From positions 1-64,000 of the IMG/VR virus record IMGVR_UViG_3300050821_004383: a stretch of DNA of 64,000 bases; one strand, written 5' to 3'. This document shows positions 1 through 64,000 of the stretch, one piece after another (the first letter of the stretch is position 1; the number at the start of each line of letters is the position of its first letter). The stretch comes from a virus. A program made the position numbers and the translations under genes. The notes under the pieces were generated by a model. The model was not told the DNA's origin. It ran no database searches and worked only from the letters and a program-made list of their open reading frames with translations.

Positions 1-2873
1 ATGCTGTCGGTCAAGAATGTCACGATACCTTGCGGCGTTCTAATCAAACGAACGACTGGCGCAAGAAAGGGTAGTTCATCGGAAGCGAGAAATGCCTCGT
101 TCGGATTCCCTACCGCCGTGTCTGGACCACCTGAGAACGGAACGCTTTGCCCGTTCGCTCCCCAGATGCGCTGATAGTTGTAAACCATCGGCAAGAATGT
201 TGGGAGCGGCGGGTTGTTTACGTTTCCAACCGGAGCCGGGAGAAGAACGTTCAAGCCCGGGTAGATGTTGTTCGCGACACTCGGTAGGAAGTCAGCAAAA
301 GACCAGTCAAACAAAACGCCCGTGTTTGCCAAGGACGGGATGTTAGGGATTTCCGTCAATTCAAACATGGTGCCAGCGCCGCTCGCCGTATCCGCAGAGC
401 GCCAGATGACGATTGTGTCAACCTGGGGGTCCGGCGAGTATCTGCCGCTAACCGTGTTTACGGAACCCGTGTTTGCGCCGACAATCTGATTTACGGGCGA
501 CGCAGAAGATATCGCATTCGTCCCAGAACCTTTCGGAGCACCGAGTGCGACTCCGCCAGGAGGAACTGCCCCGCCGCCCAAAGGTGTAGGAGAATAAAAA
601 TCACCCACAGAGCGAGCCTTATAACTGTACGCATATGCCAGTCCGAACTTCCACGCGAGAGAATTTGTTGTTATCACCGAGACTGCTTGCCACGTAATAG
701 TGTTGTCTGTCGTCGTAGGAGGGGTGCTGGTTACAGTTGACCACGCAGGAGCCGACCCGCCAGAAATACCTGAATTGATAACAGCTTGAACGTCTCCGCC
801 GCCGTTAACTTCTGAACCGCCGAACTGCTGCGAAGGTCCTGGTGGTTGAAAACCGACGCTCGGCAAGTTCCACGTCTGACCTGATGCCCAAGGAACGTTC
901 TGCCCCACGCAGGTCCACACGATGCCGCTGTCCGTTGTAGTGGTGCCGTATCCTGTTCCCCACACGCCGGAAGATGCCGACGCAGTAGCTGTTTCCACTA
1001 CTCCGTTCGGGTTTACAGCCGTGATGGAGTTTGATGTTGCCGACACGACTTTGAATGTGCCGTTGTTGCCCGCGTTAGCGAAACCAGAAAATGTAACTTG
1101 GTCGCCCGGGCTGGGAGTGAACGACCAGCTACCAGAACCGAGAGTGTAAATTGTGTTTCCACCAGAAAGAGAAGTCGTGATGCTCTGGCTCGTTGCTAGA
1201 GAAGTTCCCGGCTGGTGAGCACCGCTATGCCCTAATCCGGTAGTACTCGTGCAAACTTGAAAGTTCGTGCCATCAAATACGCAGCCGAAAGTTAAGCCTT
1301 GTGCGGACCACGGAACGTACGGGAAATTCGCCTGCCATGCAGCTTGTCCTAGATTCAACCACTGCACCTGTTTATCGTTTACGATGGTGCCTATGGGTGC
1401 CGACGCGGGAAACGGAGCGTATCCGGAACCGGAAGTTCCGCCTGTAGTCGGGATGAACAAATAAATCTTGGTGCCTGCTGCTGCCGGAAGATTTCCGGTT
1501 ACGATAAAATCAAGCGCTGTTTTTCCGCCCGATTGCCATCCCGCATACGTGTGCGATTGTTTCCAACGCATATTTGCCATCGCAGCGGTAGTTGCGTAAC
1601 TGCCGATTGCAAACCAGTGGGTGTTGTTGTCGAAGTATCCGCCGCTCGGACCTGGGAATGCGCCAGAGAAGTTAGGCTCGTGTCCCGCAGAGCCTGTGTT
1701 ACCGAGTCCGCCAGAGTTCTTGAAGTTGCCATAAAGCGCCTTCACGCTAGCTACTGCGATTGCAGCAGGGTCAGCAAAAGAAGGGGGAGGAGAATTTCCA
1801 AACCAGCCCATGTCGGTGAAGAACGTGTTCGGTGCCCAGTCGTTCAGCACACCAGCGTTTGTCCACGTTACAGTGCCATCAACGATGGTGTTTCCTTCTG
1901 ACGCCGCGTTTCCCCAGTTAGGCTCCCCCTGTCCAGTGATTCCAAACTGAGGCGTTGTTAAGTTTGTACCGTCCGCGTTCGTGCCAACGATTTGCCAAAT
2001 TTGAGGAGTAGCGTTCGTATCCTTCGTCAGCCCCATTGTCGAGAAGACAGTGGCGGCTTGCCACACGCTGGCCGCAGCGCCGGAAGGCGTTGACGTTACG
2101 GTAGGCTGAACGGACGGAGCCGTGATTCCCCAATTCCAAACTGTGCCATTCGCGTTTAACGGGGTGTACTTCTTCACGTCTATGCCGTCACCGAAGTAGA
2201 GCACGCCCGCAACTGAAAGGAAGTACGCTTGACCTGCGCCTACGCTCTTAGCGAAAATCAGCGTTGCGGTGCCGTCCTGGTTATCTCGGTATACGCCGCC
2301 CGATGTAACAGCCGTGGCAGCATGCGTTTCCGCGACGCCCCCTGAGTTTGCAAGAGTAAGCGTTGTTGCAGTGGACGCAGTAGCGGTGTAAGTTCCGTTG
2401 TTCGTTGTGTTTGTTACGAAGCCGTTGATGGAGAAAACTAGACCAGCAAGGCCGTTTGCAGCGCCTCCTGGGAACGTTCCGTTGTAAACGGTGGTTCCGG
2501 CTGAGGCGTTGTTGGCACTGGTGATTGCCAGCAATCCACTGGTGCCTGTGTCGATGATTACTTGAATTGACCCATCGGCTACTTGGAAAGAGAACGCGCG
2601 GTCTGGGGGCGTAGGGTAAGGAAAGCCGCTGCCGCCGAACGGAATCATGCCAGGACGACGCTGTAGTGTTAGACGGTTCGTTAACTCTATGTTACGGCCT
2701 GTTAGAAGCGCATCCGGACGACCGCCGTAGAATCTTGCGGTGTAAACGTCGGACGGGTCGTGCAGTATCGCACGCTGGGTATACAACCCGGTGAACGCGC
2801 GGTCCATGAAAATCGGCACGTATTTCGGCTGCTTTTGAGGGCTACCGCCGTTTGCTTCCAATAGAGTTGTCAT
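1..2873 (-). CDS. Virion/tail structural protein, 3' end cut by window edge
   Basis: The reading frame opens with ATG at 2873 behind an AAGGA ribosome site and stays open to the left edge, giving about 957 visible residues. It is rich in G, S, T and N and almost free of charged clusters, as expected for a beta-rich virion protein. Two copies of a beta-module shared with other virion proteins here lie at about residues 125-187 and 566-629, each with a GF..N..NNGTF/Y core ending in VETA or AETH. It follows the 312-residue virion protein by 16 nt in the same operon, so a tail or adhesion role is inferred from position. No enzyme motif was recognised. Confidence 0.75.
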   Translation of the reverse strand, partial: MTTLLEANGGSPQKQPKYVPIFMDRAFTGLYTQRAILHDPSDVYTARFYGGRPDALLTGRNIELTNRLTLQRRPGMIPFGGSGFPYPTPPDRAFSFQVADGSIQVIIDTGTSGLLAITSANNASAGTTVYNGTFPGGAANGLAGLVFSINGFVTNTTNNGTYTATASTATTLTLANSGGVAETHAATAVTSGGVYRDNQDGTATLIFAKSVGAGQAYFLSVAGVLYFGDGIDVKKYTPLNANGTVWNWGITAPSVQPTVTSTPSGAAASVWQAATVFSTMGLTKDTNATPQIWQIVGTNADGTNLTTPQFGITGQGEPNWGNAASEGNTIVDGTVTWTNAGVLNDWAPNTFFTDMGWFGNSPPPSFADPAAIAVASVKALYGNFKNSGGLGNTGSAGHEPNFSGAFPGPSGGYFDNNTHWFAIGSYATTAAMANMRWKQSHTYAGWQSGGKTALDFIVTGNLPAAAGTKIYLFIPTTGGTSGSGYAPFPASAPIGTIVNDKQVQWLNLGQAAWQANFPYVPWSAQGLTFGCVFDGTNFQVCTSTTGLGHSGAHQPGTSLATSQSITTSLSGGNTIYTLGSGSWSFTPSPGDQVTFSGFANAGNNGTFKVVSATSNSITAVNPNGVVETATASASSGVWGTGYGTTTTDSGIVWTCVGQNVPWASGQTWNLPSVGFQPPGPSQQFGGSEVNGGGDVQAVINSGISGGSAPAWSTVTSTPPTTTDNTITWQAVSVITTNSLAWKFGLAYAYSYKARSVGDFYSPTPLGGGAVPPGGVALGAPKGSGTNAISSASPVNQIVGANTGSVNTVSGRYSPDPQVDTIVIWRSADTASGAGTMFELTEIPNIPSLANTGVLFDWSFADFLPSVANNIYPGLNVLLPAPVGNVNNPPLPTFLPMVYNYQRIWGANGQSVPFSGGPDTAVGNPNEAFLASDELPFLAPVVRLIRTPQGIVTFLTDS

Positions 2874-2889
2874 GTTTCCTTAAACGACG

Positions 2890-3828
2890 TTAAATGCCGC
2901 GACTGGTGTTCCCTGTTGTGATTATTCCCGCGTCGCCTTGGCGCTCGTTCGCGCGAGCAATCCACTGTTGAACGAACACGTTCTTCTGCATCTCGCTCAA
3001 GCCTGTTGCCTTGGCTAGAAACGCTGCGACGCCACGCTGACGGTAAAGCTGTGCGCGGCTATCATCGACCATCGCTAATGCTTCGGAAAGAAATAGGTTG
3101 TTGTACACGTCCGAGTACTGACTCGGAATCGGGTCCCAGCTAAAGTTGCTCACGAATGCCGATGCCGTTTCCGCCACGCCTGCCGCGTTCGCAAGCACGA
3201 GAGATGTGTTTGTAACGCTCACCACCGTAAACGAGCCGTTGTTAACCGCGTTGGTTACGAACCCGGTGACAATCGCTGTTGCTCCGACCGGGAACGAGAT
3301 GGTATCAAACGACCCTGTGTAGGTCGTGTTACCACCGCTCGCGTTGCTAGAACTGGTGATGAAGAACGGGCCGAACTGTGGAGACAGCTTCTGGTACGTG
3401 AGAGTAGCGGTGTAAATCTTCTCTGGCACGCCTAGGAAGCGAACCGTGTAATTCAAAACGTTTGAAATGATGGACGACGCTTGAACTGATGCCGCGTTCG
3501 GACGCTGTTGAAACGACGAGACAGCCAGCGCCGCGTTGTTTTGAATGTCCTTGATTTCGAAAATATTCCCTTCGTCGTCGGCCAGCGAAATCTTCTCTGC
3601 AAACGCTAAGTCCGGGACCGTTGACAGAACGTAATCCTGTTGTCCTACAACCGTCGGGAAGGTGACTTCCTTACGATTGAAGAACCACGTCAACGGTGGA
3701 TTCAGTATCGAGTTGCGAACCATAGAGGCAATTGAAACCGCAGGCTCTTGTCCGAATCCCGCAGTCAGCGGCGAATACTGAATAAACGGCTTCGCGAAAT
3801 TGATTGAGTGTTGCAGTGTTTGCGTCAT
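2890..3828 (-). CDS. Virion structural protein with one shared beta-module (neck/tail candidate)
   Basis: This encodes 312 residues. The N-terminal 150 residues contain N..LNPPLTWFFN followed by QQDYVLS, a layout shared with the upstream 445-residue protein. That suggests the two are related head-tail connector or neck proteins. The middle (about residues 160-225) is one copy of the GF..N..NNGSF beta-module ending in VAETA. The C-terminal 80 residues are helical and charged. It lies 3 nt after the 445-residue gene. Function is inferred from context only. Confidence 0.7.
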   Translation of the reverse strand: MTQTLQHSINFAKPFIQYSPLTAGFGQEPAVSIASMVRNSILNPPLTWFFNRKEVTFPTVVGQQDYVLSTVPDLAFAEKISLADDEGNIFEIKDIQNNAALAVSSFQQRPNAASVQASSIISNVLNYTVRFLGVPEKIYTATLTYQKLSPQFGPFFITSSSNASGGNTTYTGSFDTISFPVGATAIVTGFVTNAVNNGSFTVVSVTNTSLVLANAAGVAETASAFVSNFSWDPIPSQYSDVYNNLFLSEALAMVDDSRAQLYRQRGVAAFLAKATGLSEMQKNVFVQQWIARANERQGDAGIITTGNTSRGI

Positions 3829-3831
3829 AAA

Positions 3832-5169
3832 TTATGGTCTCGGGTAGTTATACGGCCAAGCTGCACCTTGGAAGTTGTTACGGCTTCGGGCCGCGCCGAA
3901 GACGGTACGGCTAGGAATGAACTTGTTCTCTTCCAATTCGCGGTCTTCCTTCACGCGCAATTCTCGAAGAGCCTGCTCCCATAGCTTCCACGCGTTTTCA
4001 AACTTCGCATAAACCGCCTTCTCCGGGGAGCGACGGTAAAGCTGCGCGATGAAACCTTCGCGGAAATGTGGCTCCATCTCGTCCGGGAGCGGCGCAAGGG
4101 TCTGAGATAGGCTGACGAAGCGCACAGGCTTCATCTGGGCAGTTAAGAGCATCTGCCACTCGGTGCCTGACTGAGACGGAACCGGGGTGAATCGGAAGCC
4201 CCAGCCGTTGGGGTCTAGGACGGTCCAGACGGTCGTTGCGCCCGTTCCGGATGCCGTGGTGCCCGGGGTCGCGTTACGCGGCGCTAGAGGCGCTGTGGTG
4301 CCCTCGGTGCCATACGTGGTCAAGAGTAGGAAGTTCCCGTTGGCGTCGATTATCTGGGTAATCGGGTTTTGCGGCTGGGAATGGCTGCCCGTCGGAGCGA
4401 TGTACACACTGCCCGCAACCGGGTTATTGCCGAGGGTGCCGGACCCAACGTCTGTCGCGCCCCAGGTTCCGTAATACAGCGTACGGTTCGGGAACCAGTT
4501 GCAGCGGAAGCCTGGGTCGCCTAGCCCTGCGCCGCCTGTGTAGCTCGCGCTGACTTGCGGTAGCTGACGACCGCATTCAATACGAACGAACGGCTTCGGA
4601 TTCGCGTTGTTGTTGATATCGAATGCAGCGCCGCGCTCCAACCAGGACATGTTCAGTAGCGGACCTGCCGCCGAAATTGCGTTCCCCGCATGAGTCTCTA
4701 GCACGGCTCCGGTGTTCTTCAACACCAATGCGCCCGCCGAAGATGCAACGCACATAAACGTGCCATTGTTGCCGCTGTTAGTGAATCCGGTGATTACGAA
4801 CGGTACGCCAACGAAGCCGCCGAACGCGCCGTCTGGAATCACGCCAGCGTACGTTGCGGTGCCCGCCGCAGCGGAGACCTGGGTCACGCCCGTCAGCGTT
4901 AGATTGCCTGTAAGACCTGCCGGGTTAACGACCGCGTAGTCTTGCTGAAAGCTGTTCGAGTAAATCGGAGGAATGTTGAACTCGTTCCACTTGTGAGGGA
5001 ACGCTACTCCGCATATGGAATTCATGACGGTGTTGCAAGCTGAGAGCGCAACGGTCTGCGTGAAGCCCGCAGCGTTAACTACAGGTTCGAGGTCGCCGTA
5101 AGTCTGAGCGATGTCAACGAGGCTTTGAACCGTGACGGTCGATAAACTTGAAAACAATCCGTATGCCAT
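3832..5169 (-). CDS. Virion structural protein with one shared beta-module
   Basis: This encodes 445 residues. The N-terminus (about 1-80) is helical with paired Cys, followed by HKWNEFNIPP and QQDYAV, resembling the 312-residue neighbour. A beta-module copy (GFTNSGNNGTF ... VLETH) occupies about residues 95-165. The last 80 residues are a charged helical tail (EKAVYAKFENAWKLWEQ). It is placed between the 419-residue adhesin-like protein and the 312-residue protein in a tight minus-strand operon. A connector or tail role is likely but unproven. Confidence 0.7.
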   Translation of the reverse strand: MAYGLFSSLSTVTVQSLVDIAQTYGDLEPVVNAAGFTQTVALSACNTVMNSICGVAFPHKWNEFNIPPIYSNSFQQDYAVVNPAGLTGNLTLTGVTQVSAAAGTATYAGVIPDGAFGGFVGVPFVITGFTNSGNNGTFMCVASSAGALVLKNTGAVLETHAGNAISAAGPLLNMSWLERGAAFDINNNANPKPFVRIECGRQLPQVSASYTGGAGLGDPGFRCNWFPNRTLYYGTWGATDVGSGTLGNNPVAGSVYIAPTGSHSQPQNPITQIIDANGNFLLLTTYGTEGTTAPLAPRNATPGTTASGTGATTVWTVLDPNGWGFRFTPVPSQSGTEWQMLLTAQMKPVRFVSLSQTLAPLPDEMEPHFREGFIAQLYRRSPEKAVYAKFENAWKLWEQALRELRVKEDRELEENKFIPSRTVFGAARSRNNFQGAAWPYNYPRP

Positions 5170-5177
5170 ATTCTACC

Positions 5178-6437
5178 TTACGTAATGAAGTACTGCGGAA
5201 ATCCCTTTGTGCCGCCGAAAGTTCCTATCCCGAATGTTCCCCACTTGACGATATCCGGACAAGCTAGAAAAACCGGAGAAGCAGTTCCGGGAGAAGTCGG
5301 AACTTGAATAAAACTCATCGGAGAAGACCACTGCTGAACAGGTTGATTGGGTCCGACTACAATCGTGTTTTCACCTAATCCGCCAGCATCAGCGGGGTAG
5401 GTGTACACTATCTCCCACGTGAACGGCTCAGTTCTAGGAGAGCAACTTACGACGGTGCCGACCGCCGAAAAACTACCGCTGGCTGACCCGCCCTTGAAAT
5501 TTACGACACCCACATCTGTATAATTTGTTGGCACCACCGGGTCAGAGAATGTTGCAGAAGAATCCAATTGAAAACCTGGGATGCCCGAACTGATTAGTGG
5601 TGCCCCTGCGGCAATCGACTCAGCTATCGGTGCAACATAAAGCAGTGACCCATTCAATAGAACATACAAGTGACCGGACGCTCCACCAATTACTCCGAAT
5701 CGGAGAACGTCACCTTGCTGCACTATCTGCGGTTGAAAGTCTACATACACATGGGTTATGTTACTGCTTGCGTCTAGTTGGTCCAAAAGCCATCCCGAAA
5801 CTCCGAAAACAGAACTTCCGCCCGAAAAAGGCCCAGTAATAATGAAGCGGTAACACGGAACAGTTTCATTTGTATTAGGAGCATCTGTGCGTAGATACAA
5901 GTTTATAACGCCGATTGCTCCTGTTGCGACGGTCCCGAAATCGTGCAACTGAAATTCTATCCACTGGTCTGGGACAGAGGTCCAGTCAATCGCAATATTC
6001 CACGTGTTGCTGTCGCTTTGAACGTTCGGGGGATTCAAATTAATCGTGCAAATGTTGTTATGAATTATCGTAACGTCTGTGTCGAAAAGCGGAGACTGCA
6101 CCCACACACCGTTCCCTAGAGGGTTTTCATCGGCGCGAGTGAACGTGTCTTGCGTTAACTGATTAGCGGAGAGCACTGCCGACATGGGGCCGTACGTAAA
6201 ATTGACACCCGAAATGTTTGCGCCTGAAATCGTGTGTTGAGAAAATCTTGGTCCGAACCCGAATCCTAATTTGCTCGGATAGATATTGTACGTAGTGCCA
6301 TCCGTCAAGACCGCTCCGGTATTGTAGTTACCATTGCTATCGGACGTGACAAAACCACCGCCAAACGTGACCGGATTTATATAAAATACAGTCGCGCTTG
6401 CTGCGCCGCAGTTACCTGAAATTCCAAATAGAGCCAT
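5178..6437 (-). CDS. Adhesin-like virion protein: carboxypeptidase-regulatory-like domain plus jelly-roll
   Basis: This encodes 419 residues and starts at ATG 6437 after GAGGTG, sharing TAATG with the preceding 33-residue gene. Residues 1-85 read like a carboxypeptidase regulatory-like (Ig-fold) repeat: SDSNGNYNTGAVLTDGTTYNIYPSK, then SGANISGVNFT. From about residue 95, DTFTRADENPLGNGVW is typical of concanavalin/LamG-like jelly-roll folds in glycan-binding proteins. Family assignments are by pattern memory. A surface-adhesion role on the virion is inferred. Confidence 0.6.
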   Translation of the reverse strand: MALFGISGNCGAASATVFYINPVTFGGGFVTSDSNGNYNTGAVLTDGTTYNIYPSKLGFGFGPRFSQHTISGANISGVNFTYGPMSAVLSANQLTQDTFTRADENPLGNGVWVQSPLFDTDVTIIHNNICTINLNPPNVQSDSNTWNIAIDWTSVPDQWIEFQLHDFGTVATGAIGVINLYLRTDAPNTNETVPCYRFIITGPFSGGSSVFGVSGWLLDQLDASSNITHVYVDFQPQIVQQGDVLRFGVIGGASGHLYVLLNGSLLYVAPIAESIAAGAPLISSGIPGFQLDSSATFSDPVVPTNYTDVGVVNFKGGSASGSFSAVGTVVSCSPRTEPFTWEIVYTYPADAGGLGENTIVVGPNQPVQQWSSPMSFIQVPTSPGTASPVFLACPDIVKWGTFGIGTFGGTKGFPQYFIT

Positions 6438-6538
6438 TACGACACCTCAAGCGCAGGCGTGGTGCTCGCTTTGAAATGTGTTTGGATGCAGCCGAAGGTG
6501 GTAGATTGAGAGGTTTGAGTAGTAGCAACTGTGCTCAT
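6437..6538 (-). CDS. Small hypothetical protein, 33 aa
   Basis: ATG at 6538 is preceded by AGGGAAAAGA, and the stop overlaps the next start as TAATG. The peptide is T/S/Q-rich (MSTVATTQTSQSTT...). The spacing and ribosome site make it a likely real gene. It has no recognisable function, though it may be a short virion peptide because it is coupled to an adhesin-like gene. Confidence 0.5.
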   Translation of the reverse strand: MSTVATTQTSQSTTFGCIQTHFKASTTPALEVS

Positions 6539-6558
6539 TCTTTTCCCTGGAAATTAGT

Positions 6559-6578
6559 GGGGCGGAAACCGCCGCCCC
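6559..6578. terminator. GC hairpin between operon segments
   Basis: Perfect 7-bp stem GGGGCGG/CCGCCCC with a 6-nt loop, placed right after the 182-residue gene and before the 33-residue gene on the minus strand. It is not followed by a strong U-run, so it may be a partial terminator or a processing hairpin. Confidence 0.45.
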
Positions 6579-6592
6579 TCGGGTTGTTTGCC

Positions 6593-7141
6593 TTAAATCT
6601 GTAGGTTGCTAACGTCGAGACCGTCTCGGCTCTTCGGCATCGTGCCCTTCGGTTCTTCACCGAAACGCTCCGAGGCTGAGGGCTTGTTGCTCGAATCCGC
6701 CGCCATATCGACGGCTCTCGCCCAACCGATGTTGGTCCAGTTCGGAATCTTGCTTCCGTTGCGTGTCAAGTACTCGTCTGTGTCGCCTGGGAGCCAACGT
6801 GCGCCGCACAACTGGCACTTGATAACGCGGTCGCCCTTTGTGAACGTGTGCATGTAAACTGCTGGGTCTTTCTGCTGACCGCGAGTACGGCCCTTTCCGC
6901 CCTTCAAATGGCGGCAAGCCTTCTGGCCTTCAATCTTCGCGACTGTGTAGTTCTCTGAGTCTCTGCGACGCTGTTCGTCGCGGGCCTTGAGAGCCGTATC
7001 CAACGCGGCTTCTTTCTCCGCGATGCGAGCTTCCTTCGCCATCATAAGACTTAGGAGAGCGGTAAACTTCGCTTCCGAGAGACTTCCAACCTTCTGCGCG
7101 TCTGCGAGAAGAGAGGCTACATCTTGTTCTTGCTTTGACAT
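6593..7141 (-). CDS. Hypothetical protein with C..HLKGG zinc-ribbon motif
   Basis: This encodes 182 residues. ATG at 7141 is preferred over an upstream in-frame ATG because AAGGGTG lies 5 nt before it. The N-terminal half is a coiled coil (E/K/A-rich, about residues 10-75). About residues 80-130 hold ACRHLKGGKGRTRG, then a C..C pair and a W, which looks like a C-H-C-C zinc ribbon. The same CxHLKGG signature occurs in the 230-residue protein at 36934-37626, so the two are distant paralogues. Function unknown. Confidence 0.65.
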   Translation of the reverse strand: MSKQEQDVASLLADAQKVGSLSEAKFTALLSLMMAKEARIAEKEAALDTALKARDEQRRRDSENYTVAKIEGQKACRHLKGGKGRTRGQQKDPAVYMHTFTKGDRVIKCQLCGARWLPGDTDEYLTRNGSKIPNWTNIGWARAVDMAADSSNKPSASERFGEEPKGTMPKSRDGLDVSNLQI

Positions 7142-7210
7142 AATACACCCTTGAGGTTGGCTAAACGTCTTCAACCGCCCTGTTTAATGCCCGGGGTCAG
7201 GCTATTTGAA

Positions 7211-7900
7211 CTACTGTCCGAGTGCTTCCTGGTCTTCGATATCAGAGTAACGCTTAGCGTGTCTCTTCTCCCAAAGACTGCGGAAGTATCTAGCGGAGAT
7301 TGCATTGGGTGATGGTACCCCAAAAATTTGATGTGCTTGTGCCTCGGTGATAATTTCTTTCTCAACGAGTTGAATGACGACCGTGCGCCATCCGCGAGAC
7401 TTTTCACCGTTCGGGATTCCGTGGTGGTCTAATTTAAGCACGCTCCACTCCCACATGAACGGCACGTCCAGGTAGCAAATAGGACGTAGCTTATTCGTTC
7501 TGTTTGGAGGAGTGCAAAACAACGCGACCGTCGGAATGCCGCCCGGTCCTACCCAGCCGTTATCGAAAATGGTAGCCTTAACGCCGTTCGCGCGTAGCTT
7601 CTTTTCAACGAAGTCTCTGGTAGTAATCTTGTTGACCTGTCGTGCGACCTCGTTCGTGAGGTTCTCCTGGTCATCCCACTTATATCCTACCGCCATTTTA
7701 TCCGAAATTTCTTTCTCGGCGGCGAAGGACTCTTTCACATACGACTTGTACTCGTGCGGCCACTTCACCCAGTTCGGGGTGCCGCCCGCTAGCATCTGCT
7801 GAACAGCCTGATGCGTTGCATCTATGTCGTGACGTTCGTTAAACGGATTCTCTACGTCAGGACCCTTGATGAAAGGTTGACCCGGAAGTTGGATTGTCAT
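7211..7900 (-). CDS. Hypothetical phage protein, 229 aa
   Basis: ATG at 7900 overlaps the stop of the endonuclease VII gene as ATGA, with AAAGGA upstream. The protein is soluble and mixed alpha/beta, with two Trp-rich stretches (GTPNWVKWPHEYKSY; FMWEWSVLKLDHHG). No family was recognised. It lies between the capsid gene and the tail genes, so a virion or morphogenesis role is possible. Confidence 0.6.
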   Translation of the reverse strand: MTIQLPGQPFIKGPDVENPFNERHDIDATHQAVQQMLAGGTPNWVKWPHEYKSYVKESFAAEKEISDKMAVGYKWDDQENLTNEVARQVNKITTRDFVEKKLRANGVKATIFDNGWVGPGGIPTVALFCTPPNRTNKLRPICYLDVPFMWEWSVLKLDHHGIPNGEKSRGWRTVVIQLVEKEIITEAQAHQIFGVPSPNAISARYFRSLWEKRHAKRYSDIEDQEALGQ

Positions 7901-8298
7901 TTTTGGTATCCTTTGAGATATTCGATTGCGTTACTTAGGACTTCTATTGAGTCTTTGAATCTACCGAGGCCGAGGTTGCAATCTTCGCAAAGAAGACCGC
8001 GTCGGCATTTATCGCAACTTCTCAGATTTGGACAGCACGCGTGACTGTGGTCAACGTGCGGCGTTCCTTCAAATTCTTTGTGGCAGATAGCACAACGGCT
8101 ATCTTGCTCTACCATCTTCGCGTCGTATTGTTCTTGCGTGATTCCGTGACGGTAGTTTCTACGAGTCTGGTTTACCTTCTCTTTGTTATCTCTACAATAG
8201 ACTCGATTCTTTTCGAGCACCTCATCTCTGTGCTTATCATAGTATCTTTTGTATTTCTGTTGCGGTGTTAACGGCGCTTCTGAGTTTATTCTTCTCAT
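7897..8298 (-). CDS. Recombination endonuclease VII-type HNH nuclease
   Basis: This encodes 133 residues. The C-terminal half carries the endonuclease VII signature: CAICHKEFEG, HVDHSH, then a C..C pair, RGLLCEDCNLGLGRFKD. The HVDHSH and zinc-binding Cys pairs are the catalytic ββα-metal core. In T4 the homologue resolves branched DNA before packaging. The gene has its own consensus promoter (8358-8386) and a TAGGAGAG ribosome site. A second member of the family is at 48066-48518. Confidence 0.88.
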   Translation of the reverse strand: MRRINSEAPLTPQQKYKRYYDKHRDEVLEKNRVYCRDNKEKVNQTRRNYRHGITQEQYDAKMVEQDSRCAICHKEFEGTPHVDHSHACCPNLRSCDKCRRGLLCEDCNLGLGRFKDSIEVLSNAIEYLKGYQK

Positions 8299-8323
8299 GT
8301 TCTCTCCTAGAAAGAGTGATTAA

Positions 8324-8348
8324 GGGCATGTGTTCTAGGCACATGCCC
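8324..8348. terminator. Hairpin after the capsid gene / at the 5' end of the endonuclease VII message
   Basis: Nine-bp perfect stem GGGCATGTG/CACATGCCC with a 7-nt loop. It sits downstream of the capsid stop and just past the predicted start of the 8358-8386 promoter. It could terminate capsid transcription or cap the new transcript; the U-run is weak. Confidence 0.5.
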
Positions 8349-8357
8349 CCAATCTGT

Positions 8358-8386
8358 ATCCTAACACAAGTTGCAACTCGTGTCAA
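8358..8386 (-). promoter_or_regulatory. Sigma70-type promoter, minus strand
   Basis: On the minus strand TTGACA (8386-8381), a 17-nt spacer, then TAGGAT (8363-8358). Near-consensus boxes at ideal spacing point leftward into the endonuclease VII gene. Confidence 0.75.
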
Positions 8387-8397
8387 GAGGAAACTTG

Positions 8398-9423
8398 TTA
8401 CTGAATCGCGGGCACGCTATCGATATAACGAATACGCTGAGTGTTCGTTCCGGTAGCTGGCGGAAGAGTAACTGTTTGGTGGAATTTATAACTGCACCAC
8501 CCCCCAATTGTCGAAACAGGGTCGAACGATGATGCTGGCGCGTCTGTTACGACACGGCAGTCAATCGTCTTCCAATCCCCGTCATCGAGGTCGGTGTCGC
8601 CCGGAACCTGCAACCACACGCCAATCATGGCATAGTTACCGAACACGTATGTACGGTAGCCAATCTTGCCGCTGCCGCTGTAGTTAGCGGTCGTGGTTAC
8701 GAACGGGGTCTGCATGAAGCCGATGTTGGTGCCCGGGAGAACAATGACCTTGTTCTGGTCGCTGCCCGCCATAGCATCAAACTTCTCCATGTTTTCGTAC
8801 TTCCACAAATCAGCGATGCTGTTGTTCACAGTCGTTGAGTTGTAGATGTCGCCCAACACGTTCGGGCTGATTGCGCCCAAGAACATGCCGCGCTTGCAAG
8901 GCAACACGTTCTTTGCAACAAGCTGCTGCTTCAATTCACGGATGGTGCCTAGGTCAAGGGTGAACGGAGATGCCAGCAAGCTGCTCTGGTTAACCTGAGA
9001 GTCCACAGTTGACGCGCTATCTGCTACTGCCGAGTACAACTCGCTGATGGACTGCCCAGCTTGGTAGCCAAGTTCCACGGCGCTGTTGCCAACAAGTTCG
9101 TCAATCGCTGCTGCGATAGCAAACGACGAGAAGTTGCTGTAGTTGTTCCACTCACCAATCTGTGCTGGCGATGACAACTGGCTGATGACTTCCGGGTTGC
9201 CCACGGTACCATCAGAGTTCTGGATAACGTCACCAGATAGGGTGTTGTACTGGAAAAACGTACGGTTTACACCCATGTGGAGACCCTGCACACGGCGTTC
9301 TGCCGCGCCAACGAATGCGTTGGTGTTGCCCTTCAAGTTCGGAATCAATTCCTTATCGAAAATGATTGCCTGAGCCGTTAGGACGTTTGCTACGTTTGAT
9401 GCTGACGGGTTTGGACCTGTCAT
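8398..9423 (-). CDS. Major capsid protein
   Basis: This encodes 341 residues and is placed directly after the scaffold-like gene. The composition is typical of a phage coat protein: helical N-arm, long alanine-rich spine helix (about residues 95-140, NFSSFAIAAAIDELVG...AGQSISELYS), then beta-rich domains. It resembles the N4-gp56/P22-type coat group by general pattern. A 45-residue piece around the spine helix reappears in the Tat-signal protein at 36008-36304. The ribosome site is weak (GAGAG), unusual for a highly expressed protein. Confidence 0.82.
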   Translation of the reverse strand: MTGPNPSASNVANVLTAQAIIFDKELIPNLKGNTNAFVGAAERRVQGLHMGVNRTFFQYNTLSGDVIQNSDGTVGNPEVISQLSSPAQIGEWNNYSNFSSFAIAAAIDELVGNSAVELGYQAGQSISELYSAVADSASTVDSQVNQSSLLASPFTLDLGTIRELKQQLVAKNVLPCKRGMFLGAISPNVLGDIYNSTTVNNSIADLWKYENMEKFDAMAGSDQNKVIVLPGTNIGFMQTPFVTTTANYSGSGKIGYRTYVFGNYAMIGVWLQVPGDTDLDDGDWKTIDCRVVTDAPASSFDPVSTIGGWCSYKFHQTVTLPPATGTNTQRIRYIDSVPAIQ

Positions 9424-9467
9424 AAATCACTCTCGTCTTTAAACTCCTGTGTTAACAGGGTAAGATT

Positions 9468-10766
9468 TTAGACTTTGACGCCATAAGAGCGTAATTTCGC
9501 CGCGTATTGCGGGTCCTTTACGCGTCTCTTCATTTCTTCTGGCTTCTGTTTCAGAAAATCTTGGAGAAATTCCTTTCTCGTAAGTGCCGGGTCTGGCGTT
9601 CCTGGTCTTTGTGCGCTCAAAGAACCTGGAGCGATGCCCCCGTTCACTCCCGGACGACGGGTCGCTGGTTGCACATTAGGTGCGGCGACAGGCGTCGGAG
9701 CCGTTGCTTCAACCGGAGGCGCGACGACGGCCACGGGTTGTGCGGGTACTACAGATGATGGCACTGCAACTGGCGTTTCCGCTCCCGGGATTGCCGGGGC
9801 TACGGGCGTTGTTGGAGTGGCGGTTGGTGTCGGATTAGCGACCTCAACAGCTTGTCTTGTTGCCACGGTTTCCACCTTGGCAAGTTTGTCACCCTGGTCG
9901 AAGAGGTCTTGAAATGCGGCCTCCAAGTTGTCCAAGGTATAATCTAGGTTGTGCTTTTCGAGATATTCCCCGAGGGCCTTGTTGTTGGCCTCGCACGGGT
10001 TATAATCGTGAAGGTGATTGCGCATGAACGTATTCGCGATTGTGCGACCGTCCTCGCGCCACTGCTTTTCCTTCAACTCTCGTTCTCTCTGCTGATACTC
10101 AGTCTCGATGACCTGATGAATGACATCGGTGACCTTAGCTGAGTCCTTCGACTCCAAAGCGATTCGCGCTGCTTCCGCGATTGCTTCCGGAGACAAAACT
10201 GTTTTCTCTTGCTTGAACGTCAGCTTCTGCTGCTTCAAGCGATGAAACGCGCGAGTCGCCTGGGTGTGAACCTCGCGCTTCTTAGCGAGGAACTCCGGGA
10301 GCGTACGCGCTTCCAAGTGTGTCGGGCGTCCGATAGCCTTGCCATCTTCGCCTACGACCTGATATTCTTCAACGTAACGGCTGACTACGCCGTTCGCGTC
10401 GCGAAGTACGGTGATGCCTAACTTCTTCAATTCTGAATCTTCTGCCTCGTACGGCTTTACGACGGGCACGGGTACAGTTTCCACTGGCACTGGCGGGACT
10501 TCCGCGACGACAGGCTGTGCGGCCATTGTCTGCGCTTCCGCTGCGAGTGCTTCCGTTGAGGGAGGAACTGTGCGAGCTAACTGGGAATCAACCTCAGCCT
10601 CTCGGGTCTGAGCCTCTAGCATCAGCTTAGAGATGTGAGTAGCTACTCCGCTACCACGGTCTCCCATCAGCTTCTGCATATCGGCTGCGGTCTTTGGGTC
10701 TTTCACGGCGGCAAAGATGGACTTCAAGTCCATTGCCAGCACGGCTTCGCGAGTTATTGAACTCAT
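9468..10766 (-). CDS. Probable scaffolding/capsid assembly protein
   Basis: This encodes 432 residues, located between portal and capsid genes where phage scaffolds usually sit. It is highly charged and Ala/Pro/Val-rich with low-complexity linkers (about residues 70-105 and 310-370), a central E/K/Q coiled coil (about 190-270) and a basic C-terminus (EEMKRRVKDPQYAAKLRS), which fits a scaffold coat-binding tail. The AAGGAAA ribosome site supports the start. Assignment rests on context and composition. Confidence 0.65.
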   Translation of the reverse strand: MSSITREAVLAMDLKSIFAAVKDPKTAADMQKLMGDRGSGVATHISKLMLEAQTREAEVDSQLARTVPPSTEALAAEAQTMAAQPVVAEVPPVPVETVPVPVVKPYEAEDSELKKLGITVLRDANGVVSRYVEEYQVVGEDGKAIGRPTHLEARTLPEFLAKKREVHTQATRAFHRLKQQKLTFKQEKTVLSPEAIAEAARIALESKDSAKVTDVIHQVIETEYQQRERELKEKQWREDGRTIANTFMRNHLHDYNPCEANNKALGEYLEKHNLDYTLDNLEAAFQDLFDQGDKLAKVETVATRQAVEVANPTPTATPTTPVAPAIPGAETPVAVPSSVVPAQPVAVVAPPVEATAPTPVAAPNVQPATRRPGVNGGIAPGSLSAQRPGTPDPALTRKEFLQDFLKQKPEEMKRRVKDPQYAAKLRSYGVKV

Positions 10767-10787
10767 GTGATTTCCTTATATTTGATT

Positions 10788-11159
10788 CTACTGCTTTCCC
10801 TCGGGAGAAGGAGATTTGACTACGGGCAACTGAAAGCGATTTTTCACGCCCTCGACAACCGTTGGGTTCTCTCGTTGCTGTACAACTTGAAACGCTTTAC
10901 GCTGGTGTACTCGAACTGAGTCGAGCACGTCAGCGGAAAACTTGTTCATGGCACGGGCCGTGGTTTGCAAACCCGCTAACTGCTCCGGATAACGCTCTAC
11001 TGTCGGATTCAACTTAATGACTTCCTCGGTTGCTTGACGGCATGATTCAGCCATCAGCCTCACGAGGATTTTCCATCCCGGTTGTGTCGTCAGTTGTGCG
11101 AGCGCGACCTGCTCTTCGAGATTTAGGCTCTCGCCCAAAACTTTACGTTCCTCAGCCAT
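10788..11159 (-). CDS. Hypothetical helical protein, 123 aa
   Basis: Small, mostly helical protein between portal and scaffold-like genes, with no membrane segment or signal peptide. Size and location suit a head-morphogenesis accessory. No family recognised. Confidence 0.6.
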   Translation of the reverse strand: MAEERKVLGESLNLEEQVALAQLTTQPGWKILVRLMAESCRQATEEVIKLNPTVERYPEQLAGLQTTARAMNKFSADVLDSVRVHQRKAFQVVQQRENPTVVEGVKNRFQLPVVKSPSPEGKQ

Positions 11160-11220
11160 TGGTTGCTTCCTTTACCCTTTCAGGTATTGTGTCAAGGGCG
11201 TCCGCCGACGCCCCCGATAG

Positions 11221-13329
11221 TTATAGAGATGTTGTTGCGCCGAAGCCTTGCGATTGCTCCGGGCCTGTGCCTAGTAACGACGGCTGGGTTGACTTCTCGA
11301 TAGAAGCACGCCAAGATTCGTTGCCCGCCTTGCCAAGTTGCTTCTGGTTTTCCAGCGTCTGTTCTTGTTCGAACTTAGACTGCTGCATCTTGGCTGCTGA
11401 TGCTGCCTGCGCTTGCTGCAATGCCGCTGGGCTGTTAGCATCGTGCTTCTGCTTCTCTTCCGGTGTCATTTCACGTAGGAACTTCTGACTGAACTTCCAG
11501 CCAGCCGCGTCCACGAATGCTTGGAAGATGGCAACTGCGTCGAACTGGTATCCAGCGTCGTTTGCGTTAGCAACGAATGTCGGGTTGTTCAACAACTGAA
11601 TCATGATTGGGAGCGCTTGAGCCATTTCTTTCTTGGCTCCCAGGTTTGCTCCCGCGAGAACTTCGTATTCAACCTTCGCGTTACGAAGGGCGATATGGTC
11701 AACCTTGAAGTCGTTACCAATCTTCTCGCCTAGAATGTCCTTGATGACCGAGGTCGGCAACAAGTCGTTGTCGAGGTCGTCCATCTGGAACATCCAGGGT
11801 TCGAAAACTTGGCGGATGAAACGTCCGGTTGGTCCATCGAGACGCGACGCGTTCGCGGCGACAACTGCTGCCGCTCCCGTTCCACTTCTCATGCCCGTCG
11901 TGCTAATGCCTGCGTGGCCTGCGCCTTGAACGACTTGTTCGTTCGCGCCCGAGGTAGCCGCGCCTGCTGACTGCGACTGCTGAATGAATGCGAACGCCTC
12001 TTGAGGCGGCGTCGGCATTTGTAGGAACTTGAAAGCCTTCTCAACGTCTTCTTCAACGTCGATGATGCCTCCCTGTTCCCAGCGAGTGTTTTGTGTTGGT
12101 GCGTTGAAGCCCTTCTTACGAAGAGCGACAGGTTGCAAACAGTAGGCCAGCAAATCAAGAGCGAGGTTCGTTACCCCCTGCTCAACAATCTGCTCACTAC
12201 CGATTAGCAAACCAAGTCCCTGACCGTAGAAGTTATCAGGGATGTTACGCCAATTAGCCGAGTAGAAAGGAATCTTTCCAAACGGGTTCGCTTCATTGCG
12301 AATAAGAATGTTGTGACCGTTGTAAATCAAGACGACGATGACCTTCTCGTTGTCCCAATACTCCAAGAGTTCGAGAGGTGCACGGTTCGGGTCGGCGGTC
12401 GATTTGTAGCTGCGCGGCTTCGCGTGCTGCAAATAGCCCATCATCCCTTCCGGGATGGTCATAGAAATGTTGTCTGGTCCCGGCGAGGTTGCCTTCGCAA
12501 ACATCGCACGAAGAACATCCGCTTCCGGAATAACGTAACCTTCCACTCCGCGTAGGCGGTCGAGGTCTTGGTACGTCGCGTAGTCGCGGTAAACAACCCA
12601 CTTCGCCGCGCGGATATCGCCCACACGGCATCCTGGGTCCACTAGAACCGTACGAATGTCGCAGAACTTTATCCACGGATGGGAGACCGTCTTCTTGTAG
12701 AACTCGATTTCGAAGTCGTCTGAATCCGGCGTGTCAATCGGCGCAACGGTTAGACCTTCCGGCGCGTTCACCTTTGGTGCGTAGCGCTTGTACTTCTTTT
12801 CGGTCTTCTGGTACTCGGTGTAGCCCCACTTCCAGATTGCTGTGCCTAGGAGCGCCATCTGCTCCAAACCGCGCTCAACTTCTTCTTCAAAGCGCATCGC
12901 CTTTAGTTGGAAGGTAAACAGAGCGGTCTTCGCGTCGATTACATCCTGGCTTGTGCCCGGACTCGGGCGAAGCAGGAAGCACGGGTCTTCATAGAAGATG
13001 CCGCCCATAATCTTTGGCACGATTGAACTGATGTGGTTCGAGACCATGAACTTCGGCACCGCCGAGTTCGCAACGTCGGTCCCACCAGCAACGTCGTTGC
13101 TCGAAATCGGAGACTGATAAAGCAAGTCCGACATCGTCCAACCGCTGGCCCACTGATTAATGTTGATGAAGTTGTCTGCGAGTTCCGCGTTGTTAAGAAC
13201 GAGTTTAATCGCAGCGGCGGCGTCGAACTGTACGGTCCCAGTATCCGAGTCGATGTAGGTATTGTCTACCGTAATCTCTTCGGCTGGCACCTGCTCTAAA
13301 TTGGCTATTGTTACGTCAACGTCGCTCAT
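11221..13329 (-). CDS. Portal protein
   Basis: This encodes about 702 residues. ATG at 13329 is chosen over a GTG three codons upstream because GGAG lies 5 nt before it; the start overlaps the terminase stop. Portal features: SSIVPKIMGGIF and PCFLLRP near residue 85-100, long charged helices around 110-150, W-KWGYTEY, and a C-terminal E/Q coiled coil (about 615-660). The terminase-portal-scaffold-capsid order confirms the role as dodecameric packaging vertex. Confidence 0.85.
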   Translation of the reverse strand: MSDVDVTIANLEQVPAEEITVDNTYIDSDTGTVQFDAAAAIKLVLNNAELADNFININQWASGWTMSDLLYQSPISSNDVAGGTDVANSAVPKFMVSNHISSIVPKIMGGIFYEDPCFLLRPSPGTSQDVIDAKTALFTFQLKAMRFEEEVERGLEQMALLGTAIWKWGYTEYQKTEKKYKRYAPKVNAPEGLTVAPIDTPDSDDFEIEFYKKTVSHPWIKFCDIRTVLVDPGCRVGDIRAAKWVVYRDYATYQDLDRLRGVEGYVIPEADVLRAMFAKATSPGPDNISMTIPEGMMGYLQHAKPRSYKSTADPNRAPLELLEYWDNEKVIVVLIYNGHNILIRNEANPFGKIPFYSANWRNIPDNFYGQGLGLLIGSEQIVEQGVTNLALDLLAYCLQPVALRKKGFNAPTQNTRWEQGGIIDVEEDVEKAFKFLQMPTPPQEAFAFIQQSQSAGAATSGANEQVVQGAGHAGISTTGMRSGTGAAAVVAANASRLDGPTGRFIRQVFEPWMFQMDDLDNDLLPTSVIKDILGEKIGNDFKVDHIALRNAKVEYEVLAGANLGAKKEMAQALPIMIQLLNNPTFVANANDAGYQFDAVAIFQAFVDAAGWKFSQKFLREMTPEEKQKHDANSPAALQQAQAASAAKMQQSKFEQEQTLENQKQLGKAGNESWRASIEKSTQPSLLGTGPEQSQGFGATTSL

Positions 13330-15626
13330 AGTCTCCACGGCCCTTTGTTACCGAAAACAACCATTCTTGGGTCCTTCGGCTTTTCAGGCTCCTGTGCTTC
13401 GGGTTCCGGTACAGTTACATCGCCCCGTTCACCTCTCACATACTGACGCCACGTTGGCGCGTGTACAGTAGGAGGCTGCTCGTGTCTTTGGCTATAAGGC
13501 GACCCGCCCGAGAACATTCGGTCGTACTGCATCTGCTTCAATTGTTTACGCTCGTACTCTTCTTGCGCTCTCTTCTCTTCTTCCGGGTCTACCCTGGATG
13601 CGGTAAACATTCTCTGGTCGAGGAGTCGAGTCGCTTGAGAAATAGCGTCTGGTATATCGTCTTTTCTTCCCTTCTTTGTCTCGCCCGTGAATCTCTCGAA
13701 CTGACGGTATAACTCGTCAATCCAAGGACCCGCGACGAAATGAAGGCGGTCATCCGCGAGCAAAATCTCCAAGCATTTGATTCTGTTTGATTTTGCGTTA
13801 AGCGTGTTTCCGGTTTCTACCCATCGGATGCTGCTCAAAACTTCCGGGCATCCATATCTGTTCGCGTAAGCAACCAGCACCAAGTTAAAGAGGTCGTGGC
13901 CTAATGATTTTTCAATCAAAGTTCTCGACGGTCTGTGCTTTCTTAAAAACAGCACTGTGTTATTGGCTAAGTCGGATGCCTTCCACTTATCGTAGTGAAC
14001 ATCCAAAACAACCAACTCTTGAGTGTTATCCGCTCGGGTGTGTATGCGGGATGCTGCTAGAACTGAAAAATCCGAACCCTTATTCTCTGAGTAAGCCCAG
14101 TCTAGCGTTACAACCACGTCTCCGGATTCAGGCGCGGCTGAGGCTCCGTAGGTGTGGGTGCGTAGAACTGCCTTCTCGAAGTGGACCGCTAGGTCGCTTA
14201 CTTCTATCGGGTCTGTTGCAATGTTCAAGTACTGGTTTTTGAAACCGCGCTCTTTGTACTCTTTCAGTTTGCTACGAAGAGCCTTCCAGTTCAGCTTGTA
14301 CGGGAACCACAAATCAACCATATCTTCTGTGACTTCGAAGACGCCGTTCGGCTTTTCCAGAAGTCGCTGATACTCTACTCTGAATTGCGACTTCGGTGTC
14401 CAGCACGAGAGGCACAGATACTTAAACGGTTCCGTCGAACTAACATCGTCCTCGTCAACCGCCTGACCCATGCGCCATCCGTACCAGTCTGTGGTGAAGT
14501 AGCGCGTACCGATAATGTCGGTGAATCCCCAACCCTCGACAAGAGCGTTGGTTGACTTAACTTTTTCTTTCAACTTCTCTCGAAGGTCTTCGTCCGCCGA
14601 GTTCTTGTCTTCTACGATATCGTCCAACTTTCTGATATCGCAGCGCTGTCCTACGAAAGACGAATCCAGCGACGTAATCCACACGTGCGGTTCTTTCGAG
14701 TTGAATAGCTGTGCTGGGCAAGTAATCGGCTGCTCAGAGCGGCCATCCACGCCCGTCAAAATATACTCTGGGAAGAGCATCTGAAATGCCGTCGGCTTTC
14801 CGCGCGGCGGCAGGTAAAAGTACTGCTTGACTTCTCCCATCAACTGATTCGATAGGCTCTTGACCGAAGTCATAATCATGACGCGAATGTCCGGGCAGTT
14901 CAACATCCACTGCACGGTATCCAGGCCGTCGATTGTAGACTTGTATCCGGAACGAGGAGCAAACAGCATCAGCGTGCGCGTCTCGGAGCCGTCTGCCGCG
15001 AAGCGCTGCTGTCTTCCGATTATGTCGTGCACGTCATCAAAGGTGCAGTCCGGGAAGTAGGCCCCATCAAAATTCTTCTGCACGAAGGCGTCGCAGATTA
15101 CCTGATGCGTGTCGTGAAACAGACTCTTTCCCACCAAGCGACCGAACCAGAACAGGTCCTTGCGTGCTTTGTCGCGCAGGTCAAGCCAATCTCGGAACGA
15201 GACAACCCGGTCAACTTCGAACGTCTTGCGATGCTCGATGTTGTTCGGGTCAATCTTGATGCCACCGATTTCGACGGCACGGATTTGAATCTTTTGCATA
15301 ACAGGAACCGGGAAGTTGCTTATCTTCTTTCCGGTCTTGTTATCCAGCTTCTCGTCTTCGTCGCTGATAATCGCAGAGGTTGCGCCCTCGTAAATAGCGA
15401 GCAACTGCACGGTGCTGCGGCACTCGCTCTTGTAGAAACGTCCGCTCTCGTCCAGTTCTTTTGCCCAAGCAAGATTCTCGTGATGCTCCTGCTCTCTTAA
15501 GGATTTTTCTGCTTCCTCGACAATAAGACTGGTTGTCGAGTAGGGTTCCGGCATACCCTTTTCACGTGCGCGTTTATTCGCTTGTCTACGACGGGCCGCT
15601 TCTCTTGACTGTTCTGCCGTTGCCAT
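13326..15626 (-). CDS. terL: Terminase large subunit
   Basis: This encodes 766 residues. The ATPase half carries an atypical Walker A, LFAPRSGYKST, near residue 225, followed by a DI/DIVED region about 340-350. The nuclease half has VTLDWAYSENKGSDFS (metal-binding Asp residues) and a later DDIPDAISQ Asp pair. The N-terminus is a basic helical extension. AGAGG precedes the ATG by about 6 nt. No separate small terminase was recognised nearby. Confidence 0.88.
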   Translation of the reverse strand: MATAEQSREAARRRQANKRAREKGMPEPYSTTSLIVEEAEKSLREQEHHENLAWAKELDESGRFYKSECRSTVQLLAIYEGATSAIISDEDEKLDNKTGKKISNFPVPVMQKIQIRAVEIGGIKIDPNNIEHRKTFEVDRVVSFRDWLDLRDKARKDLFWFGRLVGKSLFHDTHQVICDAFVQKNFDGAYFPDCTFDDVHDIIGRQQRFAADGSETRTLMLFAPRSGYKSTIDGLDTVQWMLNCPDIRVMIMTSVKSLSNQLMGEVKQYFYLPPRGKPTAFQMLFPEYILTGVDGRSEQPITCPAQLFNSKEPHVWITSLDSSFVGQRCDIRKLDDIVEDKNSADEDLREKLKEKVKSTNALVEGWGFTDIIGTRYFTTDWYGWRMGQAVDEDDVSSTEPFKYLCLSCWTPKSQFRVEYQRLLEKPNGVFEVTEDMVDLWFPYKLNWKALRSKLKEYKERGFKNQYLNIATDPIEVSDLAVHFEKAVLRTHTYGASAAPESGDVVVTLDWAYSENKGSDFSVLAASRIHTRADNTQELVVLDVHYDKWKASDLANNTVLFLRKHRPSRTLIEKSLGHDLFNLVLVAYANRYGCPEVLSSIRWVETGNTLNAKSNRIKCLEILLADDRLHFVAGPWIDELYRQFERFTGETKKGRKDDIPDAISQATRLLDQRMFTASRVDPEEEKRAQEEYERKQLKQMQYDRMFSGGSPYSQRHEQPPTVHAPTWRQYVRGERGDVTVPEPEAQEPEKPKDPRMVVFGNKGPWRL

Positions 15627-15643
15627 GAAAAACCTCTATTGGG

Positions 15644-15898
15644 TTACTGCTGGTCTAGCACCTTTTTAGCCTGCTCTCGACTTGCGAGAGCGGTATTGAT
15701 TTCGGGTGCTTCGTTACTTCTAACTCCCAAGAACTCGCCCGGGGCCTTTCGGGCCTCTCGTGCGTGGGAGTAATCGGTTCTTGGTTTAACTTCCGGAGCG
15801 AACGCGCTGGGCTTGTTGCCCGTAACGCTCTTGGTGAAATTGTTTGCTTTGTCGAGGGCCTTCTTCGCGCCCTCTAAAACGTTTGGTACTGAACCCAT
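15644..15898 (-). CDS. Hypothetical protein, 84 aa
   Basis: Short, basic, probably disordered protein (GAKKALDKANNFTKSV..., then P/R-rich). It is only 17 nt upstream of the terminase gene on the minus strand. A DNA-binding or small terminase-like role cannot be excluded, but no HTH is evident. Confidence 0.55.
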   Translation of the reverse strand: MGSVPNVLEGAKKALDKANNFTKSVTGNKPSAFAPEVKPRTDYSHAREARKAPGEFLGVRSNEAPEINTALASREQAKKVLDQQ

Positions 15899-15900
15899 CT

Positions 15901-16527
15901 TTAGCTCCCCGGCAGGTCGATATCTTCTTCGCTGTCGCTTTCTTTTACAAGCGGCTGAACTTCGTATCCGTTCGCGTTTTTGAAGACACCGATGATGCCG
16001 CCCGGTTCAACCTTCAAGCTGTCATAACTCTCGTCAAAGAGACGGGAGATTTCTCGGATGACTGAGCCGTGAACACAAGCTGCCGATGGCACGCCGCTGT
16101 CTTCCCCCACTTTGATAACTTTCAAAATAGCGGGGTCAACGCGGTCGCGAAAATGCTGTACGCTCTCGCCGCCCGGGATAGTCACTTCCGGATTATTGCG
16201 GTAGTACTCCATCTTCTCTCGGTTCTCGTCCGACTTCGGGAGACCGGAAAAATCTCCGGTATTCAAGCTGTCAAGATTATCCAACTTCGCTGACTTCATT
16301 CTCTTCGCTTTTTCCAGCGGTAGAAGAGTCTGAGCGGTGCGCTGCATGCCGCTGTGGTATAAAGCGCTCAACTTATATGCAGCCAAGTAGCCTGGGATTT
16401 CCTCCGCCTGAGCCTTGCCGTCCGCGTTCAGCGGAACATCAAGGTCCCCACGGAACTTCTCTTTTCCGTCCGGGGGATTATTCAGTTCGGTTTCTCCGTG
16501 TCTGATGAAAAACGCGATGATATTCAT
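15901..16527 (-). CDS. Histidine phosphatase superfamily protein
   Basis: This encodes 208 residues. FFIRHGETELN near the N-terminus is the RHG catalytic motif (phosphohistidine acceptor). ACVHGSVIRE (about 150-158) supplies the second His, and GGESVQHFRDRV matches the usual GES..F..R segment. The family dephosphorylates sugar phosphates, phosphoproteins or nucleotides; the substrate here is unknown. It sits 1-3 nt from its neighbours in the packaging operon, an unusual place for metabolic cargo. Confidence 0.85.
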   Translation of the reverse strand: MNIIAFFIRHGETELNNPPDGKEKFRGDLDVPLNADGKAQAEEIPGYLAAYKLSALYHSGMQRTAQTLLPLEKAKRMKSAKLDNLDSLNTGDFSGLPKSDENREKMEYYRNNPEVTIPGGESVQHFRDRVDPAILKVIKVGEDSGVPSAACVHGSVIREISRLFDESYDSLKVEPGGIIGVFKNANGYEVQPLVKESDSEEDIDLPGS

Positions 16528-17430
16528 TTACATCCAATGCTTCTTAAAGTACAGAACAATCGCTTCCAAAAGCGTTGGCTTCTTGGGAGTGATGTGGTCC
16601 TTGATGTCTTCCCCGTTCGGCGGTGCTTGAGAGCGAATGCCCGCTGACGCGTCATCCATGAAGTCTACGAAGTGGGTGCCCATCGGCATTACTATGGTTG
16701 CCATCTGGGTGCTAGGGAAAACGGCTTCTACCATCCCAACAATCTTGTGCGTGCTCGCGTCTACCACCGCGCTGCCGGATGCGCCCGGTCCAACGCCGAT
16801 GCTTACGAAGTAGCGGCTCTTGCACATGTGACTGCAAGCAGGTCCGCCTTCGTCGTACGTAATCTGCTTCGAGACGACCTTGCCCTCGATAACTTGTTTC
16901 ACGACGCCTAGAGAGAAGTTTGCATTCAATACCGGGGTACCGATTGCCGGAATCTCTTCCTGGTCTTTCAAAATTTCGATGACCGGATAATTGCGGAGGC
17001 TTTGAAATTCAAAGACCGCGTAATCGTATCTGTCGTCGGATGCGAACTTTATGAGGTGAATTTCATGAAGTACGGGCTTCTCGCTCAACGCGTCGGAAAC
17101 GTAGTACTTCCAACCCTTGTCTAGCGCTTCGTAGCTAAAGCAGTGTCCCGCCGTCAAACCAGCGAAACCCCCGCCGCCGTTCGCGTCAATCACGGTTGCG
17201 GTGCACGTGAAGTGACTTTCGAACTTGCAACCCCACACGTCGTAACTTCCGAACCAGCCGTCAACGACCTTGTAATCGCAGACCTGCTTCCCGGTGTAGA
17301 CGGCCAAGGTTGCCTTGGACAGCGTCTCTGAGAAGTCCGGCTGCGCGGTCTTAGCGAACGCGGCGGTTCCGAATAGAGATGCGGCTAACAACGATAGTGC
17401 GAGAAAGAGTTTCTTCATTCTGATTCTCAT
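16528..17430 (-). CDS. Secreted trypsin-like serine protease
   Basis: About 300 residues. ATG 17430 (or the ATG at 17418) is preferred over an upstream GTG because it begins a clean signal peptide: MRIRMKKLFLALSLLAASL..AFA. The catalytic triad is visible: GLTAGHCF (His), DDRYDYAVFEF (Asp) and GPGASGSAV (Ser). Cys pairs suggest disulfides and export. The C-terminus has a hydrophobic/aromatic tail. A phage-encoded secreted protease next to terminase is unusual. It could act in the periplasm during lysis or ride on the virion. Confidence 0.82.
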   Translation of the reverse strand: MRIRMKKLFLALSLLAASLFGTAAFAKTAQPDFSETLSKATLAVYTGKQVCDYKVVDGWFGSYDVWGCKFESHFTCTATVIDANGGGGFAGLTAGHCFSYEALDKGWKYYVSDALSEKPVLHEIHLIKFASDDRYDYAVFEFQSLRNYPVIEILKDQEEIPAIGTPVLNANFSLGVVKQVIEGKVVSKQITYDEGGPACSHMCKSRYFVSIGVGPGASGSAVVDASTHKIVGMVEAVFPSTQMATIVMPMGTHFVDFMDDASAGIRSQAPPNGEDIKDHITPKKPTLLEAIVLYFKKHWM

Positions 17431-17493
17431 GAGCAACTCTTGGCAGAGCACTGTCGCCCATACGCGGTTCCCGAAGGACCCCCTGCTCCGCGT

Positions 17494-17700
17494 TTACTTC
17501 CCGTCTTGGTCCGGATACTTTTGATACGTGAATGCGTGTGCGCCTAGAAAGCCGTAATACGCATAAACCGTGTTCTGAATACCTGACCCAATGTCGTGGC
17601 CTGTTTTGAAGTGGTACACAAAGATAGCAGCTTGAGCCGCAGTTCCTAGAATGATGTGGAACTTGTTTATGAGTAGGTCTAGCGCTTTGCTGAAATTCAC
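17494..17700 (-). CDS. Small membrane-type protein, 68 aa
   Basis: One or two weak hydrophobic segments (FHIILGTAAQAAIFVYHF; TVYAYYGFLGAHAFTY) and a charged tail. The start overlaps the previous stop as ATGA. Holin-like size, but topology is unclear. Confidence 0.5.
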   Translation of the reverse strand: MNFSKALDLLINKFHIILGTAAQAAIFVYHFKTGHDIGSGIQNTVYAYYGFLGAHAFTYQKYPDQDGK

Positions 17701-17885
17701 TTCTTGAATCCTTTCATGGTCTTGGCAAAATTTTTCATGTGCTTCATGTGCTCGCTGTCGCTATCGTGAGTCGCCAGCTTATCTTCCGGAATGGTCTCGC
17801 CTTGAGGCACACCGAGAGCACGGTGAAGACCACCCTTTCGTAGGTGATGCATCGCGCGATAAGGGGAAGCGTTGTGCTTAGCCAT
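17697..17885 (-). CDS. Hypothetical basic protein, 62 aa
   Basis: Short His/Lys/Met-rich soluble protein overlapping its neighbours by 1-4 nt in the operon. No known domain. Confidence 0.5.
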   Translation of the reverse strand: MAKHNASPYRAMHHLRKGGLHRALGVPQGETIPEDKLATHDSDSEHMKHMKNFAKTMKGFKK

Positions 17886-17886
17886 G

Positions 17887-18150
17887 TCAGGCTCCTGGCG
17901 TTAAGCCCGATGCTGTTGGCGGCGGTACTGCACCACCTTGAGGAAGCGCGTGAGGCGCTGCTTCCGCATCTGCCTCGCCTGGGTTCGGCGCGGAAGTGTG
18001 GTCCATCATGTGGTCCATCAAGCCGTCGTGGTCCGCCACGGCGCTCTTAACGTCCTTGTGAGCACCGTCCTTGTGCACGTGGTGCACAGTGTGGCTTCCG
18101 TCTTCGTGATGCTCAATGTGAGTATGTGTGAACGGGTGATGCTTTTTCAT
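17887..18150 (-). CDS. Histidine-rich protein, 87 aa
   Basis: The N-terminal 55 residues contain about 18 His in HTH, HEHH and DHMMDH patterns; the C-terminus is Ala/Pro/Gly-rich. This suggests metal binding, but may simply be a disordered virion peptide. No family recognised. Confidence 0.5.
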   Translation of the reverse strand: MKKHHPFTHTHIEHHEDGSHTVHHVHKDGAHKDVKSAVADHDGLMDHMMDHTSAPNPGEADAEAAPHALPQGGAVPPPTASGLTPGA

Positions 18151-18158
18151 AAATCCTC

Positions 18159-18833
18159 TTAAACCTGTTTTGCTTTACGCGCATTTCTAGCGCGTACGTA
18201 TTCGGAGTCCTCGGTCTTGGGCAAACTCTTTTGAGATTCGAGGCTAAAATCTTTCGACTTAAACTTGGGCTTGTCTGGAGGCGATATCAGTTTCTGTGCC
18301 TCTCGCCACTCCATGTGCTCGCCTTCGTGACCGTCACAGCAATCATCCCAATCAACGCTCTGACCTTTGTGCTCCGACATCGCGTCGGAAGTTTCATCCT
18401 GGTCTTTGGACATCAGCTTGCAAACGCCGTCTTCGCCTTTACCGTCGGTAACTACGAAGTGCTCGCAAGAAGCGCCGTCCTTAAAACCGCCGCAGTTGGT
18501 TCCGGTAGGAGACTTCGCCCACTCTAAACCAGTTTGGTCTGCTGCTTTCTCACCAACAGTGTTGACGTTGTAGACGACTTGGTCGTCCCCAACCGCCAGC
18601 GGAGTTCCTCCGCGTTGGTAGGTACAAACAGGCGTGTAAACCTGACCGCCCTTGGTGACGCGGTCGATGACGATATCAGGCCCATGAATCTGACAACGCT
18701 TTTGGTGCGCATACATAAACGCACAGTTGAAGCAACTCTTGGGAGCGTCGCCCGTGTCTTTACCACCGACGAACGCTAGCGCCCATCGTTGTACGCCGGA
18801 AGCTGGTTCGATTTGTACTAGCTTATCCGCCAT
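18159..18833 (-). CDS. Cys-rich hypothetical protein, 224 aa
   Basis: ATG at 18833 is preferred because AAGAGG lies 7 nt upstream; the longer frame starts inside the preceding gene. About residues 35-75 show CFNCAF...RCQIHG...PVCTYQRGG, reminiscent of high-potential iron-sulfur or zinc-binding loops. More Cys follow in the middle (NCGGFKDGASCEHF, DDCCDGHEGEH). Function unknown; metal binding is inferred. Confidence 0.55.
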   Translation of the reverse strand: MADKLVQIEPASGVQRWALAFVGGKDTGDAPKSCFNCAFMYAHQKRCQIHGPDIVIDRVTKGGQVYTPVCTYQRGGTPLAVGDDQVVYNVNTVGEKAADQTGLEWAKSPTGTNCGGFKDGASCEHFVVTDGKGEDGVCKLMSKDQDETSDAMSEHKGQSVDWDDCCDGHEGEHMEWREAQKLISPPDKPKFKSKDFSLESQKSLPKTEDSEYVRARNARKAKQV

Positions 18834-18843
18834 ACCAATCCTC

Positions 18844-19017
18844 TTACTTATTGGATTCTTTTCTAGCCGCACGCGCTGCCGTATAAGACGGCTTCTTGAC
18901 GTGCTCCGGAACGTGCTGTCCCTTCGATGCAGCATCCCACTCGGCAAGCGCTTTCTTCCCTAGTATCTCCGGGTGCGCGTGTAAATAGCCTCGTTGTGCG
19001 GCAGACTTGAACGGCAT
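18844..19017 (-). CDS. Small hypothetical protein, 57 aa
   Basis: ATG at 19017 overlaps the upstream stop as TAATG. The sequence MPFKSAAQRGYLHAHPEILG... is the KSxAQR-start type common in phage late regions. Ala/Lys-rich and helical. Likely real. Confidence 0.6.
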   Translation of the reverse strand: MPFKSAAQRGYLHAHPEILGKKALAEWDAASKGQHVPEHVKKPSYTAARAARKESNK

Positions 19018-19247
19018 TACTTAATCCAGTGAAGATACTGAGCTAACTGATGTAATCCGCCTGTAACCGGGATTACGCAGACAGCTTGAATCTTCTGCCA
19101 AAGACGTGTGCTCTTATCGTTGTCTTCCAACGACTTGACCTTGGTTGACATCTCGCCGCGAAACTCGCGAAAATCACCGTGATATGTTTCCACGACCTTG
19201 GTTAACTCTGTTATTGCTTTCAAGATTTCTGTTTTGTCATCGGGCAT
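19017..19247 (-). CDS. Coiled-coil protein with C-terminal hydrophobic stretch, 76 aa
   Basis: Residues 1-50 form an amphipathic coiled coil (ILKAITELTKVVE...). Residues 52-72 are moderately hydrophobic. The architecture resembles small phage membrane-associated lysis accessories, but this is inference. Confidence 0.5.
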   Translation of the reverse strand: MPDDKTEILKAITELTKVVETYHGDFREFRGEMSTKVKSLEDNDKSTRLWQKIQAVCVIPVTGGLHQLAQYLHWIK

Positions 19248-19340
19248 GGGAACTCAAAAGTTTGTCGGGGCTATGACTCGACCTGCTCGGGGTTTCACCG
19301 AACTGGGAGGTCGCCGTTTATGTAGGCGCACCTGCCACAG

Positions 19341-19369
19341 AAAAAGAAAGGGGAGCCTTTCGACTCCCC
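19341..19369 (-). terminator. Rho-independent terminator, minus strand
   Basis: Minus-strand stem GGGGAG/CTCCCC with an 8-nt loop followed by TTTCTTTTT. It closes the fibre operon just after the 41-residue ORF. Confidence 0.8.
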
Positions 19370-19376
19370 AAAGTTA

Positions 19377-19502
19377 TTATGGAGTTGCGTACCATTGCAA
19401 CTGTGGAATCGGTACGGTGCTTCCACTCACCTTAAGAAGAACAACAACTTGGTCTCCTGAGTTGATAGTAAGACGGGATGTGTTAATGTACCCGACTTTC
19501 AC
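19377..19502 (-). CDS. Small ORF, 41 aa, possible fibre accessory
   Basis: A GTG start at 19502 lies 9 nt after the stop of the 203-residue gene; the frame ends TAATAA just before a terminator. The peptide is beta-like and ends QLQWYATP, similar in style to fibre C-termini nearby. No ribosome site is evident. It could be a separate peptide or a detached tail of the upstream gene. Confidence 0.4.
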   Translation of the reverse strand: MKVGYINTSRLTINSGDQVVVLLKVSGSTVPIPQLQWYATP

Positions 19503-19511
19503 ACTGAGAAT

Positions 19512-20123
19512 TTATGCGCCGTATGCTTGGAACTGGTACAAGCGAGCAAAGTTCTGCGCCAACGACACGGAGAACGTTACACGAGCAACCAAACCAACTA
19601 CGTTACCCTGCGTCGGAGCAGGCTGACCCTTTACGAAGTCAAGACCGCTCGGTGGGTTCGTGATTGGGCTAGGTCCAATAACAGCCGCGTTATTCAACGA
19701 AGCAATGAAGTAGCCTGATAGAAGACCCGGAGTTGCGCCCGAGTTGTTCGTACCAACCAACGTTGCCTCTATAGACCAGTTAACTGGGGTTGCCGATGCT
19801 AGAGTAACTGCGCCTGTGCTTGCGATTGCAGCGTAGGTCGGAGATGCGATTGTTCCGGTGTTTGCCACCAAATCAATCGTGACGTTACCGCCACCAGTGA
19901 AGGGAAGAACGTCTCCACCTAGCACAACTTTGAACACCTGACCCTGCAATTCACCGAATGCCGGAACGTCAAGCTGACCAGCCGCGCTCGTTGCGGAAGG
20001 CGCTGCCGAGAAGTTACCGATTGACGAACCTAGGATGCGGGGGAAGTACTTTGCTGCTGTACCTACGCCGCCAACGGTAGACGGGTTAAGGCCGTTTACC
20101 TGGAAGTCTCTGATTACTGACAT
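19512..20123 (-). CDS. Virion structural protein, 203 aa
   Basis: Beta-rich, Gly/Ala/Thr/Ser-rich protein in the fibre cluster (IRDFQVNGLNPSTVGG...). It has no charged clusters and ends FARLYQFQAYGA. Head decoration or fibre role inferred from neighbours. Confidence 0.6.
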   Translation of the reverse strand: MSVIRDFQVNGLNPSTVGGVGTAAKYFPRILGSSIGNFSAAPSATSAAGQLDVPAFGELQGQVFKVVLGGDVLPFTGGGNVTIDLVANTGTIASPTYAAIASTGAVTLASATPVNWSIEATLVGTNNSGATPGLLSGYFIASLNNAAVIGPSPITNPPSGLDFVKGQPAPTQGNVVGLVARVTFSVSLAQNFARLYQFQAYGA

Positions 20124-20249
20124 GGTTTTCCTTTATGTACCCGCGACGAAAGGTGTTTTAATGTCCCCGCGCCGAGAGCTTTAGTAGAACGCGTTTAGAA
20201 CGTGCTACGCGTTACCACTTCAATTTGTGAGCGAACCCACAAAAACTTT

Positions 20250-20588
20250 TTAGTTCTGAACGTACCAAGCTGTTCCGGTGATAGGCGATGTTGTGGTTAG
20301 AGTTGCAGCAATCGCATTTCCGGCGACCGCCGACTGATACCAATCAACTGTCGGGTCTGGCGGAAGAGTTATAACAGTGCCGTTTGCGCTTATAGCCATT
20401 GCTCCGCTTAGTGCAGTTCCCGCTACTCCGTCATTTATCACTATGGTGTTCGCGCCCGTACCTACCATCAACAAAGACACGATGGTGATAATTTTTCCTG
20501 CTACACCCGGAACGATAGTGTTAGCGGTACCGATAGAAGACAGGGTAAACGCCACTTGATGAATTTGTTCTCTTAGTGCTACGCCCAT
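20250..20588 (-). CDS. Virion-associated hypothetical protein, 112 aa
   Basis: Beta-rich small protein (LSSIGTANTIVPGVAGKIITIVSLLMVG...) of a type common as fibre-associated or decoration proteins. It ends GTAWYVQN. In the fibre operon 11 nt after the 50-residue coiled-coil gene. Inference only. Confidence 0.55.
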   Translation of the reverse strand: MGVALREQIHQVAFTLSSIGTANTIVPGVAGKIITIVSLLMVGTGANTIVINDGVAGTALSGAMAISANGTVITLPPDPTVDWYQSAVAGNAIAATLTTTSPITGTAWYVQN

Positions 20589-20599
20589 GTTTCTCTCCG

Positions 20600-20752
20600 T
20601 TACGCTGCCGGATTGGGCGTGGGAGCCTCAATCTTTGTCGGCGGTTTTCCTATCTCTGAAAGCTGCGCTTGGGCTTGTGCCAATTGTTCTCGAAGCTGCA
20701 TCACTTCGAGGTGGAGGCGACCCAACTCAGCGAAAATCTTATTGATGTCCAT
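20600..20752 (-). CDS. Short coiled-coil protein, 50 aa
   Basis: ATG at 20752; MDINKIFAELGRLHLEVMQLREQLAQAQAQ... is a clean heptad coiled coil followed by a Pro-rich tail. It resembles small trimerisation or chaperone peptides of fibre loci. Confidence 0.55.
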   Translation of the reverse strand: MDINKIFAELGRLHLEVMQLREQLAQAQAQLSEIGKPPTKIEAPTPNPAA

Positions 20753-20762
20753 TGTCAATCCT

Positions 20763-21428
20763 TTAGACAGTTACTTCTGCCCACAACAAACGACCCGTAA
20801 CGCTGACCGTTGTTGTTGAAACTGTATTCAAAAGCGCTAGCACGCCACCCGGTGGAACGATGAACGAGCCGTCTATGTTTTGTGTGTAGCTAACCGTCGG
20901 TGTTTGAATGGCGGTTGATACTGCGGCGGTCGTAATAATTGTTGGAGTCGGGAAGTCCGCTGCTTCCAGAAGAACTAGGTTGTTAGTCAAACCAGTTAGT
21001 GCCACAAATGCCAAACCCTTAGCCTTGGAACCAGCGCTCGTTAGGTTGCTGTGGTTTACTGGGGCGGTTCCTAGGGTGAGTGCACTGTTACCAACTGAAC
21101 CTGCCCAAACAAATGCTCCGGGACCAGTTGATGCCGCGTTGTTGATACCAGATGCCAGCGTTGCTTGGAGAATGACCAAGTTAACACCAGAACTCAACGG
21201 ATTCCATACACCAAGAATCGGTGTCGTGGTATTCGTCAATGTGATGGTGTTCGCGGTTAACGCTGTGAGAGCAGTTACGCCGTTTCCAAACAATTGCCCA
21301 CGGTAGTTCTGTTCGTAAAAGCGACCTTGAAATTCTGAGACTAGGATATCGCTGAACTCGCCTACGCCCGCAGTAATATTCTGTCCGGTCTGCTTACCTG
21401 TCTGTCCTTGGTTGCCTTGAAGAATCAT
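20763..21428 (-). CDS. Virion structural protein, 221 aa
   Basis: Starts MILQGNQGQTGKQTGQN followed by GEFSDILVSEFQGRFYEQNYRGQLF, a start pattern seen in many phage decoration or head-fibre proteins. The rest is beta-rich. It lies between the spike-like protein and smaller fibre genes. Confidence 0.6.
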   Translation of the reverse strand: MILQGNQGQTGKQTGQNITAGVGEFSDILVSEFQGRFYEQNYRGQLFGNGVTALTALTANTITLTNTTTPILGVWNPLSSGVNLVILQATLASGINNAASTGPGAFVWAGSVGNSALTLGTAPVNHSNLTSAGSKAKGLAFVALTGLTNNLVLLEAADFPTPTIITTAAVSTAIQTPTVSYTQNIDGSFIVPPGGVLALLNTVSTTTVSVTGRLLWAEVTV

Positions 21429-21437
21429 CGTTATTCC

Positions 21438-23216
21438 TTAGTCAGCGTAATCGTCAACGCCTTCCTCCTGGGCAATAGCTCCAGGGTCAAAATCTCTTGG
21501 GTTGTTACGACCGCCGTCGCACGCGATGGCTACAAGCGCTCGTCTCATTGCTTCCAACAAAATCGTTTGCTGTGAGCGAAGGTCATTCCCAGAAACCAAA
21601 CTCTGGTCTGTTGATGCTCCAACAGGGAGCGGCAAAGACGCCACGCTAACTGGTTGAGTTGCTTGGAAAAATGTTCCGGTAACTGCTTGCGTTGCCGGGA
21701 ATGAGTCCGATGAAACGGTCACGCGCGGAATGCCCGCGCCGCTCACGCCCGTTCCGGTTACAACGGCTGAGCCGCCAAACTGTGCAACGTTTTCGTTCCA
21801 AGGTGTGGCATTCGCCGTACCTTGGTTGGCCGTTACCGTTCCACTTACAACCCACGGAGAGGTGCTCTGTGTTACGGCTAGCGTTGCGTTCTGCACGCTT
21901 ACGTTGACGGTTGCTGCAATGCTGACAGCCTGAGTTGCTGGAAATGAATCCGATGAAACTGTAACGCGAGGAATACCTGCGCCTGAAACTCCGGTTCCGG
22001 TTACGACGTTGCTGCCGCCGAACTGACTAACGTTGTCTGTCCACGGAGAAGAACCTTGCGTTGCTGCTACGGTCCACGAGCCGCCCTGATTTGCTGTTAC
22101 GGTTCCTGATACAACCCACGGAGAAGTGCTTTGAGTTACCGCTATCGTTCCCGAGACTGGTTGAGTGGAACCAGAACCGTCAACTTTCAACGTTCCTGTT
22201 CCAGCGTCCACTTGAACGCGACGCCATACGGTGTTGGTTGCATCCCAACCTAGAAGGTTCGCGCCGATTTCGGTTGTTGTAGGATTCGCTAAAGCGTCTC
22301 CCAAGGCAACAGCAGCCGGAAGATGGTTGTCCGATGTTACCCACGGAGATGTGCTTTGCGTTACAGCTAGCGTGGCGTTTTGAACGCTTACGTTCACCGT
22401 TGCTTCATCAGAAGCTAGCACAACCGGAATCGAGTTTGCGCTAGTCTTGGTTCCAAGCGTAACCGCTGAACCACCAAACTGCGCGATATTCTCGTTCCAA
22501 GGAGTTGCGTTTGCTGTGCCCTGGTTTGCTGTAACTGTGCCCGCTACCGTAACCGTCCCAAGCGTCGCACTGTCGATGATGACGTGCTGCGCCGAAGAGA
22601 AGGCTACGAATAAATCTTGTGATGCGTCTACCTTCAACGCACGAATCTTTGAGTTGACAGAATCCCAACCCATAGACAGTGTGCCTGTCGGGGTTGCACC
22701 GCTGGCCGCGTTGTCCGCGAACTGAGTGCCGCCGCCGAAGGACGTAATCTGATTTCCGGAGCCGTCAACGATGGCGACCGTCGGTGCCTTGGTCGTTGCT
22801 CCTAGAGCGAGACCAGTTACGCCGACAAGATTGCCGCCGATGTTCACGCCTTGGTAGTCGGCGTTGACCGGAACCGCTGAACCAGTTGCTGACGCTGCCG
22901 CGTTGCCGCCCGAGATGGTCCCTTCCGCCAGGTTGACGTTAAGGTTTCCGGCTGCGCTTAATCCTAGAGCATGAAGAATGTTGCTCGGGTTCTTGCCTAG
23001 GGCAACGGTGCCTGTTGGCGTTGCCTGGGTCGTGCCGTCCGCGTACTGCGTGCCGCTTGCAGCACCAGCCGCGATGTTGACCAGAATGTTCCCATTTGCA
23101 TCAAGTTGAAACGGTAGTGCTTGACCTGGGCTTGGCGCAGGAGACGTTAGATTGTAAACGCCCCCAATAAGAATCGATGTTGTGGGGGCCGAACTGTTCA
23201 GTGGCCCTGTGCTCAT
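21438..23216 (-). CDS. Repetitive tail fibre/spike-type protein
   Basis: This encodes 592 residues. It holds repeated beta units of the form VTQSTSPWVVSGTVTANQG and ENVAQFGGSxVVTGTGVSGAG; at least five QSTSPW copies occur between about residues 290 and 500. The C-terminal 60 residues are helical (LVSGNDLRSQQTILLEAMRRAL) and probably trimerise or attach. Such repeats are typical of phage fibre shafts. Confidence 0.7.
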   Translation of the reverse strand: MSTGPLNSSAPTTSILIGGVYNLTSPAPSPGQALPFQLDANGNILVNIAAGAASGTQYADGTTQATPTGTVALGKNPSNILHALGLSAAGNLNVNLAEGTISGGNAAASATGSAVPVNADYQGVNIGGNLVGVTGLALGATTKAPTVAIVDGSGNQITSFGGGTQFADNAASGATPTGTLSMGWDSVNSKIRALKVDASQDLFVAFSSAQHVIIDSATLGTVTVAGTVTANQGTANATPWNENIAQFGGSAVTLGTKTSANSIPVVLASDEATVNVSVQNATLAVTQSTSPWVTSDNHLPAAVALGDALANPTTTEIGANLLGWDATNTVWRRVQVDAGTGTLKVDGSGSTQPVSGTIAVTQSTSPWVVSGTVTANQGGSWTVAATQGSSPWTDNVSQFGGSNVVTGTGVSGAGIPRVTVSSDSFPATQAVSIAATVNVSVQNATLAVTQSTSPWVVSGTVTANQGTANATPWNENVAQFGGSAVVTGTGVSGAGIPRVTVSSDSFPATQAVTGTFFQATQPVSVASLPLPVGASTDQSLVSGNDLRSQQTILLEAMRRALVAIACDGGRNNPRDFDPGAIAQEEGVDDYAD

Positions 23217-23224
23217 TCAGCCTC

Positions 23225-23890
23225 TTAAATCGTGCCGCGACGCTTCATGTCGAGAATGATGCTCGCGACTGCTTCTGTGAACTCTCTCGTCTTGACTGTG
23301 AACGGAAGCCCTTGAGGACCTTCCGGACCTTGCTCGCCGCGCTCACCTTGCGGTCCCTGCGGTCCTGTTGGACCCGCCGGACCTTGTGGCCCTGCTGGGC
23401 CTTGTGGACCAGTTGCGCCCGTTGCGCCTGCCGGACCTGGGATATCTGAAACTCCTGCTTCGCCTTGAGGACCCTGCTCGCCGCGTTCGCCTTGAGGACC
23501 CTGCTCGCCCTTGGCTCCGTCGTTACCATCGCGACCGTCGGCTCCGTTGACGCCGTCGTTACCATCGCGTCCGGCTTCGCCGCGCTCGCCTTGTGGGCCT
23601 TGAGGACCTTGGGGTCCTGTCAAACCTGTTACGCCCGTTGCGCCGCGCTCGCCCTGTGGACCTTGCTCGCCACGCTCACCGCGCGGACCCGGCTCACCTT
23701 GCGGGCCAGTTGCGCCGCGAGGACCTTGCGGACCTGGGACATCTGACTTACCCGGCTCACCTTGCGGGCCGCGTTCGCCTTGAGGACCGACGCGCGAATT
23801 TTGATGTGCACGCAGGTCTTCGAGATACTTCTCAATTTGATAGACTCTCTCTTCGTACGTCAAAGAGGCGTCGAATAAATTTCTGCCCAC
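23225..23890 (-). CDS. Collagen-like fibre protein
   Basis: This encodes 221 residues. GTG at 23890 is used as start, with GGAG about 5 nt upstream in the overlapping upstream gene. Residues 1-35 are a helical cap. About residues 38-200 are G-X-Y repeats ([13 protein letters not shown]...), interrupted once by [11 protein letters not shown]-terminal helical segment follows. Collagen-like triple helices are common in phage fibres. The opposite-strand ORFs here are GC-repeat shadows. Confidence 0.8.
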
Positions 23891-23891
23891 G

Positions 23892-23984
23892 TTATCTCCA
23901 AACCCAGCCGCATTGACACTTCACAACTTCGCCGTGCTTCTTTCGAAGCAGACGACGACAGCCACCGCACAGACGCTCCCACAT
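23892..23984 (-). CDS. Tiny zinc-ribbon-like protein, 30 aa
   Basis: ATG at 23984 with AGGGG upstream; 30 residues with CGGC ... CQCG spacing, enough for a mini zinc ribbon. The stop precedes the collagen-like GTG start by 1 nt. Probably translated; role unknown. Confidence 0.45.
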   Translation of the reverse strand: MWERLCGGCRRLLRKKHGEVVKCQCGWVWR

Positions 23985-24020
23985 AGGGATGCCCCTAGGC
24001 TAACTTGGCCTGAAACAAAG

Positions 24021-24051
24021 AAAAAGGCGCACCCGTTAAGATGCGCCTTTT
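24021..24051. terminator. Bidirectional rho-independent terminator
   Basis: Ten-bp stem AAAAGGCGCA/TGCGCCTTTT with a 10-nt loop, giving a U-tract on both strands. It separates the 144-residue gene from the fibre operon. Confidence 0.75.
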
Positions 24052-24055
24052 GAAA

Positions 24056-24490
24056 TTACTTAGTGTGCCACTGACCGTTCGTTGTGCAGAAGAACAGAAC
24101 TGGTGTACCAACCGCGACGGGAGTAAATCCTACGTTCGCGCCAGCGTTATTGATTTGCTCACCTAGTGCGGGCCAAACCTTGAGTCCTGCCGCGCCGTCA
24201 TTGATGATGGTAACTTCCATACCACGTAGTCCCGGTGGTAAGGTCGTAGAATCGTTCAATGTTGCGACGGTTGAAAAACGGGAAATCGGAGTTGAAATCA
24301 CAATGCTATTTCCTTGTGTTCCGGCTGCCGTTGCCGTTAATCCGTCTGACGCCATCTTGGTGCCGTAGAAAAACCCGGATACTGTTTGTCCTGTCAAAAC
24401 TGCGCCGCCTGGACCAAGAACCTGGACAACGTCTAAGTTCTCGCCCATGTCAATGTACTGGTCTCTTGCTGTTGTTGAGGGAATCGCCAT
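24056..24490 (-). CDS. Virion-associated hypothetical protein, 144 aa
   Basis: ATG at 24490 follows AAGGAG. A beta-rich protein with a GLRGMEVTIINDGAAGLKVWPALGEQINN segment, a pattern frequent in phage fibre or baseplate accessory proteins, and C-terminal FFCTTNGQWHTK. Function unknown. It is the last virion-type gene before the tRNA array. Confidence 0.55.
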   Translation of the reverse strand: MAIPSTTARDQYIDMGENLDVVQVLGPGGAVLTGQTVSGFFYGTKMASDGLTATAAGTQGNSIVISTPISRFSTVATLNDSTTLPPGLRGMEVTIINDGAAGLKVWPALGEQINNAGANVGFTPVAVGTPVLFFCTTNGQWHTK

Positions 24491-24609
24491 TTAAGGCTCC
24501 TTAAAATCAAATTTGCTCGTCAGATAGTGGCCCCGTGCCAAAGCTACCCCGAGACTTGTCGATAACTGCTATTGGATGCTGCGTCGGAGATTTTATTGTC
24601 CGAGAAAAT

Positions 24610-24684
24610 TGGTTCCGGCGTGTGGATTCGAACCACAATTAGCGGATTCAGAGTCCGCAGTCCTGCCAGTTAAACGACATCGGA
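24610..24684 (-). tRNA. tRNA-Gln (CTG)
   Basis: Anticodon arm GCGGA-CTCTGAA-TCCGC; TTCGAAT T-loop; encoded CCA; one acceptor mismatch. Confidence 0.85.
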
Positions 24685-24692
24685 ACAGAAAT

Positions 24693-24790
24693 TGGAGCGG
24701 TGTCCTCGTACTCACTAGAGCGATGGGGTCCTTCTCACCTAGGCACTCACCGCCGAGTGTACTCCCAGATTACCAGACCTACGATTACGA
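24693..24790 (-). other. Stem-closed tRNA-like spacer without canonical T-loop
   Basis: About 100 nt between two tRNAs, bounded by the same CCAATTT-type junctions. GCGGTG...CACCGC-T-CCA could form an acceptor-like end around 24695-24755, and CACTC...GAGTG gives another hairpin. No standard anticodon or T arm fits. A degenerate tRNA or a different small RNA. Confidence 0.3.
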
Positions 24791-24793
24791 AAT

Positions 24794-24869
24794 TGGTTGG
24801 ATGCGAAGGATTCGGACCTTCATCTGACTGATTCAAAGTCAGCCGTGTTGCCAGTTACACCAGCGTCCA
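24794..24869 (-). tRNA. tRNA-Gln (TTG)
   Basis: Anticodon loop CTTTGAA; T arm GAAGG-TCCGAAT-CCTTC; CCA encoded. Confidence 0.85.
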
Positions 24870-24878
24870 ACAGAAAAT

Positions 24879-24953
24879 TGGTCCTACACCGTGGAATCGA
24901 ACCACGTACGCCCGCCGTTTCAAGACGGCGCTCTACCAATGAGCTAGCGTAGG
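24879..24953 (-). tRNA. tRNA-Phe (GAA)
   Basis: Standard numbering with a 5-nt variable loop gives loop TTGAAAC, anticodon GAA; the anticodon stem has one G-T pair. T arm CGTGG-TTCGATT-CCACG; CCA encoded. Confidence 0.75.
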
Positions 24954-24954
24954 A

Positions 24955-25041
24955 TGGAGGAAGAAGATGAAATCGAATCATCAACCCGCTAGAGTTGGCC
25001 TAGTGTTCGAAACTAGTTGAGCGCCTTGCTCACCATCTTCC
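24955..25041 (-). tRNA. tRNA-Ser (CGA)
   Basis: Class II tRNA; anticodon arm CTAGT-TTCGAAC-ACTAG, long variable arm, T arm GATGA-TTCGATT-TCATC, CCA encoded. Its 5' 61 nt are also the 3' end of the HNH gene at 24981-25511. Confidence 0.85.
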
Positions 25042-25511
25042 AAAACTTTTCTACGAATACGGTCTTTGTAATTCTTCTCACACTCGATGCAATCACGACG
25101 AAGACCGTTCCAATTAGTTCTATTCTTTGCAAATCTATCAACAGAGAAGAACTGTTTATGTGTTCGACACCAAGCCTTGCCTTCTGGTGGTGTTATACGA
25201 TTACAACTGGGTTTTCCCAGTGAACCTTGAATGTGGGGTGTATTACAACGCGTGTGAGAAAATGTCACATTATCTAAATCCCAAAACAACTCAGGAGAGC
25301 GATTCTCCCAAGGACGAATGTGCTCAATACTCAAATCATCAACAGACTCAATCATCTTACCACACTTCACACAAACACTGTCACCGTATTTTTGTAATTG
25401 ACGAAACAAAATCATCTTACGAAGACGATTTGCCGCTGCTCCGTGGGACATACCAAGTTGTTCTGCAATTCTAGCACTGCGTGCTGCATGTGATGCGTGT
25501 GAGTTACCCAT
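24981..25511 (-). CDS. HNH endonuclease embedded in tRNA array (copy 1)
   Basis: This encodes 176 residues. ATG at 25511 (MGNSHASHAARS) is chosen for its AAAGGAG site; the longer frame runs through tRNA-Ser(TGA). The N-terminus has SHGAAANRLRK (basic, HTH-like). Then come CVKCGK, LSIEHIRPWENRSPELFWDLDN and SHTRCNTPH, the HNH/zinc core, and a second Cys cluster (WCRTHKQFF...CIECEK). Paralogues lie at 30072 and 33193. The last 20 codons lie inside tRNA-Ser(CGA). Homing or nicking of DNA is the family activity. Confidence 0.82.
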   Translation of the reverse strand: MGNSHASHAARSARIAEQLGMSHGAAANRLRKMILFRQLQKYGDSVCVKCGKMIESVDDLSIEHIRPWENRSPELFWDLDNVTFSHTRCNTPHIQGSLGKPSCNRITPPEGKAWCRTHKQFFSVDRFAKNRTNWNGLRRDCIECEKNYKDRIRRKVLEDGEQGAQLVSNTRPTLAG

Positions 25512-25551
25512 CGTCGTTGGCTCCTTTAAGCACTTGACTGATGTTTTCAAA

Positions 25552-25638
25552 TGGCGGATGATGAAGGAATCGAACCCTCTCGACCTTTCAGTCGGGACAG
25601 TTTTCAAGACTGCTGCTCCCCATGAAGCCCAATCATCC
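25552..25638 (-). tRNA. tRNA-Ser (TGA)
   Basis: Class II; anticodon arm CAGT-CTTGAAA-ACTG, variable arm CGACT...GGTCG, discriminator G, CCA encoded. Confidence 0.88.
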
Positions 25639-25646
25639 GTAAAAAT

Positions 25647-26003
25647 TTAGGCTACTTTCTTCGCCTTGCGAATCTTCAAATAGTTTCTCACAGGAAACGT
25701 CATCGTGCCCGCTGCGCATGCAAACGGAAGCCATGAGTGTGCCGCGTCAACCACGCCCGCGTATCCGGATGCTGCTAGAAACGCTAGCACGATTGCCGGA
25801 CGAAGGACCCCGGCGTCCAAAAACGTACGGAACGGGTGAGCCTTCTCGGTGAACCACTTCATCAATTTGTTGCCTTCGGTCTGGCCGTAGTACCAGATGC
25901 CCCAGCGGGTCACAAACACATCTGTCAACATCGCCACGTACCAAAGAACGGCAGCGAAGTTGTAAGTAAAGTCTCCGTTCGGAAGCGTGCGGGGGTCGAA
26001 CAT
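25647..26003 (-). CDS. Membrane protein, 118 aa
   Basis: ATG at 26003 has TTAGGAG 8 nt upstream; upstream in-frame codons are shadow. Three hydrophobic segments (about residues 17-38, 68-88, 92-110) and a basic C-terminus (RNYLKIRKAKKVA). Adjacent to and similar in design to the next membrane gene; possibly a paired membrane complex. No family recognised. Confidence 0.65.
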   Translation of the reverse strand: MFDPRTLPNGDFTYNFAAVLWYVAMLTDVFVTRWGIWYYGQTEGNKLMKWFTEKAHPFRTFLDAGVLRPAIVLAFLAASGYAGVVDAAHSWLPFACAAGTMTFPVRNYLKIRKAKKVA

Positions 26004-26011
26004 TCGGTCTC

Positions 26012-26323
26012 CTAAACTGGTATCTTCAAATTTCTGATAGCTTCTCTGATGTGCGCGTACCCGGCTTGAAATGCAAAGCCTGCTGCCATCACGTAGCCCG
26101 CGTAAACCGAGAAACGATTCGCTAACAACCCAACCGCAACCTCGCCCGCGATAACAAGAGTGCCCAAGCCATAAACCTTCAATGTGCTGGGTCTGGGTCC
26201 GAACAGCCACGCTGTGTCGGCTTCGTAGTAGTCCGGATTCTTCAAGAACCGAACTGTTGTCCATCCATCGAATAATGCCGCGCCGGATAAAACCACCGAC
26301 GCCACTACTAGTGGTATGTTCAT
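26012..26323 (-). CDS. Membrane protein, 103 aa, starting directly after a tRNA
   Basis: The ATG is 5 nt downstream of the CCA end of tRNA-Ser(GCT) (CCA-ATTTT-ATG) with no ribosome site, so the mRNA would be leaderless after tRNA processing. Three or four hydrophobic segments (MNIPLVVASVVLSGAALF; LGTLVIAGEVAVGLLA; GYVMAAGFAFQAGY). Function unknown. Its stop overlaps the ribosome site of the following membrane gene. Confidence 0.6.
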   Translation of the reverse strand: MNIPLVVASVVLSGAALFDGWTTVRFLKNPDYYEADTAWLFGPRPSTLKVYGLGTLVIAGEVAVGLLANRFSVYAGYVMAAGFAFQAGYAHIREAIRNLKIPV

Positions 26324-26328
26324 AAAAT

Positions 26329-26414
26329 TGGCGGAACGAGGAGGAGTCGAACCTCCACGTGCTTTCACACGCTGGTTTAGCAAACCAGTCCGGCTACCGT
26401 TTCGGCACCGTTCC
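26329..26414 (-). tRNA. tRNA-Ser (GCT)
   Basis: Class II; anticodon arm CTGGT-TTGCTAA-ACCAG, T arm GGAGG-TTCGACT-CCTCC, discriminator G, CCA encoded. Confidence 0.9.
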
Positions 26415-26457
26415 AGAAAATGTGGGGCGACCGGAGCCGCCCCGATTTTGTCTCAGA

Positions 26458-28140
26458 TTAAACCTCTACCGTAATACGAGGATTCGTCGGTGCGGCTGGT
26501 GGTGCTGGCGGCACGTTCGGTCCTGATGGCGGTAGCGATATCTGTACGCTTACCTCTGGCGGGTCTAGTGAAACCCACGTCACTGTGTTGTCCTGTGTGA
26601 TGGTATTCAACACTGGAGAGAACACTGGACGATGGGCTGCGTCACTGCTGATACCCGGAACAGAGACTTGCTGAAACGATTGGCTAACGCAATCGAATAC
26701 GATGTCCCCAACGTTGAACTGCTTGTTAGGAGCATAAACCGATAGCGTTGCGGATAAGAACATGACAACTGAATCAGTGTCCAGTGTCACTGCGCCTACG
26801 CGAGCCAGCAATCTGCCGTTGACTCTTACGCCCGTGTTAACGGTGATAGACGCTTGAGCCATGATTGTCCCGGAGAAGTTCGTTCCAACTCCGAGTGTTG
26901 CAGAACTGCCGACTTGCCAGAAAATGTTCGCCGCTTGTGCGCCGCCTAGCAATACGATGTTGCTGTTGCTAGCAGCGGTTGTAAGCGTTGAACCAATTTG
27001 AAAAATGAAAACCGCGTTCGGGTCTCCTAGTCCATCGAGAACCAGGGTCCCGGTGATGCCTACCGAACTTGCGTTCTTATAAACACCCGGTGTGAGAGTC
27101 AACCCGCCTAAATCACCCGGGAGAGCCGTGAACGGACTGCCGCTGGATGTGAGTCCAGAAGCCGATGCCGTTGCTGTCTCCGCCGTTGCTGCTGGGTTCG
27201 TCAACGTGATTGCTGTAATCGTCTGGGCTATGCAAACGAACGTTCCGTTGTTGGAAGCGTTAGTAAAGCCTGTGACCGTGAATCTTTGTCCAACTAGAGC
27301 GTTTCCTGCTGGGAAGGTTCCCACGTATGATGTATTTCCGAATGCGTCTGGTGCAGCAACGGAAGTTACAGGATACGGGCCTGTTGCAGAAAAACCGCCT
27401 ATGCCCGAAGGATTAACAGCGGATGCGGCTGCATTGTAAGCCGTTGTTAGTGCGGCCTGCGCTGCTGCTGCAACGAAGTCCCCGGCGTGAAACACGCCCG
27501 AGATTGCTGCTGGTGCTCCGAAACCAGTGATTGAAGTTCCCGGCCAAACTCCCACGTCACCCGCGACGGTTGTTGCGCCCGTGTTGGTGACAGTAGAACC
27601 TGCCAAGATTTCAAAACTGTTTGCCACTCCCACGTTTGGTGGGGTTGGGCTGGGACCGAACGGAACAGCGACGGAAAGAACGCCGACCGAGTTAGCACTT
27701 GAAATGCCGCCTGCGACCGATTCAATCTCGTAGCTGTAAACGTGGCCCGGGACAACTCCGAAATCCTCAAAGAACGGATTCGGTGTAGCAAGCGCCGAGT
27801 GTACCTCTGCGGTTGCGAACGAACTATTTAGTGTCAACGTTGTCGCAGAAGACGCGACGCATTGAAACTGCCCGTTGTTCGCGGAGTTACCGAAACCTGT
27901 AACGCGGAACACCAATCCTACGAAGGCGTTTGCTGCGCCACCGCTGATAACTCCAGTGTAAACGGCTTGACCGTTAGCGGACTGGGATACCGAGGATAAG
28001 ACGAGCGCTGGTCCTTGCTCAATCAGGCCAACGTTGTACGGAACTAAACTCTCATTTCCGGGTGCTGTACCACGGAAAATGTTGTAGCCATCGACCAGGG
28101 ACGGACTTGGGTCCCATGAGATGGTAATAGAATGTGTCAT
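26458..28140 (-). CDS. Fibre/adhesin with ice-binding-like (DUF3494) domain
   Basis: This encodes 560 residues from ATG 28140 with AAGGAG upstream. Residues 1-40 resemble a fibronectin III strand pair (ITISWDPSPSLVDGYNIFRG). One beta-module copy spans about 55-115. From about 175 the DUF3494 ice-binding-like pattern starts (FEILAGSTVTNTGATTVAGDVGV). It is interrupted by a second beta-module (about 265-330) and resumes with GGLTLTPGVY, DPNAVFIFQIGS, NIFWQVGSSATLG and VNGRLLARVGAVTLD. The C-terminus is Pro-rich. The family includes ice-binding and surface-adhesion proteins; here it probably decorates the virion. Confidence 0.75.
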   Translation of the reverse strand: MTHSITISWDPSPSLVDGYNIFRGTAPGNESLVPYNVGLIEQGPALVLSSVSQSANGQAVYTGVISGGAANAFVGLVFRVTGFGNSANNGQFQCVASSATTLTLNSSFATAEVHSALATPNPFFEDFGVVPGHVYSYEIESVAGGISSANSVGVLSVAVPFGPSPTPPNVGVANSFEILAGSTVTNTGATTVAGDVGVWPGTSITGFGAPAAISGVFHAGDFVAAAAQAALTTAYNAAASAVNPSGIGGFSATGPYPVTSVAAPDAFGNTSYVGTFPAGNALVGQRFTVTGFTNASNNGTFVCIAQTITAITLTNPAATAETATASASGLTSSGSPFTALPGDLGGLTLTPGVYKNASSVGITGTLVLDGLGDPNAVFIFQIGSTLTTAASNSNIVLLGGAQAANIFWQVGSSATLGVGTNFSGTIMAQASITVNTGVRVNGRLLARVGAVTLDTDSVVMFLSATLSVYAPNKQFNVGDIVFDCVSQSFQQVSVPGISSDAAHRPVFSPVLNTITQDNTVTWVSLDPPEVSVQISLPPSGPNVPPAPPAAPTNPRITVEV

Positions 28141-28334
28141 GAACTGCTCCTTGCACGCAATAAACTACATGCGCGTTGGGAGCAACGTGATACCCAGCTA
28201 GCTGACGCAACCACAATCCTGATTGTCGCACTCTATGGCGAGAGCGCGAGGACCGGACACATTCATTTTCAGTCACTTCCAAAGAAGTGAACCAAAAGGG
28301 AAGGAGGCTTTAACTCCGACTGACTACCTGATGC

Positions 28335-28439
28335 TTACTTCTTTGGATTACTTACACAAAATTTGCAAACTGGTCTTCTGTGAGGATGGCTGTAAATTAG
28401 TTCCTCTGCCAGTTTCTTGCATACGGGGCACATCTTCAT
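28335..28439 (-). CDS. Small zinc-ribbon protein, 34 aa
   Basis: ATG at 28439 sits 8 nt after an excellent GGAGGTGA site. MKMCPVCKK...PVCKFC gives two CxxC knuckles, a minimal zinc ribbon. The longer frame reads through tRNA genes and is rejected. Its place in the tRNA array suggests nucleic-acid binding, but this is inference. Confidence 0.65.
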   Translation of the reverse strand: MKMCPVCKKLAEELIYSHPHRRPVCKFCVSNPKK

Positions 28440-28533
28440 GGCTGTCACCTCCAGCCATAATACTACCACACCCGTGGTACCGCGTCTGTTCAATATTGGA
28501 CAGTACTGTTAATACAAGACACTTATCTAAAAT

Positions 28534-28609
28534 TGGCAGGTCATGAGGGATTCGAACCCCCACCGCATCGTTTTGGAGACGAGCATGCAACCAGTAACAC
28601 TTATGGCCT
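28534..28609 (-). tRNA. tRNA-Trp (CCA)
   Basis: Anticodon loop CTCCAAA; T-loop TTCGAAT; discriminator G; CCA encoded; one acceptor mismatch. Confidence 0.85.
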
Positions 28610-28618
28610 GTTGAAAAT

Positions 28619-28706
28619 TGGTGGAAAGTCGAGGACTCGAACCTCGGAAGCCCACAAGGGGCATCTGGTTTACAGCCAGAAGCAATTGCCGCTATGCGAA
28701 CCTTCC
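28619..28706 (-). tRNA. tRNA-Tyr (GTA)
   Basis: Class II; anticodon arm TCTGG-CTGTAAA-CCAGA; long variable arm; T-loop TTCGAGT; CCA encoded. Confidence 0.9.
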
Positions 28707-28778
28707 ACAATGCTAGTTGCGCCTCGGTGGCTCTATGGACTGCTCTCACCGATATGTTTAATGTCACAGCGCAAAACT
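28707..28778 (-). other. Stem-closed spacer RNA candidate
   Basis: TTGCGCT/GGCGCAA forms a 7-bp acceptor-like stem enclosing two hairpins (GACAT..ATATC and CGGTG..CACCG). There is no T-loop, anticodon arm or CCA, so it is not a normal tRNA. Confidence 0.35.
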
Positions 28779-28852
28779 TGGAGCCTCGTCGAGGAATCGG
28801 ACCCCGGCGTTCGCTTTACGAAAGCGACGTACTGCCACTATACTAACAAGGC
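28779..28852 (-). tRNA. tRNA-Thr (CGT)
   Basis: Anticodon arm TCGCT-TTCGTAA-AGCGA; T arm with TCCGATT loop; CCA encoded. Confidence 0.88.
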
Positions 28853-28861
28853 TCGGAAAAT

Positions 28862-28935
28862 TGGAGCGAAATGCGGAAATCGAATCCGCGCCTGGACCTT
28901 GGCAAGGTCCCGTTCTGCCACTATACCAATCTCGC
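28862..28935 (-). tRNA. tRNA-Gly (GCC)
   Basis: Anticodon arm GGACC-TTGCCAA-GGTCC; CCA encoded; good acceptor pairing. Confidence 0.9.
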
Positions 28936-28985
28936 CCAGAAAATTTGCCGACCGTATTAGCCGTTATACGGACCCAGGTTGTTGA

Positions 28986-29080
28986 GACCCAGGAGAGGAT
29001 TCGAACCTCAAATCGTCGGACTTCTCGGACGCGTGGCTGGCCGTGTCACAGCCCTTTGGACTCGCGCTACCCGATTAGTA
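28986..29080 (-). pseudogene. Degenerate tRNA-like element
   Basis: A canonical T arm GAGG-TTCGAAT-CCTC is followed by no CCA, and no 7-nt anticodon loop with U33 can be built. Hairpins GGCTG..CAGCC and CGTC..GACG suggest a decayed class II tRNA. Acceptor pairing is poor. Confidence 0.35.
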
Positions 29081-29081
29081 T

Positions 29082-29157
29082 TGGAGCACAATCGTGGATT
29101 CGAACCACGGTGACCGAGGTACAAGCTCGGTATATTGGACCGCTATATGAATCGTGC
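29082..29157 (-). tRNA. tRNA-Thr (TGT)
   Basis: Anticodon arm CCGAG-CTTGTAC-CTCGG; CCA encoded. Confidence 0.9.
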
Positions 29158-29158
29158 T

Positions 29159-29232
29159 TGGAGCTTCGACGTGGAATTGAACCACGACTTGTTCCTTACC
29201 AAGGAACCGTTCTGCCGTTAGACTATCAAAGC
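29159..29232 (-). tRNA. tRNA-Thr (GGT)
   Basis: Anticodon arm GTTCC-TTGGTAA-GGAAC; CCA encoded; 1 nt from the next tRNA. Confidence 0.9.
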
Positions 29233-29243
29233 TCGGAAATTAT

Positions 29244-29702
29244 TTAGGCGTGGTCACCCTTGTCGCCCTTATCGCCTTTGTCACCCTTGTCGCCACGGTC
29301 GCCCTTGTCTCCTTTATCACCCTTGGAGCCTACTGCGCCGTCCTTGCCATCGACGCCTTTATCGCCTGCGTCGCCCTTATCACCTTTGTCGCCCGGGTCG
29401 CCCTTCAAACCGTGTACGCCGTTCTCGCCTGGGTCGCCCTTGTCGCCCTTCAAGCCATGCTCACCGTTGGTGCCAGCATCGCCTTTGTCGCCCTTCGGGC
29501 CGACTGGGCCGGGTACGCCTTGTGGTCCCACAGGGCCTTGGAGACCTTGTGCGCCGACCGGACCCGCGATACCGCGCGGACCTAGAGGGCCTGCTTGACC
29601 TGCCGGACCTGCTGGTCCGACGTGCTTCTTCAAACTCAAAATGAATGCAGCTACAGACACTGCGGCTGTAACAGCAGAAACCAATTCAGCGGGGGCAATC
29701 AT
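29244..29702 (-). CDS. Membrane-anchored collagen-like protein
   Basis: This encodes 152 residues. ATG at 29702 has AAGGAG at 6-nt spacing; the ATG two codons earlier abuts the site. Residues 2-25 are a hydrophobic anchor ([19 protein letters not shown]) followed by KK. Residues 28-152 are uninterrupted G-X-Y, becoming GDK-rich toward the end. It differs from the other collagen-like gene by having a signal anchor, so it may be displayed on the infected cell or attached to a membrane. Confidence 0.72.
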
Positions 29703-29734
29703 TGGCATCTCCTTATTTTTAACTTCTACAAAAT

Positions 29735-29810
29735 TGGAGCGGCGAACGGGATTCGAACCCGTACGTTCTGCTTGGAAGGCAGACATGCTAGCCGTTAACA
29801 TCACAGCCGC
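29735..29810 (-). tRNA. tRNA-Gly (TCC)
   Basis: Anticodon arm TCTGC-CTTCCAA-GCAGA; T-loop TTCGAAT; CCA encoded. Confidence 0.9.
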
Positions 29811-29818
29811 TTTGAAAT

Positions 29819-29897
29819 TGGTTGCGGAGGTGGGATTTGAACCCACGATAACAAGGTTATGAGTCTTGTGTTTTAGACCAGGCTAAACTACCCCGCT
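29819..29897 (-). tRNA. tRNA-Met (CAT), probably elongator
   Basis: Anticodon loop CTCATAA closed by an A-C mismatch; T arm GTGGG-TTCAAAT-CCCAC. The A1-A72 mismatch is noted, but the anticodon stem lacks the three GC pairs of initiators. tRNA-Ile2 (CAT) cannot be excluded. Confidence 0.75.
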
Positions 29898-29907
29898 ATA
29901 GAAAATT

Positions 29908-29983
29908 TGGTTCTGGTCGCTGGATTCGAACCAGCTACCTTCCGCTTATCGAGCGGACGCCCGTCCACATGTGCTCGACCAGA
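29908..29983 (-). tRNA. tRNA-Ile (GAT) with C33
   Basis: Perfect acceptor TCTGGTC/GACCAGA; anticodon arm TCCGC-TCGATAA-GCGGA places GAT at 34-36 with C instead of the near-universal U at 33. CCA encoded. Confidence 0.75.
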
Positions 29984-29991
29984 ACAGAAAT

Positions 29992-30067
29992 TGGTGGACC
30001 GTTCCGGCTCTGCCCCGGACGCCTCGGAGGTGCAAGCTCCGCGTTCTCCTGAATGAACTAACAGCCC
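29992..30067 (-). tRNA. tRNA-Ala (TGC) with non-canonical T-loop
   Basis: Acceptor GGGCTGT, D arm GTTC..GAAC and anticodon arm CGGAG-CTTGCAC-CTCCG are standard. The T arm is TCCGG-GGCAGAG-CCGGA instead of a TTCRANY loop. CCA encoded; total 76 nt. Confidence 0.7.
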
Positions 30068-30071
30068 AAAA

Positions 30072-30491
30072 TCATCGTCCACGTTTAGTATCGTGGCACT
30101 CTTTACAGTTTATTTGAAACCCACTCCAACGAGTTTCTTTCTTATAAAAGTTATCCACCGGAAGAAACTGCTGATGACCACCGCACCATGACGTGCCTTC
30201 TGGTCCAACAAACTTTCGTAAACTGCCTCCGTGATGCACATGGGGACGATTACATTGTAAATGCGAGAACGCTATATTATCCAAATCCCAAAAGAGTTCA
30301 GCAGAACGACCTTCCCATGGAAGCTTATGCTCTATGCTTAACTCTTCTACGACTAAAATCTCTTTGTTGCACTTGAAACAAATATTTTCTTTCAACTTTT
30401 TCAAAAGATGAAACAAAATATTCTTTCTTAATCTTCCATTGGCCGTGCCGTGAGGCATGCCTAGCGTTGCAGCTTTCTGCGTATTACTCAT
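30072..30491 (-). CDS. HNH endonuclease embedded in tRNA array (copy 2)
   Basis: This encodes 139 residues from ATG 30491 with AGAGGG upstream. It shares with copy 1 an HGTANGRLRKNILF start, CFKCNKE, LSIEHKLPWEGRSAELFWDLDN, SHLQCNRPH, and a second Cys cluster (WCGGHQQFL ... CKECH). The stop lies 4 nt before the 5' end of tRNA-Ala. A free-standing homing-type nuclease is the likely role. Confidence 0.82.
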   Translation of the reverse strand: MSNTQKAATLGMPHGTANGRLRKNILFHLLKKLKENICFKCNKEILVVEELSIEHKLPWEGRSAELFWDLDNIAFSHLQCNRPHVHHGGSLRKFVGPEGTSWCGGHQQFLPVDNFYKKETRWSGFQINCKECHDTKRGR

Positions 30492-30529
30492 AATCGTTAA
30501 CCCTCTTTGGGTTGTTGATTAAGTTAAAT

Positions 30530-30606
30530 TGGTACTCGCGGCGGGATTTGAACCCGCGTTCTTGGCTTGAAAGGCCAGCGTCCTGGGCCGACTAGACGAC
30601 ATGAGC
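30530..30606 (-). tRNA. tRNA-Glu (TTC)
   Basis: Anticodon loop CTTTCAA; T arm GCGGG-TTCAAAT-CCCGC; CCA encoded; one acceptor mismatch. Confidence 0.85.
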
Positions 30607-30611
30607 ACTAC

Positions 30612-30684
30612 ATGCGCCGATACAATTCGCTTTTTGGGGAAGTGGCTTTATGCATTTATAGCCAATCCGATAATTGTATCGTAC
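30612..30684 (-). other. Stem-closed structured spacer
   Basis: A 9-bp outer stem GATACAATT/AATTGTATC encloses an inner hairpin TGGCT..AGCCA. It lies between two tRNA-Glu genes. No tRNA arms. Candidate small RNA or processing element. Confidence 0.4.
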
Positions 30685-30689
30685 GAACT

Positions 30690-30765
30690 TGGTAGCGTCG
30701 GCGGGATTTGAACCCGCGTGACCAGATTGAGAATCTGGCATCCTAGACCACTAGATGACATCGCC
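30690..30765 (-). tRNA. tRNA-Glu (CTC)
   Basis: Anticodon arm CCAGA-TTCTCAA-TCTGG; T-loop TTCAAAT; CCA encoded. Confidence 0.88.
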
Positions 30766-30773
30766 ACAGAAAT

Positions 30774-30866
30774 TGGTTGTCAGCCTCGGTGCCGACCCGA
30801 GTCGTCGCGCTAATCAGGCGCTCTCCTCGACTTATAAGGTCGAGCCGCATGCCGATGCTGCCGACA
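30774..30866 (-). tRNA. Class II tRNA with TAT anticodon (tRNA-Ile?)
   Basis: 93 nt. Acceptor TGTCGGC/GCTGACA, small D arm GCAT..ATGC, anticodon arm CTCGAC-CTTATAA-GTCGAG. A class II variable arm has stem GCGC..GCGC, and the T arm CTCGG-GTCGGCA-CCGAG has an atypical loop. CCA encoded. A long variable arm is not expected for Ile, so its charging identity is uncertain. Confidence 0.6.
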
Positions 30867-30872
30867 AAAGGC

Positions 30873-30950
30873 TGGGCCGACGGGGAATCTAACCCACAAT
30901 GGGGCAGCCTCTGGCGTTCCTTCCAGCGCATCCCATCACTCGTCCCAGAG
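30873..30950 (-). pseudogene. Probable tRNA remnant
   Basis: GGGACGA/TCGGCCC pairs as an acceptor with one mismatch and a TTAGATT T-loop-like segment is present. The T stem is only 3 bp, there is no U33-type anticodon loop, and the end is GCC rather than CCA. Confidence 0.35.
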
Positions 30951-30954
30951 AAAT

Positions 30955-31030
30955 TGGTAGCTCGTAAGAGAATCGAACTCTTCCTATCCGGGTGTAGGCC
31001 GGATGCATACGACCAGTTTGCTAACAAGCT
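30955..31030 (-). tRNA. tRNA-Val (TAC) with C33
   Basis: Acceptor AGCTTGT/ACGAGCT; anticodon arm TCCGG-CCTACAC-CCGGA gives TAC with C at position 33. CCA encoded. Confidence 0.78.
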
Positions 31031-31037
31031 ACAGAAA

Positions 31038-31154
31038 TCAACGGTGGTAATAATGAATCCAGAGAACCAGGGCACTCGCGCTAATCACTACCCCCAGGAT
31101 GTTGCACACTGTCCGTATCAGTGCCATCCACTGGTCGAATGTTAGCCTTTTCAT
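31038..31154 (-). CDS. Small membrane peptide, 38 aa, overlapping the 86-aa gene
   Basis: ATG at 31154 with AAGGA close upstream. MKRLTFDQW then a hydrophobic segment (VCNILGVVISASALVLWIHYY). It overlaps the end of the 86-residue membrane gene in another frame. Nested small membrane genes occur in phage lysis cassettes, but no holin or spanin family was recognised. Confidence 0.5.
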   Translation of the reverse strand: MKRLTFDQWMALIRTVCNILGVVISASALVLWIHYYHR

Positions 31155-31341
31155 TGTCCTTCTTCTTTGTTCTGGTCTCGTACCACTTTCTTCTCAACCC
31201 CAAGTATTCGAGTTGAGCCTTCAAACTTTCTTCCGCTGCGTGGCGCATCGCGCGGTCATCGCGCCAAATGCCCACCAGGAAGTACAACGCGACTAAGTCA
31301 ACTACCAACGCCGCAACCGAAGCTACGTTCGCTATAGTCAT
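31081..31341 (-). CDS. Membrane protein, 86 aa
   Basis: A single N-terminal membrane segment (VASVAALVVDLVALYFLVGIW) followed by a charged, partly coiled-coil soluble tail. It resembles an inner-membrane spanin or holin accessory in outline only. The ribosome site is weak. Confidence 0.5.
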   Translation of the reverse strand: MTIANVASVAALVVDLVALYFLVGIWRDDRAMRHAAEESLKAQLEYLGLRRKWYETRTKKKDNEKANIRPVDGTDTDSVQHPGGSD

Positions 31342-31435
31342 ATTCGCTCACAAAGTTGTGCCCCAACTAGTAACTTCAACAGACCGTCAGGGTCTTGCCG
31401 CGCGTATCTGCTAGTTTACTCGGCGCGGAAAAATT

Positions 31436-31511
31436 TGGTCGAGCGCCAGAGACTCGAACTCTGACCCTACCCGTTAAAAGCGGGATATGCTGCCCCTAAC
31501 ACCTGCACTCG
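31436..31511 (-). tRNA. tRNA-Lys (TTT)
   Basis: Anticodon loop CTTTTAA; T arm CAGAG-TTCGAGT-CTCTG; CCA encoded. Its 5' 45 nt overlap the end of an HNH gene. Confidence 0.88.
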
Positions 31512-31796
31512 ACGGTATTTCTTTGTGAAACTGTGTCCAAGCGCCTTAGTCAACTCTTCGTGGCACTCTTGACATTGCAGTTCACATTTCAAAACTTCTT
31601 TCCAAAACTTTTCATCTGAATACGAAGAACCATCAGCGAGTGTGAACTCTTTTGTTTCCGGGTCCTTGTGATGAAACTGTAATTCTTCTTGCGACCCGCA
31701 AGTCTCGCACCGCGTTCCAAGAAACATGATTGCGCGAATGCGACGAAGTTGCCAGCGGCGCTTCATGTACTCATTCATGTATTCATTTGTACTCAT
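31467..31796 (-). CDS. Small HNH endonuclease in tRNA array (copy 3, different subtype)
   Basis: This encodes 109 residues. CETCGSQEELQFHHKDP, then CELQCQECHEEL, form a compact HNH motif with Cys ligands, unlike the other three array nucleases. The first ATG is 6 nt after the CCA of tRNA-Lys(CTT) with no ribosome site. The last 15 codons lie inside tRNA-Lys(TTT). Confidence 0.75.
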   Translation of the reverse strand: MSTNEYMNEYMKRRWQLRRIRAIMFLGTRCETCGSQEELQFHHKDPETKEFTLADGSSYSDEKFWKEVLKCELQCQECHEELTKALGHSFTKKYRRVQVLGAAYPAFNG

Positions 31797-31802
31797 AAAA
31801 AT

Positions 31803-31879
31803 TGGTGCGCCGCCTCAGACTTGAACTGAGACCAAGCCTCCTTAAGAGGGAGGTATTCTGCCGCTCGAAATCGCAGCGC
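31803..31879 (-). tRNA. tRNA-Lys (CTT)
   Basis: Anticodon arm CCTCC-CTCTTAA-GGAGG; T-loop TTCAAGT; CCA encoded. Confidence 0.9.
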
Positions 31880-31889
31880 ACTGAAAATT

Positions 31890-32191
31890 ATTTGGTTGCG
31901 CTATAGCCCGGTTTCTGTCGAGGACGAACATTCCTCTAAGCACGCTACCCGCTCGTCATCCTGCTCAATAAGCAGTCAGAGCCTATTTGCGCTTGCACCC
32001 GTGTGGAGTGCCTTCGCTCGAATGAGGGTTTCCAACATGTGAAGATGGATAACCCTACGAAGCCTTACCCGAATCCTTGCGGACCCCGCATCTTCCACGG
32101 CACGGTGTTGAGATGTGACCGGAACTTCCTCGCTGACGTTTAGCCACTATCCGGACTCATACGCCATCGCGTTCGTCTACGCTACCAAAAT
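31890..32191 (-). ncRNA. rnpB: RNase P RNA (phage-encoded, bacterial type)
   Basis: The minus-strand RNA contains the conserved RNase P core. GAGGAAGTTCCGGT near the 5' side pairs with ACCGGGCT near the 3' end, forming P4 with the diagnostic bulged U. The 3' terminus reads GACAGAAACCGGGCTATAG, matching the bacterial consensus. GGGTAGCGTGCTTAGAGGAATG and ACTCCACACGGGTGCAAG...AAATAGG match the catalytic and specificity-side conserved blocks. The P1 ends TTTGGT/ACCAAA pair. About 300 nt, shorter than the 377-nt E. coli RNA. It would process the surrounding tRNA precursors with a host or unseen phage protein subunit. Boundaries are approximate. Confidence 0.88.
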
Positions 32192-32300
32192 TAATCCGGG
32201 GGAGGTTTTCGTTACCCGTCCCGGCACCCAAACGATTCGACTAGTCTACTTCGAGTGTTGCCCACAAGGGGCACCCCCGCACGTGTAGGGCCGACAAACT
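32192..32300 (-). other. Structured spacer between tRNA-Cys and RNase P RNA
   Basis: GGGGGTG/CTCCCCC can close an acceptor-like stem, with TTG-TGGG-CAA and GGT..ACC hairpins inside. There is no T-loop consensus or CCA. It could be a decayed tRNA or a leader of the RNase P RNA. Confidence 0.3.
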
Positions 32301-32377
32301 TGGACTCCTCGGCTAGACTGTAACTAGCTAAGAGCGGGTTTGCAATCCGCCGTCTCGACATCTTCGACATCGAGGAG
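32301..32377 (-). tRNA. tRNA-Cys (GCA) with atypical loops
   Basis: Perfect acceptor CTCCTCG/CGAGGAG; anticodon loop TTGCAAA; T arm GCTAG-TTACAGT-CTAGC lacks C56. The D-loop lacks the GG pair. CCA encoded. Confidence 0.75.
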
Positions 32378-32382
32378 AAACT

Positions 32383-32468
32383 TGGTGCGCCGCACAGGAT
32401 TCGGACCTGTACGCCATTTCTGGCCGGGGGTTTTAAGTCCCCTACGTCTGCCGTTCCGCCAGCAGCGC
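32383..32468 (-). tRNA. tRNA-Leu (TAA)
   Basis: Class II; anticodon loop CTTAAAA, GGCC..GGC variable arm, T-loop TCCGAAT, CCA encoded. Confidence 0.88.
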
Positions 32469-32522
32469 AATATCTACCCGGCTTGCTGTATATCCTTCAA
32501 CAGTGTTCGCCACCGGGAATCT

Positions 32523-32611
32523 TGGTCGCCCGCCCCGGAGTCGAACCGGGACTCTACTTTATTCGAACCGCGTTTTGAGTGCGGCGCGTCTGCCAGTTCC
32601 GCCAGCAGGCG
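32523..32611 (-). tRNA. tRNA-Leu (CAA)
   Basis: Class II; anticodon loop CTCAAAA; T arm CCCGG-TTCGACT-CCGGG; CCA encoded. Confidence 0.88.
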
Positions 32612-32613
32612 AT

Positions 32614-32688
32614 TGGTAGCCCATGAAGGACTCGAACCTTCATCGCTTGATTCGTAGTCAAGCATCCTATCCATTGAACGAACAGGCC
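32614..32688 (-). tRNA. tRNA-Arg (ACG)
   Basis: Anticodon arm CTTGA-CTACGAA-TCAAG; T-loop TTCGAGT; CCA encoded. A34 would need host TadA editing to inosine for wobble reading. Confidence 0.9.
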
Positions 32689-32698
32689 ACTGTAAAAT

Positions 32699-32776
32699 TG
32701 GAGGCCCCGGTCGGATTCGAACCGACTTTTGTACGGGTTAGAACGCCGTTGAGATATCCATTTTCTCGACGGAGCC
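32699..32776 (-). tRNA. tRNA-Arg (TCT)
   Basis: Anticodon loop GTTCTAA; T arm GTCGG-TTCGAAT-CCGAC; CCA encoded. Confidence 0.87.
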
Positions 32777-32785
32777 TCTGAAACT

Positions 32786-32872
32786 TGGTGGGCCGCGAGG
32801 GATTCGAACCCCCACGCTTTTCACGGCACTGGTTTCTAAGACCAGCATGTCTGCCAATTCCATCAGCAGCCC
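32786..32872 (-). tRNA. tRNA-Leu (TAG)
   Basis: Class II; anticodon arm CTGGT-CTTAGAA-ACCAG; CCA encoded. Confidence 0.9.
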
Positions 32873-33024
32873 ACAGAAATCCTGGCGGTATTTGTCATCG
32901 CGCCCCGCCGGAAGCGCATCGGATGATGTTTAGTCACCGAGAGTTTTGCCCCTTACCAGTGCACGAGGCCACGCACCCAGTAGCTAGCTGGGGATGTTTA
33001 ACTCTCTGTTGCAACGTCGTACAA
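32873..33024 (-). other. Structured non-coding spacer
   Basis: A 7-bp outer stem GAGAGTT/AACTCTC encloses CCCAG-CTAGCTA-CTGGG and a TGC..GCA hairpin. A CCCC/GGGG pair could form a pseudoknot. A second hairpin CATC..GATG lies 3' of it. No ORF or tRNA arms. Possible small regulatory RNA. Confidence 0.4.
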
Positions 33025-33027
33025 AAT

Positions 33028-33101
33028 TGGTCAGGAATCGTGGAATCGAACCACGGCCTCATGCTTCCGACGCACGTAGACTACCACTATCAGAATACCT
33101 G
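33028..33101 (-). tRNA. tRNA-Pro (CGG)
   Basis: Anticodon arm CGTGC-GTCGGAA-GCATG; T-loop TTCGATT; CCA encoded. Confidence 0.87.
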
Positions 33102-33110
33102 ACGTAAAAT

Positions 33111-33185
33111 TGGCTCCATCCCTAGGATTCGAACCTAGACCTGTTCGGTTAACAGCCGAGCGTCCTACCGTTGGACCAGAATGGA
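33111..33185 (-). tRNA. tRNA-Asn (GTT)
   Basis: Anticodon arm CTCGG-CTGTTAA-CCGAA; discriminator G; CCA encoded. Confidence 0.88.
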
Positions 33186-33192
33186 ACTGAAC

Positions 33193-33573
33193 TCAATGCC
33201 CGGTAGTTTGATATTTTATTCGACGACGTTCTGTTGTGTACACTTTTCTCATGTACCCAGCAACTTGTCCTCTTCGAACTCGTATCGCTTCTTCGGGCGA
33301 ATACTTTCTTCTAATTCGACGGGCATCTGTGTTGCAGGCTCTGTGACTGAAAGCGATGTTCTCCAAAGAGAAGAACACGGTCCTCGGGTCACTGCTGTGC
33401 AACCACGGCTCTTTGTGGTCTATCGAGAGGTCTCGACTTTCCGCAATTTGCTTACCGCATCGAAAACAAAAATCTCTTTTCACTTCCTTCACTAACCCGA
33501 AAAGAATTTCTTTTCTAAGTTGGTGACAGGCTGTTCCAAACGGAACACCTAATTGCTGTTGTTTCTTATCCAT
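33193..33573 (-). CDS. HNH endonuclease embedded in tRNA array (copy 4)
   Basis: This encodes 126 residues. LGVPFGTACHQLRKEILFGLV, CFRCGKQ, LSIDHKEPWLHSSDPRTVFFSLENIAFSH and CNTDARR match copies 1 and 2; the C-terminal Cys cluster is replaced by a basic tail. The AAGGAT site before the ATG lies in a perfect hairpin AACCATC/GATGGTT, which may restrain translation. The stop is 7 nt before tRNA-Asn. Confidence 0.8.
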   Translation of the reverse strand: MDKKQQQLGVPFGTACHQLRKEILFGLVKEVKRDFCFRCGKQIAESRDLSIDHKEPWLHSSDPRTVFFSLENIAFSHRACNTDARRIRRKYSPEEAIRVRRGQVAGYMRKVYTTERRRIKYQTTGH

Positions 33574-33589
33574 TCAAACCATCCTTTAA

Positions 33590-33668
33590 GATGGTTCGAA
33601 TCCGATACTGTACCAGCCACTCGGTTTAAGTCCGAGAACTTTTACAACCCGGGCGTTACTCCGGTGAA
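33590..33668. pseudogene. Scrambled tRNA remnant
   Basis: A T-loop sequence GG-TTCGAAT-CC occurs on the plus strand, opposite to every other tRNA. Next to it is a perfect anticodon-like arm CTCGG..CCGAG on the minus strand whose 34-36 would be TTA. No acceptor stem closes these parts. Confidence 0.3.
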
Positions 33669-33670
33669 AT

Positions 33671-33748
33671 TGGCGGTCCATACGGGATTTGAACCCGTGG
33701 TCTTCTCCGTGACAGGGAGACGAGGACTCCTGACTCCTCCAACAGACC
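33671..33748 (-). tRNA. tRNA-Asp (GTC)
   Basis: Anticodon arm TCTCC-CTGTCAC-GGAGA; discriminator G; CCA encoded. Confidence 0.9.
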
Positions 33749-33757
33749 GCAGAAAAT

Positions 33758-33836
33758 TGGTCGAGGAACCTGGATTTGAACCAGGGGTCTCATGCTTCCA
33801 AAGCACGCGGGAACGGCCAGACTTCCCCATTCCTCG
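33758..33836 (-). tRNA. tRNA-Pro (TGG)
   Basis: Anticodon arm CGTGC-TTTGGAA-GCATG; perfect acceptor CGAGGAA/TTCCTCG; CCA encoded. Confidence 0.9.
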
Positions 33837-33924
33837 AAAAATTTCTCGCTTTCCTCAGCGTCGCCACTTAAGGCTAGGTGGACTATCTGCGAGATGCTGA
33901 CCCGTCACTGGGCCACTTGATTCT

Positions 33925-33990
33925 TTAGTTGACCGTGTAAATGCCGGGTCCCATCGGTGTTGCTCGTCCCAAACTCTCTGTGTCTTTCAT
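33925..33990 (-). CDS. Leaderless 21-aa peptide ORF
   Basis: ATG at 33990 lies only about 10 nt past the -10 box, so the transcript would begin at or just before the start codon. The peptide is MKDTESLGRATPMGPGIYTVN. It may be a translated leader for the tRNA operon. The following 80 nt contain nested pairings (GTCAGC/GCTGAG, CTCGC/GCGAG). Confidence 0.4.
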   Translation of the reverse strand: MKDTESLGRATPMGPGIYTVN

Positions 33991-33999
33991 CGTGAAACC

Positions 34000-34028
34000 A
34001 TCCTAGCACAGTTCTCGAACTTTGTCAA
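34000..34028 (-). promoter_or_regulatory. Consensus promoter for the tRNA array
   Basis: Minus strand TTGACA (34028-34023), 17-nt spacer, TAGGAT (34005-34000). The same box pair and spacing as the 8358-8386 promoter. It drives the block from tRNA-Pro(TGG) leftward. Confidence 0.82.
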
Positions 34029-34047
34029 GCACTATTTTCGAGAATCT

Positions 34048-34362
34048 TTACTTCTTCGAATAAGCGCGGCCTGGGTAGTTACGAGCGTATGCGTGAGCGT
34101 CGTCTCCCGGCTGCTCGGTCTGCTTGCCGATGTGCTCCATGCTGCACGGCAATCCCTTGTGGGAACCGTTGGCGCTTACGCCCATCGAGTTCGAACGTCC
34201 GGCCTTCAATGCGGCTGCATCGTGAGAAGTCTCGTGACGAACCTTCTCGGCCTTGGGTGTGCTACGGCCTGGATACTTGTGCGCGTGCGGCTGGTCGTGG
34301 GTCATCACTGTCTCGGGTGCGTGGGCCATGCCCGCCGCTGTCTTTTCGCTGTACTTCGCCAT
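34048..34362 (-). CDS. Hypothetical protein, 104 aa
   Basis: Soluble, His/Lys/Ala-rich, with two similar segments HKYPGRST and RNYPGRAYSKK at about 28 and 95. Probably disordered. It sits between the two tRNA promoters. No family recognised. Confidence 0.55.
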   Translation of the reverse strand: MAKYSEKTAAGMAHAPETVMTHDQPHAHKYPGRSTPKAEKVRHETSHDAAALKAGRSNSMGVSANGSHKGLPCSMEHIGKQTEQPGDDAHAYARNYPGRAYSKK

Positions 34363-34424
34363 TTTCTCATTCCTCGCGTTGCCTCACCTTTCGGTACGGG
34401 GCACGCTTCGTACTTCTAAATTTT

Positions 34425-34501
34425 TGGGGTGGGTGATGGGTCTCGAACCCACTCTGGCCCGATTCACAGTCGAGCGCGTCACCTGTTTCGCCTCACTCAC
34501 C
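34425..34501 (-). tRNA. tRNA-His (GTG)
   Basis: Anticodon arm CTCGA-CTGTGAA-TCGGG; has the His-specific G(-1):C73 pair; CCA encoded. First tRNA of the array in transcription order. Confidence 0.92.
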
Positions 34502-34512
34502 ATCGTAGAAAT

Positions 34513-34541
34513 ACTCTACCACGGAAGCGGAGCGTTGTCAA
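34513..34541 (-). promoter_or_regulatory. Consensus promoter upstream of tRNA-His
   Basis: Minus strand TTGACA (34541-34536), 17-nt spacer, TAGAGT (34518-34513). The predicted start is 5-8 nt before tRNA-His. Confidence 0.82.
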
Positions 34542-34548
34542 GAACTAT

Positions 34549-34722
34549 TTACAGAACGGCCTTCACGCGGGCAATGACTGCCTTTGCGTCAGCAACGACT
34601 TCTGCTTCAATCTTTGCAATCTCGGCCTTGACAGCACTTAGCTTCAAGTTGGCCGGATGCTTTACTCGCCCGAAGCCGAAGCCTACGGCGAGCGCTACTG
34701 TAACTGCTGCGATGGTGAACAT
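34549..34722 (-). CDS. Small membrane-anchored helical protein, 57 aa
   Basis: ATG at 34722 with AAGGAG 7 nt upstream. Hydrophobic residues 2-20 (FTIAAVTVALAVGFGFG) then an Ala/Lys/Glu amphipathic helix. Too short for a known family; holin or spanin accessory possible. Confidence 0.6.
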   Translation of the reverse strand: MFTIAAVTVALAVGFGFGRVKHPANLKLSAVKAEIAKIEAEVVADAKAVIARVKAVL

Positions 34723-34732
34723 TGATTGCTCC

Positions 34733-34984
34733 TTAGTTATTCGGCCCGTGAGTCTTGTGGTTCGCCTCATGGGAATTGATTGGGTATCTGTTTTCGCCCG
34801 TCTGCTGTTTCGCTAGACGTACTGCCGCGCCCTTCTCAATCGTGGGCGACGCCTGGACGTGCTTGTCTTCTGCCGGGACACCGACACGGGTCGGCGGCGT
34901 ATCTGTGAAAGTCGGATTTACGGGAGGCGCATCGTGTTCGCCGCGATTCAAGTTACCGTTGCGTGTTGTTTCTGGGAACTGCAT
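34733..34984 (-). CDS. Hypothetical hydrophilic protein, 83 aa
   Basis: ATG at 34984 with AAGAGGG upstream. Pro/Asn/Thr-rich, likely disordered. No motif recognised. Confidence 0.5.
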   Translation of the reverse strand: MQFPETTRNGNLNRGEHDAPPVNPTFTDTPPTRVGVPAEDKHVQASPTIEKGAAVRLAKQQTGENRYPINSHEANHKTHGPNN

Positions 34985-34992
34985 AAACCCTC

Positions 34993-35169
34993 TTATGGAT
35001 AAATCTTCTCGTACAACCAACCTGCCATCGAGACGCCGAGTCCGACGTAAGCAACCAGCGGGTGACGGAGAACCAAGCCGCCGAATGCCAGCATGTAACC
35101 GACGAACTGGAGCCAAGGTTGAATCTTGATGTATTGGTCAATGCTGTTGAAAATCGTTGAGAGACTCAT
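34993..35169 (-). CDS. Small membrane protein, 58 aa
   Basis: ATG at 35169 overlaps the previous stop (ATGA), with GGAG upstream. Hydrophobic segments about residues 22-35 and 38-52. Holin-like length and topology; no family assigned. Confidence 0.6.
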   Translation of the reverse strand: MSLSTIFNSIDQYIKIQPWLQFVGYMLAFGGLVLRHPLVAYVGLGVSMAGWLYEKIYP

Positions 35170-35333
35170 ATCACTCCGTCCTTCTTAAGTCTTAACATGT
35201 CACCAACGAAATGAACCGCGAATGCCACACTAAACAGAACCTGTGATAGTCCTCGAAGAAACAGGAGAACGGCTAGCGCTGCAACGAAGCCTGCTGTTTG
35301 AATCACTAAAATCGTTTTGTCTGAGAACTTCAT
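35166..35333 (-). CDS. Small membrane protein, 55 aa
   Basis: MKFSDKTILVIQTAGFVAAL... with two hydrophobic stretches and a basic C-terminus. Coupled to the next gene by ATGA. Part of a run of four tiny genes, three of them membrane proteins. Confidence 0.6.
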   Translation of the reverse strand: MKFSDKTILVIQTAGFVAALAVLLFLRGLSQVLFSVAFAVHFVGDMLRLKKDGVI

Positions 35334-35334
35334 C

Positions 35335-35448
35335 TCAAGTCCAAGGTAGAACGTACTCGGTGTAAATCACTAGAACAGCGAAAATAATCATGACGACCAC
35401 AGCGATAGCGCCGAGAACTACGAGTCCACCGAGAGCAATCTTCTTCAT
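35335..35448 (-). CDS. Small membrane peptide, 37 aa
   Basis: MKKIALGGLVVLGAIAVVVMIIFAV... is a single strong membrane helix with a short polar tail. The start overlaps the end of the 60-residue gene. Confidence 0.55.
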   Translation of the reverse strand: MKKIALGGLVVLGAIAVVVMIIFAVLVIYTEYVLPWT

Positions 35449-35627
35449 GACTTCTTGTGCTCCACGAGCCTTCCGCCTGTGAGAGAACCGGGGTCCTTCC
35501 CACGCATGATGGCACGCATCGAACTGCCCTTGTATTCGTAAACTCTGTGTCCGTCCGGATTCTCGAAGGTGACGCGGACTGTGTTGTTGTCAATCTTCTC
35601 TTTCGAGAGAATGTTCTTCTTGCTCAT
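35445..35627 (-). CDS. KTSC-like small protein, 60 aa
   Basis: RVTFENPDGHRVYEYKGSSMRAIMRG...SLTGGRLVEH loosely resembles KTSC-domain proteins, with a beta-strand core and conserved GxxLVEHK end. The ATG overlaps the upstream stop as ATGA. Function of the family is unclear. Confidence 0.55.
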   Translation of the reverse strand: MSKKNILSKEKIDNNTVRVTFENPDGHRVYEYKGSSMRAIMRGKDPGSLTGGRLVEHKKS

Positions 35628-35767
35628 TGTCGGAGCCTGTTAGACATCTGCACGAGTTCGTGAAGAGTCATCTCGTCTGGGAGTTCGTTGAAGTCCACGC
35701 CGAGGTCGAGCAATTCCTCGAAGAGTTCTTCAACGTCTTCTGAGGAATAAATGTCTTTGTACTTCAT
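35624..35767 (-). CDS. Acidic helical protein, 47 aa
   Basis: MKYKDIYSSEDVEELFEELLDLGVD... with about 14 acidic residues, coupled at both ends by ATGA overlaps. Acidic helical mini-proteins can be DNA mimics or inhibitors, but nothing specific is recognised. Confidence 0.55.
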   Translation of the reverse strand: MKYKDIYSSEDVEELFEELLDLGVDFNELPDEMTLHELVQMSNRLRQ

Positions 35768-36015
35768 GCGAGTGCTCTCTGGTAGAAGACGAACCACTTA
35801 GTGATTCTGGGTTCTTCTCCGCGCGTCTTCAACCACATCTTCTCGCCGGGTCGGAGAACGTAAACGGCCTTGTCGTGGGTTAGTTCCACTTCATGCTTGC
35901 CGACGTTGTGGAACTGGAACTGCTTTCTAAAGTCGCTCGGGTCCATAGTGACGGTGCACTGGACTCCTGCGTCCCAACAAATGTTATTGAACTCTTTCGA
36001 GACGTAATCAGGCAC
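35764..36015 (-). CDS. Hypothetical protein, 83 aa
   Basis: GTG start overlapping the previous gene by 8 nt. Small beta-rich soluble protein (VELTHDKAVYVLRPGEKMWLKTRGEEPRITKW). No family recognised. Confidence 0.5.
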   Translation of the reverse strand: MPDYVSKEFNNICWDAGVQCTVTMDPSDFRKQFQFHNVGKHEVELTHDKAVYVLRPGEKMWLKTRGEEPRITKWFVFYQRALA

Positions 36016-36304
36016 GGGAGGTCTCGGACAAGAATCTGTAACTCTGTCCGGCTCGGTGACTTAACTCAGCGGCGGCTTCCGCCACGGAGTCGTCTATCGC
36101 GGACGCAAGAGCGAAGCTGGAGAAGTTCGCGTAATCCGCGTAGCCGCTAATGACAGCGTCCTGCCCCATGATGTACGTTGTGTACGCCGCTGGTGCAGCA
36201 ACGGGTGCCACGCAAGCGGGTCCCTCGGAAAGGAGGATGCTTGGGGCGACTGCGGCCCCCACTGCTCCCACCCCTAGCCATTGAAGGAACTTGCGGCGGT
36301 TCAC
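36008..36304 (-). CDS. Tat signal peptide fused to a capsid-protein fragment, 98 aa
   Basis: The GTG start gives MNRRKFLQWLGVGAVGAAVAPS, a textbook twin-arginine (RRxFLx) export signal. Residues 53-95 (YADYANFSSFALASAIDDSV...AGQSYRFLS) align closely with the phage's own major capsid protein (EWNNYSNFSSFAIAAAIDELV...AGQSISELYS). Over half the positions are identical with no gap. This protein thus looks like an exported piece of coat protein. GTG overlaps the upstream TGA. Function unknown. Confidence 0.65.
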   Translation of the reverse strand: MNRRKFLQWLGVGAVGAAVAPSILLSEGPACVAPVAAPAAYTTYIMGQDAVISGYADYANFSSFALASAIDDSVAEAAAELSHRAGQSYRFLSETSRA

Positions 36305-36921
36305 GGTCTCGGTGCCTTCGGTCGTCCTAGGAGAAACGCGGATTGCGCTTCACGAAGGTCGTTAAGAAGTTCAGCCTCTGCTTCCAATCTTTGAACTCGC
36401 GATTCCAAATCTGTAGTCGTGTCGTAAACGCCGGACAACTTCTTGTTGACCCAAACGTGGTCGGACGGCATCGACGGCGCTGGTGCTGGGTTGCCCAGCG
36501 ACTTCTCAATCTTGGTAACACGCGCTTCCACGCCTACCATGTGCTGGTAAGCAGCGTTTCCTACGCCGACCTGACTTTCAACTTGGCCGACGCGCTCGTT
36601 CAAGCGCTGAATCTGTTTCAACAGCGCTTCCACATCTTTGCGAACTTGGTCGAAACCCTTCTGGGTCGATTCGCGGAGATTGACCAGCGATTGAACGTTA
36701 GACTGGTCGCGGAGGGTCTGCGCGGTCTCTCGCTTGTCGTTCACAGCGATGGCTTCATTCAGCTTCACGAGAATCTCTTCTTCTCGTTTGAATGATAGTT
36801 TCGCTACATCGATAACTCGGCTTTCTACCGCACGAATCTCGTCGGTGTTAGCGGCAGTTTTGCCGATTAAATCGAATACCAAGTCGATGATAGATGGCTT
36901 GGGGGTCTTCTTGTTTGACAT
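36301..36921 (-). CDS. Coiled-coil protein, 206 aa
   Basis: Almost entirely heptad helices (about residues 20-130 and 165-195) with a short Pro-rich break at 140-155. No signal peptide. Possibly a structural spacer or an assembly protein. Directly precedes the Tat-capsid chimera. Confidence 0.6.
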   Translation of the reverse strand: MSNKKTPKPSIIDLVFDLIGKTAANTDEIRAVESRVIDVAKLSFKREEEILVKLNEAIAVNDKRETAQTLRDQSNVQSLVNLRESTQKGFDQVRKDVEALLKQIQRLNERVGQVESQVGVGNAAYQHMVGVEARVTKIEKSLGNPAPAPSMPSDHVWVNKKLSGVYDTTTDLESRVQRLEAEAELLNDLREAQSAFLLGRPKAPRP

Positions 36922-36933
36922 TGGGTACGTCCT

Positions 36934-37626
36934 TTACTTTCCGCTTTTGCGGGATTGGGTCTTACGTGACTTTCGAATCTTGGTGTTTCTCTTAATGGGT
37001 TCGGGGTCGAAACCGCGAACACGATTCTCGGGAATCAGTGTAGACGGCTTACTCATTGCCTTCTCTCGCTGGCGCAAGTGGCGTAGCTTAATGCCACGCT
37101 CCACGATTGATTCCGGTGCTTCCTTCGGGTCCGGGTGTGGAAGAAGTGCGCCGAGGATTGGGTCGTCCGCCTTGATGCGTCCGTTTTCCAAACCTTGGGT
37201 GATGCTCTTCCAAAACAGGTCGGTCGATTCTTTGATGCGCTGACGGTACTCGTCTGAGTAGGTCGGCACGGGTCCCGGGTCTCTCTTACCGCTTGCTACC
37301 TCGGAACTGGCACGGGTGTTGGAACTGGGAAGGTCGTACAACTGATTGAAGGCGTTGACCAAGTCTTTCTGGTCGGAGCGAGCCTTCAAACCACAGTTGT
37401 ACAAACACTTGACTTCGGTGACACCGTTAGGGAACGTGAAGACGCTGAGGTTGTAGTCTTTCCCTATTCCGTTCAAAGAACTGCGACGACCGCCGCCCTT
37501 CAAGTGGGTGCAAGCGAACCTGAGTTTGCTTTTGAACTGTTCGAGGACGTTCGCGAGGGAATACTTCCCCGGCGCAACCCTTTCCAACTGTTCTAGGAGG
37601 AACTGCTCAACTGTCTGTGTTGCCAT
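36934..37626 (-). CDS. CxHLKGG zinc-ribbon protein, 230 aa
   Basis: About residues 37-90 carry ACTHLKGGGRRSS ... EVKCLYNCGLKARS, a C-H-C-C arrangement shared with the 182-residue protein at 6593. The C-terminal 50 residues are strongly basic (KRNTKIRKSRKTQSRKSGK). It looks like a nucleic-acid-binding protein. First gene of the leftward arm next to the control region. Confidence 0.6.
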   Translation of the reverse strand: MATQTVEQFLLEQLERVAPGKYSLANVLEQFKSKLRFACTHLKGGGRRSSLNGIGKDYNLSVFTFPNGVTEVKCLYNCGLKARSDQKDLVNAFNQLYDLPSSNTRASSEVASGKRDPGPVPTYSDEYRQRIKESTDLFWKSITQGLENGRIKADDPILGALLPHPDPKEAPESIVERGIKLRHLRQREKAMSKPSTLIPENRVRGFDPEPIKRNTKIRKSRKTQSRKSGK

Positions 37627-37744
37627 TGGGTGCTTCCTATCCGGCGAACCGGGATTGGTACTTCATCGGTACTGCTAGCCCCGCTGTGCGGGTATAAGGT
37701 CTTAGCTCAAAAAGTGTAGTACACTGTAATCCGTTGTTAGTGAC

Positions 37745-37758
37745 GACACGTACGTGTC
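37745..37758. promoter_or_regulatory. Perfect 14-bp palindrome
   Basis: GACACGTACGTGTC, flanked by TGAC and ACGA. Typical size for a dimeric repressor operator, placed about 120 bp upstream of the leftward operon. Confidence 0.5.
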
Positions 37759-37924
37759 ACGACGTATTTGCAATCCGACCCGGGTATCTGCCGGGGGACC
37801 CTAGTCACGTGACGGGTAGCGGTGTAGAGCGGGGTTGCCACGTAAACGTCTACGAGCCAGCGAAGCCGCCTAGGGGCGACTACGGCATGCCAACCACCTA
37901 CCCCCTACGATTGGCCCTCGACGT

Positions 37925-37972
37925 GCTGGGGGAGCAAATTTTCTACCAAACTCTAACTCATTGAAAACAAAT
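37925..37972. repeat. 48-bp direct repeat, copy 1
   Basis: Starts GCTGGGGGAGCAAATT, then CCAAACT and TTGAAAACAAA; the second copy is at 38139-38188 with a few changes. Confidence 0.6.
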
Positions 37973-38138
37973 AACATCATGTTTCGCTGCGAGTTCGCTG
38001 TCGGCTCGACACCTCAGTTCGTTGCGCGTTGCAAATCGTTGCAAGGAGGGTTGGCGGTTAATAAGGCATTAACCGTCAAAGGCCCGAAAGAGCGCTAAGT
38101 CGCTGATAATAAAGGCTTTCAGGTTTGGCAAGCCGATT

Positions 38139-38188
38139 GCTGGGGGAGCAAATTCGTTGCCAAACTTGCAAACTGTTGAAAATAAAGG
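38139..38188. repeat. 48-bp direct repeat, copy 2
   Basis: GCTGGGGGAGCAAATT...CCAAACT...TTGAAAATAAA, matching the copy at 37925 in order and spacing of blocks. Confidence 0.6.
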
Positions 38189-38580
38189 ATTTGTTGGAGA
38201 AATTTTCGTTCTTAAGATTTCGCTGGCAATCACTCGCGCGATACTCGGTCGAGTCACTGGCTTGTAAGTGATTGATTGTGTTGAGGTTGTTGGTGAGTTC
38301 GAGCGTTTAAGTTTGGGTTGATTCTGACTGAATCGTCACCCGAGACGGTCACCATCTTCCTTCCATAGGTAGCTGCTAACTGCCTCATTGATTTTATCTT
38401 CATTGTTGTCATCGTGTTATAGACTATGCTTCGAACGAGCCTTGATAACACTTCGAAGCCCAGGCCGGGAATCAAGCGTGTCACTCGCCTGCCGTTCGAT
38501 TGTGTCATAGTGTCATAATTGTGTCATAAATGACCTTTTTGGCACTTAACCTTATGAATCAACTGGTCTTACACGAATAG

Positions 38581-38788
38581 TGTCATACGAAAAGGGCTGT
38601 TGCAGGTATTACGCGGCGTGCAAACTGATATCATTTCGAAAATAGAACCTTGATTTATATAATATATGATTTTTCATATTATTCTTCTGAATGTAACACC
38701 CCCCTCAAACTGATATCATTTCGAGGTGCAAACTGATATCATTTGTGCGCTCGCCTGTAATACCTGCAAACGGCATTTTCGTATGACA
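38581..38788. other. Inverted 32-bp arms around an AT-rich core: origin candidate
   Basis: Arm 1 (38581-38612) TGTCATACGAAAA...TTGCAGGTATTAC is repeated inverted at 38757-38788. Between them lie three CAAACTGATATCA iterons and a 40-bp AT-rich stretch (about 38650-38690). This is the classical layout of an iteron origin with an unwinding element. Confidence 0.6.
38621..38741 (+). repeat. Iterons, group A (three copies)
   Basis: CAAACTGATATCA at 38621, 38706 and 38729, the last two 23 bp apart, each followed by TTT. Confidence 0.8.
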
Positions 38789-38884
38789 CAATTCGTGCAA
38801 CTCTTGTAGAATGAGCACTATAAGCCACAAAAATAGTGTCATACAGCATCCATGACAGAATGACAGAATAGCCTAGATGACACG

Positions 38885-38985
38885 CAAACTGATATCATTG
38901 TGCGTCCAAACTGATATCATTGTGCGTCCAAACTGATATCATTGTGCGTCCAAACTGATATCATTGTGCGTCCAAACTGATATCA
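38885..38985 (+). repeat. Iterons, group B (five copies, exact 22-bp period)
   Basis: CAAACTGATATCA at 38885, 38907, 38929, 38951 and 38973, separated by TTGTGCGTC; 22 bp is two helical turns, so bound proteins would align on one face. The last copy extends into the full palindrome AAACTGATATCAGTTT. Confidence 0.88.
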
Positions 38986-39030
38986 GTTTACGCGTGACCC
39001 CAACACCTGCACCCGCGTCAGTGACCCTCT

Positions 39031-39089
39031 CAAACTGATATCAGTTCGCGTACCAAGCCGCATTTCGTGCTTGACACTGATATCAGTTT
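39031..39089 (+). repeat. Iterons, group C (promoter-proximal)
   Basis: CAAACTGATATCAGTT at 39031 and the half-plus site CACTGATATCAGTTT at about 39075. The latter lies in the spacer of the rightward promoter, so binding would repress it. Confidence 0.8.
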
Positions 39090-39100
39090 CGTGCTATGCT
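39071..39100 (+). promoter_or_regulatory. Rightward promoter overlapped by an iteron
   Basis: TTGACA (39071), 18-nt spacer containing CTGATATCAGTTT, TATGCT (39095). Transcribes the 55-aa and ribbon-helix-helix genes. Confidence 0.75.
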
Positions 39101-39119
39101 CCCGGTCGGAGGTGAGATT

Positions 39120-39287
39120 ATGGCCCGCACAGTGAAGAAGGACCAGGACCCCGTCACCCGTGAGTTTACCGTGGTGGACACGCAAACGAAGCTGATTCTC
39201 TTTCGCTCCCAGGAGCGATACGAGCGAGACAGGTTTTTCATGCAAGAGTGTAAGCGTCGCATCGCCCGAGAAAGAGAGCAACCATGA
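39120..39287 (+). CDS. Small basic protein, 55 aa
   Basis: ATG at 39120 after GGAGGTGAG. Charged beta-then-helix protein (MARTVKKDQDPVTREFTVVD...). First gene of the rightward operon, overlapping the RHH gene by ATGA. It may act with it on the iterons. Confidence 0.65.
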   Translation: MARTVKKDQDPVTREFTVVDTQTKLILFRSQERYERDRFFMQECKRRIAREREQP

Positions 39288-39454
39288 CACGCGTGTTGCT
39301 CCAATTCACTCCCGAGATGCTCTCCCGACTAAAACGCCAAGCGGAATTGAAGGGCACGACGCTGGCCGGATTGGTTCGCGTCATCTTGGAGAACTGGCTC
39401 GATGGAAAGTACCAGACCCCGAGTACCACTCAAAATGAACCGAAAGTACTATAG
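39284..39454 (+). CDS. Ribbon-helix-helix DNA-binding protein, 56 aa
   Basis: MTRVLLQFTPEMLSRLKRQAELKGTTLAGLVRVILENWLDG has the RHH layout: a short beta strand (RVLLQFT), helix A, GTTLAGL turn and helix B. Such proteins (Arc, CopG, ParG types) bind repeated operators and often repress their own promoter. The iterons upstream, one within the promoter, are the obvious targets. No ParA-type ATPase is visible nearby. Confidence 0.75.
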   Translation: MTRVLLQFTPEMLSRLKRQAELKGTTLAGLVRVILENWLDGKYQTPSTTQNEPKVL

Positions 39455-39479
39455 GTTCTAATCCAGGCTGTGATAGACT
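39424..39479 (+). promoter_or_regulatory. Weak promoter with two GTAC boxes
   Basis: GTAC at 39424 and 39446, then a poor -35 and TAGACT at 39474. Shares the GTAC element of the stronger early promoters. Confidence 0.4.
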
Positions 39480-39498
39480 AAGCGTGTTGGAGGACAGC

Positions 39499-40065
39499 AT
39501 GATTAGCAAACAGACGGACGCAGGCCGCAACCAATCACACCCCACCGAGCGGAACGATTGCACCGTGGTAGCGCTAGCGAATGCCGCTGGAATATCTTAT
39601 AGGGAAGCGCACGAGTTTGCATTCCAGGTCGGACGCCGCCACGGTCATGGATTGAAGAAAGAAGCGATTAGAACCATGCTGCGCAACGTGGACATCTCAG
39701 GAGTAGCGACCGCGCGCGAGTTGGCAACCATAGCGCCCGTGTTTCACATTCACAACAGTGAGAGCATATACGGATATCGCCGCCGCGCACGCCGGACTGG
39801 TATCTCGGTCGCATCCTACCTCGCGACGCTGCCGAAGAAAGGCCGATTCTATCTAGGCTGCACCTCACACGCGTTCGCTTACGTAGACGGCGTAGTGGTG
39901 GACAATCTGAGCAGGCCCAGGACTCGCGCTATCATGCTCCTCGCTTATGAGATTGTCCCGACTGTGAAGAAGGCGGAGACGGTCTCGCCGTCTATCACTC
40001 AACCCCAGATTAACGAGTTGTGGGAGAGACTGAACAAGCTGGAAGCACAAAGGAGAGCATCATGA
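39499..40065 (+). CDS. Putative papain-like cysteine peptidase
   Basis: This encodes 188 residues. ATG at 39499 follows GGAGGA. About residues 20-45 read ERNDCTVVALANAAGISYREAHEFA, the Cys-helix start of papain-like folds. Near 128-140, HAFAYVDGVVVDNLSR supplies the His and Asn/Asp. The C-terminus is a short coiled coil. The target is unknown; early expression suggests host take-over. Confidence 0.6.
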   Translation: MISKQTDAGRNQSHPTERNDCTVVALANAAGISYREAHEFAFQVGRRHGHGLKKEAIRTMLRNVDISGVATARELATIAPVFHIHNSESIYGYRRRARRTGISVASYLATLPKKGRFYLGCTSHAFAYVDGVVVDNLSRPRTRAIMLLAYEIVPTVKKAETVSPSITQPQINELWERLNKLEAQRRAS

Positions 40066-40196
40066 ACATTCGCCGCATGTGGATAAACCAGCCTTCAACG
40101 TCGCAGCCACTTCATCATCTGCACGGGACAAACGTGCTAGCGGTCGAGGACGACCGTGGAGCCATCAAAGAACGACCCCAAGTTTGGATTCTATAA
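40062..40196 (+). CDS. Small hypothetical protein, 44 aa
   Basis: ATG overlaps the previous stop (ATGA). MNIRRMWINQPSTSQPLHHLHGTNVLAV... is a common small phage protein type of unknown role. Confidence 0.6.
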   Translation: MNIRRMWINQPSTSQPLHHLHGTNVLAVEDDRGAIKERPQVWIL

Positions 40197-40213
40197 GCGC
40201 CCGAAGCTGAGCG

Positions 40214-40262
40214 GTACCAGTACGGAAGTACCATTGACCTGAAACTCGACTCGCGGTACACT
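40214..40262 (+). promoter_or_regulatory. Early promoter with triple GTAC box
   Basis: GTAC at 40214, 40220 and 40228, then TTGACC (40234), 17-nt spacer, TACACT (40257). Same geometry as the 43196 promoter. Confidence 0.8.
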
Positions 40263-40283
40263 TTAAACATGGAGGCAACACCA

Positions 40284-40481
40284 ATGATGGGAGCGAGCTA
40301 CAAGACGAAGAAAGAACTCAAGGCCGCAGTCGGACAGCCGCTGCGATATATCGAGACCAGTTTCTTCGGTCCCGAGTTTAAAGAGAACGGCACGTTTTGT
40401 GTCGTTGGTCCTTCACCCGAGAAGCGCGTTTGGTTCGCATCCGTAACGATGGAGAACGGTCTAATCAAAAAGGTGTCGTAA
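40284..40481 (+). CDS. Hypothetical protein, 65 aa
   Basis: Start placed at ATG 40284 so that GGAGG lies about 8 nt upstream; an ATG at 40269 contains that site. Small alpha/beta protein. The stop overlaps the next ATG (TAATG). Confidence 0.55.
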   Translation: MMGASYKTKKELKAAVGQPLRYIETSFFGPEFKENGTFCVVGPSPEKRVWFASVTMENGLIKKVS

Positions 40482-40693
40482 TGACTCACACTTTCACATT
40501 CCCGTGCACCGCAGAGGGGAGTCTTCAACGGACTCTCCTCGCTATCAACCTGCAAAAGGTAGGGCACACGACCGAGAACAAAGAGGTAACGGTCGCTGGC
40601 ACCGTGCTCCTGGTCTTGGAGGTTACAGGCAAAAGGGCAGGCGAGGGTCTGATTGCCCTTAATATGAAAGCGAGGAAACATGGGAATCGTTAA
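40481..40693 (+). CDS. Hypothetical protein, 70 aa
   Basis: MTHTFTFPCTAEGSLQRTLLAINLQKVGHTTENKEVTVAGTVLLVLEVTG..., a beta-rich fold with no signal or recognised family. Coupled to both neighbours. Confidence 0.55.
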   Translation: MTHTFTFPCTAEGSLQRTLLAINLQKVGHTTENKEVTVAGTVLLVLEVTGKRAGEGLIALNMKARKHGNR

Positions 40694-40871
40694 CCCACGT
40701 CCCGCAATGAGAGCAGGCGAGGAGCGACGCCTTCGCAGCACTCTTCAACAGCACCAAGAACTGCGCACCCAGATTCGAGAAGCAGGCGCGGAGGACAGCG
40801 TCGCATCTAAGATAGCGTTCGACATCGTTACCACGCACGCGAAACGGAAAGCAATCTGGGGGGCAAAGTGA
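40680..40871 (+). CDS. Hypothetical helical protein, 63 aa
   Basis: Arg/Gln/Ala-rich helical protein; overlaps its neighbours by 14 and 4 nt. No family. Confidence 0.5.
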   Translation: MGIVNPRPAMRAGEERRLRSTLQQHQELRTQIREAGAEDSVASKIAFDIVTTHAKRKAIWGAK

Positions 40872-41194
40872 AACTACTCACGGCAGAAATTATCAAGCGT
40901 TTGGAAAAGACCCCGTTGTACTCGACCGAGAACCAGGACGTGGCACCTGTCCTCGTGAAATTTTTCAACCCCTGCGGCGCTGGCACGTGGTACGCGCTGG
41001 AAGCGGAGAAGCAAGAGGACGGCGACTGGCTGTTCTTCGGGCTGTGCGAAATTCACGAGAAAGAACTCGGCTACTTCACCTTGAGTGAATTGCAATCTGT
41101 CTGCCTGCGATTCGGTCTCAGCATTGAGCGCGATATGTACTTCGATGGTATGGTGGTGGACAAGACAACGAACGACGTACGGAGAGCATCATGA
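40868..41194 (+). CDS. DUF2958-like protein
   Basis: This encodes 108 residues. MKLLTAEIIKRLEKTPLYSTE, VLVKFFNPCGAGTWYALE, LFFGLCEIHEKELGYFTLSEL and GLSIERDMYF match the DUF2958 pattern found on plasmids and phages. Function of the family is unknown. Confidence 0.75.
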   Translation: MKLLTAEIIKRLEKTPLYSTENQDVAPVLVKFFNPCGAGTWYALEAEKQEDGDWLFFGLCEIHEKELGYFTLSELQSVCLRFGLSIERDMYFDGMVVDKTTNDVRRAS

Positions 41195-41427
41195 CATTCC
41201 TAATTGTGATTCGAAACATAGAGACGAACGAGAAGCGCACCTTCGAAGTCGGCATTGACCCTAACCGCGTTAATCTAAGTCAGGAGTCGGATGCTGTCTT
41301 TGCGATTCGTTCTCAGTACGGATTCTGGGACCGTCAGAAGTATCGCCTGCACAGTCTTCGCGTTATTCCAAACGGTATCATGGAGCATGACAAGGTCGAG
41401 GAACTGAAAACATATGGAGGCATCTAA
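41191..41427 (+). CDS. Hypothetical protein, 78 aa
   Basis: Soluble alpha/beta protein (FLIVIRNIETNEKRTFEVGIDPNRV...). Coupled by ATGA and TAATG overlaps. Confidence 0.5.
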   Translation: MTFLIVIRNIETNEKRTFEVGIDPNRVNLSQESDAVFAIRSQYGFWDRQKYRLHSLRVIPNGIMEHDKVEELKTYGGI

Positions 41428-41714
41428 TGGCACTCTGCGAAAGTTGTAAGATGCAAATACCTACAATGGAAAAGCGCCTGCGTCTCGTGAATAATACTCT
41501 CTGGCAATTAGGATTGGAGTATCACAAACATCTTCCAGTGCACGCGTTGGATTATATCCTAACTTCTCACGGGTTCAATCCTACATCCGTGTGGACATTT
41601 CAACCAGGGGGAGAAGTTCGAATCCACGAAGAAGTTGGTGAAGGAAAATGGTTGTCGGTCGCAGCACACAAGATGGACTCAGGACTCTGGGAAGTAACAG
41701 CCTACGTAAACTAG
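41427..41714 (+). CDS. Hypothetical protein, 95 aa
   Basis: Begins MALCESCKMQ with one CxxC, then a mostly helical/beta body. A single CxxC is not enough for a zinc site alone. No family. Confidence 0.5.
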   Translation: MALCESCKMQIPTMEKRLRLVNNTLWQLGLEYHKHLPVHALDYILTSHGFNPTSVWTFQPGGEVRIHEEVGEGKWLSVAAHKMDSGLWEVTAYVN

Positions 41715-41722
41715 GAGGAGGA

Positions 41723-42193
41723 ATGCACCTGCACGCTATCTGGCTCGAAAATGCAATCGTGATAGACAACGCGAAGCACGCCGTTAAAAAGGCGGTCGAG
41801 GTATTGAAGGAGAGCAAGGTCGAATTTGATACCATTGCGTTCTCCGGTATGAGCGGAGCGCTGTTCGCTACTCCCCTAGCGCACCGCATGAACAAGGAAA
41901 TGATTCTGGTGCGCAAGAGCAGCGACCAGAGACATAGCTGTCACAGCGTGGAAGGATATCAGGCGGCAAAGCGAGTGCTAATTGTCGATGATATTTGCGC
42001 CAGTGGCACCACGGTGAAACACATCATAGCGGGCATTAGAGCGCACTGCAACGGACCCGTTAAGATTGTGGGAGCATACTTCTACGGAGAAGGCCGAGGC
42101 GCGTGGGGAAGCCCGGTCGGATTCGTGGAAAAGATTCACATAAATACAGAAGGTCTTATTCCTACAATCATTGACATCGAGGTGAGCCAGTGA
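41723..42193 (+). CDS. Phosphoribosyltransferase
   Basis: This encodes 156 residues. ATG 41723 has AGGAGGAGG just upstream; the upstream frame is shadow. The PRPP-binding signature is RVLIVDDICASGTTVKHI (about residues 88-105). TIAFSGMSGALFATPLA forms the upstream loop, as in purine/orotate-type transferases. The exact base substrate is not determinable. It would serve nucleotide salvage for phage DNA. Confidence 0.8.
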   Translation: MHLHAIWLENAIVIDNAKHAVKKAVEVLKESKVEFDTIAFSGMSGALFATPLAHRMNKEMILVRKSSDQRHSCHSVEGYQAAKRVLIVDDICASGTTVKHIIAGIRAHCNGPVKIVGAYFYGEGRGAWGSPVGFVEKIHINTEGLIPTIIDIEVSQ

Positions 42194-42477
42194 ACAGCAA
42201 GCGCCTAGCCCTGCTGTTCATTTTCAAACTCGGATGCATCGCGACCACAGATTGGTTCAACGCGCACCGTGTAACGATTGGTCTAGTGCTCTTATGGTTA
42301 GCGTGTATGCCAACACAAACCGCGCTCACCGTAGTGAAGGCCAGTAACCCGATGCCGCGCTATTTCGAGGGCTATCTTCCAATCCCAGGACCCAGGCCGG
42401 AAGATTGCATCGCGGTACCGCTAGCGAACCCGAAGCCACAAGACACCGTGGGATATCATCTGGACATCACGACCTAG
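42190..42477 (+). CDS. Membrane-associated hypothetical protein, 95 aa
   Basis: One membrane segment around residues 28-45 (VTIGLVLLWLACMP) and a Pro-rich C-terminus. Coupled to the PRTase gene by ATGA. Confidence 0.45.
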   Translation: MNSKRLALLFIFKLGCIATTDWFNAHRVTIGLVLLWLACMPTQTALTVVKASNPMPRYFEGYLPIPGPRPEDCIAVPLANPKPQDTVGYHLDITT

Positions 42478-42525
42478 TACTAGTACGTTTTTGTTGTTGA
42501 CACGGTTTCGCATCTGTGAGAGGAT
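42477..42525 (+). promoter_or_regulatory. Early promoter with GTAC boxes
   Basis: GTAC at 42477 and 42483, TTGACA (42497), 17-nt spacer, GAGGAT (42520). Confidence 0.72.
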
Positions 42526-42531
42526 AACGAC

Positions 42532-42903
42532 ATGGCACGCAAACACATTCAACAGATGAACCAATTGGAACGCGCATTCATTCACGGGTATCTGCGCAGT
42601 CCGAAGCGCGACTACCACGCGACTACCTCACACTTTCGGGACCGCGCAAGCGAGCGCGTATTCAGCGTACAAGACGCCGTGAACGCACTTCGCAACGGAT
42701 TGGTAGTCGAGGTCCACAACGACCGTGCGCCCTCCCTGCGTGCCCTGGTACGCGATTCTAAGGGCACCTGCGTCATCGTGGAACTGCAAACGGGTCTCAT
42801 TATCAGCGTGTACTACAATTCACCGGATGATAAGCACGAGACGCTAAATTGGGCACCGTACCGATGGACCCAGGACATCGTCGCGCTGGTGAAGGGACTA
42901 TGA
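42532..42903 (+). CDS. DUF4258-like protein, 123 aa
   Basis: HFRDRASERVFSVQDAVNALRNGLVVEVHN ... CVIVELQTGLIISVYYN follows the DUF4258 / toxin-like HxRxRxxER..V pattern, where the motif resembles BECR-type RNase folds. Whether it is catalytic is not known. Confidence 0.5.
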   Translation: MARKHIQQMNQLERAFIHGYLRSPKRDYHATTSHFRDRASERVFSVQDAVNALRNGLVVEVHNDRAPSLRALVRDSKGTCVIVELQTGLIISVYYNSPDDKHETLNWAPYRWTQDIVALVKGL

Positions 42904-42995
42904 AAATGGATTGGCTCGACTGGCTCGATTCGTATCACGACGAGTTGATTATCAGCGTCCTGGCGCTCACCGTGATATGGTACTTTCTGCAATAG
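42900..42995 (+). CDS. Small membrane peptide, 31 aa
   Basis: ATG overlaps the upstream stop; MKMDWLDWLDSYHDELIISVLALTVIWYFLQ has one C-terminal membrane helix. Confidence 0.45.
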   Translation: MKMDWLDWLDSYHDELIISVLALTVIWYFLQ

Positions 42996-43004
42996 GAGCG
43001 TACG

Positions 43005-43238
43005 ATGAATATCAGACAGACAATCATTAAACTGCTCACCCGCTACTTGCCTGAGCATATCATCATGCACTTGTACCACGAGTTGGAACTGGAAGCGAAT
43101 CATTACGAAACCGTGGGAGCGCCGATTCGCGCGGCATACATTCGTCGTCAGGTTGCGGTACTACACGAGACCGAGAAGAAGTTGAACGAACTCCCGTACC
43201 AGTACGAAAGTACTATTGACGCGAAACCCAAACCGTGA
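43005..43238 (+). CDS. Hypothetical helical protein, 77 aa
   Basis: Mostly helical, charged; ends within the GTAC promoter element. No family recognised. Confidence 0.5.
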   Translation: MNIRQTIIKLLTRYLPEHIIMHLYHELELEANHYETVGAPIRAAYIRRQVAVLHETEKKLNELPYQYESTIDAKPKP

Positions 43239-43244
43239 GATACT
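43196..43244 (+). promoter_or_regulatory. Early promoter with triple GTAC box
   Basis: GTAC at 43196, 43202 and 43210, TTGACG (43216), 17-nt spacer, GATACT (43239). It overlaps the end of the preceding CDS. Confidence 0.8.
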
Positions 43245-43265
43245 TTGAACATGGAGGACACGCAA

Positions 43266-43421
43266 ATGCTCAAAGGGCAAGCAATCTGCAAGGACTGCGG
43301 CAACGGAACTTTGAACAACGAATTGCTGGAACGGTTCGCTGTAGACGAGGTTAACGGAGTTTATTGCGTTCAGTGCGGTGGAAACCACATCGACGGCGAG
43401 TTGTACGAAGGGGGTGAGTAA
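43266..43421 (+). CDS. Zinc-ribbon protein, 51 aa
   Basis: ATG 43266 after GGAGGACACGCAA. CKDCGNG ... CVQCGGN provides two CxxC knuckles about 26 residues apart. First gene behind the 43196 promoter. Confidence 0.6.
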   Translation: MLKGQAICKDCGNGTLNNELLERFAVDEVNGVYCVQCGGNHIDGELYEGGE

Positions 43422-43669
43422 TGTTCACCATATACCATAACGCAACGCGCGGCGGATTGTACAGCATCGCGCTCCTCTTGCACGAGGATGGCACGTACTG
43501 CATCCAAGAATACAAGCGCACGAATTTGCAAGGTGTCGCGTGGCTCGGACAGAAGAGTGCCGTTGACGCGGTCACCGAGTATAACAAGCGAATCGATGAT
43601 TCCGCGAAGTACGATGGCATCTTCTACACCAAGGACTTGAAACCAATCCTGGACGGCGGGGTACTCTAA
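43421..43669 (+). CDS. Hypothetical protein, 82 aa
   Basis: Alpha/beta soluble protein beginning MFTIYHNATRGGLYSIALLLHEDG. TAATG and TAATG junctions on both sides. No family. Confidence 0.5.
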   Translation: MFTIYHNATRGGLYSIALLLHEDGTYCIQEYKRTNLQGVAWLGQKSAVDAVTEYNKRIDDSAKYDGIFYTKDLKPILDGGVL

Positions 43670-43848
43670 TGACACGCGGCGAACGTTACCAAGTACGCGC
43701 TAAAATTTCAATACTGTACCGGGAAGCGAACCTCTTCGAGGACCGTGCCAGCGAAGAAGGCCGCGTAAAGGCCCAGGCGCTGCGCCACGAGGCTAACGCG
43801 TTGAACGACGGACTCAAGGCAACGATGATGAAAGTGAGGTCACTGTGA
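43669..43848 (+). CDS. Hypothetical helical protein, 59 aa
   Basis: ATG at 43669 (TAATG), ends TGA overlapping a GTG start. Charged, helical (LYREANLFEDRASEEGRVKAQALRHEA). Confidence 0.5.
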   Translation: MTRGERYQVRAKISILYREANLFEDRASEEGRVKAQALRHEANALNDGLKATMMKVRSL

Positions 43849-44231
43849 ACACTATCGAAAACGCACCCGTACTCGACCTGGACAAGGTTCTGTATTTTAG
43901 CAGAGGCTTGAAGCCCTCACCCCGGACAATCCGGGAGCGCCGGGTAGTGTGGAACCTTTTCAAACACCTCCTAGCCGATGGCTGGCATATTGCATCCGTC
44001 TACGACGGCGACGATTACGTGAAGGTCACGGACCCGAAGTCGGCATTAGAGATTATCTTCAACCTGGATGACACGACCGTTTCTTTCGTGAAAGCGGGAG
44101 CACAAAGGCACGGCGTCAAGCTGGTGCTGGGTAATGACCTGGATGTTATCAGTGACTGGTATTTCAGCGCTGGCGACCCGGACGGTTTCAGCGCAACGAT
44201 GGACAAATTCGACGCGGAGGTGTGCGCATGA
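43845..44231 (+). CDS. Hypothetical protein, 128 aa
   Basis: GTG start in a GTGA overlap. Alpha/beta protein (WHIASVYDGDDYVKVTDPKSALEIIFNLDDTTVSF...). No family recognised. Confidence 0.5.
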   Translation: MNTIENAPVLDLDKVLYFSRGLKPSPRTIRERRVVWNLFKHLLADGWHIASVYDGDDYVKVTDPKSALEIIFNLDDTTVSFVKAGAQRHGVKLVLGNDLDVISDWYFSAGDPDGFSATMDKFDAEVCA

Positions 44232-44476
44232 ACGAATCAACACTCAGTCCTTTTCAAGCAGTAACCATTCGCCACAAGATTCGCGGCGCATACGAGGAGC
44301 GCATCAACGAACTAAAGGCGATTCGAGCGCGTCACGTCGAGAGACTTATCGACGGCGGGTCAGACTTAACCCGCGTCAACCTTCTACGCACGCTGATTCG
44401 AGATATCGACACCCAAGTTAAAAACCACGAGCAGATGCGGGTCGTGATTCTCGCGGAAATCGAGGTGCCAGAGTGA
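44228..44476 (+). CDS. Helical protein, 82 aa
   Basis: ATG at 44228 (ATGA overlap). Arg/Glu-rich long helices, no known motif. Confidence 0.5.
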   Translation: MNESTLSPFQAVTIRHKIRGAYEERINELKAIRARHVERLIDGGSDLTRVNLLRTLIRDIDTQVKNHEQMRVVILAEIEVPE

Positions 44477-44622
44477 AGATTCGCATCTGGCTCCTAGCGA
44501 CCGCGTTGTCCGCCGTCTTGCTCTACCTGACGCTGGACGGAGTTAGCAGACTCATTGCGGCAATCTACCACGTACGGAAGCCACTACACGCTGTACCGCT
44601 GGTAACCGGGAGGGCGAAATGA
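44473..44622 (+). CDS. Small membrane protein, 49 aa
   Basis: GTG start in a GTGA overlap. N-terminal membrane helix (IWLLATALSAVLLYLTL), basic soluble tail. Confidence 0.5.
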   Translation: MKIRIWLLATALSAVLLYLTLDGVSRLIAAIYHVRKPLHAVPLVTGRAK

Positions 44623-44726
44623 TTGGATGGATACTACTCGGTGCCCTGGTCTTGTGGGCCAGTCGCATCGTTCAAGCGTTGTACATCGTGAGGAGGGCAG
44701 GCCGTGAGAACAACGAGAGCATTTGA
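44619..44726 (+). CDS. Small membrane peptide, 35 aa
   Basis: MIGWILLGALVLWASRIVQAL... single membrane helix; the ATGA overlap with the previous gene suggests a membrane pair. Confidence 0.45.
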   Translation: MIGWILLGALVLWASRIVQALYIVRRAGRENNESI

Positions 44727-44997
44727 GATATTGAAAGCAATCAAAGCACACTTCGATGAAGGCGCGGATTGCGTGTACCGCGACGGGCTGATTCTTTCAG
44801 ACGAGAGTACGTTGCACGAAGCGATAAAGGACTGCCTACAAGAGGAAGAAACTATCCCCTGGATACCGCGCAGGTTGCGCAAAAAGATAGGCAAGAACTA
44901 TTACGGGGATTGGAACGGCTTCGAGGGCAAGACGAAGGTCAAGGAGTTCGGCAAGGACCAGGAGGCAGCACACAAGTGGCTGCACGAAAATGATTAG
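44704..44997 (+). CDS. Hypothetical protein, 97 aa
   Basis: GTG start 8 nt after AGGAGGG, itself inside the previous ORF. Helical with a basic, aromatic C-terminal half (RRLRKKIGKNYYGDWNGFEG). No family. Confidence 0.5.
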   Translation: MRTTRAFEILKAIKAHFDEGADCVYRDGLILSDESTLHEAIKDCLQEEETIPWIPRRLRKKIGKNYYGDWNGFEGKTKVKEFGKDQEAAHKWLHEND

Positions 44998-45139
44998 CAC
45001 CAACATTCAGTTAATCGACAAGGCAGTATTTGCTCGCCGCGCAGCACGCAAGAACGCGGCGAAGCCTGGGGCTACTCAAAAGATTGAAGACAAGCGCCGA
45101 AAGGCACCGAAGCACCGCAAGCCTTTGAAGGAGGAGTAA
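44990..45139 (+). CDS. Small very basic protein, 49 aa
   Basis: ATG overlaps the previous stop region; about 16 Lys/Arg of 49 residues, ending KPLKEE. Possible nucleic-acid binder. Confidence 0.5.
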   Translation: MISTNIQLIDKAVFARRAARKNAAKPGATQKIEDKRRKAPKHRKPLKEE

Positions 45140-45237
45140 TGGTCAACGTGCTACAAGGTGTTGCAATGGCGGCTGGTCTTATAGGACTCTGGCTCTGTTT
45201 GATGTACGAGCCAAAGAATGAAAGGAAAAACAAATGA
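45139..45237 (+). CDS. Small membrane peptide, 32 aa
   Basis: TAATG start; MVNVLQGVAMAAGLIGLWLCLMY then a charged tail: one membrane helix. Confidence 0.45.
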   Translation: MVNVLQGVAMAAGLIGLWLCLMYEPKNERKNK

Positions 45238-45662
45238 AAAAGTCAGAACTAGAAGTCGGTCAGAAAGTTTTCGTCCCCGCGAGCCTCAACGATTATTGGA
45301 CAGGTGAGGGCATCGTGGAAAGAGTCAGCGAGAATCACGATATCGCCATCGTTTCGATGAAGACAGGCAAACAGGTTGGAATCTCAGGCGGTTTCGCTGT
45401 CTCCAAATTGCAGCCAGCGACAGGGATGCAAATTGTGAGTTTGAAGCGCAGCACTCACCGAACCGGGTTGAAAGTTTACGGCAAGGTCCTCGGTGAGTCT
45501 GGCAAGGAGTACAACGTCGCGTACTTCCGCCGTCCGAACTTTCGCGGGTGGATTTGCTCTTGCGAGAATTTCTTCTTCACGATGTTCGCGAAGAAGCGCA
45601 ACTGCAAGCACCTCCGTTTCGTTCGCGGACAAGTCGGTCGGTTCGCAGCGTCCGTAAAATAG
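45234..45662 (+). CDS. SWIM-like zinc-finger protein, 142 aa
   Basis: The N-terminal half is a small beta-barrel-like domain (VGQKVFVPASL...). The C-terminus holds WICSCENFFF...NCKHLRF, the CxC...CxH SWIM zinc finger. SWIM proteins bind DNA or protein partners; specific role unknown. Confidence 0.6.
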   Translation: MKKSELEVGQKVFVPASLNDYWTGEGIVERVSENHDIAIVSMKTGKQVGISGGFAVSKLQPATGMQIVSLKRSTHRTGLKVYGKVLGESGKEYNVAYFRRPNFRGWICSCENFFFTMFAKKRNCKHLRFVRGQVGRFAASVK

Positions 45663-45704
45663 TACCAAAGTACTATTGACGGAAAAACAGAACGGGTGTA
45701 GTAT
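45662..45704 (+). promoter_or_regulatory. Early-type promoter driving the structured RNA
   Basis: GTAC at 45662 and 45670, TTGACG (45676), 17-nt spacer, TAGTAT (45699). The predicted start is at 45711-45712. Confidence 0.8.
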
Positions 45705-45711
45705 TCTTTCA

Positions 45712-45937
45712 GAGTCGGACACCTTAACCGAGGTGCAATAAGTGGCCCTCGGACGTTGCTAGAAGCACCTTAGAAAAGTAGGATGGCGCAGCAGGCCAGT
45801 AATGCCGAGAGGCAATCCTACACGGGCGCAACGGTTGGATGCGGAGGCCGCAGGGAGGTTCATCACCTCACCTCGACGCCTTACCGGGTAGGCTGATAAC
45901 CCCCGGTGGTTCGAATCCCGCCCGACTCACCCTTTTT
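45712..45937 (+). ncRNA. tRNA-ended structured RNA of unknown class
   Basis: The predicted transcription start coincides with GAGTCGG, which pairs perfectly with CCGACTC at 45922. A D-arm-like hairpin CACCT..AGGTG follows the 5' strand, and a TTCGAAT T-loop sequence precedes the 3' strand. About 170 nt with several hairpins (GTAGGAT..ATCCTAC, GCTAGAAGC, GAGG..CCTC) replace the anticodon region. The 3' end is followed by TTTTT. The outline recalls tmRNA or an intron-bearing tRNA, but no tag reading frame or splice structure is recognised. Confidence 0.5.
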
Positions 45938-46180
45938 GGACGCGTGAGTGTACCGCGTCAAGCGAGACGGCTGCAAGCGCCTGCCCGTAGGTCGAAACGG
46001 GTACCTTCCCCTCCTTCGGTCGGGAAGGGTACACGGCTTGCACGCGTATGGCGACTATATCGAAAGTCGTATCCTTCGAGAAGCGTCGCTCGAAGGATTA
46101 TTAGACGCCGTGCACCGGGTGCCACGTTAAACAATGCGATGCGCTAGGCCAGCGCAAGGCGAGCACCCGGACTAAATTAG
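45938..46180 (+). ncRNA. Heavily structured non-coding RNA block
   Basis: No ORF of note. Nested helices: CGCGTG/CACGCG (45941/46041), GCAAGC/GCTTGC (45973/46036), CCCGT..ACGGG, TTCCC..GGGAA, a 10-bp perfect hairpin ATCCTTCGAG..CTCGAAGGAT (46071-46098), and CCGGGTGC/GCACCCGG (46115/46163) enclosing GCGCT..AGCGC. It probably continues the upstream RNA transcript. Confidence 0.5.
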
Positions 46181-46190
46181 AGGAGGCACC

Positions 46191-46316
46191 ATGTGGGACC
46201 TGCAAACTCTGAACCGATTGAACGCGGAAGTGGAAGCGAAACAAAAGCAGGAAGCGAGCGAAGGGGAGTTGGAGTTTGAAGAGGCTCGCAGGTTGGATAC
46301 GCGTAACAAAGATTAA
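46191..46316 (+). CDS. Small charged helical protein, 41 aa
   Basis: ATG 46191 after GAGGAGG. MWDLQTLNRLNAEVEAKQKQEASEGELEFEEARRL... is an acidic/basic coiled-coil segment. First ORF after the structured RNA. Confidence 0.55.
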   Translation: MWDLQTLNRLNAEVEAKQKQEASEGELEFEEARRLDTRNKD

Positions 46317-46442
46317 GCTGGGAGCGACGTTGCTTCTAGCAGTACAGGGCGGCAATTCTGGCGTCCGGGTGAACACCGCAGCGGCGGGAGCCGAAGAGCG
46401 GAACCGGGGAGCGTCGGTCGGCGGTAGCACCCTAGGGCGAAA

Positions 46443-46480
46443 CCAAAGTCTAACCCAAAGTCTAACCCAAAGTCTAACCC
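46443..46480 (+). repeat. 12-bp tandem repeat, three units
   Basis: CCAAAGTCTAAC repeated three times exactly, then CC. Intergenic. Confidence 0.75.
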
Positions 46481-46543
46481 TGTACTGCTAGGCGCATCGG
46501 AGCATCAGGCATCACTCCTGACGGAACCGGAAGGAACTTAAAA

Positions 46544-46684
46544 ATGTCAGGGCAGTCCTTCATGACTGGTGCGCCACTAGTTGTACGAAAACGTGTCGAA
46601 TTGCGGAATTGTACGGGAGAATACAAGTGCTCGGACTGTGGATTATCATCGCAGCAGTTTTTGGACTGGTCGCGATTTTCGTGA
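46544..46684 (+). CDS. Small protein with CxxC, 46 aa
   Basis: ATG 46544 after AAGGAA. YKCSDCGLSS resembles half a zinc ribbon; the second half overlaps the next gene in another frame. Confidence 0.45.
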   Translation: MSGQSFMTGAPLVVRKRVELRNCTGEYKCSDCGLSSQQFLDWSRFS

Positions 46685-46728
46685 TTGACCTCGGTAGAGT
46701 AGACAAAATATCTAGGAGAAAAAGATGA
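46627..46728 (+). CDS. Small membrane peptide, 33 aa
   Basis: GTG 46627 with GGGAG about 8 nt upstream, inside the preceding CDS. VLGLWIIIAAVFGLVAIFVIDLG then a basic tail. The stop overlaps the next ATG. Confidence 0.5.
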   Translation: MLGLWIIIAAVFGLVAIFVIDLGRVDKISRRKR

Positions 46729-47309
46729 GCAATAAAAAAGTACCAGAAGGTTTTCATAAGCATACGAACGGCGGCGGTACTGTTCAGGACACCGCTCACG
46801 TAGAAGAATCAGTTTACGTTGGGCCAGACGCGCGGGTGTTCGGCGACGCGCGGGTGTCCGGCAACGCGCGGGTGTCCGACAACGCGTGGGTGTTCGGCGA
46901 CGCGCGGGTGTCCGGCAACGCGTGGGTGTTCGGCGACGCGCGGGTGTCCGGCGACGCGTGGGTGTTCGGCGACGCGCGGGTGTCCGACAACGCGCGGGTG
47001 TTCGGCGACGCGCGGGTGTCCGGCAACGCGTGGGTGTTCGGCGACGCGCGGGTGTCCGGCAACGCGTGGGTGTTCGGCGACGCGCGGGTGTCCGGCGACG
47101 CGTGGGTGTTCTCACCACTTTACATTCAAGGACCACGCCACGCTCTTACAAATTGCAAATACGGCTACATACAAATTGGTTGCCATTGCAATACTTTCGC
47201 ATACTGGCAGAAGCATTACAAAGCAATCGGGCGAGCCGAAGGCTACACGGAGGAAGAAATCGAACAATACGGTCTCTTCATTCAAATGTTCGCAAAGATA
47301 GGGAAATAA
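46725..47309 (+). CDS. Left-handed beta-helix (hexapeptide repeat) protein
   Basis: This encodes 194 residues. Residues 33-126 are near-perfect hexapeptide steps (DARVFG, DARVSG, NAWVFG), predicting a left-handed parallel beta-helix. The underlying DNA is an 18-bp repeat, which leaves other frames falsely open. The C-terminal 60 residues contain CHCNTFAYW and a helical end. Hexapeptide proteins are often transferases or bulk scaffolds; no acyl-binding extension is visible. Confidence 0.72.
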   Translation: MSNKKVPEGFHKHTNGGGTVQDTAHVEESVYVGPDARVFGDARVSGNARVSDNAWVFGDARVSGNAWVFGDARVSGDAWVFGDARVSDNARVFGDARVSGNAWVFGDARVSGNAWVFGDARVSGDAWVFSPLYIQGPRHALTNCKYGYIQIGCHCNTFAYWQKHYKAIGRAEGYTEEEIEQYGLFIQMFAKIGK

Positions 47310-47512
47310 TGAGCGACACACAAGGCTACGAGGACGTTAAGTGCCAAGTGAGAGTCAGCAGACAGTGCGAGGGCGGAAACGCGGGCTATCAGCGTACGAA
47401 GCAATTCGCACGTGTCGGTCCCTGGCTTGACGCATGTGAACCTTGTGCCCGCACCGAGTACGAGCAACCCACACAGTTTCAAAAAGAGGAGGACCCTGAA
47501 CAAGGGTTTTGA
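47309..47512 (+). CDS. Hypothetical Cys-containing protein, 67 aa
   Basis: TAATG start. Cys at KCQVRVSRQC and ACEPCAR could form a zinc knuckle with the C-terminal pair. Unknown function. Confidence 0.5.
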   Translation: MSDTQGYEDVKCQVRVSRQCEGGNAGYQRTKQFARVGPWLDACEPCARTEYEQPTQFQKEEDPEQGF

Positions 47513-47513
47513 T

Positions 47514-47663
47514 ATGAGCAAAACATACAGAGACCAACCGCGCAGCAAACACTCAGACGAGACGCCTCAGAAGGCGATTGACCGTCTGCGCAAAGCAGAG
47601 GCTCGGGAAGATATTCGAGAGGCCCTAGCAGCCTCCCAGGAGGCAACAAATGCAGGCAAGTGA
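47514..47663 (+). CDS. Small charged helical protein, 49 aa
   Basis: MSKTYRDQPRSKHSDETPQKAIDRLRKAEAREDI...; helical, hydrophilic. Weak ribosome site. Confidence 0.45.
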   Translation: MSKTYRDQPRSKHSDETPQKAIDRLRKAEAREDIREALAASQEATNAGK

Positions 47664-47871
47664 CCACTGGCCGACCCCGTCCGCGCACCGCGAGTATTGG
47701 GAGCACCGCCACAACGCATACATCTACGAGTATGACCCAACAGATGATGGACAAGAATGGTTTACTCTTCGCATCATTCTCGCGACTCATGACCCGGAAG
47801 AACTGGAAGTGGAGCGCCAAGAAACAATGGAGCGCCGCTGCGGTCGCATCAAATCGAGGTACTACGTATGA
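47650..47871 (+). CDS. Hypothetical protein, 73 aa
   Basis: Acidic/aromatic N-terminus (WPTPSAHREYWEHRHNAYIYEY) and helical C-terminus. Overlaps both neighbours. Confidence 0.45.
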   Translation: MQASDHWPTPSAHREYWEHRHNAYIYEYDPTDDGQEWFTLRIILATHDPEELEVERQETMERRCGRIKSRYYV

Positions 47872-48062
47872 CGTTCATCCTTCTTCCATATGGTAGCGGT
47901 GGATTTTCAATCGAGCGAACGTTAGCGCGATGGTTCCCTCCCGCGTTAACACCTCTGGACCTGGACTCTCACAAGCAATCCCTCGCGTATCAATATCGAA
48001 TTTCACGCAAGGGCGAGGACCGAAACCCGACGATGATTGCTGGCGTGCAGATTGTTCGATAA
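47868..48062 (+). CDS. Hypothetical protein, 64 aa
   Basis: Small beta-type protein; ATGA overlap with the previous gene. No family recognised. Confidence 0.4.
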   Translation: MTFILLPYGSGGFSIERTLARWFPPALTPLDLDSHKQSLAYQYRISRKGEDRNPTMIAGVQIVR

Positions 48063-48065
48063 ACA

Positions 48066-48518
48066 ATGAGGCATTTTCTTGCTCCTTATGTGAAAGAGCA
48101 AGCAAAAGAAAAGGCGCGAGCAAAGCGCTTAATGGACAACTACAAGCTGACGGTGGAACAGTATGACGCCATCCTTGCGTACCAGGGTGGCGTTTGCTAC
48201 GTGTGCCAGTGTCCGGAACCTGTAAAGGGCCGTCGATTGTCTGTGGACCACGACCACGACACCGGGGAGATTCGCGGACTCGCCTGCTCTCGCTGCAATC
48301 CACTTCTAGGCAAGATAGAGAACGCGTTTAAACGTTACGGACTCGGAAAGGTCCCAGGCTTAACAGTGGCGATTGTAGTGTGCCGACTGTATCGATATCT
48401 GGCAAGACCGCCAGCCCGCATTGCGTTAGGCGGGACACACATCGGTTACCCTGGACGAACCGGAACGAAGGCGCACCGCGCTCGGCTACGTAAAGAGAAG
48501 AAAACAAAGGCCACATAA
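48066..48518 (+). CDS. Endonuclease VII-type HNH nuclease (second copy)
   Basis: This encodes 150 residues. CYVCQCPE, LSVDHDHDTGEIRGLACSRCNPLLGKIEN is the endonuclease VII HNH core, more compact than the 7897-8298 copy. The C-terminal 50 residues are basic. Starts with ATGAGGCATTT, an 11-mer shared with two other early ORFs. Confidence 0.85.
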   Translation: MRHFLAPYVKEQAKEKARAKRLMDNYKLTVEQYDAILAYQGGVCYVCQCPEPVKGRRLSVDHDHDTGEIRGLACSRCNPLLGKIENAFKRYGLGKVPGLTVAIVVCRLYRYLARPPARIALGGTHIGYPGRTGTKAHRARLRKEKKTKAT

Positions 48519-48521
48519 ATC

Positions 48522-48599
48522 ATGAGGCATTTCAGCGCTTCTTTCGAAGGGAAGGACGAGCTAATTCTCTTAAAGGTAACGGCACTGCTGAGGAATTGA
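48522..48599 (+). CDS. Possible 25-aa ORF
   Basis: MRHFSASFEGKDELILLKVTALLRN; starts with the same ATGAGGCATTT 11-mer as 48066 and 53226. No clear ribosome site. Uncertain. Confidence 0.3.
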   Translation: MRHFSASFEGKDELILLKVTALLRN

Positions 48600-48642
48600 G
48601 ACGAGTCGCAGAATACGCAGAACAATGCGGAGGCCAAAACGT

Positions 48643-49383
48643 ATGAATTTACCCATCGTGACTAATGCCGAAAACGTCGTGAAGAAAGACCTGTCCTGGA
48701 TTACACATCACCTCATTTTAGTGGGCGTGCTGGTCGCAGTTTTGTTTCTCGGTATCTGGGAAGTCCAATCCCTTATCGAGAAACACGACGAGAAGAAAGC
48801 ACAGCAAGCGAACACCGCGCTGCAAGTGGTTGTTGACCAAGTAAAGAGATTGGAAGAACACCAAGCACAGAACGACGTAGCCATCGCGCAGCGCGAGGCC
48901 GCTCGTGATGCCCTCGACAAAGCACTTATCGCAACTATCAACGCTCGCGACAAAGCGCTCACCGACCAAATTCAAAAGAACGCCACACTCACAGCACAGC
49001 AAGCCGCTGCGCGACTCTCGGAGCAATATAAGGCACAGCCGGGAGAAGTTACAGCAAGTGGCGACACCGTTATAGCGGACCTCCCTCTCGCTCGCTCCTT
49101 CGTAAACACGTTTGACCAACTCAACGTCTGCACCGCTAATTATGTTGATGAACAAAAGCAACTGGCTGCGGAGCAAGCGCGTACCGCTGACTTGAAGACC
49201 CAGGTGTCCGACCGCGACAAAACCATCACAGGAAAGAACGAAGAACTCGTTAAGCAAAAAGCAAAGGACGACGAGGGCAAGAAGGTCGCTGTTGACAAAG
49301 AGAAGAAGAAGCACAAGTGGTACGCACTAGGCGGCATCATCATCATCGAAGCAGTTCGATTTTATCTTACGGGGAAACCATGA
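48643..49383 (+). CDS. Membrane coiled-coil protein, 246 aa
   Basis: ATG 48643 with GGAGG about 10 nt upstream. A membrane helix at about residues 20-40 (HLILVGVLVAVLFLGIW), then a long Q/A/K/E coiled coil to about 215, and a terminal hydrophobic segment (WYALGGIIIIEAVRFYL). It may be a spanin-like or membrane-scaffold protein; the next gene overlaps by ATGA. Confidence 0.6.
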   Translation: MNLPIVTNAENVVKKDLSWITHHLILVGVLVAVLFLGIWEVQSLIEKHDEKKAQQANTALQVVVDQVKRLEEHQAQNDVAIAQREAARDALDKALIATINARDKALTDQIQKNATLTAQQAAARLSEQYKAQPGEVTASGDTVIADLPLARSFVNTFDQLNVCTANYVDEQKQLAAEQARTADLKTQVSDRDKTITGKNEELVKQKAKDDEGKKVAVDKEKKKHKWYALGGIIIIEAVRFYLTGKP

Positions 49384-51038
49384 ACGTACCGAAGCGCGAT
49401 AGAAAATCAGTTGAAGAAGTCTCCGCTGTTTACGAAGCGACAGGTGGAAACATTCGCCAGACTGCGAAGAAGTTAGGCATCAGTCGCTCCTCGGTGCGCC
49501 GTATTTTGGAAGGCACCGGGATAATGAAGAAGCCGTTAGTCGGCGGCACCAAGGGCGGCACAGAGACGCAGGTTCGACCTCTGCCCAAGAAGGGTGAAGT
49601 CAACCGCTACATTCTTACTTCCGCGCAGAATAATACACATGTTCACGCGGAACTGCTAGCGAACCTGAAAGCACTAGCGAACCACTACGGCGCTGCAATC
49701 ATTGTGGGCACGTACACATACAATCAGAATCATTACGGTAAGCTGAGCGTAAAGCGCGGCAAAGATAAACCGGAAGAGACTCAGTTGTGGTACGACCCGG
49801 CCATCGTAGATTACATCAAGGATTATCGTATTGAACTCGGTAAGGGTCTCGTGTGGTGCGGCGAATACAACGCGCTGCCGACGAACGTGAACCCGCTGGC
49901 CGGACTCGAATCGTACACCGGACGCCAAAGCGCTATCTTCCCTCACGCCAAGCTGGCGATGCGCAGCATTGCAACGATGCAAAACGAGGGCGTGAAGCTG
50001 AACTACACCACAGGCACCGTCACTCAGCGCAACTACATCCAGAAGCGCGAGGGTGTGATTGCAGAGTTTCATCACATCTATGGCGCACTGCTCGTGGAAG
50101 TGAACAGTGAAGGCAATTGGTGGGTCCGCCAGTTGAACCAGGACGAGGGCACCGGGACGCTGCAAGATTTGAGCGTGCTCGTTAAGAACGGCAAGGTTAT
50201 CGCAGAGGACGCTGGGGTAGAAGCTATCACATACGGCGACCTGCACGGTGTCTTTGCGGACCCGGATGTAATCAACGCGTCGCTGGACATGCGTTTTCAC
50301 CTCGCGCCGAAGTATCAGTTCTTGCACGACGTGATGGAAGGCGCGGCAGTCAATCCGCACCAACGCAAGTACCAGACGAACCACGAGAAGTTTCACACGT
50401 GGCTGCGCGGCTATCACAAGCTGGACAACGAACTGGTGGACACCGCCAAGCTGTTGGAGCGCTTCGATGTCAACACGACTAAGACGGTCATTGTGGATTC
50501 GAATCACGACGACGCGTGGTTGAAGAAGTGGCTGCGCGAGTACGATTATCGTAAGGACCCTCCGAACACCGAGGTCTTTTTGAAGCTGCAAGCGTATCTG
50601 TATGGGCAGATTCGCAACGGAGTTACCGACGAGCAGTCTCGCGCACGCACCGCGAACCCGAAGATGGTACGCGACATCAACGTGCTTGAGTATGCTCTTC
50701 GAGAAGTCGGCGGCTACAAGGCTAAGGCGAAGTTTCTCCTAGCCGACGAGTCATTCCTTACGTGCGGCAAGAAGATTGAGAACGGCATGCACGGTCACCT
50801 GGGGCCAGCCGGACGTTTCGGGACCCCGGAGAACTTGTCCAAGATGGCACGCAAGGCCAACACCGCGCACACGCACAGCACCGGAATCTGGAATGGACTT
50901 TACGTCGCGGGAACGAGTAGCAAGCTGCGCTGGGATTACACCAAGGGACCCAGCAACTGGACACACTCACATATAGTGACGTATCCGAACGGCAAGCGCA
51001 CGATTGTGACAATCTACAACGGCGCGTGGAGAGCATAA
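49380..51038 (+). CDS. HTH plus calcineurin-like phosphoesterase (T5 A1-like)
   Basis: This encodes 552 residues. Residues 15-45 are a Fis-type helix-turn-helix (VYEATGGNIRQTAKKLGISRSSVRRIL). The body shows metallophosphoesterase motifs in order: GDLHG (about 302), DSNHDDAW in place of GNHD (about 375), GMHGH and a final HTHS. The layout resembles the T5 A1 DNA-transfer protein family, which acts early and degrades host DNA. That functional link is inferred. Confidence 0.65.
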   Translation: MNVPKRDRKSVEEVSAVYEATGGNIRQTAKKLGISRSSVRRILEGTGIMKKPLVGGTKGGTETQVRPLPKKGEVNRYILTSAQNNTHVHAELLANLKALANHYGAAIIVGTYTYNQNHYGKLSVKRGKDKPEETQLWYDPAIVDYIKDYRIELGKGLVWCGEYNALPTNVNPLAGLESYTGRQSAIFPHAKLAMRSIATMQNEGVKLNYTTGTVTQRNYIQKREGVIAEFHHIYGALLVEVNSEGNWWVRQLNQDEGTGTLQDLSVLVKNGKVIAEDAGVEAITYGDLHGVFADPDVINASLDMRFHLAPKYQFLHDVMEGAAVNPHQRKYQTNHEKFHTWLRGYHKLDNELVDTAKLLERFDVNTTKTVIVDSNHDDAWLKKWLREYDYRKDPPNTEVFLKLQAYLYGQIRNGVTDEQSRARTANPKMVRDINVLEYALREVGGYKAKAKFLLADESFLTCGKKIENGMHGHLGPAGRFGTPENLSKMARKANTAHTHSTGIWNGLYVAGTSSKLRWDYTKGPSNWTHSHIVTYPNGKRTIVTIYNGAWRA

Positions 51039-51265
51039 TGCCCGGAAGAAAACGAGAAGAACCGAAGCACAACTCCGCAGAGCGCACTGAACGCCGCGCG
51101 AAGCAGGGACCGAAGAAGGTTCTCTACATCAACGGTAAACTCGCCTGCCAGCGCTGTTCCAACGGCTGGGTGGTGGTTGACCTTAATTCGGAGCACAAGG
51201 TCGTGAAGTGTCCGATATGCAGTTTTCCGAATGATATTCGAGAGGCTATCAAGAGGGCAGCATGA
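51038..51265 (+). CDS. Zinc-ribbon protein, 75 aa
   Basis: TAATG start. Basic N-terminus then CQRCSNGWVVVD...VVKCPICSFP, two CxxC knuckles. Likely nucleic-acid binding. Confidence 0.6.
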   Translation: MPGRKREEPKHNSAERTERRAKQGPKKVLYINGKLACQRCSNGWVVVDLNSEHKVVKCPICSFPNDIREAIKRAA

Positions 51266-51930
51266 TGCAGTTAATCCTAGGTATCGGTCACAAGTCTCGC
51301 CACGGCAAAGATTCTTTTGCCTCAGCGATTGAGAACCACTACGCGACTCAGTATTACGCCGCGCAGAAGCATGGACTGAGCAGTTATCGCCCCGTGATAG
51401 TTCAACGTCACGCGTTCGCTGACGCGCTGTATCACGAGGTCAACGAGTGGCTAAGAATTAATCCGGAGTGGGCCAAAGACGGAAAGGGGCCAACTAGTTT
51501 ACCGTCTTGGGTAACCCCTGACCCTAATCCGGAAGTCAGCGTTCGCGCACCGTACGGCAAGCACGCGAAGTTGTTGCAGTGGTGGGGCACCGAGTACCGC
51601 CGCTCTCAAGACCCTCTGTATTGGGTGAAGAAGTGGAAGTCCGGAATCAATCCGAAGGCGCAGGTTGTGATGGCAACCGATATGCGCTTCCTCAACGAAG
51701 CAGAAGCAGTCCTCGACTTGAAGGGATTCACAATCGACGTGAGCCGCTTGAATCCAAACGGCACCAACTTCATCGATGGGAGCCGCGACCCGCTGCACGT
51801 CTCGGAGACTCAGTTAGATGACTACAATTTCGATTATCGCATCAAAGTGAAAACCGGGGACCTCGTCTTGCTAGAAGAGTGGGCGATTACGTTGGTTCAC
51901 TATCTGCGAGCGTTGAAAGGACACAAGTGA
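51262..51930 (+). CDS. Deoxynucleoside monophosphate kinase
   Basis: This encodes 222 residues. LILGIGHKSRHGKDSFA is the P-loop form used by T4-type dNMP kinases. HAFADALYHEV is the substrate lid and VVMATDMRFLNEAEAV the base-binding/Asp segment. It converts dNMPs to dNDPs for phage DNA synthesis. Overlaps both neighbours. Confidence 0.82.
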   Translation: MMQLILGIGHKSRHGKDSFASAIENHYATQYYAAQKHGLSSYRPVIVQRHAFADALYHEVNEWLRINPEWAKDGKGPTSLPSWVTPDPNPEVSVRAPYGKHAKLLQWWGTEYRRSQDPLYWVKKWKSGINPKAQVVMATDMRFLNEAEAVLDLKGFTIDVSRLNPNGTNFIDGSRDPLHVSETQLDDYNFDYRIKVKTGDLVLLEEWAITLVHYLRALKGHK

Positions 51931-52490
51931 AAAAATCAAAAGAATCGAATGCATCAATCGAGACGTTTACAGGAAAGCTGTTCGATATTCGAAATCCGAA
52001 GCCAGAGATGGTTTGTATCGAGGATATTGCTCACTCGCTTTCCGGTCTTCCTCGATTCACGATGCATTGCAAATTCCCTTATCCGGTAGCACAGCACTTG
52101 CGCATCGGGAGTTTCTTCATCCCAGATGAATTTGCATTCGATTACTTTTGCCACGACTTCGCGGAAGCATACCTAAACGACATGAGCCGCCCCTTGAAAC
52201 ACTTCACGATGGTAGGCCGGGAGTACAGGAAGATAGAACGACGCGTACAAGCCGTGGTCGCAGAAGTCATTGGATTCCACAAAAAAGAGCCGAAGATTGT
52301 GAAACTGTACGATACCCGGATGCTTTATACGGAAAAGGCGCAGTTGATGCACAGCGGCAACTTTCATCACGAGTGGACGAACAGAAAAGAAGGAAGAGAG
52401 CCGCTTCCGGTGACTCTTGAGTACGCGGATTTTTGGACTCAAAAAAGGTTGTTCATGGAACGATTCAATCAATTAAGGAGAAATAAATAA
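51927..52490 (+). CDS. HD-domain hydrolase (5'-nucleotidase-like)
   Basis: This encodes 187 residues from a GTG in a GTGA overlap. AQHLRIG (His), FDYFCHDFAEAYLNDMSRPLK (HD pair) match the YfbR-type HD phosphohydrolases. The YfbR group removes phosphate from dNMPs. Coupled to dNMP kinase, so a role in nucleotide pools is likely. Confidence 0.7.
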   Translation: MKKSKESNASIETFTGKLFDIRNPKPEMVCIEDIAHSLSGLPRFTMHCKFPYPVAQHLRIGSFFIPDEFAFDYFCHDFAEAYLNDMSRPLKHFTMVGREYRKIERRVQAVVAEVIGFHKKEPKIVKLYDTRMLYTEKAQLMHSGNFHHEWTNRKEGREPLPVTLEYADFWTQKRLFMERFNQLRRNK

Positions 52491-52493
52491 ATA

Positions 52494-52850
52494 ATGTCAA
52501 TTTTGGATAGTCAAATTCGTAGCATCGTGTGTGACGGCCCCGGCTGTGGCAAAGAAGTAATGTTCGACCTCAAAGACCAGAAGACGGTATTCGAGAACCC
52601 GGACAATGTCTGGTTGAAGTCTACCCGCATTACTCAGACCGGGGATGGCCGCAATCTCGTGTACTGCTCTGACACGTGCGAAGTGAAGGGCGTTGCAACA
52701 GGCAAGCACAACATCCCGGAGGCACCGAAAATTATCACGCCTACAAACCCAGCAGCCATCATAGAAGCCGCGCGTGCCGCGCAGCAAGCGAAGCAGGCTG
52801 AGCAGGCAATCCGCGACGGCCAGCCGACTAAAGTTCAACTGACGGACTAA
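52494..52850 (+). CDS. Hypothetical Cys-containing protein, 118 aa
   Basis: CDGPGCGKE and CSDTCEVKG suggest a four-Cys zinc site in the N-terminal 60 residues; the C-terminus is an Ala/Gln helix. Unknown role. Confidence 0.5.
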   Translation: MSILDSQIRSIVCDGPGCGKEVMFDLKDQKTVFENPDNVWLKSTRITQTGDGRNLVYCSDTCEVKGVATGKHNIPEAPKIITPTNPAAIIEAARAAQQAKQAEQAIRDGQPTKVQLTD

Positions 52851-53222
52851 ATGCTCGACACTCCAAACAAGACGCAGACCGTTGTTCGATTCAACGGACA
52901 CATCACCTGGGAGGGCCGCGCTGGCGGACTTCCTGAAACTATTCACGCGTTTCTGATTTTGGAAAACGCGGACGAGAAGTTCATAAGCGAGATGGTCGAG
53001 GCTCAGTCGAGAGCGTTCATCGGTTCTCAAGCGATGTACGTGCAACGTGACCAGGGCGCGATAGTGGACCTGCGAGTGATGCCTCGCAACCGAATGCTGG
53101 TGCCGTTTCACAACATCGCGTACATCGATGTGGACGTAATCCCAATGACGGGAGAACTCTCAGCGCCGGACGAGCTAGGCGTAGAACGTCTGTCGAACGG
53201 CGAAGAACCAACGAAACAGTAA
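52851..53222 (+). CDS. Hypothetical protein, 123 aa
   Basis: Beta-rich soluble protein; immediately follows the previous stop. No family recognised. Confidence 0.45.
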   Translation: MLDTPNKTQTVVRFNGHITWEGRAGGLPETIHAFLILENADEKFISEMVEAQSRAFIGSQAMYVQRDQGAIVDLRVMPRNRMLVPFHNIAYIDVDVIPMTGELSAPDELGVERLSNGEEPTKQ

Positions 53223-53225
53223 TTC

Positions 53226-53264
53226 ATGAGGCATTTAAGAGATGCTAATAGGAGAAGTACATGA
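53226..53264 (+). CDS. 12-residue leader ORF coupled to the exonuclease
   Basis: Starts with ATGAGGCATTT and ends ATGA over the exonuclease start. It contains the exonuclease ribosome site AGGAG. Could tune translation. Confidence 0.35.
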   Translation: MRHLRDANRRST

Positions 53265-53983
53265 TTGTTGCCGGACTGGACATCGAAAGCACGGGACTCG
53301 ACAAGGTCAAAGACCGCCCAATAGAAATTGGCGTGGCCTTGTGGACTACAAAATACAACCGTAGTCTTGATACCCGTGCGATTCTTGTTCAGTCCGACGG
53401 CGTCCCTGTCACTCCCGAGATTACCGAAATCACTGGCATCAACCAGGGTATGGTGGACACGTTCGGGTACACGCCAGAAGAAGCCTTCGATGAAGCGACG
53501 TACTTTGTGGACCGCGCGGAAGCGGTCGTGGCGTTCAACGGCAACCGATTCGACATTCCGATGATGCACAACCTAGCGAAGCGCGTGAAGAAGCAGTTCC
53601 CGGACAAACTCATAATTGATCCGTTCACCGACTTGCCCATGCGCGGACAAGAACTGATTACCATGTGCGCCAAGATGGGCATTTACTATGACCCGCACGA
53701 AGCGGGGGCAGACGTTGGCGCGATGCTCCGACTCATGAGCAAGTTCTCGTTTGATACGGTGCTGGCTCGCGCGAAGAGTCCGACCGTCGTAATACAGTCA
53801 ATGCAGCCGCGCAGCAATAACAAGGCGGCTAAGAAGCACAAGTTTCGTTGGAACCCGAATCATGAAATATGGTGGAAGGCAGTGAAGGAGATAGACCTCA
53901 ATGACCTCGTTGCAGCAGTTAACAACGAGTTTGGTCTTCAACAACTCGACTTTCGACCGGAAGATTTGGAGACCGACGATTAG
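53261..53983 (+). CDS. DnaQ-type 3'-5' exonuclease
   Basis: This encodes 240 residues. DEDDh motifs: GLDIESTGLD (D, E), AFNGNRFDIPMM (D) and HEAGADVGAM (H, D). The C-terminal 70 residues are an extra domain (FRWNPNHEIWWKAV). It may proofread or trim DNA alongside the family A polymerase, whose own exonuclease segment is also present. Confidence 0.87.
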   Translation: MIVAGLDIESTGLDKVKDRPIEIGVALWTTKYNRSLDTRAILVQSDGVPVTPEITEITGINQGMVDTFGYTPEEAFDEATYFVDRAEAVVAFNGNRFDIPMMHNLAKRVKKQFPDKLIIDPFTDLPMRGQELITMCAKMGIYYDPHEAGADVGAMLRLMSKFSFDTVLARAKSPTVVIQSMQPRSNNKAAKKHKFRWNPNHEIWWKAVKEIDLNDLVAAVNNEFGLQQLDFRPEDLETDD

Positions 53984-54019
53984 AAGTAACTCAACGCGCA
54001 CAGCGCACAGGAGATAAGC

Positions 54020-54607
54020 ATGAATATCGGACAAGGAAAAGTATTTGAAAGACCGACAGGCGGAGCGTTCCTCGGGACAATCATCGACGTGGTTGACATG
54101 CCTCAACAGCCAACCAAGTTCGGACCCAAGGATAAGATTCGCGTTCTGTGGGTTCTTTCTCACATCAACGGAGCGCCGTACCTCGACAAGGAAGGCCAGC
54201 CGTTCACCATCGCGGGCTTCTACAACGCGACCATGACGGACAACTCGAATTTGTCGAAGGCCCTTCGCCAGATTCTTCAAGCACAACCGCCACTCATTAC
54301 CAACACAGAGGACCTGACTCGCTTGCTGCTAGGTCGTTCGAACCAGTTGTTCCTCACCCAGGAGCCGGACCAGAAGAAGCCGAACGAGTTTGTAACGTTC
54401 GTCGCTGGAATCTCTCCGCTTCCCCCTGGCGTCATACCACCGCAGGCCCCAGCAGGCTTCGTTCGCCACGTCAATAAGCCGAAGACCCAGGCGGGACCGC
54501 AGGGTCGCCCGGTTCAGACGTACGCGCAGCCTCCTCAACAGCCAGCGGCACTCCAGAATAACGTCTCGTTCAAGACGCCAACAGCGCCTGGACAAGAAGC
54601 GTTCTAA
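54020..54607 (+). CDS. Replication-associated protein, OB-fold/ssDNA-binding candidate
   Basis: This encodes 195 residues. The N-terminal 120 residues are beta-rich (GGAFLGTIIDVVDMP..KIRVLWVLSHI...FTIAGFYNATM), followed by a Pro/Gln-rich flexible tail ending GQEAF. The architecture (OB-like core plus disordered tail) and position between exonuclease and primase suggest an ssDNA-binding role, not proven. Confidence 0.5.
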   Translation: MNIGQGKVFERPTGGAFLGTIIDVVDMPQQPTKFGPKDKIRVLWVLSHINGAPYLDKEGQPFTIAGFYNATMTDNSNLSKALRQILQAQPPLITNTEDLTRLLLGRSNQLFLTQEPDQKKPNEFVTFVAGISPLPPGVIPPQAPAGFVRHVNKPKTQAGPQGRPVQTYAQPPQQPAALQNNVSFKTPTAPGQEAF

Positions 54608-54692
54608 GTTTCCCTCGAACCCTGAAAGCCGAGGGATGAACAAGGCTTGACGCCCGCGCCAGAGTGCGCGGCTTAATTCGAATCGAGGGCAA

Positions 54693-56732
54693 ATGGGTTT
54701 TAAAGCAATAGCTGAACCGTTGGCAAAGATGGGCGTCCCTATGACGCCAGTGCGACCGGGCACAAAGAGAGCCTTCCTTCCGGACTTCCCTACCACTGCG
54801 ACTACAGACTTGAAAACGATTGAAGAGTGGGACGCTGCATATCCCGACTGCAACGCCGCTTGTGTTGCGCGTGCGGAAGAGGGCGGCGTTTGGTTCTTCG
54901 AAGTGGACTCTGCGGACGTAATCCCTCGCTTGGAGCGCCAGACCGGGCAAACGATGCCCGAGACCTTTCGCGTGCGCTCACGTCCCGGTCGCGGCCACTA
55001 CTATTTCCGCCACACGCCCGCATCTATCGCGCTGGGGAATATCAGTCAGACCTACGTCATGGGACAAGACTGGTCTGTTCGCACTAATCGAGAATACGTC
55101 GTTGGTCCCGGAAGCATCCACCCGGACACAAAGTTGCCTTACACCGCGCTCAACTGGAACACACCGATTGCGAAGGCACCGGACTGGCTCATTAACTGGT
55201 TCATATCTCAAAAGACCCAGAAGCAAAATACTGCTGCGCCAGTAGCGGAGGCTCCTCGCAACGAAAGCGGACTGGTGCCACACGGCGCGATTCACGGCTA
55301 CATGCTGTCAGAAGCCGGACGCTTGCGCAACCTGGGACTAGGCGAGGAGTCTATTCGCACCGCGCTCCGCGAACTGGTTGAGAAGAACTGCCAGCCGCCG
55401 ATTGATTGGGACAAGGTTGACACGATGGCAAGGTCCATCTGCAACTTCCCGGCAGGCGAGAATAAGGGCATCGTGCTAAATCAGGCACCGGAGCCGCCGC
55501 CCAGCGCGGAGCCGGAAGAAGAACTAAGTTTTGAAGCCGTCTCGTACCCGGTGTTTCCTCATTGGGTAATGGAAGGGACGAGCATCTACGAGGGCTTCGC
55601 GAAGCCGTATTGTAAGGAGAACTCTCGCATCGATTACTTCATGTGGATGCCGACCGCCGCGATGATGATGAACTATCTCGGCACGAAGGTGACCGTTCCG
55701 TTCTCCTCGTGGAAGCCGTCGTTTTATATCGTGCTGATTGGACGACGCGGACAAACTAATAAGTCGTCCTCGATGAAAGACGGGATGCGTTACTTGAACT
55801 TTGCGGGTATACTGTCTCATTACTCGAAGAGTTTGAAAAACGCGGACGGTAGGTCCATCGTGTGGGAGGCAGGCTCGGCGGAGGGACTCGGCACCGACAT
55901 GATGCGCATCAACTGCAAGAACGCCATCTTATTCTACGACGAACTATCCGCCCTGGTCTCGAAGGCCCGCATCGAGGGCAGCAGCCTTTACAGCGCGTTG
56001 TTGAAAATGTACGACTCGAACAACTTTGGCAACTCGGTGAAGACCAAGAAGGACGCCTTCGAGGTGGAAGAGGGGACGTATTGCGGGAGCCTTATCACCG
56101 CTACCACCGATAAAAAGTTCATGGAACTGTGGTCACAACTCGCGGGTGAAGACACCGGGTTGAACGACCGTTTCACCTGGGTCTTGGAGCCGAAGGAACT
56201 CCCGACAAAGAGATTGGAGCACGTCGTTAACTTCAACGAGGCCGCTCTAATTACTCGTAAGTTTATCGACCGCGCTGTAGAGAAGAAAGTTTTTCAATTC
56301 TTCGACAAGACTCCTCTAATGAAGACATTGGAGATGTACGATAACCGTGCCGCTGCCCGCGCAGAGAAGTGGGCGTTGTACTTTGCTATCGACTTGGGGC
56401 TGCAAGAGATTGACGAGGACTGCTTGGAGCGCGGCATCGAAATGGTGAAGTACGAGTACGCCGTGAAGGATTATCTGGAAGTCTTCGAGGCTAAGAACGA
56501 CGAATCAGCAATTCAGCAGGGCGTACTTCGTACGCTTAAGAAGAACGGGCTGGTGATGAAGAAGCGCGACATCGAGCGTGCCCTTAACTCGAACAAGTAC
56601 GGGTTGAGCGTTTGGAACAAAGCGTATTTTGCTCTAGTTAACAGCGGATACATAGTGGAAGAGGGCCGTGGCGTGAAGGACAGCCCTCGCGTGGTCCGTA
56701 TGCTGCGCAATATGGATAGTGGAGGAGATTAA
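54693..56732 (+). CDS. Prim-pol/helicase fusion
   Basis: This encodes 679 residues. The N-terminal 180 residues match the bifunctional primase-polymerase fold: GVPMTPVRPGTKRAFLPDF, VWFFEVDSAD, GHYYFRH, EYVVGPGSIHP. A helical PriCT-like linker follows (200-250). The C-terminal half is a DUF3987-like ATPase with a degenerate P-loop VLIGRRGQTNKSSSM and FYDELSAL. It would prime and unwind DNA for the nearby polymerase. Confidence 0.8.
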   Translation: MGFKAIAEPLAKMGVPMTPVRPGTKRAFLPDFPTTATTDLKTIEEWDAAYPDCNAACVARAEEGGVWFFEVDSADVIPRLERQTGQTMPETFRVRSRPGRGHYYFRHTPASIALGNISQTYVMGQDWSVRTNREYVVGPGSIHPDTKLPYTALNWNTPIAKAPDWLINWFISQKTQKQNTAAPVAEAPRNESGLVPHGAIHGYMLSEAGRLRNLGLGEESIRTALRELVEKNCQPPIDWDKVDTMARSICNFPAGENKGIVLNQAPEPPPSAEPEEELSFEAVSYPVFPHWVMEGTSIYEGFAKPYCKENSRIDYFMWMPTAAMMMNYLGTKVTVPFSSWKPSFYIVLIGRRGQTNKSSSMKDGMRYLNFAGILSHYSKSLKNADGRSIVWEAGSAEGLGTDMMRINCKNAILFYDELSALVSKARIEGSSLYSALLKMYDSNNFGNSVKTKKDAFEVEEGTYCGSLITATTDKKFMELWSQLAGEDTGLNDRFTWVLEPKELPTKRLEHVVNFNEAALITRKFIDRAVEKKVFQFFDKTPLMKTLEMYDNRAAARAEKWALYFAIDLGLQEIDEDCLERGIEMVKYEYAVKDYLEVFEAKNDESAIQQGVLRTLKKNGLVMKKRDIERALNSNKYGLSVWNKAYFALVNSGYIVEEGRGVKDSPRVVRMLRNMDSGGD

Positions 56733-56948
56733 ATGACTGAGTTCTACTTTGAAACAAGCGAATCAGACGGCACTTGTCGAGTTAACTTAACTCCCGGCTC
56801 CTACCCGCCGAAATTGTGCGGGAGAGAAGCGTGCGCTAAGGCTGACTTTCAGATGTTAGAAAGCGACGAGCGCGTTCACATCCCTGTTTGCAGAGAGCAC
56901 GGGAAGAAGATTGCTGCATCAGGAACAACCGTGAGGTTTGAAGAGTGA
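56733..56948 (+). CDS. Small Cys/His protein, 71 aa
   Basis: GGAGGAG precedes the ATG. LCGREACAKA...PVCREHGKK could bind zinc. Sits between primase and polymerase. Confidence 0.5.
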   Translation: MTEFYFETSESDGTCRVNLTPGSYPPKLCGREACAKADFQMLESDERVHIPVCREHGKKIAASGTTVRFEE

Positions 56949-58165
56949 TTGAACTGCATTGCGACTTCGAATCACGCAGCCCGGTTTCTCCCGGGGACGT
57001 GGGATTGCATAACTACATCTTCCATCCGGAGACGGAGCCGCTATTCCTCTGGTACAAAATAGGTGACGCGGGCTACCAGTGTTGGAACATCTGGGAGAGG
57101 GCAGGCTTCGTAGAGCGCGACTGGGAGGGCATGAGCGTCCCCCAAGATTTGGACGAATCGTTGCATGACCCGGATGTGATGCTCGTTGCCTTCAACAGCG
57201 CTTTTGAGCGCTACATGTTCAAGAAGCTGGGATACGATATCCCGGCCAGTCGTTTCATAGACCCACAAGTCGGAGGGCGTTACCTCTCGCTCCCCGCCAG
57301 CCTTGACGTGCAGTGTCGCGTCATGGACCTACCTGCAAACCTCACCAAAGACGAACGCGGAGAAGAACTAATCAAGCTATTCTGCGAGAAAGTAATCGTT
57401 AAGAAGACTAAGAAAAATCCCGCCCGGGAGTATTACAACGATTGGACCACGCACCCTCGTGAGTGGCAGGAGTTTCTGAATTACGGCAGACAGGACGTTG
57501 TTGCGGAGGGAGAACTACTTCGCAGAATGCGAATCTTGCGTGCGCTCCCCCTCCCGGAGTTTGAACAGAAGTTGTGGCTGCTTGACCAGACGATAAACGA
57601 CCGAGGCATGCCTGTAGACCGCGTGTTCGTTGAGAAGATGTACCGACTGGCGGTACGCGCCAAGGAAGAAGCGAAGAAAAACTTCGAGAAGATGACAGGC
57701 GTTACAAACGCAAATTCGCCCGCTCAGATTAAGAAGTGGGCAAAGACACAAGGCTATCCGTACGGCACGTTGAAGAAGGACACCGTCACGTCCGTGCTCA
57801 AGGACCCGGATATCAAGTTGACCGACACGTGTCGTGCAGCATTAAAGATGCGTGCGGAAGCGGCCAGCACAAGTTATCAAAAGCTGGGGAAGATATTAGA
57901 GTGTGTCTCCCCAGACGGGAGGTTGCGCGGGCAATTTATTTTCTTGGGTAGTTCTCGCTGTGGGCGGTGGTCTGGTAACGCTGTACAACTTCATAATTTC
58001 CCGCGCCCTCTGGTTGTGGGAGGTTTTGACTTCGAAGACCAGAAGGTCGTGAGGGAAGCACGTGCGATGGTGTACGCGGAAGACTACGATGGCATCAAGG
58101 AAAAATACTTGAGTGTTCTTCTTGTTGTGAAAAGTCTGATTCGTACGGTGTTTGTCGCGCCATGA
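56945..58165 (+). CDS. Family A DNA polymerase, N-terminal part (split gene)
   Basis: This encodes 406 residues from a GTG in an overlap. LHCDFESRSPV (DxE), then FNSAFERY and the GRQDVVAEGELL segment form the 3'-5' exonuclease domain (1-200). Next come palm/thumb elements including GSSRCGRWSG and LHNFPRP. The frame ends at KSLIRTVFVAP, just before motif A, where an HNH cassette is inserted. The rest is at 59050-60160. Confidence 0.85.
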   Translation: MIELHCDFESRSPVSPGDVGLHNYIFHPETEPLFLWYKIGDAGYQCWNIWERAGFVERDWEGMSVPQDLDESLHDPDVMLVAFNSAFERYMFKKLGYDIPASRFIDPQVGGRYLSLPASLDVQCRVMDLPANLTKDERGEELIKLFCEKVIVKKTKKNPAREYYNDWTTHPREWQEFLNYGRQDVVAEGELLRRMRILRALPLPEFEQKLWLLDQTINDRGMPVDRVFVEKMYRLAVRAKEEAKKNFEKMTGVTNANSPAQIKKWAKTQGYPYGTLKKDTVTSVLKDPDIKLTDTCRAALKMRAEAASTSYQKLGKILECVSPDGRLRGQFIFLGSSRCGRWSGNAVQLHNFPRPLVVGGFDFEDQKVVREARAMVYAEDYDGIKEKYLSVLLVVKSLIRTVFVAP

Positions 58166-58374
58166 TTACTCTAATTAGAACTCCAAAATGTGACTACCCG
58201 TCGTGCTCGTGGCAAGGTCTCGTTAAAGATTTGCTGCGGTGGCTTGATGTTGGGGGACCATATCGTTTGTGCCCGGAGCACTATAAATTAAAGTATTTTC
58301 AACGTCAACAAGAACAGATGCAGGCTCAAAAGGATGAGTTTGACGCACTTGAAAAGGGAAAGTATGAGAAGTAA
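58162..58374 (+). CDS. Small Cys/His protein in the polymerase insertion, 70 aa
   Basis: ATG overlaps the stop of the polymerase N-part (ATGA), so it is translationally coupled. CDYPSCSW...LCPEHYKLKYF could bind zinc; the C-terminus is a Q/E helix. Part of the inserted cassette. Confidence 0.55.
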   Translation: MITLIRTPKCDYPSCSWQGLVKDLLRWLDVGGPYRLCPEHYKLKYFQRQQEQMQAQKDEFDALEKGKYEK

Positions 58375-59053
58375 ATACTACGTAGCTGGAACACATCATT
58401 CAACTGGCAGTTGTCTGTTGTTTTCCAAGGAAGAGGATAAAATTATCCGAGGAATGTATGAATCGAGTATACCAGTTCAAAACATTGCTCGAAAGTACGG
58501 AATTTGTTTGCCGACTGTTTATGCTTCTGTTCGTCGTGCGGGCGGTCGTGTTCGTAAGAAAGGAGAAAGCGATAAGCGAAAAAGACTAACCCTTGAGCGT
58601 GCAAAAGAACAAATACCTACAGCCTTAGCGGTGCGTCACGACAGCAAGCGCAGGCCGCAAGTGTTGGTAGCGTGCCCTCTTCAAACATCTCCCAGTTGTC
58701 AAGTACGAAAACCAAAGTGGCGCTACATAAACACGAAGATGCGTCAGACTACGGGGATTTGTCGAAGTTGCTCAGGTTTTCGCGGAGGACATGTTTCTAA
58801 CGGCTACAGACGTGTTTATATAAACGGAAAGTCTGTGGCGGAACACCGCACAGTTATGGAAAGGATGCTAGGTCGAAAACTTCGTTTTTATGAGACAGTG
58901 CATCACAAAAACGGAGACGGGTTAGATAATAGGCCACGTAATCTTGAATTGTTTACGAGTCGCCACACAAAAGGCGCGAGACCACGAGATTTGGTAAAAT
59001 ACTTGAAAACAATCCCAGTAAGTTTGGGAGGATTGAAGGAGAAGCAGCGATGA
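58364..59053 (+). CDS. HNH homing endonuclease inside the polymerase gene
   Basis: This encodes 229 residues; ATG at 58364 after AAGGGAA. Residues 20-55 hold an HTH (IPVQNIARKYGICLPTVYASVRRAGG). The C-terminal half has NGYRRVYINGKSVAEHRTVMERMLGRKL and VHHKNGDGLDNRPRNLELF, the HNH_3-type core. The stop overlaps the ATG of the polymerase C-part. Typical mobile element that splits phage polymerase genes. Confidence 0.87.
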   Translation: MRSKYYVAGTHHSTGSCLLFSKEEDKIIRGMYESSIPVQNIARKYGICLPTVYASVRRAGGRVRKKGESDKRKRLTLERAKEQIPTALAVRHDSKRRPQVLVACPLQTSPSCQVRKPKWRYINTKMRQTTGICRSCSGFRGGHVSNGYRRVYINGKSVAEHRTVMERMLGRKLRFYETVHHKNGDGLDNRPRNLELFTSRHTKGARPRDLVKYLKTIPVSLGGLKEKQR

Positions 59054-60160
59054 GTACAAGATTTAACGTCTGCGACCTTTAACGCGATTGAAACCAGAGT
59101 AGGAGCATGGCTGGCGGGCTGCACCGACTTGATGAAGGTCTTCGAGCCGTACACCGACCAGTTTGGCGTCTACCAGAAGAACGGACGGGACCCGTATCTT
59201 GCGTTCGCGTGTAAAATGTGGGCGCTCGATTACGCTCCTCTCTACGCCGATTACAAGGGCAAGAATGGCAAGGACCGCAAGGGCGACGCGAAGCGTAAAC
59301 GCCAAATTGCAAAGCCGGGAGTCCTCGGCGCTATTTATCGTCTCGCTGGCGGCGGATGGGGATTCGCACCTCCACGCAAGGACCACGGCGACGATTGCAA
59401 CGCTAAGGAAGTTGGAGCCAACGGCAAAAAGATTGGCGTGAAGCACTGCCACTGCGAAGAGGTTCGCGACCGCATCAAGACCGGGATGTGGGGATACGCT
59501 GATAACATGGGCATCGAGATGTCGCAGGAGCAGGCGAACGAAGTCGTGCGCATCTTCCGAGACTCGTATCCGGAAATTTGCGACCCTCAGCGCGGTATTT
59601 GGAAGCAGCTAGAGGTTGCGGTCGCGGACGTGATGCACCCGGACCACCCGGCGACCGTGCGCACGATTGGACCGAACGGCTGCGTCGTAATCGACCGTCT
59701 TAACATCGAGGGCCGCAAGCCGATGATGCGCATGCGCCTGCCCTCGGGACGCTACCTACACTATTTGGATGCAAGACTCGAACCCACGCTGATGCCGTGG
59801 AAGGGAGAAGACGACGATGGAAACGAAATTGAAGTTTACCGTGACAGTCTCATTTACGCCGGAACAAATCAAAAGACTAAGCAGTGGGATATCTGGGTTT
59901 CCACCCACGGAGGGAAGCTCTTTGAAAATCTCGTCCAAGGAATTGCTCGCGATATTCTCGCTCATTGCCTTCTCCGATTCGAGGCCCTTGAAATGCCTCT
60001 CGTCGGACACGTTCACGACGAAGGTATTGCGCTGGTGGAAAACGACCTGCTCTCGCCTACGCACCATGACATGGTCGAGATAATGAGCACGCCGATTGCG
60101 GAGTACCCCGGGTTGTTGCTCGGCGCGGACGGGTACGAAGATTTGTACTATCACAAGTGA
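59050..60160 (+). CDS. Family A DNA polymerase, C-terminal part, needing a +1 frameshift
   Basis: ATG 59050 has AAGGAG upstream and reads MSTRFNVCDL then a UAA. A +1 slip at CTT-TAA-C continues as NAIETRVGAWLAGC, restoring the polymerase motif A (VCDLNAIETR) with its catalytic Asp. The downstream frame stays open to 60160 and includes the VGHVHDEG motif C. If translation began at the internal ATG 59129, the catalytic Asp would be lost. A sequencing indel (extra T in CTTT) is the main alternative. Confidence 0.7.
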
Positions 60161-60166
60161 GGATAT

Positions 60167-60370
60167 ATGTCTCAGGAAGGATTATCACCAAATTTGAGAG
60201 AGAAAGTCGCAGAAGCCATAGACAACGGCTCAGTGCAGTGGCAAATTCATACGCTGTACAATCAATTCGGATTGGAGACAGATGACATCAGAGAGGCGGT
60301 GTATATTAATTCGAGGGGCGTCCTCTCGATGAAAGTGATTTTAGGAGAAAGTAATGATTCCTCAAGATAG
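60167..60370 (+). CDS. Hypothetical protein, 67 aa
   Basis: Small helical/beta protein; the end overlaps the ATP-grasp gene. No family. Confidence 0.45.
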   Translation: MSQEGLSPNLREKVAEAIDNGSVQWQIHTLYNQFGLETDDIREAVYINSRGVLSMKVILGESNDSSR

Positions 60371-61097
60371 CGCGAAGTTTTGGTTCCCTAGGCTGGTATC
60401 ACACCCGTGGAAGTGGATGCGGGATTGGCTCCCGAACACGGTGATGATTGATTACTCCGAAGAAGCGCTAGCAGATTCTTTAAGAGGGCACCATACCGCC
60501 GAGTATGACCGACTGTACTACGCCGTAGAGGCCGCTATACGGCATGAAATTGCTGGTCCGGCTTTCATTCGCACCGATATCACATCGGCAAAACACTCGG
60601 GACGCAACGCGTACATTGTGGATGGAACAGACGAGGACGGATTGAACCACGCGTTACTTACTACGCTCGCCCATTCACAATTGAAGACCTACCACGGTAA
60701 GATGAAAGCGAGCGCGATTATGGTGCGCAGCGTCATCGAGATTCAAGCCGACCGTACCGCATTTCACGGCCTGCCGATTGGAAAAGAGTGGCGCGTTTTT
60801 GCAGACCAAAGAGGTGTGCAGTGCCATCACGGATACTGGCCTACGGTTGCACTTGATGGGCATATGGATGATGGACAACCGCCAACAGAGAACAGTTTGG
60901 GCCTTCACTGGATTCGCACCGATGCACTAGACGCCGCGAAGTTGGCGGCAAAGGCAATGGGGCAATTCAAGTGGAGCGTAGACTTCGCAGAAGATACAAG
61001 CGGCAAGGTCTGGCTGCTCGATATGGCAACCGCGATGAACTCATTCCACACCCCAGAGTGCCCATTTTTTCAACTTGACAATCTGGAACGATTGTGA
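60354..61097 (+). CDS. ATP-grasp domain protein
   Basis: This encodes 247 residues. GPAFIRTDITSAKHSG, MVRSVIEIQ, LPIGKEWRVFADQ, YWP, and WSVDFAEDTSGKVWLLDMATAMNSF follow the ATP-grasp order of nucleotide-binding and metal-binding strands. ATP-grasp enzymes ligate a carboxylate to an amine; the phage substrate is unknown. Confidence 0.72.
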   Translation: MIPQDSAKFWFPRLVSHPWKWMRDWLPNTVMIDYSEEALADSLRGHHTAEYDRLYYAVEAAIRHEIAGPAFIRTDITSAKHSGRNAYIVDGTDEDGLNHALLTTLAHSQLKTYHGKMKASAIMVRSVIEIQADRTAFHGLPIGKEWRVFADQRGVQCHHGYWPTVALDGHMDDGQPPTENSLGLHWIRTDALDAAKLAAKAMGQFKWSVDFAEDTSGKVWLLDMATAMNSFHTPECPFFQLDNLERL

Positions 61098-61103
61098 TAC
61101 GCT
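61075..61103 (+). promoter_or_regulatory. Promoter for the lysis-type operon
   Basis: TTGACA (61075), 17-nt spacer, TACGCT (61098). Lies in the 3' end of the ATP-grasp gene. Confidence 0.75.
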
Positions 61104-61120
61104 TTAAAGATGGAGGCACC

Positions 61121-61657
61121 ATGCGAAGACTAGCAGGTACAGTACTAGCCTTGTTCGCAGTTTTGTTGGCGTTGCCATCGACGCCGGAAATCAAGTTCAG
61201 ACCGACACCGCCCACGGAGGCATCCATCCGCGCGGATATACAGGCGGAAAAGTTGCAGCGCCAGTACGACTTGGCGGAGAACCAAGCCGACCGAGTATTT
61301 AGCAAGGTAGGCTGCACGACCGAGTTTTCCGAACTGGTTGCACACGCTGCTGTAGACGAACGTCTCCCCGCGAGATTAATTGCGGCGGTGGTAGTCACCG
61401 AGAGCACGTGCGACCCATCAAAAATCTCCCGCACCCAGGACGTGGGATTGATGCAAGTCAACCGCAAAGTTTGGAAAGTATCAACGGCCAAATTGCTCAA
61501 CCCGGCCTTCAACGTTAAGTTTGCCGCGCACCATATTCTGGCACCATTGGTGCACACGTACGGCATCCGAGAGGGCCTGCACCGCTACAACGGTCTGGGC
61601 AACCCCTCCAATGAGTACAGCGAGAAGGTTATGAGAATCGCGGGGTTTCAGTCATGA
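61121..61657 (+). CDS. Secreted lytic transglycosylase (SLT type)
   Basis: This encodes 178 residues; ATG 61121 follows GGAGGCACC. Signal peptide MRRLAGTVLALFAVLLALPS. The SLT core is LIAAVVVTESTCDPSKIS (catalytic Glu), GLMQVN, HHI and HRYNG. It cleaves peptidoglycan; role in lysis or entry. Early-strand location suggests entry or control rather than final lysis, but this is inference. Confidence 0.82.
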   Translation: MRRLAGTVLALFAVLLALPSTPEIKFRPTPPTEASIRADIQAEKLQRQYDLAENQADRVFSKVGCTTEFSELVAHAAVDERLPARLIAAVVVTESTCDPSKISRTQDVGLMQVNRKVWKVSTAKLLNPAFNVKFAAHHILAPLVHTYGIREGLHRYNGLGNPSNEYSEKVMRIAGFQS

Positions 61658-61992
61658 AACGTGCTATGCCGTGGTGGGTCCCGCTAATCCTGTTGCTGCT
61701 CCTGTTGTGGACCATCGCGGCGAACGCAAAGCAGACCCAGCCGGACCCGAACCGCGTCAAGCAGATTCAAACGGCGCTCCTGGCCCACGGGTTCGAGTCC
61801 GGCAAAACGTGGCCCCAGACCCAGGAAATTCTTCGAGGCATCGCTAAGGCCCACGGATGGCAGGTGCACCGCGCACCTGATGCCCGGGTGCTCGGATGTG
61901 TGTTGGAACTCGGTAACAAGTATTTTGACCCCCAGATTTGCGACGAAGGCCCTAATCGTTTGGAGAAACCTTTGGATGACGAGGCTCAATAA
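61654..61992 (+). CDS. Membrane-anchored hypothetical protein, 112 aa
   Basis: A strong N-terminal hydrophobic segment (WWVPLILLLLLLWTIAANA) with a possible cleavage site, then a soluble domain with two Cys. Coupled to the transglycosylase by ATGA, so probably works at the envelope. Confidence 0.6.
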   Translation: MKRAMPWWVPLILLLLLLWTIAANAKQTQPDPNRVKQIQTALLAHGFESGKTWPQTQEILRGIAKAHGWQVHRAPDARVLGCVLELGNKYFDPQICDEGPNRLEKPLDDEAQ

Positions 61993-61998
61993 AGGGTC

Positions 61999-62027
61999 TT
62001 GACTTTTTTAAAGAAGTGTGGTATGGT
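61999..62027 (+). promoter_or_regulatory. Promoter upstream of the 452-residue gene
   Basis: TTGACT (61999), 17-nt spacer, TATGGT (62022). Confidence 0.72.
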
Positions 62028-62045
62028 ATTCAAAGTGAGGAAATT

Positions 62046-63404
62046 ATGACCAAAAATCAGCTTGTTATTCAGCACGACCTTTCGAAGTTGTCCCCAGAAC
62101 AGTTGACGCAGTATTTGCGGGACGTGAGCGAATTTATCGGGCTGGACCCGAACTTGAACGCGCTCGATACCATCTGGATGCAGAACGAGAACGGTCCCGG
62201 TCAGTCTCTCGTTGTCTACGCCCGCCGTGGCACCGCAGAAATTCTTCGCAATTTGTACGGCATCAACATCACCTCTCTTCCCCACGTAATCACTCCTCAA
62301 GGTTCAATCGTTTTCACTGCGACCGGAACAAATCAGAAGGGCCGTCAAGAGATTGCAATCGGTTCGAAGTACATCGCCGCGCTCTCAGGCAAGGCTCTCG
62401 ATGACGCCATTATGACCGCGAGCACACGCGCGATTCGCCGCGTCACTATGCAGTTCACCTCTCTCGGAATCTTGGATGTGAGCGAAGTCGAAGCGATTCA
62501 AGGCAGCACCGTGAATCCCGCAGCAGGCGCGACACTCGCAGGCAGTCCGGTGGTGCTCCCGCCCGCGCCGTCCGTCCCGGCGAACAATGCCCCAGGCCGC
62601 GACATTACGATGATTGCTCCTTCCCAGGACCCTAAGACCCAGGCGCAGGTTGCCGCCGTGATGCTCATTAATCAGGCCGATAACATCAAACAAGTTTACG
62701 AGGAAGGCAGAGCCGCCTTGGCCGCGATGCCGGAACCGAAAGCGGACATTTATCCGGCTATTTCGAGCGTCCTAGCGCCTGTAACTCCTGTAGAATCACC
62801 AGTTACGACCGTTCCGGAAGCGGACAAAGAAGCGGCTAAACCGCGCCGCGCTCGCAAACCGCGCAACACGGTCTCTATGGACGGCCCGGAGCCGGAAGTC
62901 GTTCTCTCGCCCGCTCAAGTGGACGAGACTGTCCGGGCCATTATGACGGCAGATAGTGCGCCAGCGCCCGCCCCAGTGCCAGCAGCGCCTATTTCAGCGC
63001 CTGCCCCGGTTTCAGCGCCTGCCCCGGTTTCAACACCCGTTGAAACGGCCCCAAAGACTGAAACTGCCCCGCCGCAAGTCGTCCCCCAAACGGGAGCCAA
63101 TCAGGTCAGCACCAATTCCGCCTCGGCTGCACCGTCAACTGACTTCCCGGGCAAGCCGACCGACGCGCAGATGGGCGAGTACCGCAAGCGCGTGTCAGTC
63201 TATACCTCGGAACTGCCTAGCAGCGAGAACATGGGCAGCGTGCAAAAGATGCGTGCCTTCATTACCCGCCAGACGGGTGCGGCACCTCAGTTCATGACTG
63301 TTGAACAATGGGAAGAAATGCTTTCCTGGTTTGAGTCCTTCGTGGAGCGCAACAAGGTCAAAGGGTTGGTGAACTACATCAATGATTCTCTAGGGGTGAA
63401 ATAA
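62046..63404 (+). CDS. Putative ssDNA annealing/recombination protein
   Basis: This encodes 452 residues; ATG 62046 after GAGGAAA. The N-terminal 165 residues include IDALDT-like and AEILRNLYGINITSLP segments. GKALDDAIMTASTRAIRRVTMQFTSLGILDVSEVEAI resembles the Rad52/Sak-type annealing pattern (a rotation of TRA.RR...G.G.LDxxE). A long P/A/V linker (about 185-370) and a helical C-terminal domain follow. The family call is tentative. Confidence 0.5.
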   Translation: MTKNQLVIQHDLSKLSPEQLTQYLRDVSEFIGLDPNLNALDTIWMQNENGPGQSLVVYARRGTAEILRNLYGINITSLPHVITPQGSIVFTATGTNQKGRQEIAIGSKYIAALSGKALDDAIMTASTRAIRRVTMQFTSLGILDVSEVEAIQGSTVNPAAGATLAGSPVVLPPAPSVPANNAPGRDITMIAPSQDPKTQAQVAAVMLINQADNIKQVYEEGRAALAAMPEPKADIYPAISSVLAPVTPVESPVTTVPEADKEAAKPRRARKPRNTVSMDGPEPEVVLSPAQVDETVRAIMTADSAPAPAPVPAAPISAPAPVSAPAPVSTPVETAPKTETAPPQVVPQTGANQVSTNSASAAPSTDFPGKPTDAQMGEYRKRVSVYTSELPSSENMGSVQKMRAFITRQTGAAPQFMTVEQWEEMLSWFESFVERNKVKGLVNYINDSLGVK

Positions 63405-63544
63405 TGAATAAGACACCAAAACAGCTAGGACACAACACACGTTACAGCGACTCGTCTCTCTACGACGAAGTTTGCAAAAAGTGTGGTGCAACAGACGGTC
63501 GCGGAGACGACCGACTCAACCAGCCTTGTCCCAGGAAGAAGTGA
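63404..63544 (+). CDS. Small zinc-binding candidate, 46 aa
   Basis: TAATG start. VCKKCGATDGRGDDRLNQPCP gives CxxC plus a later Cys. The stop overlaps the GTG of the helicase. Confidence 0.55.
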   Translation: MNKTPKQLGHNTRYSDSSLYDEVCKKCGATDGRGDDRLNQPCPRKK

Positions 63545-64000
63545 GTCTCGAACTAAATCCTGAACAACAAGTGGGTGTCGATGCCGTGGACGGCGACTTT
63601 GTAACAATCGCTGGTCCTGGTTCCGGAAAGACCCGCGTGCTAGTGGAGCGCTACTTGAAAATGAGAGCGCGTGGAATCCCAGACCGCGATATCTTGAACC
63701 TCACTTTCACGAGCGCCGCCGCAACCGAAATGGTGGAGCGAGTCGGACTCCTTAATTCGGCGGAGGTGTTCCGCACGTTCCACTCGTTCTGTCTGCAACT
63801 GGTGAAGCAGGAGCGCGAGTTTCTCCCGTTCCCCACGTGCCCGACCGTTATCCCGGTACGAGGGGAGCAGTTCCTTCTCATGAAGGACCTGTTGAAAATT
63901 TATCCGCCCATCTCGTCTTACCACGCGTTGAACGACCGCATCAGTCAGTGGAAGGCCGAAAATGTGGACCCGGAACAAGCGCTGAACGAGGAGTTCAACG
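63541..64000 (+). CDS. UvrD/Rep-family DNA helicase, 3' end cut by window edge
   Basis: A GTG start in a GTGA overlap; 153 visible residues. Q-motif LNPEQQVGVDAV, Walker A IAGPGSGKTRVLVERYL, motif Ia LTFTSAAATEM and TFHSFCLQL mark superfamily 1A. Probably unwinds DNA in replication or recombination next to the annealing protein. Confidence 0.87.
   Translation, partial: MSLELNPEQQVGVDAVDGDFVTIAGPGSGKTRVLVERYLKMRARGIPDRDILNLTFTSAAATEMVERVGLLNSAEVFRTFHSFCLQLVKQEREFLPFPTCPTVIPVRGEQFLLMKDLLKIYPPISSYHALNDRISQWKAENVDPEQALNEEFN

Follow-up and report, generated by a model that had tools for sequence, protein, structure and literature searches.

Why would a phage encode tRNAs for every amino acid, and what would mature their transcripts? 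This question is raised by the 64,000-nt stretch of viral DNA analyzed here (the window), in which 33 tRNA genes covering 20 of 20 amino acids lie between 24610 and 34500 on the minus strand, as assessed by ARAGORN, Rfam, and synteny/folds. The array of 33 tRNAs with all 20 amino acids described in the initial annotation is thus confirmed. Thirty of these genes were called by ARAGORN, which detects no tRNA in the other 34.5 kb of the record, one by Rfam, and two by fold and synteny. The array's first gene is tRNA-His(GUG) (34425..34500). The other ARAGORN calls, all on the same strand, are Asp(GUC) and Pro(UGG) (33671..33836); Pro(CGG) and Asn(GUU) (33028..33185); Leu(UAA), Leu(CAA), Arg(ACG), Arg(UCU), and Leu(UAG) (32383..32872); Lys(CUU) (31803..31879); Lys(UUU) (31436..31511); Val(UAC) (30955..31030); Glu(UUC) and Glu(CUC) (30530..30765); Gly(UCC), Met(CAU), and Ile(GAU) (29735..29983); Trp(CCA), Tyr(GUA), Thr(CGU), Gly(GCC), Thr(UGU), and Thr(GGU) (28534..29232); Ser(GCU) (26329..26414); Ser(UGA) (25552..25638); and Gln(CUG), Gln(UUG), Phe(GAA), and Ser(CGA) (24610..25041). 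For tRNA-Ala(UGC) (29992..30067, minus strand), the Rfam tRNA model gives 37.2 bits, a G3:U70 pair can be read from the sequence, and the T-loop is atypical. The last two, also on the minus strand, have cloverleaf folds and atypical T-loops and are called by no software. tRNA-Cys(GCA) (32301..32377) forms 7/7 acceptor and 5/5 T-stem pairs, encodes CCA, and matches in position an ARAGORN-called Cys in contigs G013, G020, and G033. tRNA-Ile(UAU) (30774..30866) has a long variable arm, and in G005, G020, and G033 ARAGORN calls an Ile(UAU) flanked by Glu and Val. Four folded inter-tRNA gaps (29015-29080, 28708-28780, 24687-24770, and 30869-30945) were left out of the count because their folds are not tRNA-like (z-scores of -1.2 to +0.6).

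CCA, previously said to be encoded by nearly all genes, is found in 33/33, as is a 5-bp T-stem, and the T-loop is strictly canonical in 27/33. Covariance scoring, which the initial annotation had named as the test of its calls, placed 27/33 at or above the Rfam tRNA gathering score of 29 bits. The best score for Ser(UGA) comes from the tRNA-Sec model (43.1 bits), and Ser(CGA), Lys(CUU), and Leu(CAA) were called by ARAGORN alone. Assuming four-way U34 wobble, the set decodes 99.7% of phage codons, CGG being the sole remainder; under strict wobble it decodes 86.2%. Coverage of all amino acids and of almost all codons indeed exceeds codon-bias compensation, as had been proposed, whereas no sign of the anticodon-nuclease attack suggested alongside is seen in the sequence. 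RNA ligase, RtcB, CCA-adding enzyme, and tRNA synthetase were all absent among the scanned phage proteins.

The gene that bears most directly on maturation lies within the array. RNase P RNA is the ribozyme that trims tRNA precursors, and a divergent bacterial type A RNase P RNA of 301 nt is encoded at 31888..32188 on the minus strand, 8 nt upstream of tRNA-Lys(CUU). It matches RF00010 over the full length of the model (positions 1-367; 92.5 bits, E 1.5e-27), with P1-P5, P8, P9, P11, P12, P15-P17, and J18/2 all present. Since this score falls just under the gathering score of 100 bits, which the copies in G005 and G006 exceed (102 bits), the gene goes unseen in a default Rfam scan. The initial annotation's account of the array does not include it. 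Its upstream neighbor is tRNA-Cys(GCA), from which it is separated by a conserved spacer (32189..32300, minus strand; core 32207-32234) with a pseudoknot-like element, CGTT-(stem)-AACGAAA-(stem), present upstream of RNase P RNA in 7/13 members of the clade.

We compared the structures of 13 distinct phage copies of RNase P RNA from the window's clade. As many as 97.3% of helix cells are paired across the 13 copies, compared with 29-37% in slid controls, and 36/51 pairs, including P4, display compensatory changes. Covariation is 0.603, a value reached in 0/500 shuffled alignments (0.192). Paired cells amount to 88.5% in P1 and 100% in both P2 and P4, with compensatory changes, and the P4 pseudoknot is present. 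The bulged U of P4 is found in 13/13 copies, and P4 positions 67/358 and 71/355 vary by compensation. CR-I positions 67 and 68 deviate from AG yet remain paired with compensation. Of the other universally conserved letters of CR-I, CR-IV, and CR-V, ACAGAA, CAAAUAGG, and GAGGAA are retained, although some copies were found with a scan pattern that included GAGGAA. The specificity domain is altered: CR-II and CR-III (ACAGNRA and GUGAAA) are deleted in the Rfam alignment of the window copy, and canonical CR-II/III stretches persist in some other phage copies. None of the 13 copies has, in its L15 segment, the GGU that pairs with CCA, which is also missing from some bacterial lineages. With a rebuilt specificity domain and an L15 without GGU, substrate recognition may differ.

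Linkage to large tRNA arrays extends well beyond the window. RNase P RNA occurs in the tRNA arrays of seven relatives reached via terminase, two of which (identical copies) exceed the Rfam gathering score, and was not found in two long relatives with 3-4 tRNAs only. Viral collections were scanned with two exact core motifs, and canonical-type RNase P RNAs lie inside same-strand tRNA arrays of many further viral contigs of 22-463 kb. At least eight tRNAs, all in the same orientation, lie no more than 1.5 kb away in 15/24 neighborhoods of RNase P RNA from viral contigs (4 of the window's type), and in 11 of those 15 the nearest tRNA is <10 nt away. No RF00010 match was obtained in XacN1, T5, or 11 other named phages, and in the literature searched we encountered no description of a phage- or virus-encoded RNase P RNA. 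As assessed by blastn, RNase P RNAs have no match in plasmids, and the only matches among named phages were a contig labeled Acinetobacter phage MD-2021a, in which bacterial chromosome genes adjoin the match, one Salmonella record, and gut scaffolds lacking annotation. Among named phages, the closest terminase is that of Tunturiibacter phage Tunturi_3, with only 27% identity. Terminase_6N, considered as a hallmark of large contigs, matches 5/35 and none in the window's clade, whose own terminase is not recognized by this model, so it is uninformative; tmRNA calls in some relatives overlap tRNA calls and were hence taken to be false; and L250, which comes from an archaeal assembly, is a phage-like contig and no sign of an archaeal host.

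RnpA (PF00825) has no match in the 43 phage records searched, so the probable partner is host RnpA. A promoter-like sequence, TTGACA-17-TAGAGT with TG before the -10, was identified by consensus scan at the head of the array (34513..34541, minus strand), and a second, TTGACA-17-TAGGAT, at 34000..34028 on the same strand. The region contains nine such sites, close to the 7.7 expected by chance, so the site at 34513..34541 is a candidate by virtue of its position only.

Taken together, these findings make it likely, on sequence grounds, that the phage encodes a ribozyme which, probably with host RnpA, matures its own near-complete tRNA set. Long tRNA precursors would be transcribed from phage promoters, phage RNase P RNA would assemble with host RnpA, and the resulting enzyme would remove the 5' leaders of phage tRNAs, with host exonucleases trimming the 3' ends back to the encoded CCA. 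The outcome would be a near-complete supply of elongator tRNAs that does not need host rnpB, and hence could be maintained in a host that has saturated, degraded, or shut down its tRNA maturation. Its linkage to the array makes the RNase P RNA a pointer towards autonomy from the host tRNA supply. Counting against phage-directed maturation are the rebuilt specificity domain and the L15 without GGU, and the fact that phages with full tRNA sets, such as XacN1, manage without RNase P RNA. A broader proposition seems to us evenly balanced: that virus-encoded RNase P is a widespread, unrecognized strategy in several phage lineages, and that the rebuilt specificity domain and CCA contact of the window's clade may allow phage tRNAs, including those with atypical T-loops, to be matured without host RNase P RNA, as part of a takeover or replacement of the host tRNA supply.

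What might such a supply be for? Somewhat short of an even chance, in our estimation, is that the whole unit counters tRNA-cleaving defenses (anticodon nucleases, VapC, PARIS, or tail-cutting Cas12a3), with full tRNA resupply and an RNase P RNA that sustains the rate of maturation. Evasion of such systems by phage tRNAs is established (PMC10264068, PMC11555353), and several tRNAs of the array have atypical T-loops, but neither repair genes nor a defense partner were seen among the scanned proteins. This would be a reason for phage-directed tRNA maturation rather than another molecule.

Two further explanations are unlikely, to a similar degree. In the first, the phage RNA is a decoy: by capturing RnpA it would oust the host's own rnpB RNA and bring maturation of host tRNAs to a halt, while the phage uses stockpiled or differently matured tRNAs. 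RnpA was not found in the phage records searched, the usual conserved stretches are missing from the specificity domain, and RnpA could still be bound via the retained J18/2 and P2/P3 region. However, the catalytic core (P4, bulged U, and ACAGAA), needless in a decoy, is under strong selection, and the gene sits among tRNAs and is missing where these are few. In the second, the array is overgrown codon-bias compensation and the RNase P RNA a by-product of host gene capture. Compensation is documented for phage tRNAs, e.g. in XacN1 (PMC5852040), and all the genes concerned occur in cells too, but the set is near-complete instead of being skewed to a few codons, and despite its divergence the RNase P RNA is under structural constraint in 13 phages, so its capture is not recent.

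Selfish accumulation, in which HNH homing endonucleases move tRNA-rich DNA between phages and RNase P RNA hitch-hikes, appears very improbable. The array does hold three clear free-standing HNH genes on the minus strand (30072..30491, Pfam HNH E 2.6e-6; 33193..33573, E 2.1e-6; and 24981..25511, E 2.8e-5) and a weak, probable one (31467..31796, minus strand, E 0.024), but gene order is largely kept across diverged phages and the RNA evolves by compensation, which shows selection on the cargo. Contamination or mis-assembly, in which a chimeric contig would have brought in a bacterial rnpB, is scarcely credible. Some viral-collection hits without tRNA arrays (e.g. G084, G085, and G063) have scores resembling those of bacterial rnpB and may derive from host DNA, but the gene of the window's clade recurs within the tRNA array of many independent contigs, and among 84,980 species genomes the phage-type core motif occurs in a single stretch, itself part of a 99.9-kb contig that has a tRNA array.

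Few ribozymes are as old or as nearly universal as RNase P, which is viewed as a cellular housekeeping enzyme. If maturation of phage tRNAs by a phage RNase P is real, phages take over tRNA maturation in addition to tRNA supply, enzymology gains a natural series of small, rebuilt RNase P RNAs (207-358 nt), and the 50-year puzzle of phage tRNAs becomes testable through one linked gene.

How does this locus compare with known systems? The phage RNAs share with bacterial type A RNase P RNA (RF00010, rnpB/M1 RNA) the helices P1-P5, P8, P9, P11, P12, and P15-P17, the P4 pseudoknot with its bulged U, GAGGAA, CAAAUAGG, ACAGAA, and J18/2 AGA-GAAUG, and are 49-55% identical to Escherichia coli M1 over aligned columns. 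They differ in that they are 260-334 nt long, CR-II/III are unrecognizable, L15 lacks GGU, 68/357 is U.G or U-A and not G-C, and the gene lies in a tRNA array with no RnpA encoded alongside. Xanthomonas phage XacN1, with 56 tRNAs for 20 amino acids (PMC5852040), likewise has a dense array, but has no RF00010 match and instead carries protein genes for tRNA maturation (PMC5852040). Anti-defense phage tRNAs similarly replace or outlast host tRNAs (PMC10264068, PMC11555353), and RNase P goes unmentioned in PMC10264068. Finally, theta (HDV-like) ribozymes adjoining phage tRNAs (PMC10879173) are also phage-encoded and proposed to function in phage tRNA maturation, but they self-cleave in cis at the 3' end of the tRNA, whereas the 5' ends are processed in trans by RNase P.

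The tRNA array of the window encodes an RNase P RNA, which is the main finding of this analysis. Searched against Rfam at high sensitivity, the array gave one match beyond the tRNAs, to the class A RNase P RNA model RF00010 (model positions 1-367, 92.5 bits, E 1.5e-27), at 31888-32188 on the minus strand, with an E-value below that of every tRNA. The gene, which was not recognised in the initial annotation, sits between tRNA-Cys and tRNA-Lys(CUU), and is missed at the default threshold (gathering score, 100 bits). Around it, between 24610 and 34500, the minus strand carries the 30 tRNA genes identified by ARAGORN, which found none in the 34.5 kb of the virus record (98.5 kb in total) that lie beyond the window. 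Rfam added tRNA-Ala(UGC). Two more, tRNA-Cys(GCA) (32301-32377) and tRNA-Ile(UAU) (30774-30866), were called by neither program, and are supported by a cloverleaf fold, an encoded CCA and an ARAGORN-called Cys or Ile(UAU) tRNA at the same site in related phages. The initial count of 33 tRNA genes for all 20 amino acids is thus borne out by ARAGORN, Rfam and fold/synteny combined, and its interpretation as a replacement of host tRNAs is partly supported. All 33 tRNAs encode CCA and have a T-stem of five pairs. With U34 reading four ways, the array could read 99.7% of the codons in 66 phage genes, CGG being the only codon left unread, and under strict wobble 86.2%. The sole Met tRNA has a 1:72 mismatch but an anticodon stem without a run of G-C pairs, and may be either an initiator or an elongator. 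The array also contains genes for an Ice-binding-like domain protein (26458-28140, minus strand; Pfam Ice_binding, E 1.3e-58) and a collagen-repeat protein (29244-29702).

Thirteen distinct copies of the phage RNA were aligned and split into helices P1, P2, P4, P5, P8, P9, P11, P15 and P17, and pairs were counted on the helix-only alignment. Paired helix cells amounted to 97.3%, versus 29-37% when partners were slid by 1-3 columns. Both sides had changed in 36 of 51 pairs (19.0 in shuffles) and the covariation score was 0.603 (0.192 shuffled), with none of 500 shuffles reaching any observed value; in this alignment the 3' strands of P1 and P2 were set by best match, the other seven helices were anchored on conserved letters, the G042 copy was trimmed by hand, and motif-found copies share the core motif by construction. 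Within P4, position 67/358 is G-C, A-U or C-G, 68/357 is U.G or U-A (G-C in E. coli), and 71/355 is C-G, A-U or U-A, while the bulged U is present in all 13 copies. Judged from the sequences, this pattern of change is that of a working RNA and not of a relic. The window RNA is, on structure, near certainly an RNase P-type RNA, and it is predicted to be catalytic.

Unlike in bacterial type A, the CR-II/CR-III region is not recognisable in the window RNA. A compact group of helices takes its place, which shows a conserved L8 (UGGAAG-UG) and includes P11/P12 and a P9 closed by a GNRA-type loop. GGU in L15 is absent from all 13 copies, although every window tRNA encodes CCA. Because three tested features differ from the standard type A family, we do not claim membership. 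The RNase P RNA itself ends in a tRNA-like ACCA in 11 of the 13 copies. Upstream of it, seven of the 13 have a pseudoknot-like element (CGTT-stem-AACGAAA-stem) whose stem letters vary; in the window it lies on the minus strand between tRNA-Cys and the RNase P RNA (32189-32300, core 32207-32234), and it may belong to transcript processing.

The terminase large subunit (13329-15626) retrieved 35 related viral contigs (36-75% identical). Seven of them match RF00010, many of the others being short fragments; two of the seven, G005 and G006, carry identical copies surpassing the gathering score. All seven have large tRNA arrays, in which ARAGORN by itself finds 16-20 amino-acid types, and which follow a broadly common order: His ... 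Leu/Arg ... Cys, RNase P RNA, Lys, Val, Ile, Glu, Ala, Ile, Met, Gly, Thr, Tyr, Trp, Ser, Phe, Gln. As in the window, the RNase P RNA directly follows Cys and precedes Lys in most relatives; in G009 and G039 it adjoins a Ser tRNA. Two partial contigs, G001 (terminase 73% identical to that of the window) and G025, have four and three tRNAs and no RNase P RNA in 75 and 82 kb, respectively, and three tRNAs of G001/G025 sit upstream of the terminase gene, like the array in the window. A search with the phage-type core motif retrieved 14 viral contigs, of which seven were new. In a collection of 84,980 species genomes it found one contig, which, being 99.9 kb long, with a tRNA array and in an archaeal assembly, looks like a mis-binned phage. 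RNase P RNA matches occur on both contigs C38 and C59 of the archaeal assembly LFW-28 (G086); C59, and perhaps C38 as well, seems to be of phage origin and to have been binned with an archaeal genome.

The canonical bacterial core motif GAGGAAAGTCCGGRC matched 116 viral contigs. RF00010 was confirmed in 37 of 50 contigs tested (seven of the 37 of the window's type), 23 of them above the gathering score, with lengths up to 463 kb; large contigs were taken as phages by IMG/VR classification and tRNA arrays. Of 24 neighbourhoods inspected, with four of the window's type, 15 had at least eight tRNAs within 1.5 kb, all on the strand of the RNA, and in 11 of these a tRNA lay <10 nt from it. Canonical-type copies lie inside tRNA arrays of other phages (stretches L224-L242 and L247-L248, contigs of 22-463 kb), some copies measuring only 207-243 nt (G082, G072, G074). 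tRNA-Cys is directly upstream in G049, G052 and G053, an arrangement shared with most members of the window's clade. No tRNA was near the RNase P RNA in G047, G068 and G069, nor in the short G084, G063 and G046; some short contigs of this kind may be host DNA. In G047 (372 kb), G068 (268 kb) and G069 (202 kb), with no tRNA within 1.5 kb, the gene may be phage-borne or host DNA. One terminase family was above cut-off in G081, G082, G068 and G063. RnpA, the RNase P protein subunit, was not found in the 43 records searched. With stricter filters, which weak matches could escape, RF00010 had no match in 13 named phages (XacN1, CcrColossus, Atu_ph07, CBB, KVP40, T5, SCTP-2, Tunturi_3, Mwe-JY26, Pan1, R5C, Domovoi and Lacusarx). 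An rnpB-like match in CAKLQF020000022.1, labelled Acinetobacter phage, was discarded; it adjoins bacterial chromosomal coaD and ferredoxin genes and the record looks mislabelled.

The array would be transcribed from promoter-like sites at 34541 and 34028, such sites being no more numerous in the array region than expected by chance. The phage RNase P RNA, together with host RnpA, would then mature the 5' ends of the phage tRNAs, which would benefit the phage if the host's tRNA or RNase P RNA were destroyed, saturated or in short supply. By analogy with published cases, escape from tRNA-cutting defences is a plausible purpose. Elsewhere, a T5-like DNA transfer protein A1 (49380-51038, plus strand) and a T5-like dNMP phosphatase (51927-52490, plus strand) suggest that this phage, in other respects unlike T5, has T5-like take-over genes. 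A nicotinamide/nicotinate phosphoribosyltransferase-like protein (NAPRTase, E 9e-31; L005:2790-4325, record 82790-84328) is possibly involved in NAD+ supply, and a tyrosine-recombinase domain (L004:16835-17731, record 79835-80734) makes integration possible. Neither the open-licence literature searched nor part of a huge-phage survey (PMC7162821) yielded a description of an RNase P RNA encoded by a phage; one may exist elsewhere. The nearest published proposal is that theta ribozymes mature the 3' ends of phage tRNAs (PMC10879173).

Follow-up and report, generated by a model that had tools for sequence, protein, structure and literature searches.

We find that a phage encodes an RNase P RNA inside its own tRNA array. 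The DNA analyzed (the window) comprises the first 64,000 nucleotides of IMG/VR record IMGVR_UViG_3300050821_004383, which is 98,515 bases long, and the RNA lies on the minus strand, measuring 300 nt from P1 to P1 with its ends set by the paired P1. The identification is strongly supported by the covariance model (CM) score, the phage genes that surround the RNA, the recovery of eleven distinct covarying RNAs, and the synteny in related phages. RNase P RNA is regarded as a cellular function that only the host supplies.

The RNA matches the bacterial class A model RF00010 (RNaseP_bact_a) over the full model (positions 1 to 367) at window positions 31888 to 32188 on the minus strand. The score is 92.5 bits, with an E value of 8.6e-29 when 701 bases were scanned and of 1.2e-27 when 10 kb were. 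A reading made earlier from the letters alone (the sequence-only reading) had proposed a minus-strand RNase P RNA, and the significant, full-length match in this covariance search bears that out; the motifs that it cited, GAGGAAGTTCCGGT (32131 to 32118) and ACAGAAACCGGGCTATAG (31918 to 31901), lie where it placed them. A default Rfam scan of the whole window returned tRNAs only, without the RNase P RNA, because the score falls below the curated gathering score for RF00010, which is 100 bits. RNAs from related phages score 66 to 156 bits against the same model and exceed 100 bits in L111/L112, L031, and L242. The GAGGAA and ACAGAA blocks near P4 are kept in the phage RNAs, together with the AAAUAGG block. 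Single-sequence minimum free energy folds do not display the pseudoknotted core and were set aside. The features of the RNA and of the surrounding array are collected in Table 1.

Table 1. Positions in the window of the phage RNase P RNA, its structural elements, and the neighboring tRNA features
Feature	Position	Strand	Basis
Phage RNase P RNA, type-A-like catalytic domain and reduced specificity domain	31891..32190	-	RF00010; covariation with nine other phage RNAs
P1 5' strand UUGGU, pairs with ACCAA	32184..32188	-	97.5% of P1 cells paired
P1 3' strand ACCAA	31892..31896	-	Covariation alignment
P4 5' strand AGUUCCGGU, one U bulged	32118..32126	-	Sequence; 8/8 pairs in all eleven phage RNAs
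P4 3' strand ACCGGGCU, after ACAGAA	31905..31912	-	Pairing with 5' strand
P6 pseudoknot 5' strand CAACA	32106..32110	-	Pairs with L17
P6 pseudoknot 3' strand UAUUG in L17	31966..31970	-	Covariation alignment
Reduced specificity domain, one arm: P10 CUUCG/CGAAG and conserved AUUCRAG	32006..32068	-	Motif check; P10 covariation
P15 5' strand GCGC, immediately 5' of AAAUAGG	31989..31992	-	100% of P15 cells paired
P15 3' strand GCGU	31942..31945	-	Covariation alignment
L15 GGU motif, expected binding site for tRNA 3' CCA	31947..31949	-	GGU in 11/11 phage RNAs; role from PMC10731613
tRNA array, 30 ARAGORN tRNAs with interspersed HNH genes	24610..34500	-	ARAGORN and gene scan
tRNA-Lys(CUU), 11 nt downstream of the RNase P RNA	31803..31879	-	ARAGORN
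Aberrant tRNA-Cys-like sequence, anticodon GCA, 3' UCCA	~32297..32378	-	Read by eye

The window is phage DNA. The source record encodes a terminase, a portal, a head protein, and a DNA-transfer protein, and its terminase is closest, among isolates, to that of Tunturi_3, a phage of Tunturiibacter (Acidobacteriota), although the two are only 27% identical. Relatives of the DNA-transfer protein, grouped in one PHROG family, occur in more than a thousand phage records; the T5 A1 protein, which acts in early host takeover, is of the same kind. An HNH gene separates two pieces of DNA polymerase I (window 56945 to 60160, plus strand), suggesting an intron or an insertion. The source phage also encodes a tyrosine recombinase (PF00589, E 4.2e-08) at L345:15835-16734, corresponding to record positions 79835 to 80734, and integration or recombination by this phage is therefore possible.

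Relatives were gathered by pattern scans of IMG/VR and by a terminase-based search, and whole records were then scanned with RF00010. With the window, eleven distinct phage RNase P RNAs were obtained. They were found in G008 (L009), G010 (L011), G042 (L038), G108, and G112; as identical RNAs shared by G011 and G015 (L012/L016), G094 and G095 (L111/L112), and G119 and G131; and in G020 (L031) and G102 (L242). Ten RNA-bearing records carry the terminase family of the window at 43 to 74% identity (G008, G010, G015, G042, G094, G095, G108, G112, G119, and G131; G011 stood outside the terminase comparison). The window terminase had no match in G020 or G102, of which the former encodes a phage-type DNA polymerase and the latter a phage terminase with an endolysin. 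All these RNAs sit in large tRNA arrays (43 calls in that of L242), and in the main clade the RNA mostly lies between tRNA-Cys or tRNA-Leu and tRNA-Lys, that of G108 being elsewhere in the array. ARAGORN "tmRNA" calls that overlap the RNA in L009, L012, and L016 look like artifacts. The RF00010 scan found no RNase P RNA in three terminase relatives that are poor in tRNAs, namely, G103 with 4 tRNAs in 75 kb, G123 with 3 in the 80 kb covered, and Tunturi_3, a complete genome, with 1 to 2. It is suggestive that absence of the RNA goes with few tRNAs, although G103 and G123 may be fragments. G122 likewise gave no match, but its contig begins at the array end and is hence uninformative. L242 falls among bacteria without support in an RNA tree that is weak; L242 and the RNAs of the main clade may have been captured from bacteria independently.

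The fold of the phage RNA is under selection. Covariation was assessed in an alignment of ten phage RNAs (A3), from which L242 was left out and in which the type A core helices were counted. In this alignment, 552 of 575 base-pair cells are paired (96.0%), double-sided changes occur at 37 of 58 pairs, and 83 cells are changed on both sides. The covariation score was 0.500, compared with 0.181 in shuffles, and none of the 500 shuffles reached any of the measures. When the structure was slid by 1 to 3 columns, the paired cells dropped to 33 to 38%; the window sequence served as the template for the structure, a choice that somewhat favors the unslid version but has no bearing on the double-sided changes. 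Across the ten RNAs, every cell is paired in P2, P4, P8, P9, and P15, and the proportion is 97.5% in P1, 92.3% in P16, 88% in P17, and 86% in P6, where the window copy has one pair broken by a C-A mismatch. The 5' strand of P15 varies among GCGC, CUGC, CUUC, CAGC, GCCC, and GUCC, and its partner strand matches in every case. The class A architecture of P6 and P15-P16-P17 with the L15 GGU loop is thus present in the window RNA and in its phage relatives. Most of the phage RNAs have an ACCA(A) 3' end that is paired in P1 with UUGGU, as in the window RNA, and that resembles the CCA ends of the adjoining tRNAs; a 3' trimming route shared with the neighboring tRNAs is possible.

The active-site helix P4 is paired in 88 of 88 cells across the eleven phage RNAs even though four of its pairs change. 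Pairs 67, 68, 71, and 74 (Escherichia coli numbering) show 3, 3, 3, and 4 pair types, respectively: pair 67 is G-C, C-G, or A-U; pair 68 is U-G, U-A, or G-C; and pair 71 is C-G, A-U, or U-A. In a sample of 116 mostly proteobacterial RNAs, pair 68 is G-C in all 116 and pairs 67 and 74 are variable, pairs 70 to 73 being uninformative there because the search pattern fixed their 3' bases. Among 51 Acidobacteriota RNAs collected by CM search, pair 68 is G-C in 49 and pair 71 is C-G in 49, and the exceptions look like misregistered matches. Pairs 68 and 71 are thus near-invariant in the sampled bacteria, whereas in the phage RNAs they vary by compensation. L009 and L012 illustrate this on a small scale: their last 259 nt are identical save for 4 positions, which are one base of the P4 5' strand and the 3' base paired to it, the 3' base that pairs with another differing P4 base, and one position outside P4. 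Pair 68 is U-G or U-A in 10 of the 11 phage RNAs, in contrast to the G-C of nearly all bacterial samples, and this might lower activity. The sequence-only reading had described a P4 with the universally bulged U. All eight pairs and one bulged U are indeed present, but the position of the bulge differs in detail. In an ordinary P4, G68 pairs with C and there is only one U, whereas in the window two Us of the 5' strand face one extra G, so that either U68 pairs with G and U69 is bulged or the reverse; the same ambiguity between two Us exists in 10 of the 11 phage RNAs.

The canonical ACAGA, GUGAAA, and GGUAA motifs were looked for in the specificity arm of the window RNA and are absent, and this sets it apart, as a variant, from standard class A RNAs. 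ACAGA and GUGAAA are absent in 10 of the 11 phage RNAs; L242 alone has both, as does the Enterobacter RNA used for comparison. In what is left of the domain, five of five P10 pairs show double-sided changes (A3). The eleven RNAs are 259 to 329 nt long; computed arm lengths are heuristic and come out too long for L111, L255, and L263. The specificity domain of RNase P RNA contacts the T-loop of pre-tRNA, and an arm without the canonical motifs may differ in affinity or in choice of substrate. Outside this arm, P1 to P4 and P15 form, in agreement with the sequence-only reading, but P18, a helix of the type that it also expected, is missing in the window RNA. P18 is missing in 8 of the 11 phage RNAs, that of the window among them; G112, G119, and L242 have it. 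As G112 and G119 are relatives of the window phage, P18 was probably lost in the window branch.

The array around the RNA contains one further tRNA found by Rfam (29995 to 30067) in addition to those called by ARAGORN, and with the tRNA-Cys-like sequence the count is 31 to 32, where 33 had been claimed. A tRNA-Cys is called at the equivalent place in several relatives, and a tRNA-Lys lies downstream of the RNase P RNA in most. Many tRNAs of the array are set apart by short ATTTTCNGT-like spacers, and CCA is encoded in each of the 30 tRNAs that ARAGORN called in the window. The L15 GGU motif pairs with the tRNA 3' end (PMC10731613). The earlier suggestion that the RNA could favor the phage's own CCA-ended precursors is no more than consistent with this loop and with the encoded CCA, since host RNase P reads CCA too. 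A sigma-70 scan gave no promoter-like site directly upstream of the RNase P RNA. A leader motif, approximately CGTT-N-AACGAAA, lies at window positions 32200 to 32240 on the minus strand and also 5' of the RNA in L009, L011, L038, L231, and L287. Of seven main-clade phages compared, six have this motif despite divergent surrounding sequence, and it may act in processing or regulation. The array region also holds HNH endonuclease genes between tRNAs (30072 to 30491 and 33193 to 33573, minus strand) and, at 26458 to 28140 on the minus strand, a gene whose product has an ice-binding-like domain (PF11999, E 1.3e-58).

Blastn of the phage RNAs against INPHARED, a search that is blind to distant phage RNase P RNAs, returned no RNase P RNA and matched at flanking tRNA sequence only. 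Bacterial rnpB queries match a few phage-labeled records, with MT835553, which carries no annotation, among those examined. Microcystis phage MaAM05 (L233, MW495066.1) has an ordinary rnpB of 251.8 bits along with bacterial fliM, fabI, and glyS, and the record looks at least partly bacterial; bacterial genes also surround the rnpB match of Acinetobacter phage MD-2021a. Short P4 patterns matched mostly by chance, with RF00010 matches in only 5 of 66 and 5 of 20 records. The pattern used on the genome collection was too general, with bacterial rnpB controls among the matches listed, and the 105-bit match in G235, an Acidobacteriota genome, is an rnpB that contains masked Ns and has bacterial genes around it.

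The best reading of the phage RNA is a role in the maturation of phage tRNA precursors. We consider it quite probable that it is a working RNase P ribozyme that is made within the tRNA array and matures the phage tRNAs with host RnpA. The RNA would be transcribed as part of the minus-strand array and would fold into a type-A-like catalytic domain (P1, P2, P4, P5, P6, P8, P9, P15, P16, and P17) with a cut-down specificity arm. It would then bind RnpA of the host, the simplest reading because no rnpA was found in the phage records: RnpA (PF00825) had no match at an E value of ≤1 in nine phage records, some of them incomplete, and 10 of 14 control genomes were positive. Array precursors with short spacers would need one RNase P cut per tRNA, and the ribozyme could cleave the 5' leaders of these closely packed, CCA-encoding tRNAs. 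The cut at the 5' end of the tRNA-Lys may also free the 3' side of the ribozyme itself. Processing of some 30 tRNAs could in this way be sustained once host rnpB is no longer transcribable, and early host takeover is the stage at which a phage-made supply of the RNA would help.

Other roles are conceivable. One that we regard as unlikely, though worth keeping in mind, is that the RNAs form a viral RNase P family that has diverged from host rnpB, with otherwise near-invariant P4 pairs varied by compensation and most of the specificity domain discarded, and that may act on phage pre-tRNAs largely protein-free. It is rather improbable that the RNA is an active RNase P of altered specificity directed mainly at non-tRNA targets, such as phage or host transcripts. 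The loss of the canonical specificity-domain motifs in most of the family and the changed P4 sequence would fit such targets, but the gene is always in a tRNA array, was not found in tRNA-poor relatives, and retains the CCA-reading loop. We likewise see little chance that the RNA is a decoy that, instead of cleaving, binds to RnpA of the host or to pre-tRNA and inhibits the host enzyme. Protein binding could outlast catalysis in an RNA with a reduced specificity arm from phages without a recognizable rnpA; however, strict compensatory selection falls on the catalytic P4, the GAGGAA, ACAGAA, AAAUAGG, and L15 GGU elements would be needless for a protein sponge, and inhibition of RNase P would hurt the phage's own 30 tRNAs. 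A captured host rnpB that is decaying without present function is very improbable: the score under the Rfam cutoff, the reduced arm, and the loss of P18 in the window branch are what a relic might show, but a relic would have lost its pairing, whereas 83 double-sided changes leave 96% of cells paired, and the RNA is kept among phages whose terminases are 43 to 74% identical, in a conserved position in most. Bacterial DNA misassembled or misbinned with phage, suggested by the many RNase P matches in virus collections that are bacterial rnpB (250 to 335 bits, some among bacterial genes), is scarcely credible here, as the RNA recurs within phage tRNA arrays on long same-terminase contigs from separate metagenome records and the main clade, at 66 to 102 bits, is unlike the bacterial rnpBs sampled.

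Compared with bacterial type A RNase P RNA (RF00010), the phage RNAs have in common P1, P2, P4, P5, P8, P9, P15-P16-P17, and the P6 pseudoknot, as well as GAGGAA, ACAGAA, AAAUAGG, the L15 GGU, and the full-length CM match. They differ in a much shorter specificity arm without the canonical motifs (except L242) and in being phage encoded within tRNA arrays. Reduced RNase P RNAs that keep the catalytic core exist in mitochondria and in Pyrobaculum (type T). Plastid RNase P RNAs are also reduced and retain the universally conserved nucleotides (PMC4264200); going by their description, the phage RNAs stand apart in being virus encoded and in changing P4 bases yet keeping the pairing. Large phages carry translation genes and tmRNA, which are host-type machinery, and RNase P is unmentioned in the main text of the report (PMC7162821). 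In the open-access full-text literature, subscription journals being outside its scope, we found no account of an RNase P RNA that is encoded by a phage. The RNase P RNA itself is of a known kind; what is new is its viral location, the association with the tRNA array, the reduced specificity arm, and the covarying P4. A phage with its own tRNA-processing ribozyme would, if true, extend viral takeover of translation to RNA maturation. The natural P4 variants, at pairs near-invariant in the sampled bacteria, make models of metal binding and of the bulge testable on sequences vetted by selection, and a minimal specificity domain becomes testable with the phage RNAs. The multi-tRNA transcripts of T4 also need RNase P, which is supplied by the host, and CCA is not encoded in the T4 Pro-Ser precursor (PMC11143913); the window phage, which shares with T4 a multi-tRNA array, differs in encoding CCA and in bringing its own ribozyme RNA.
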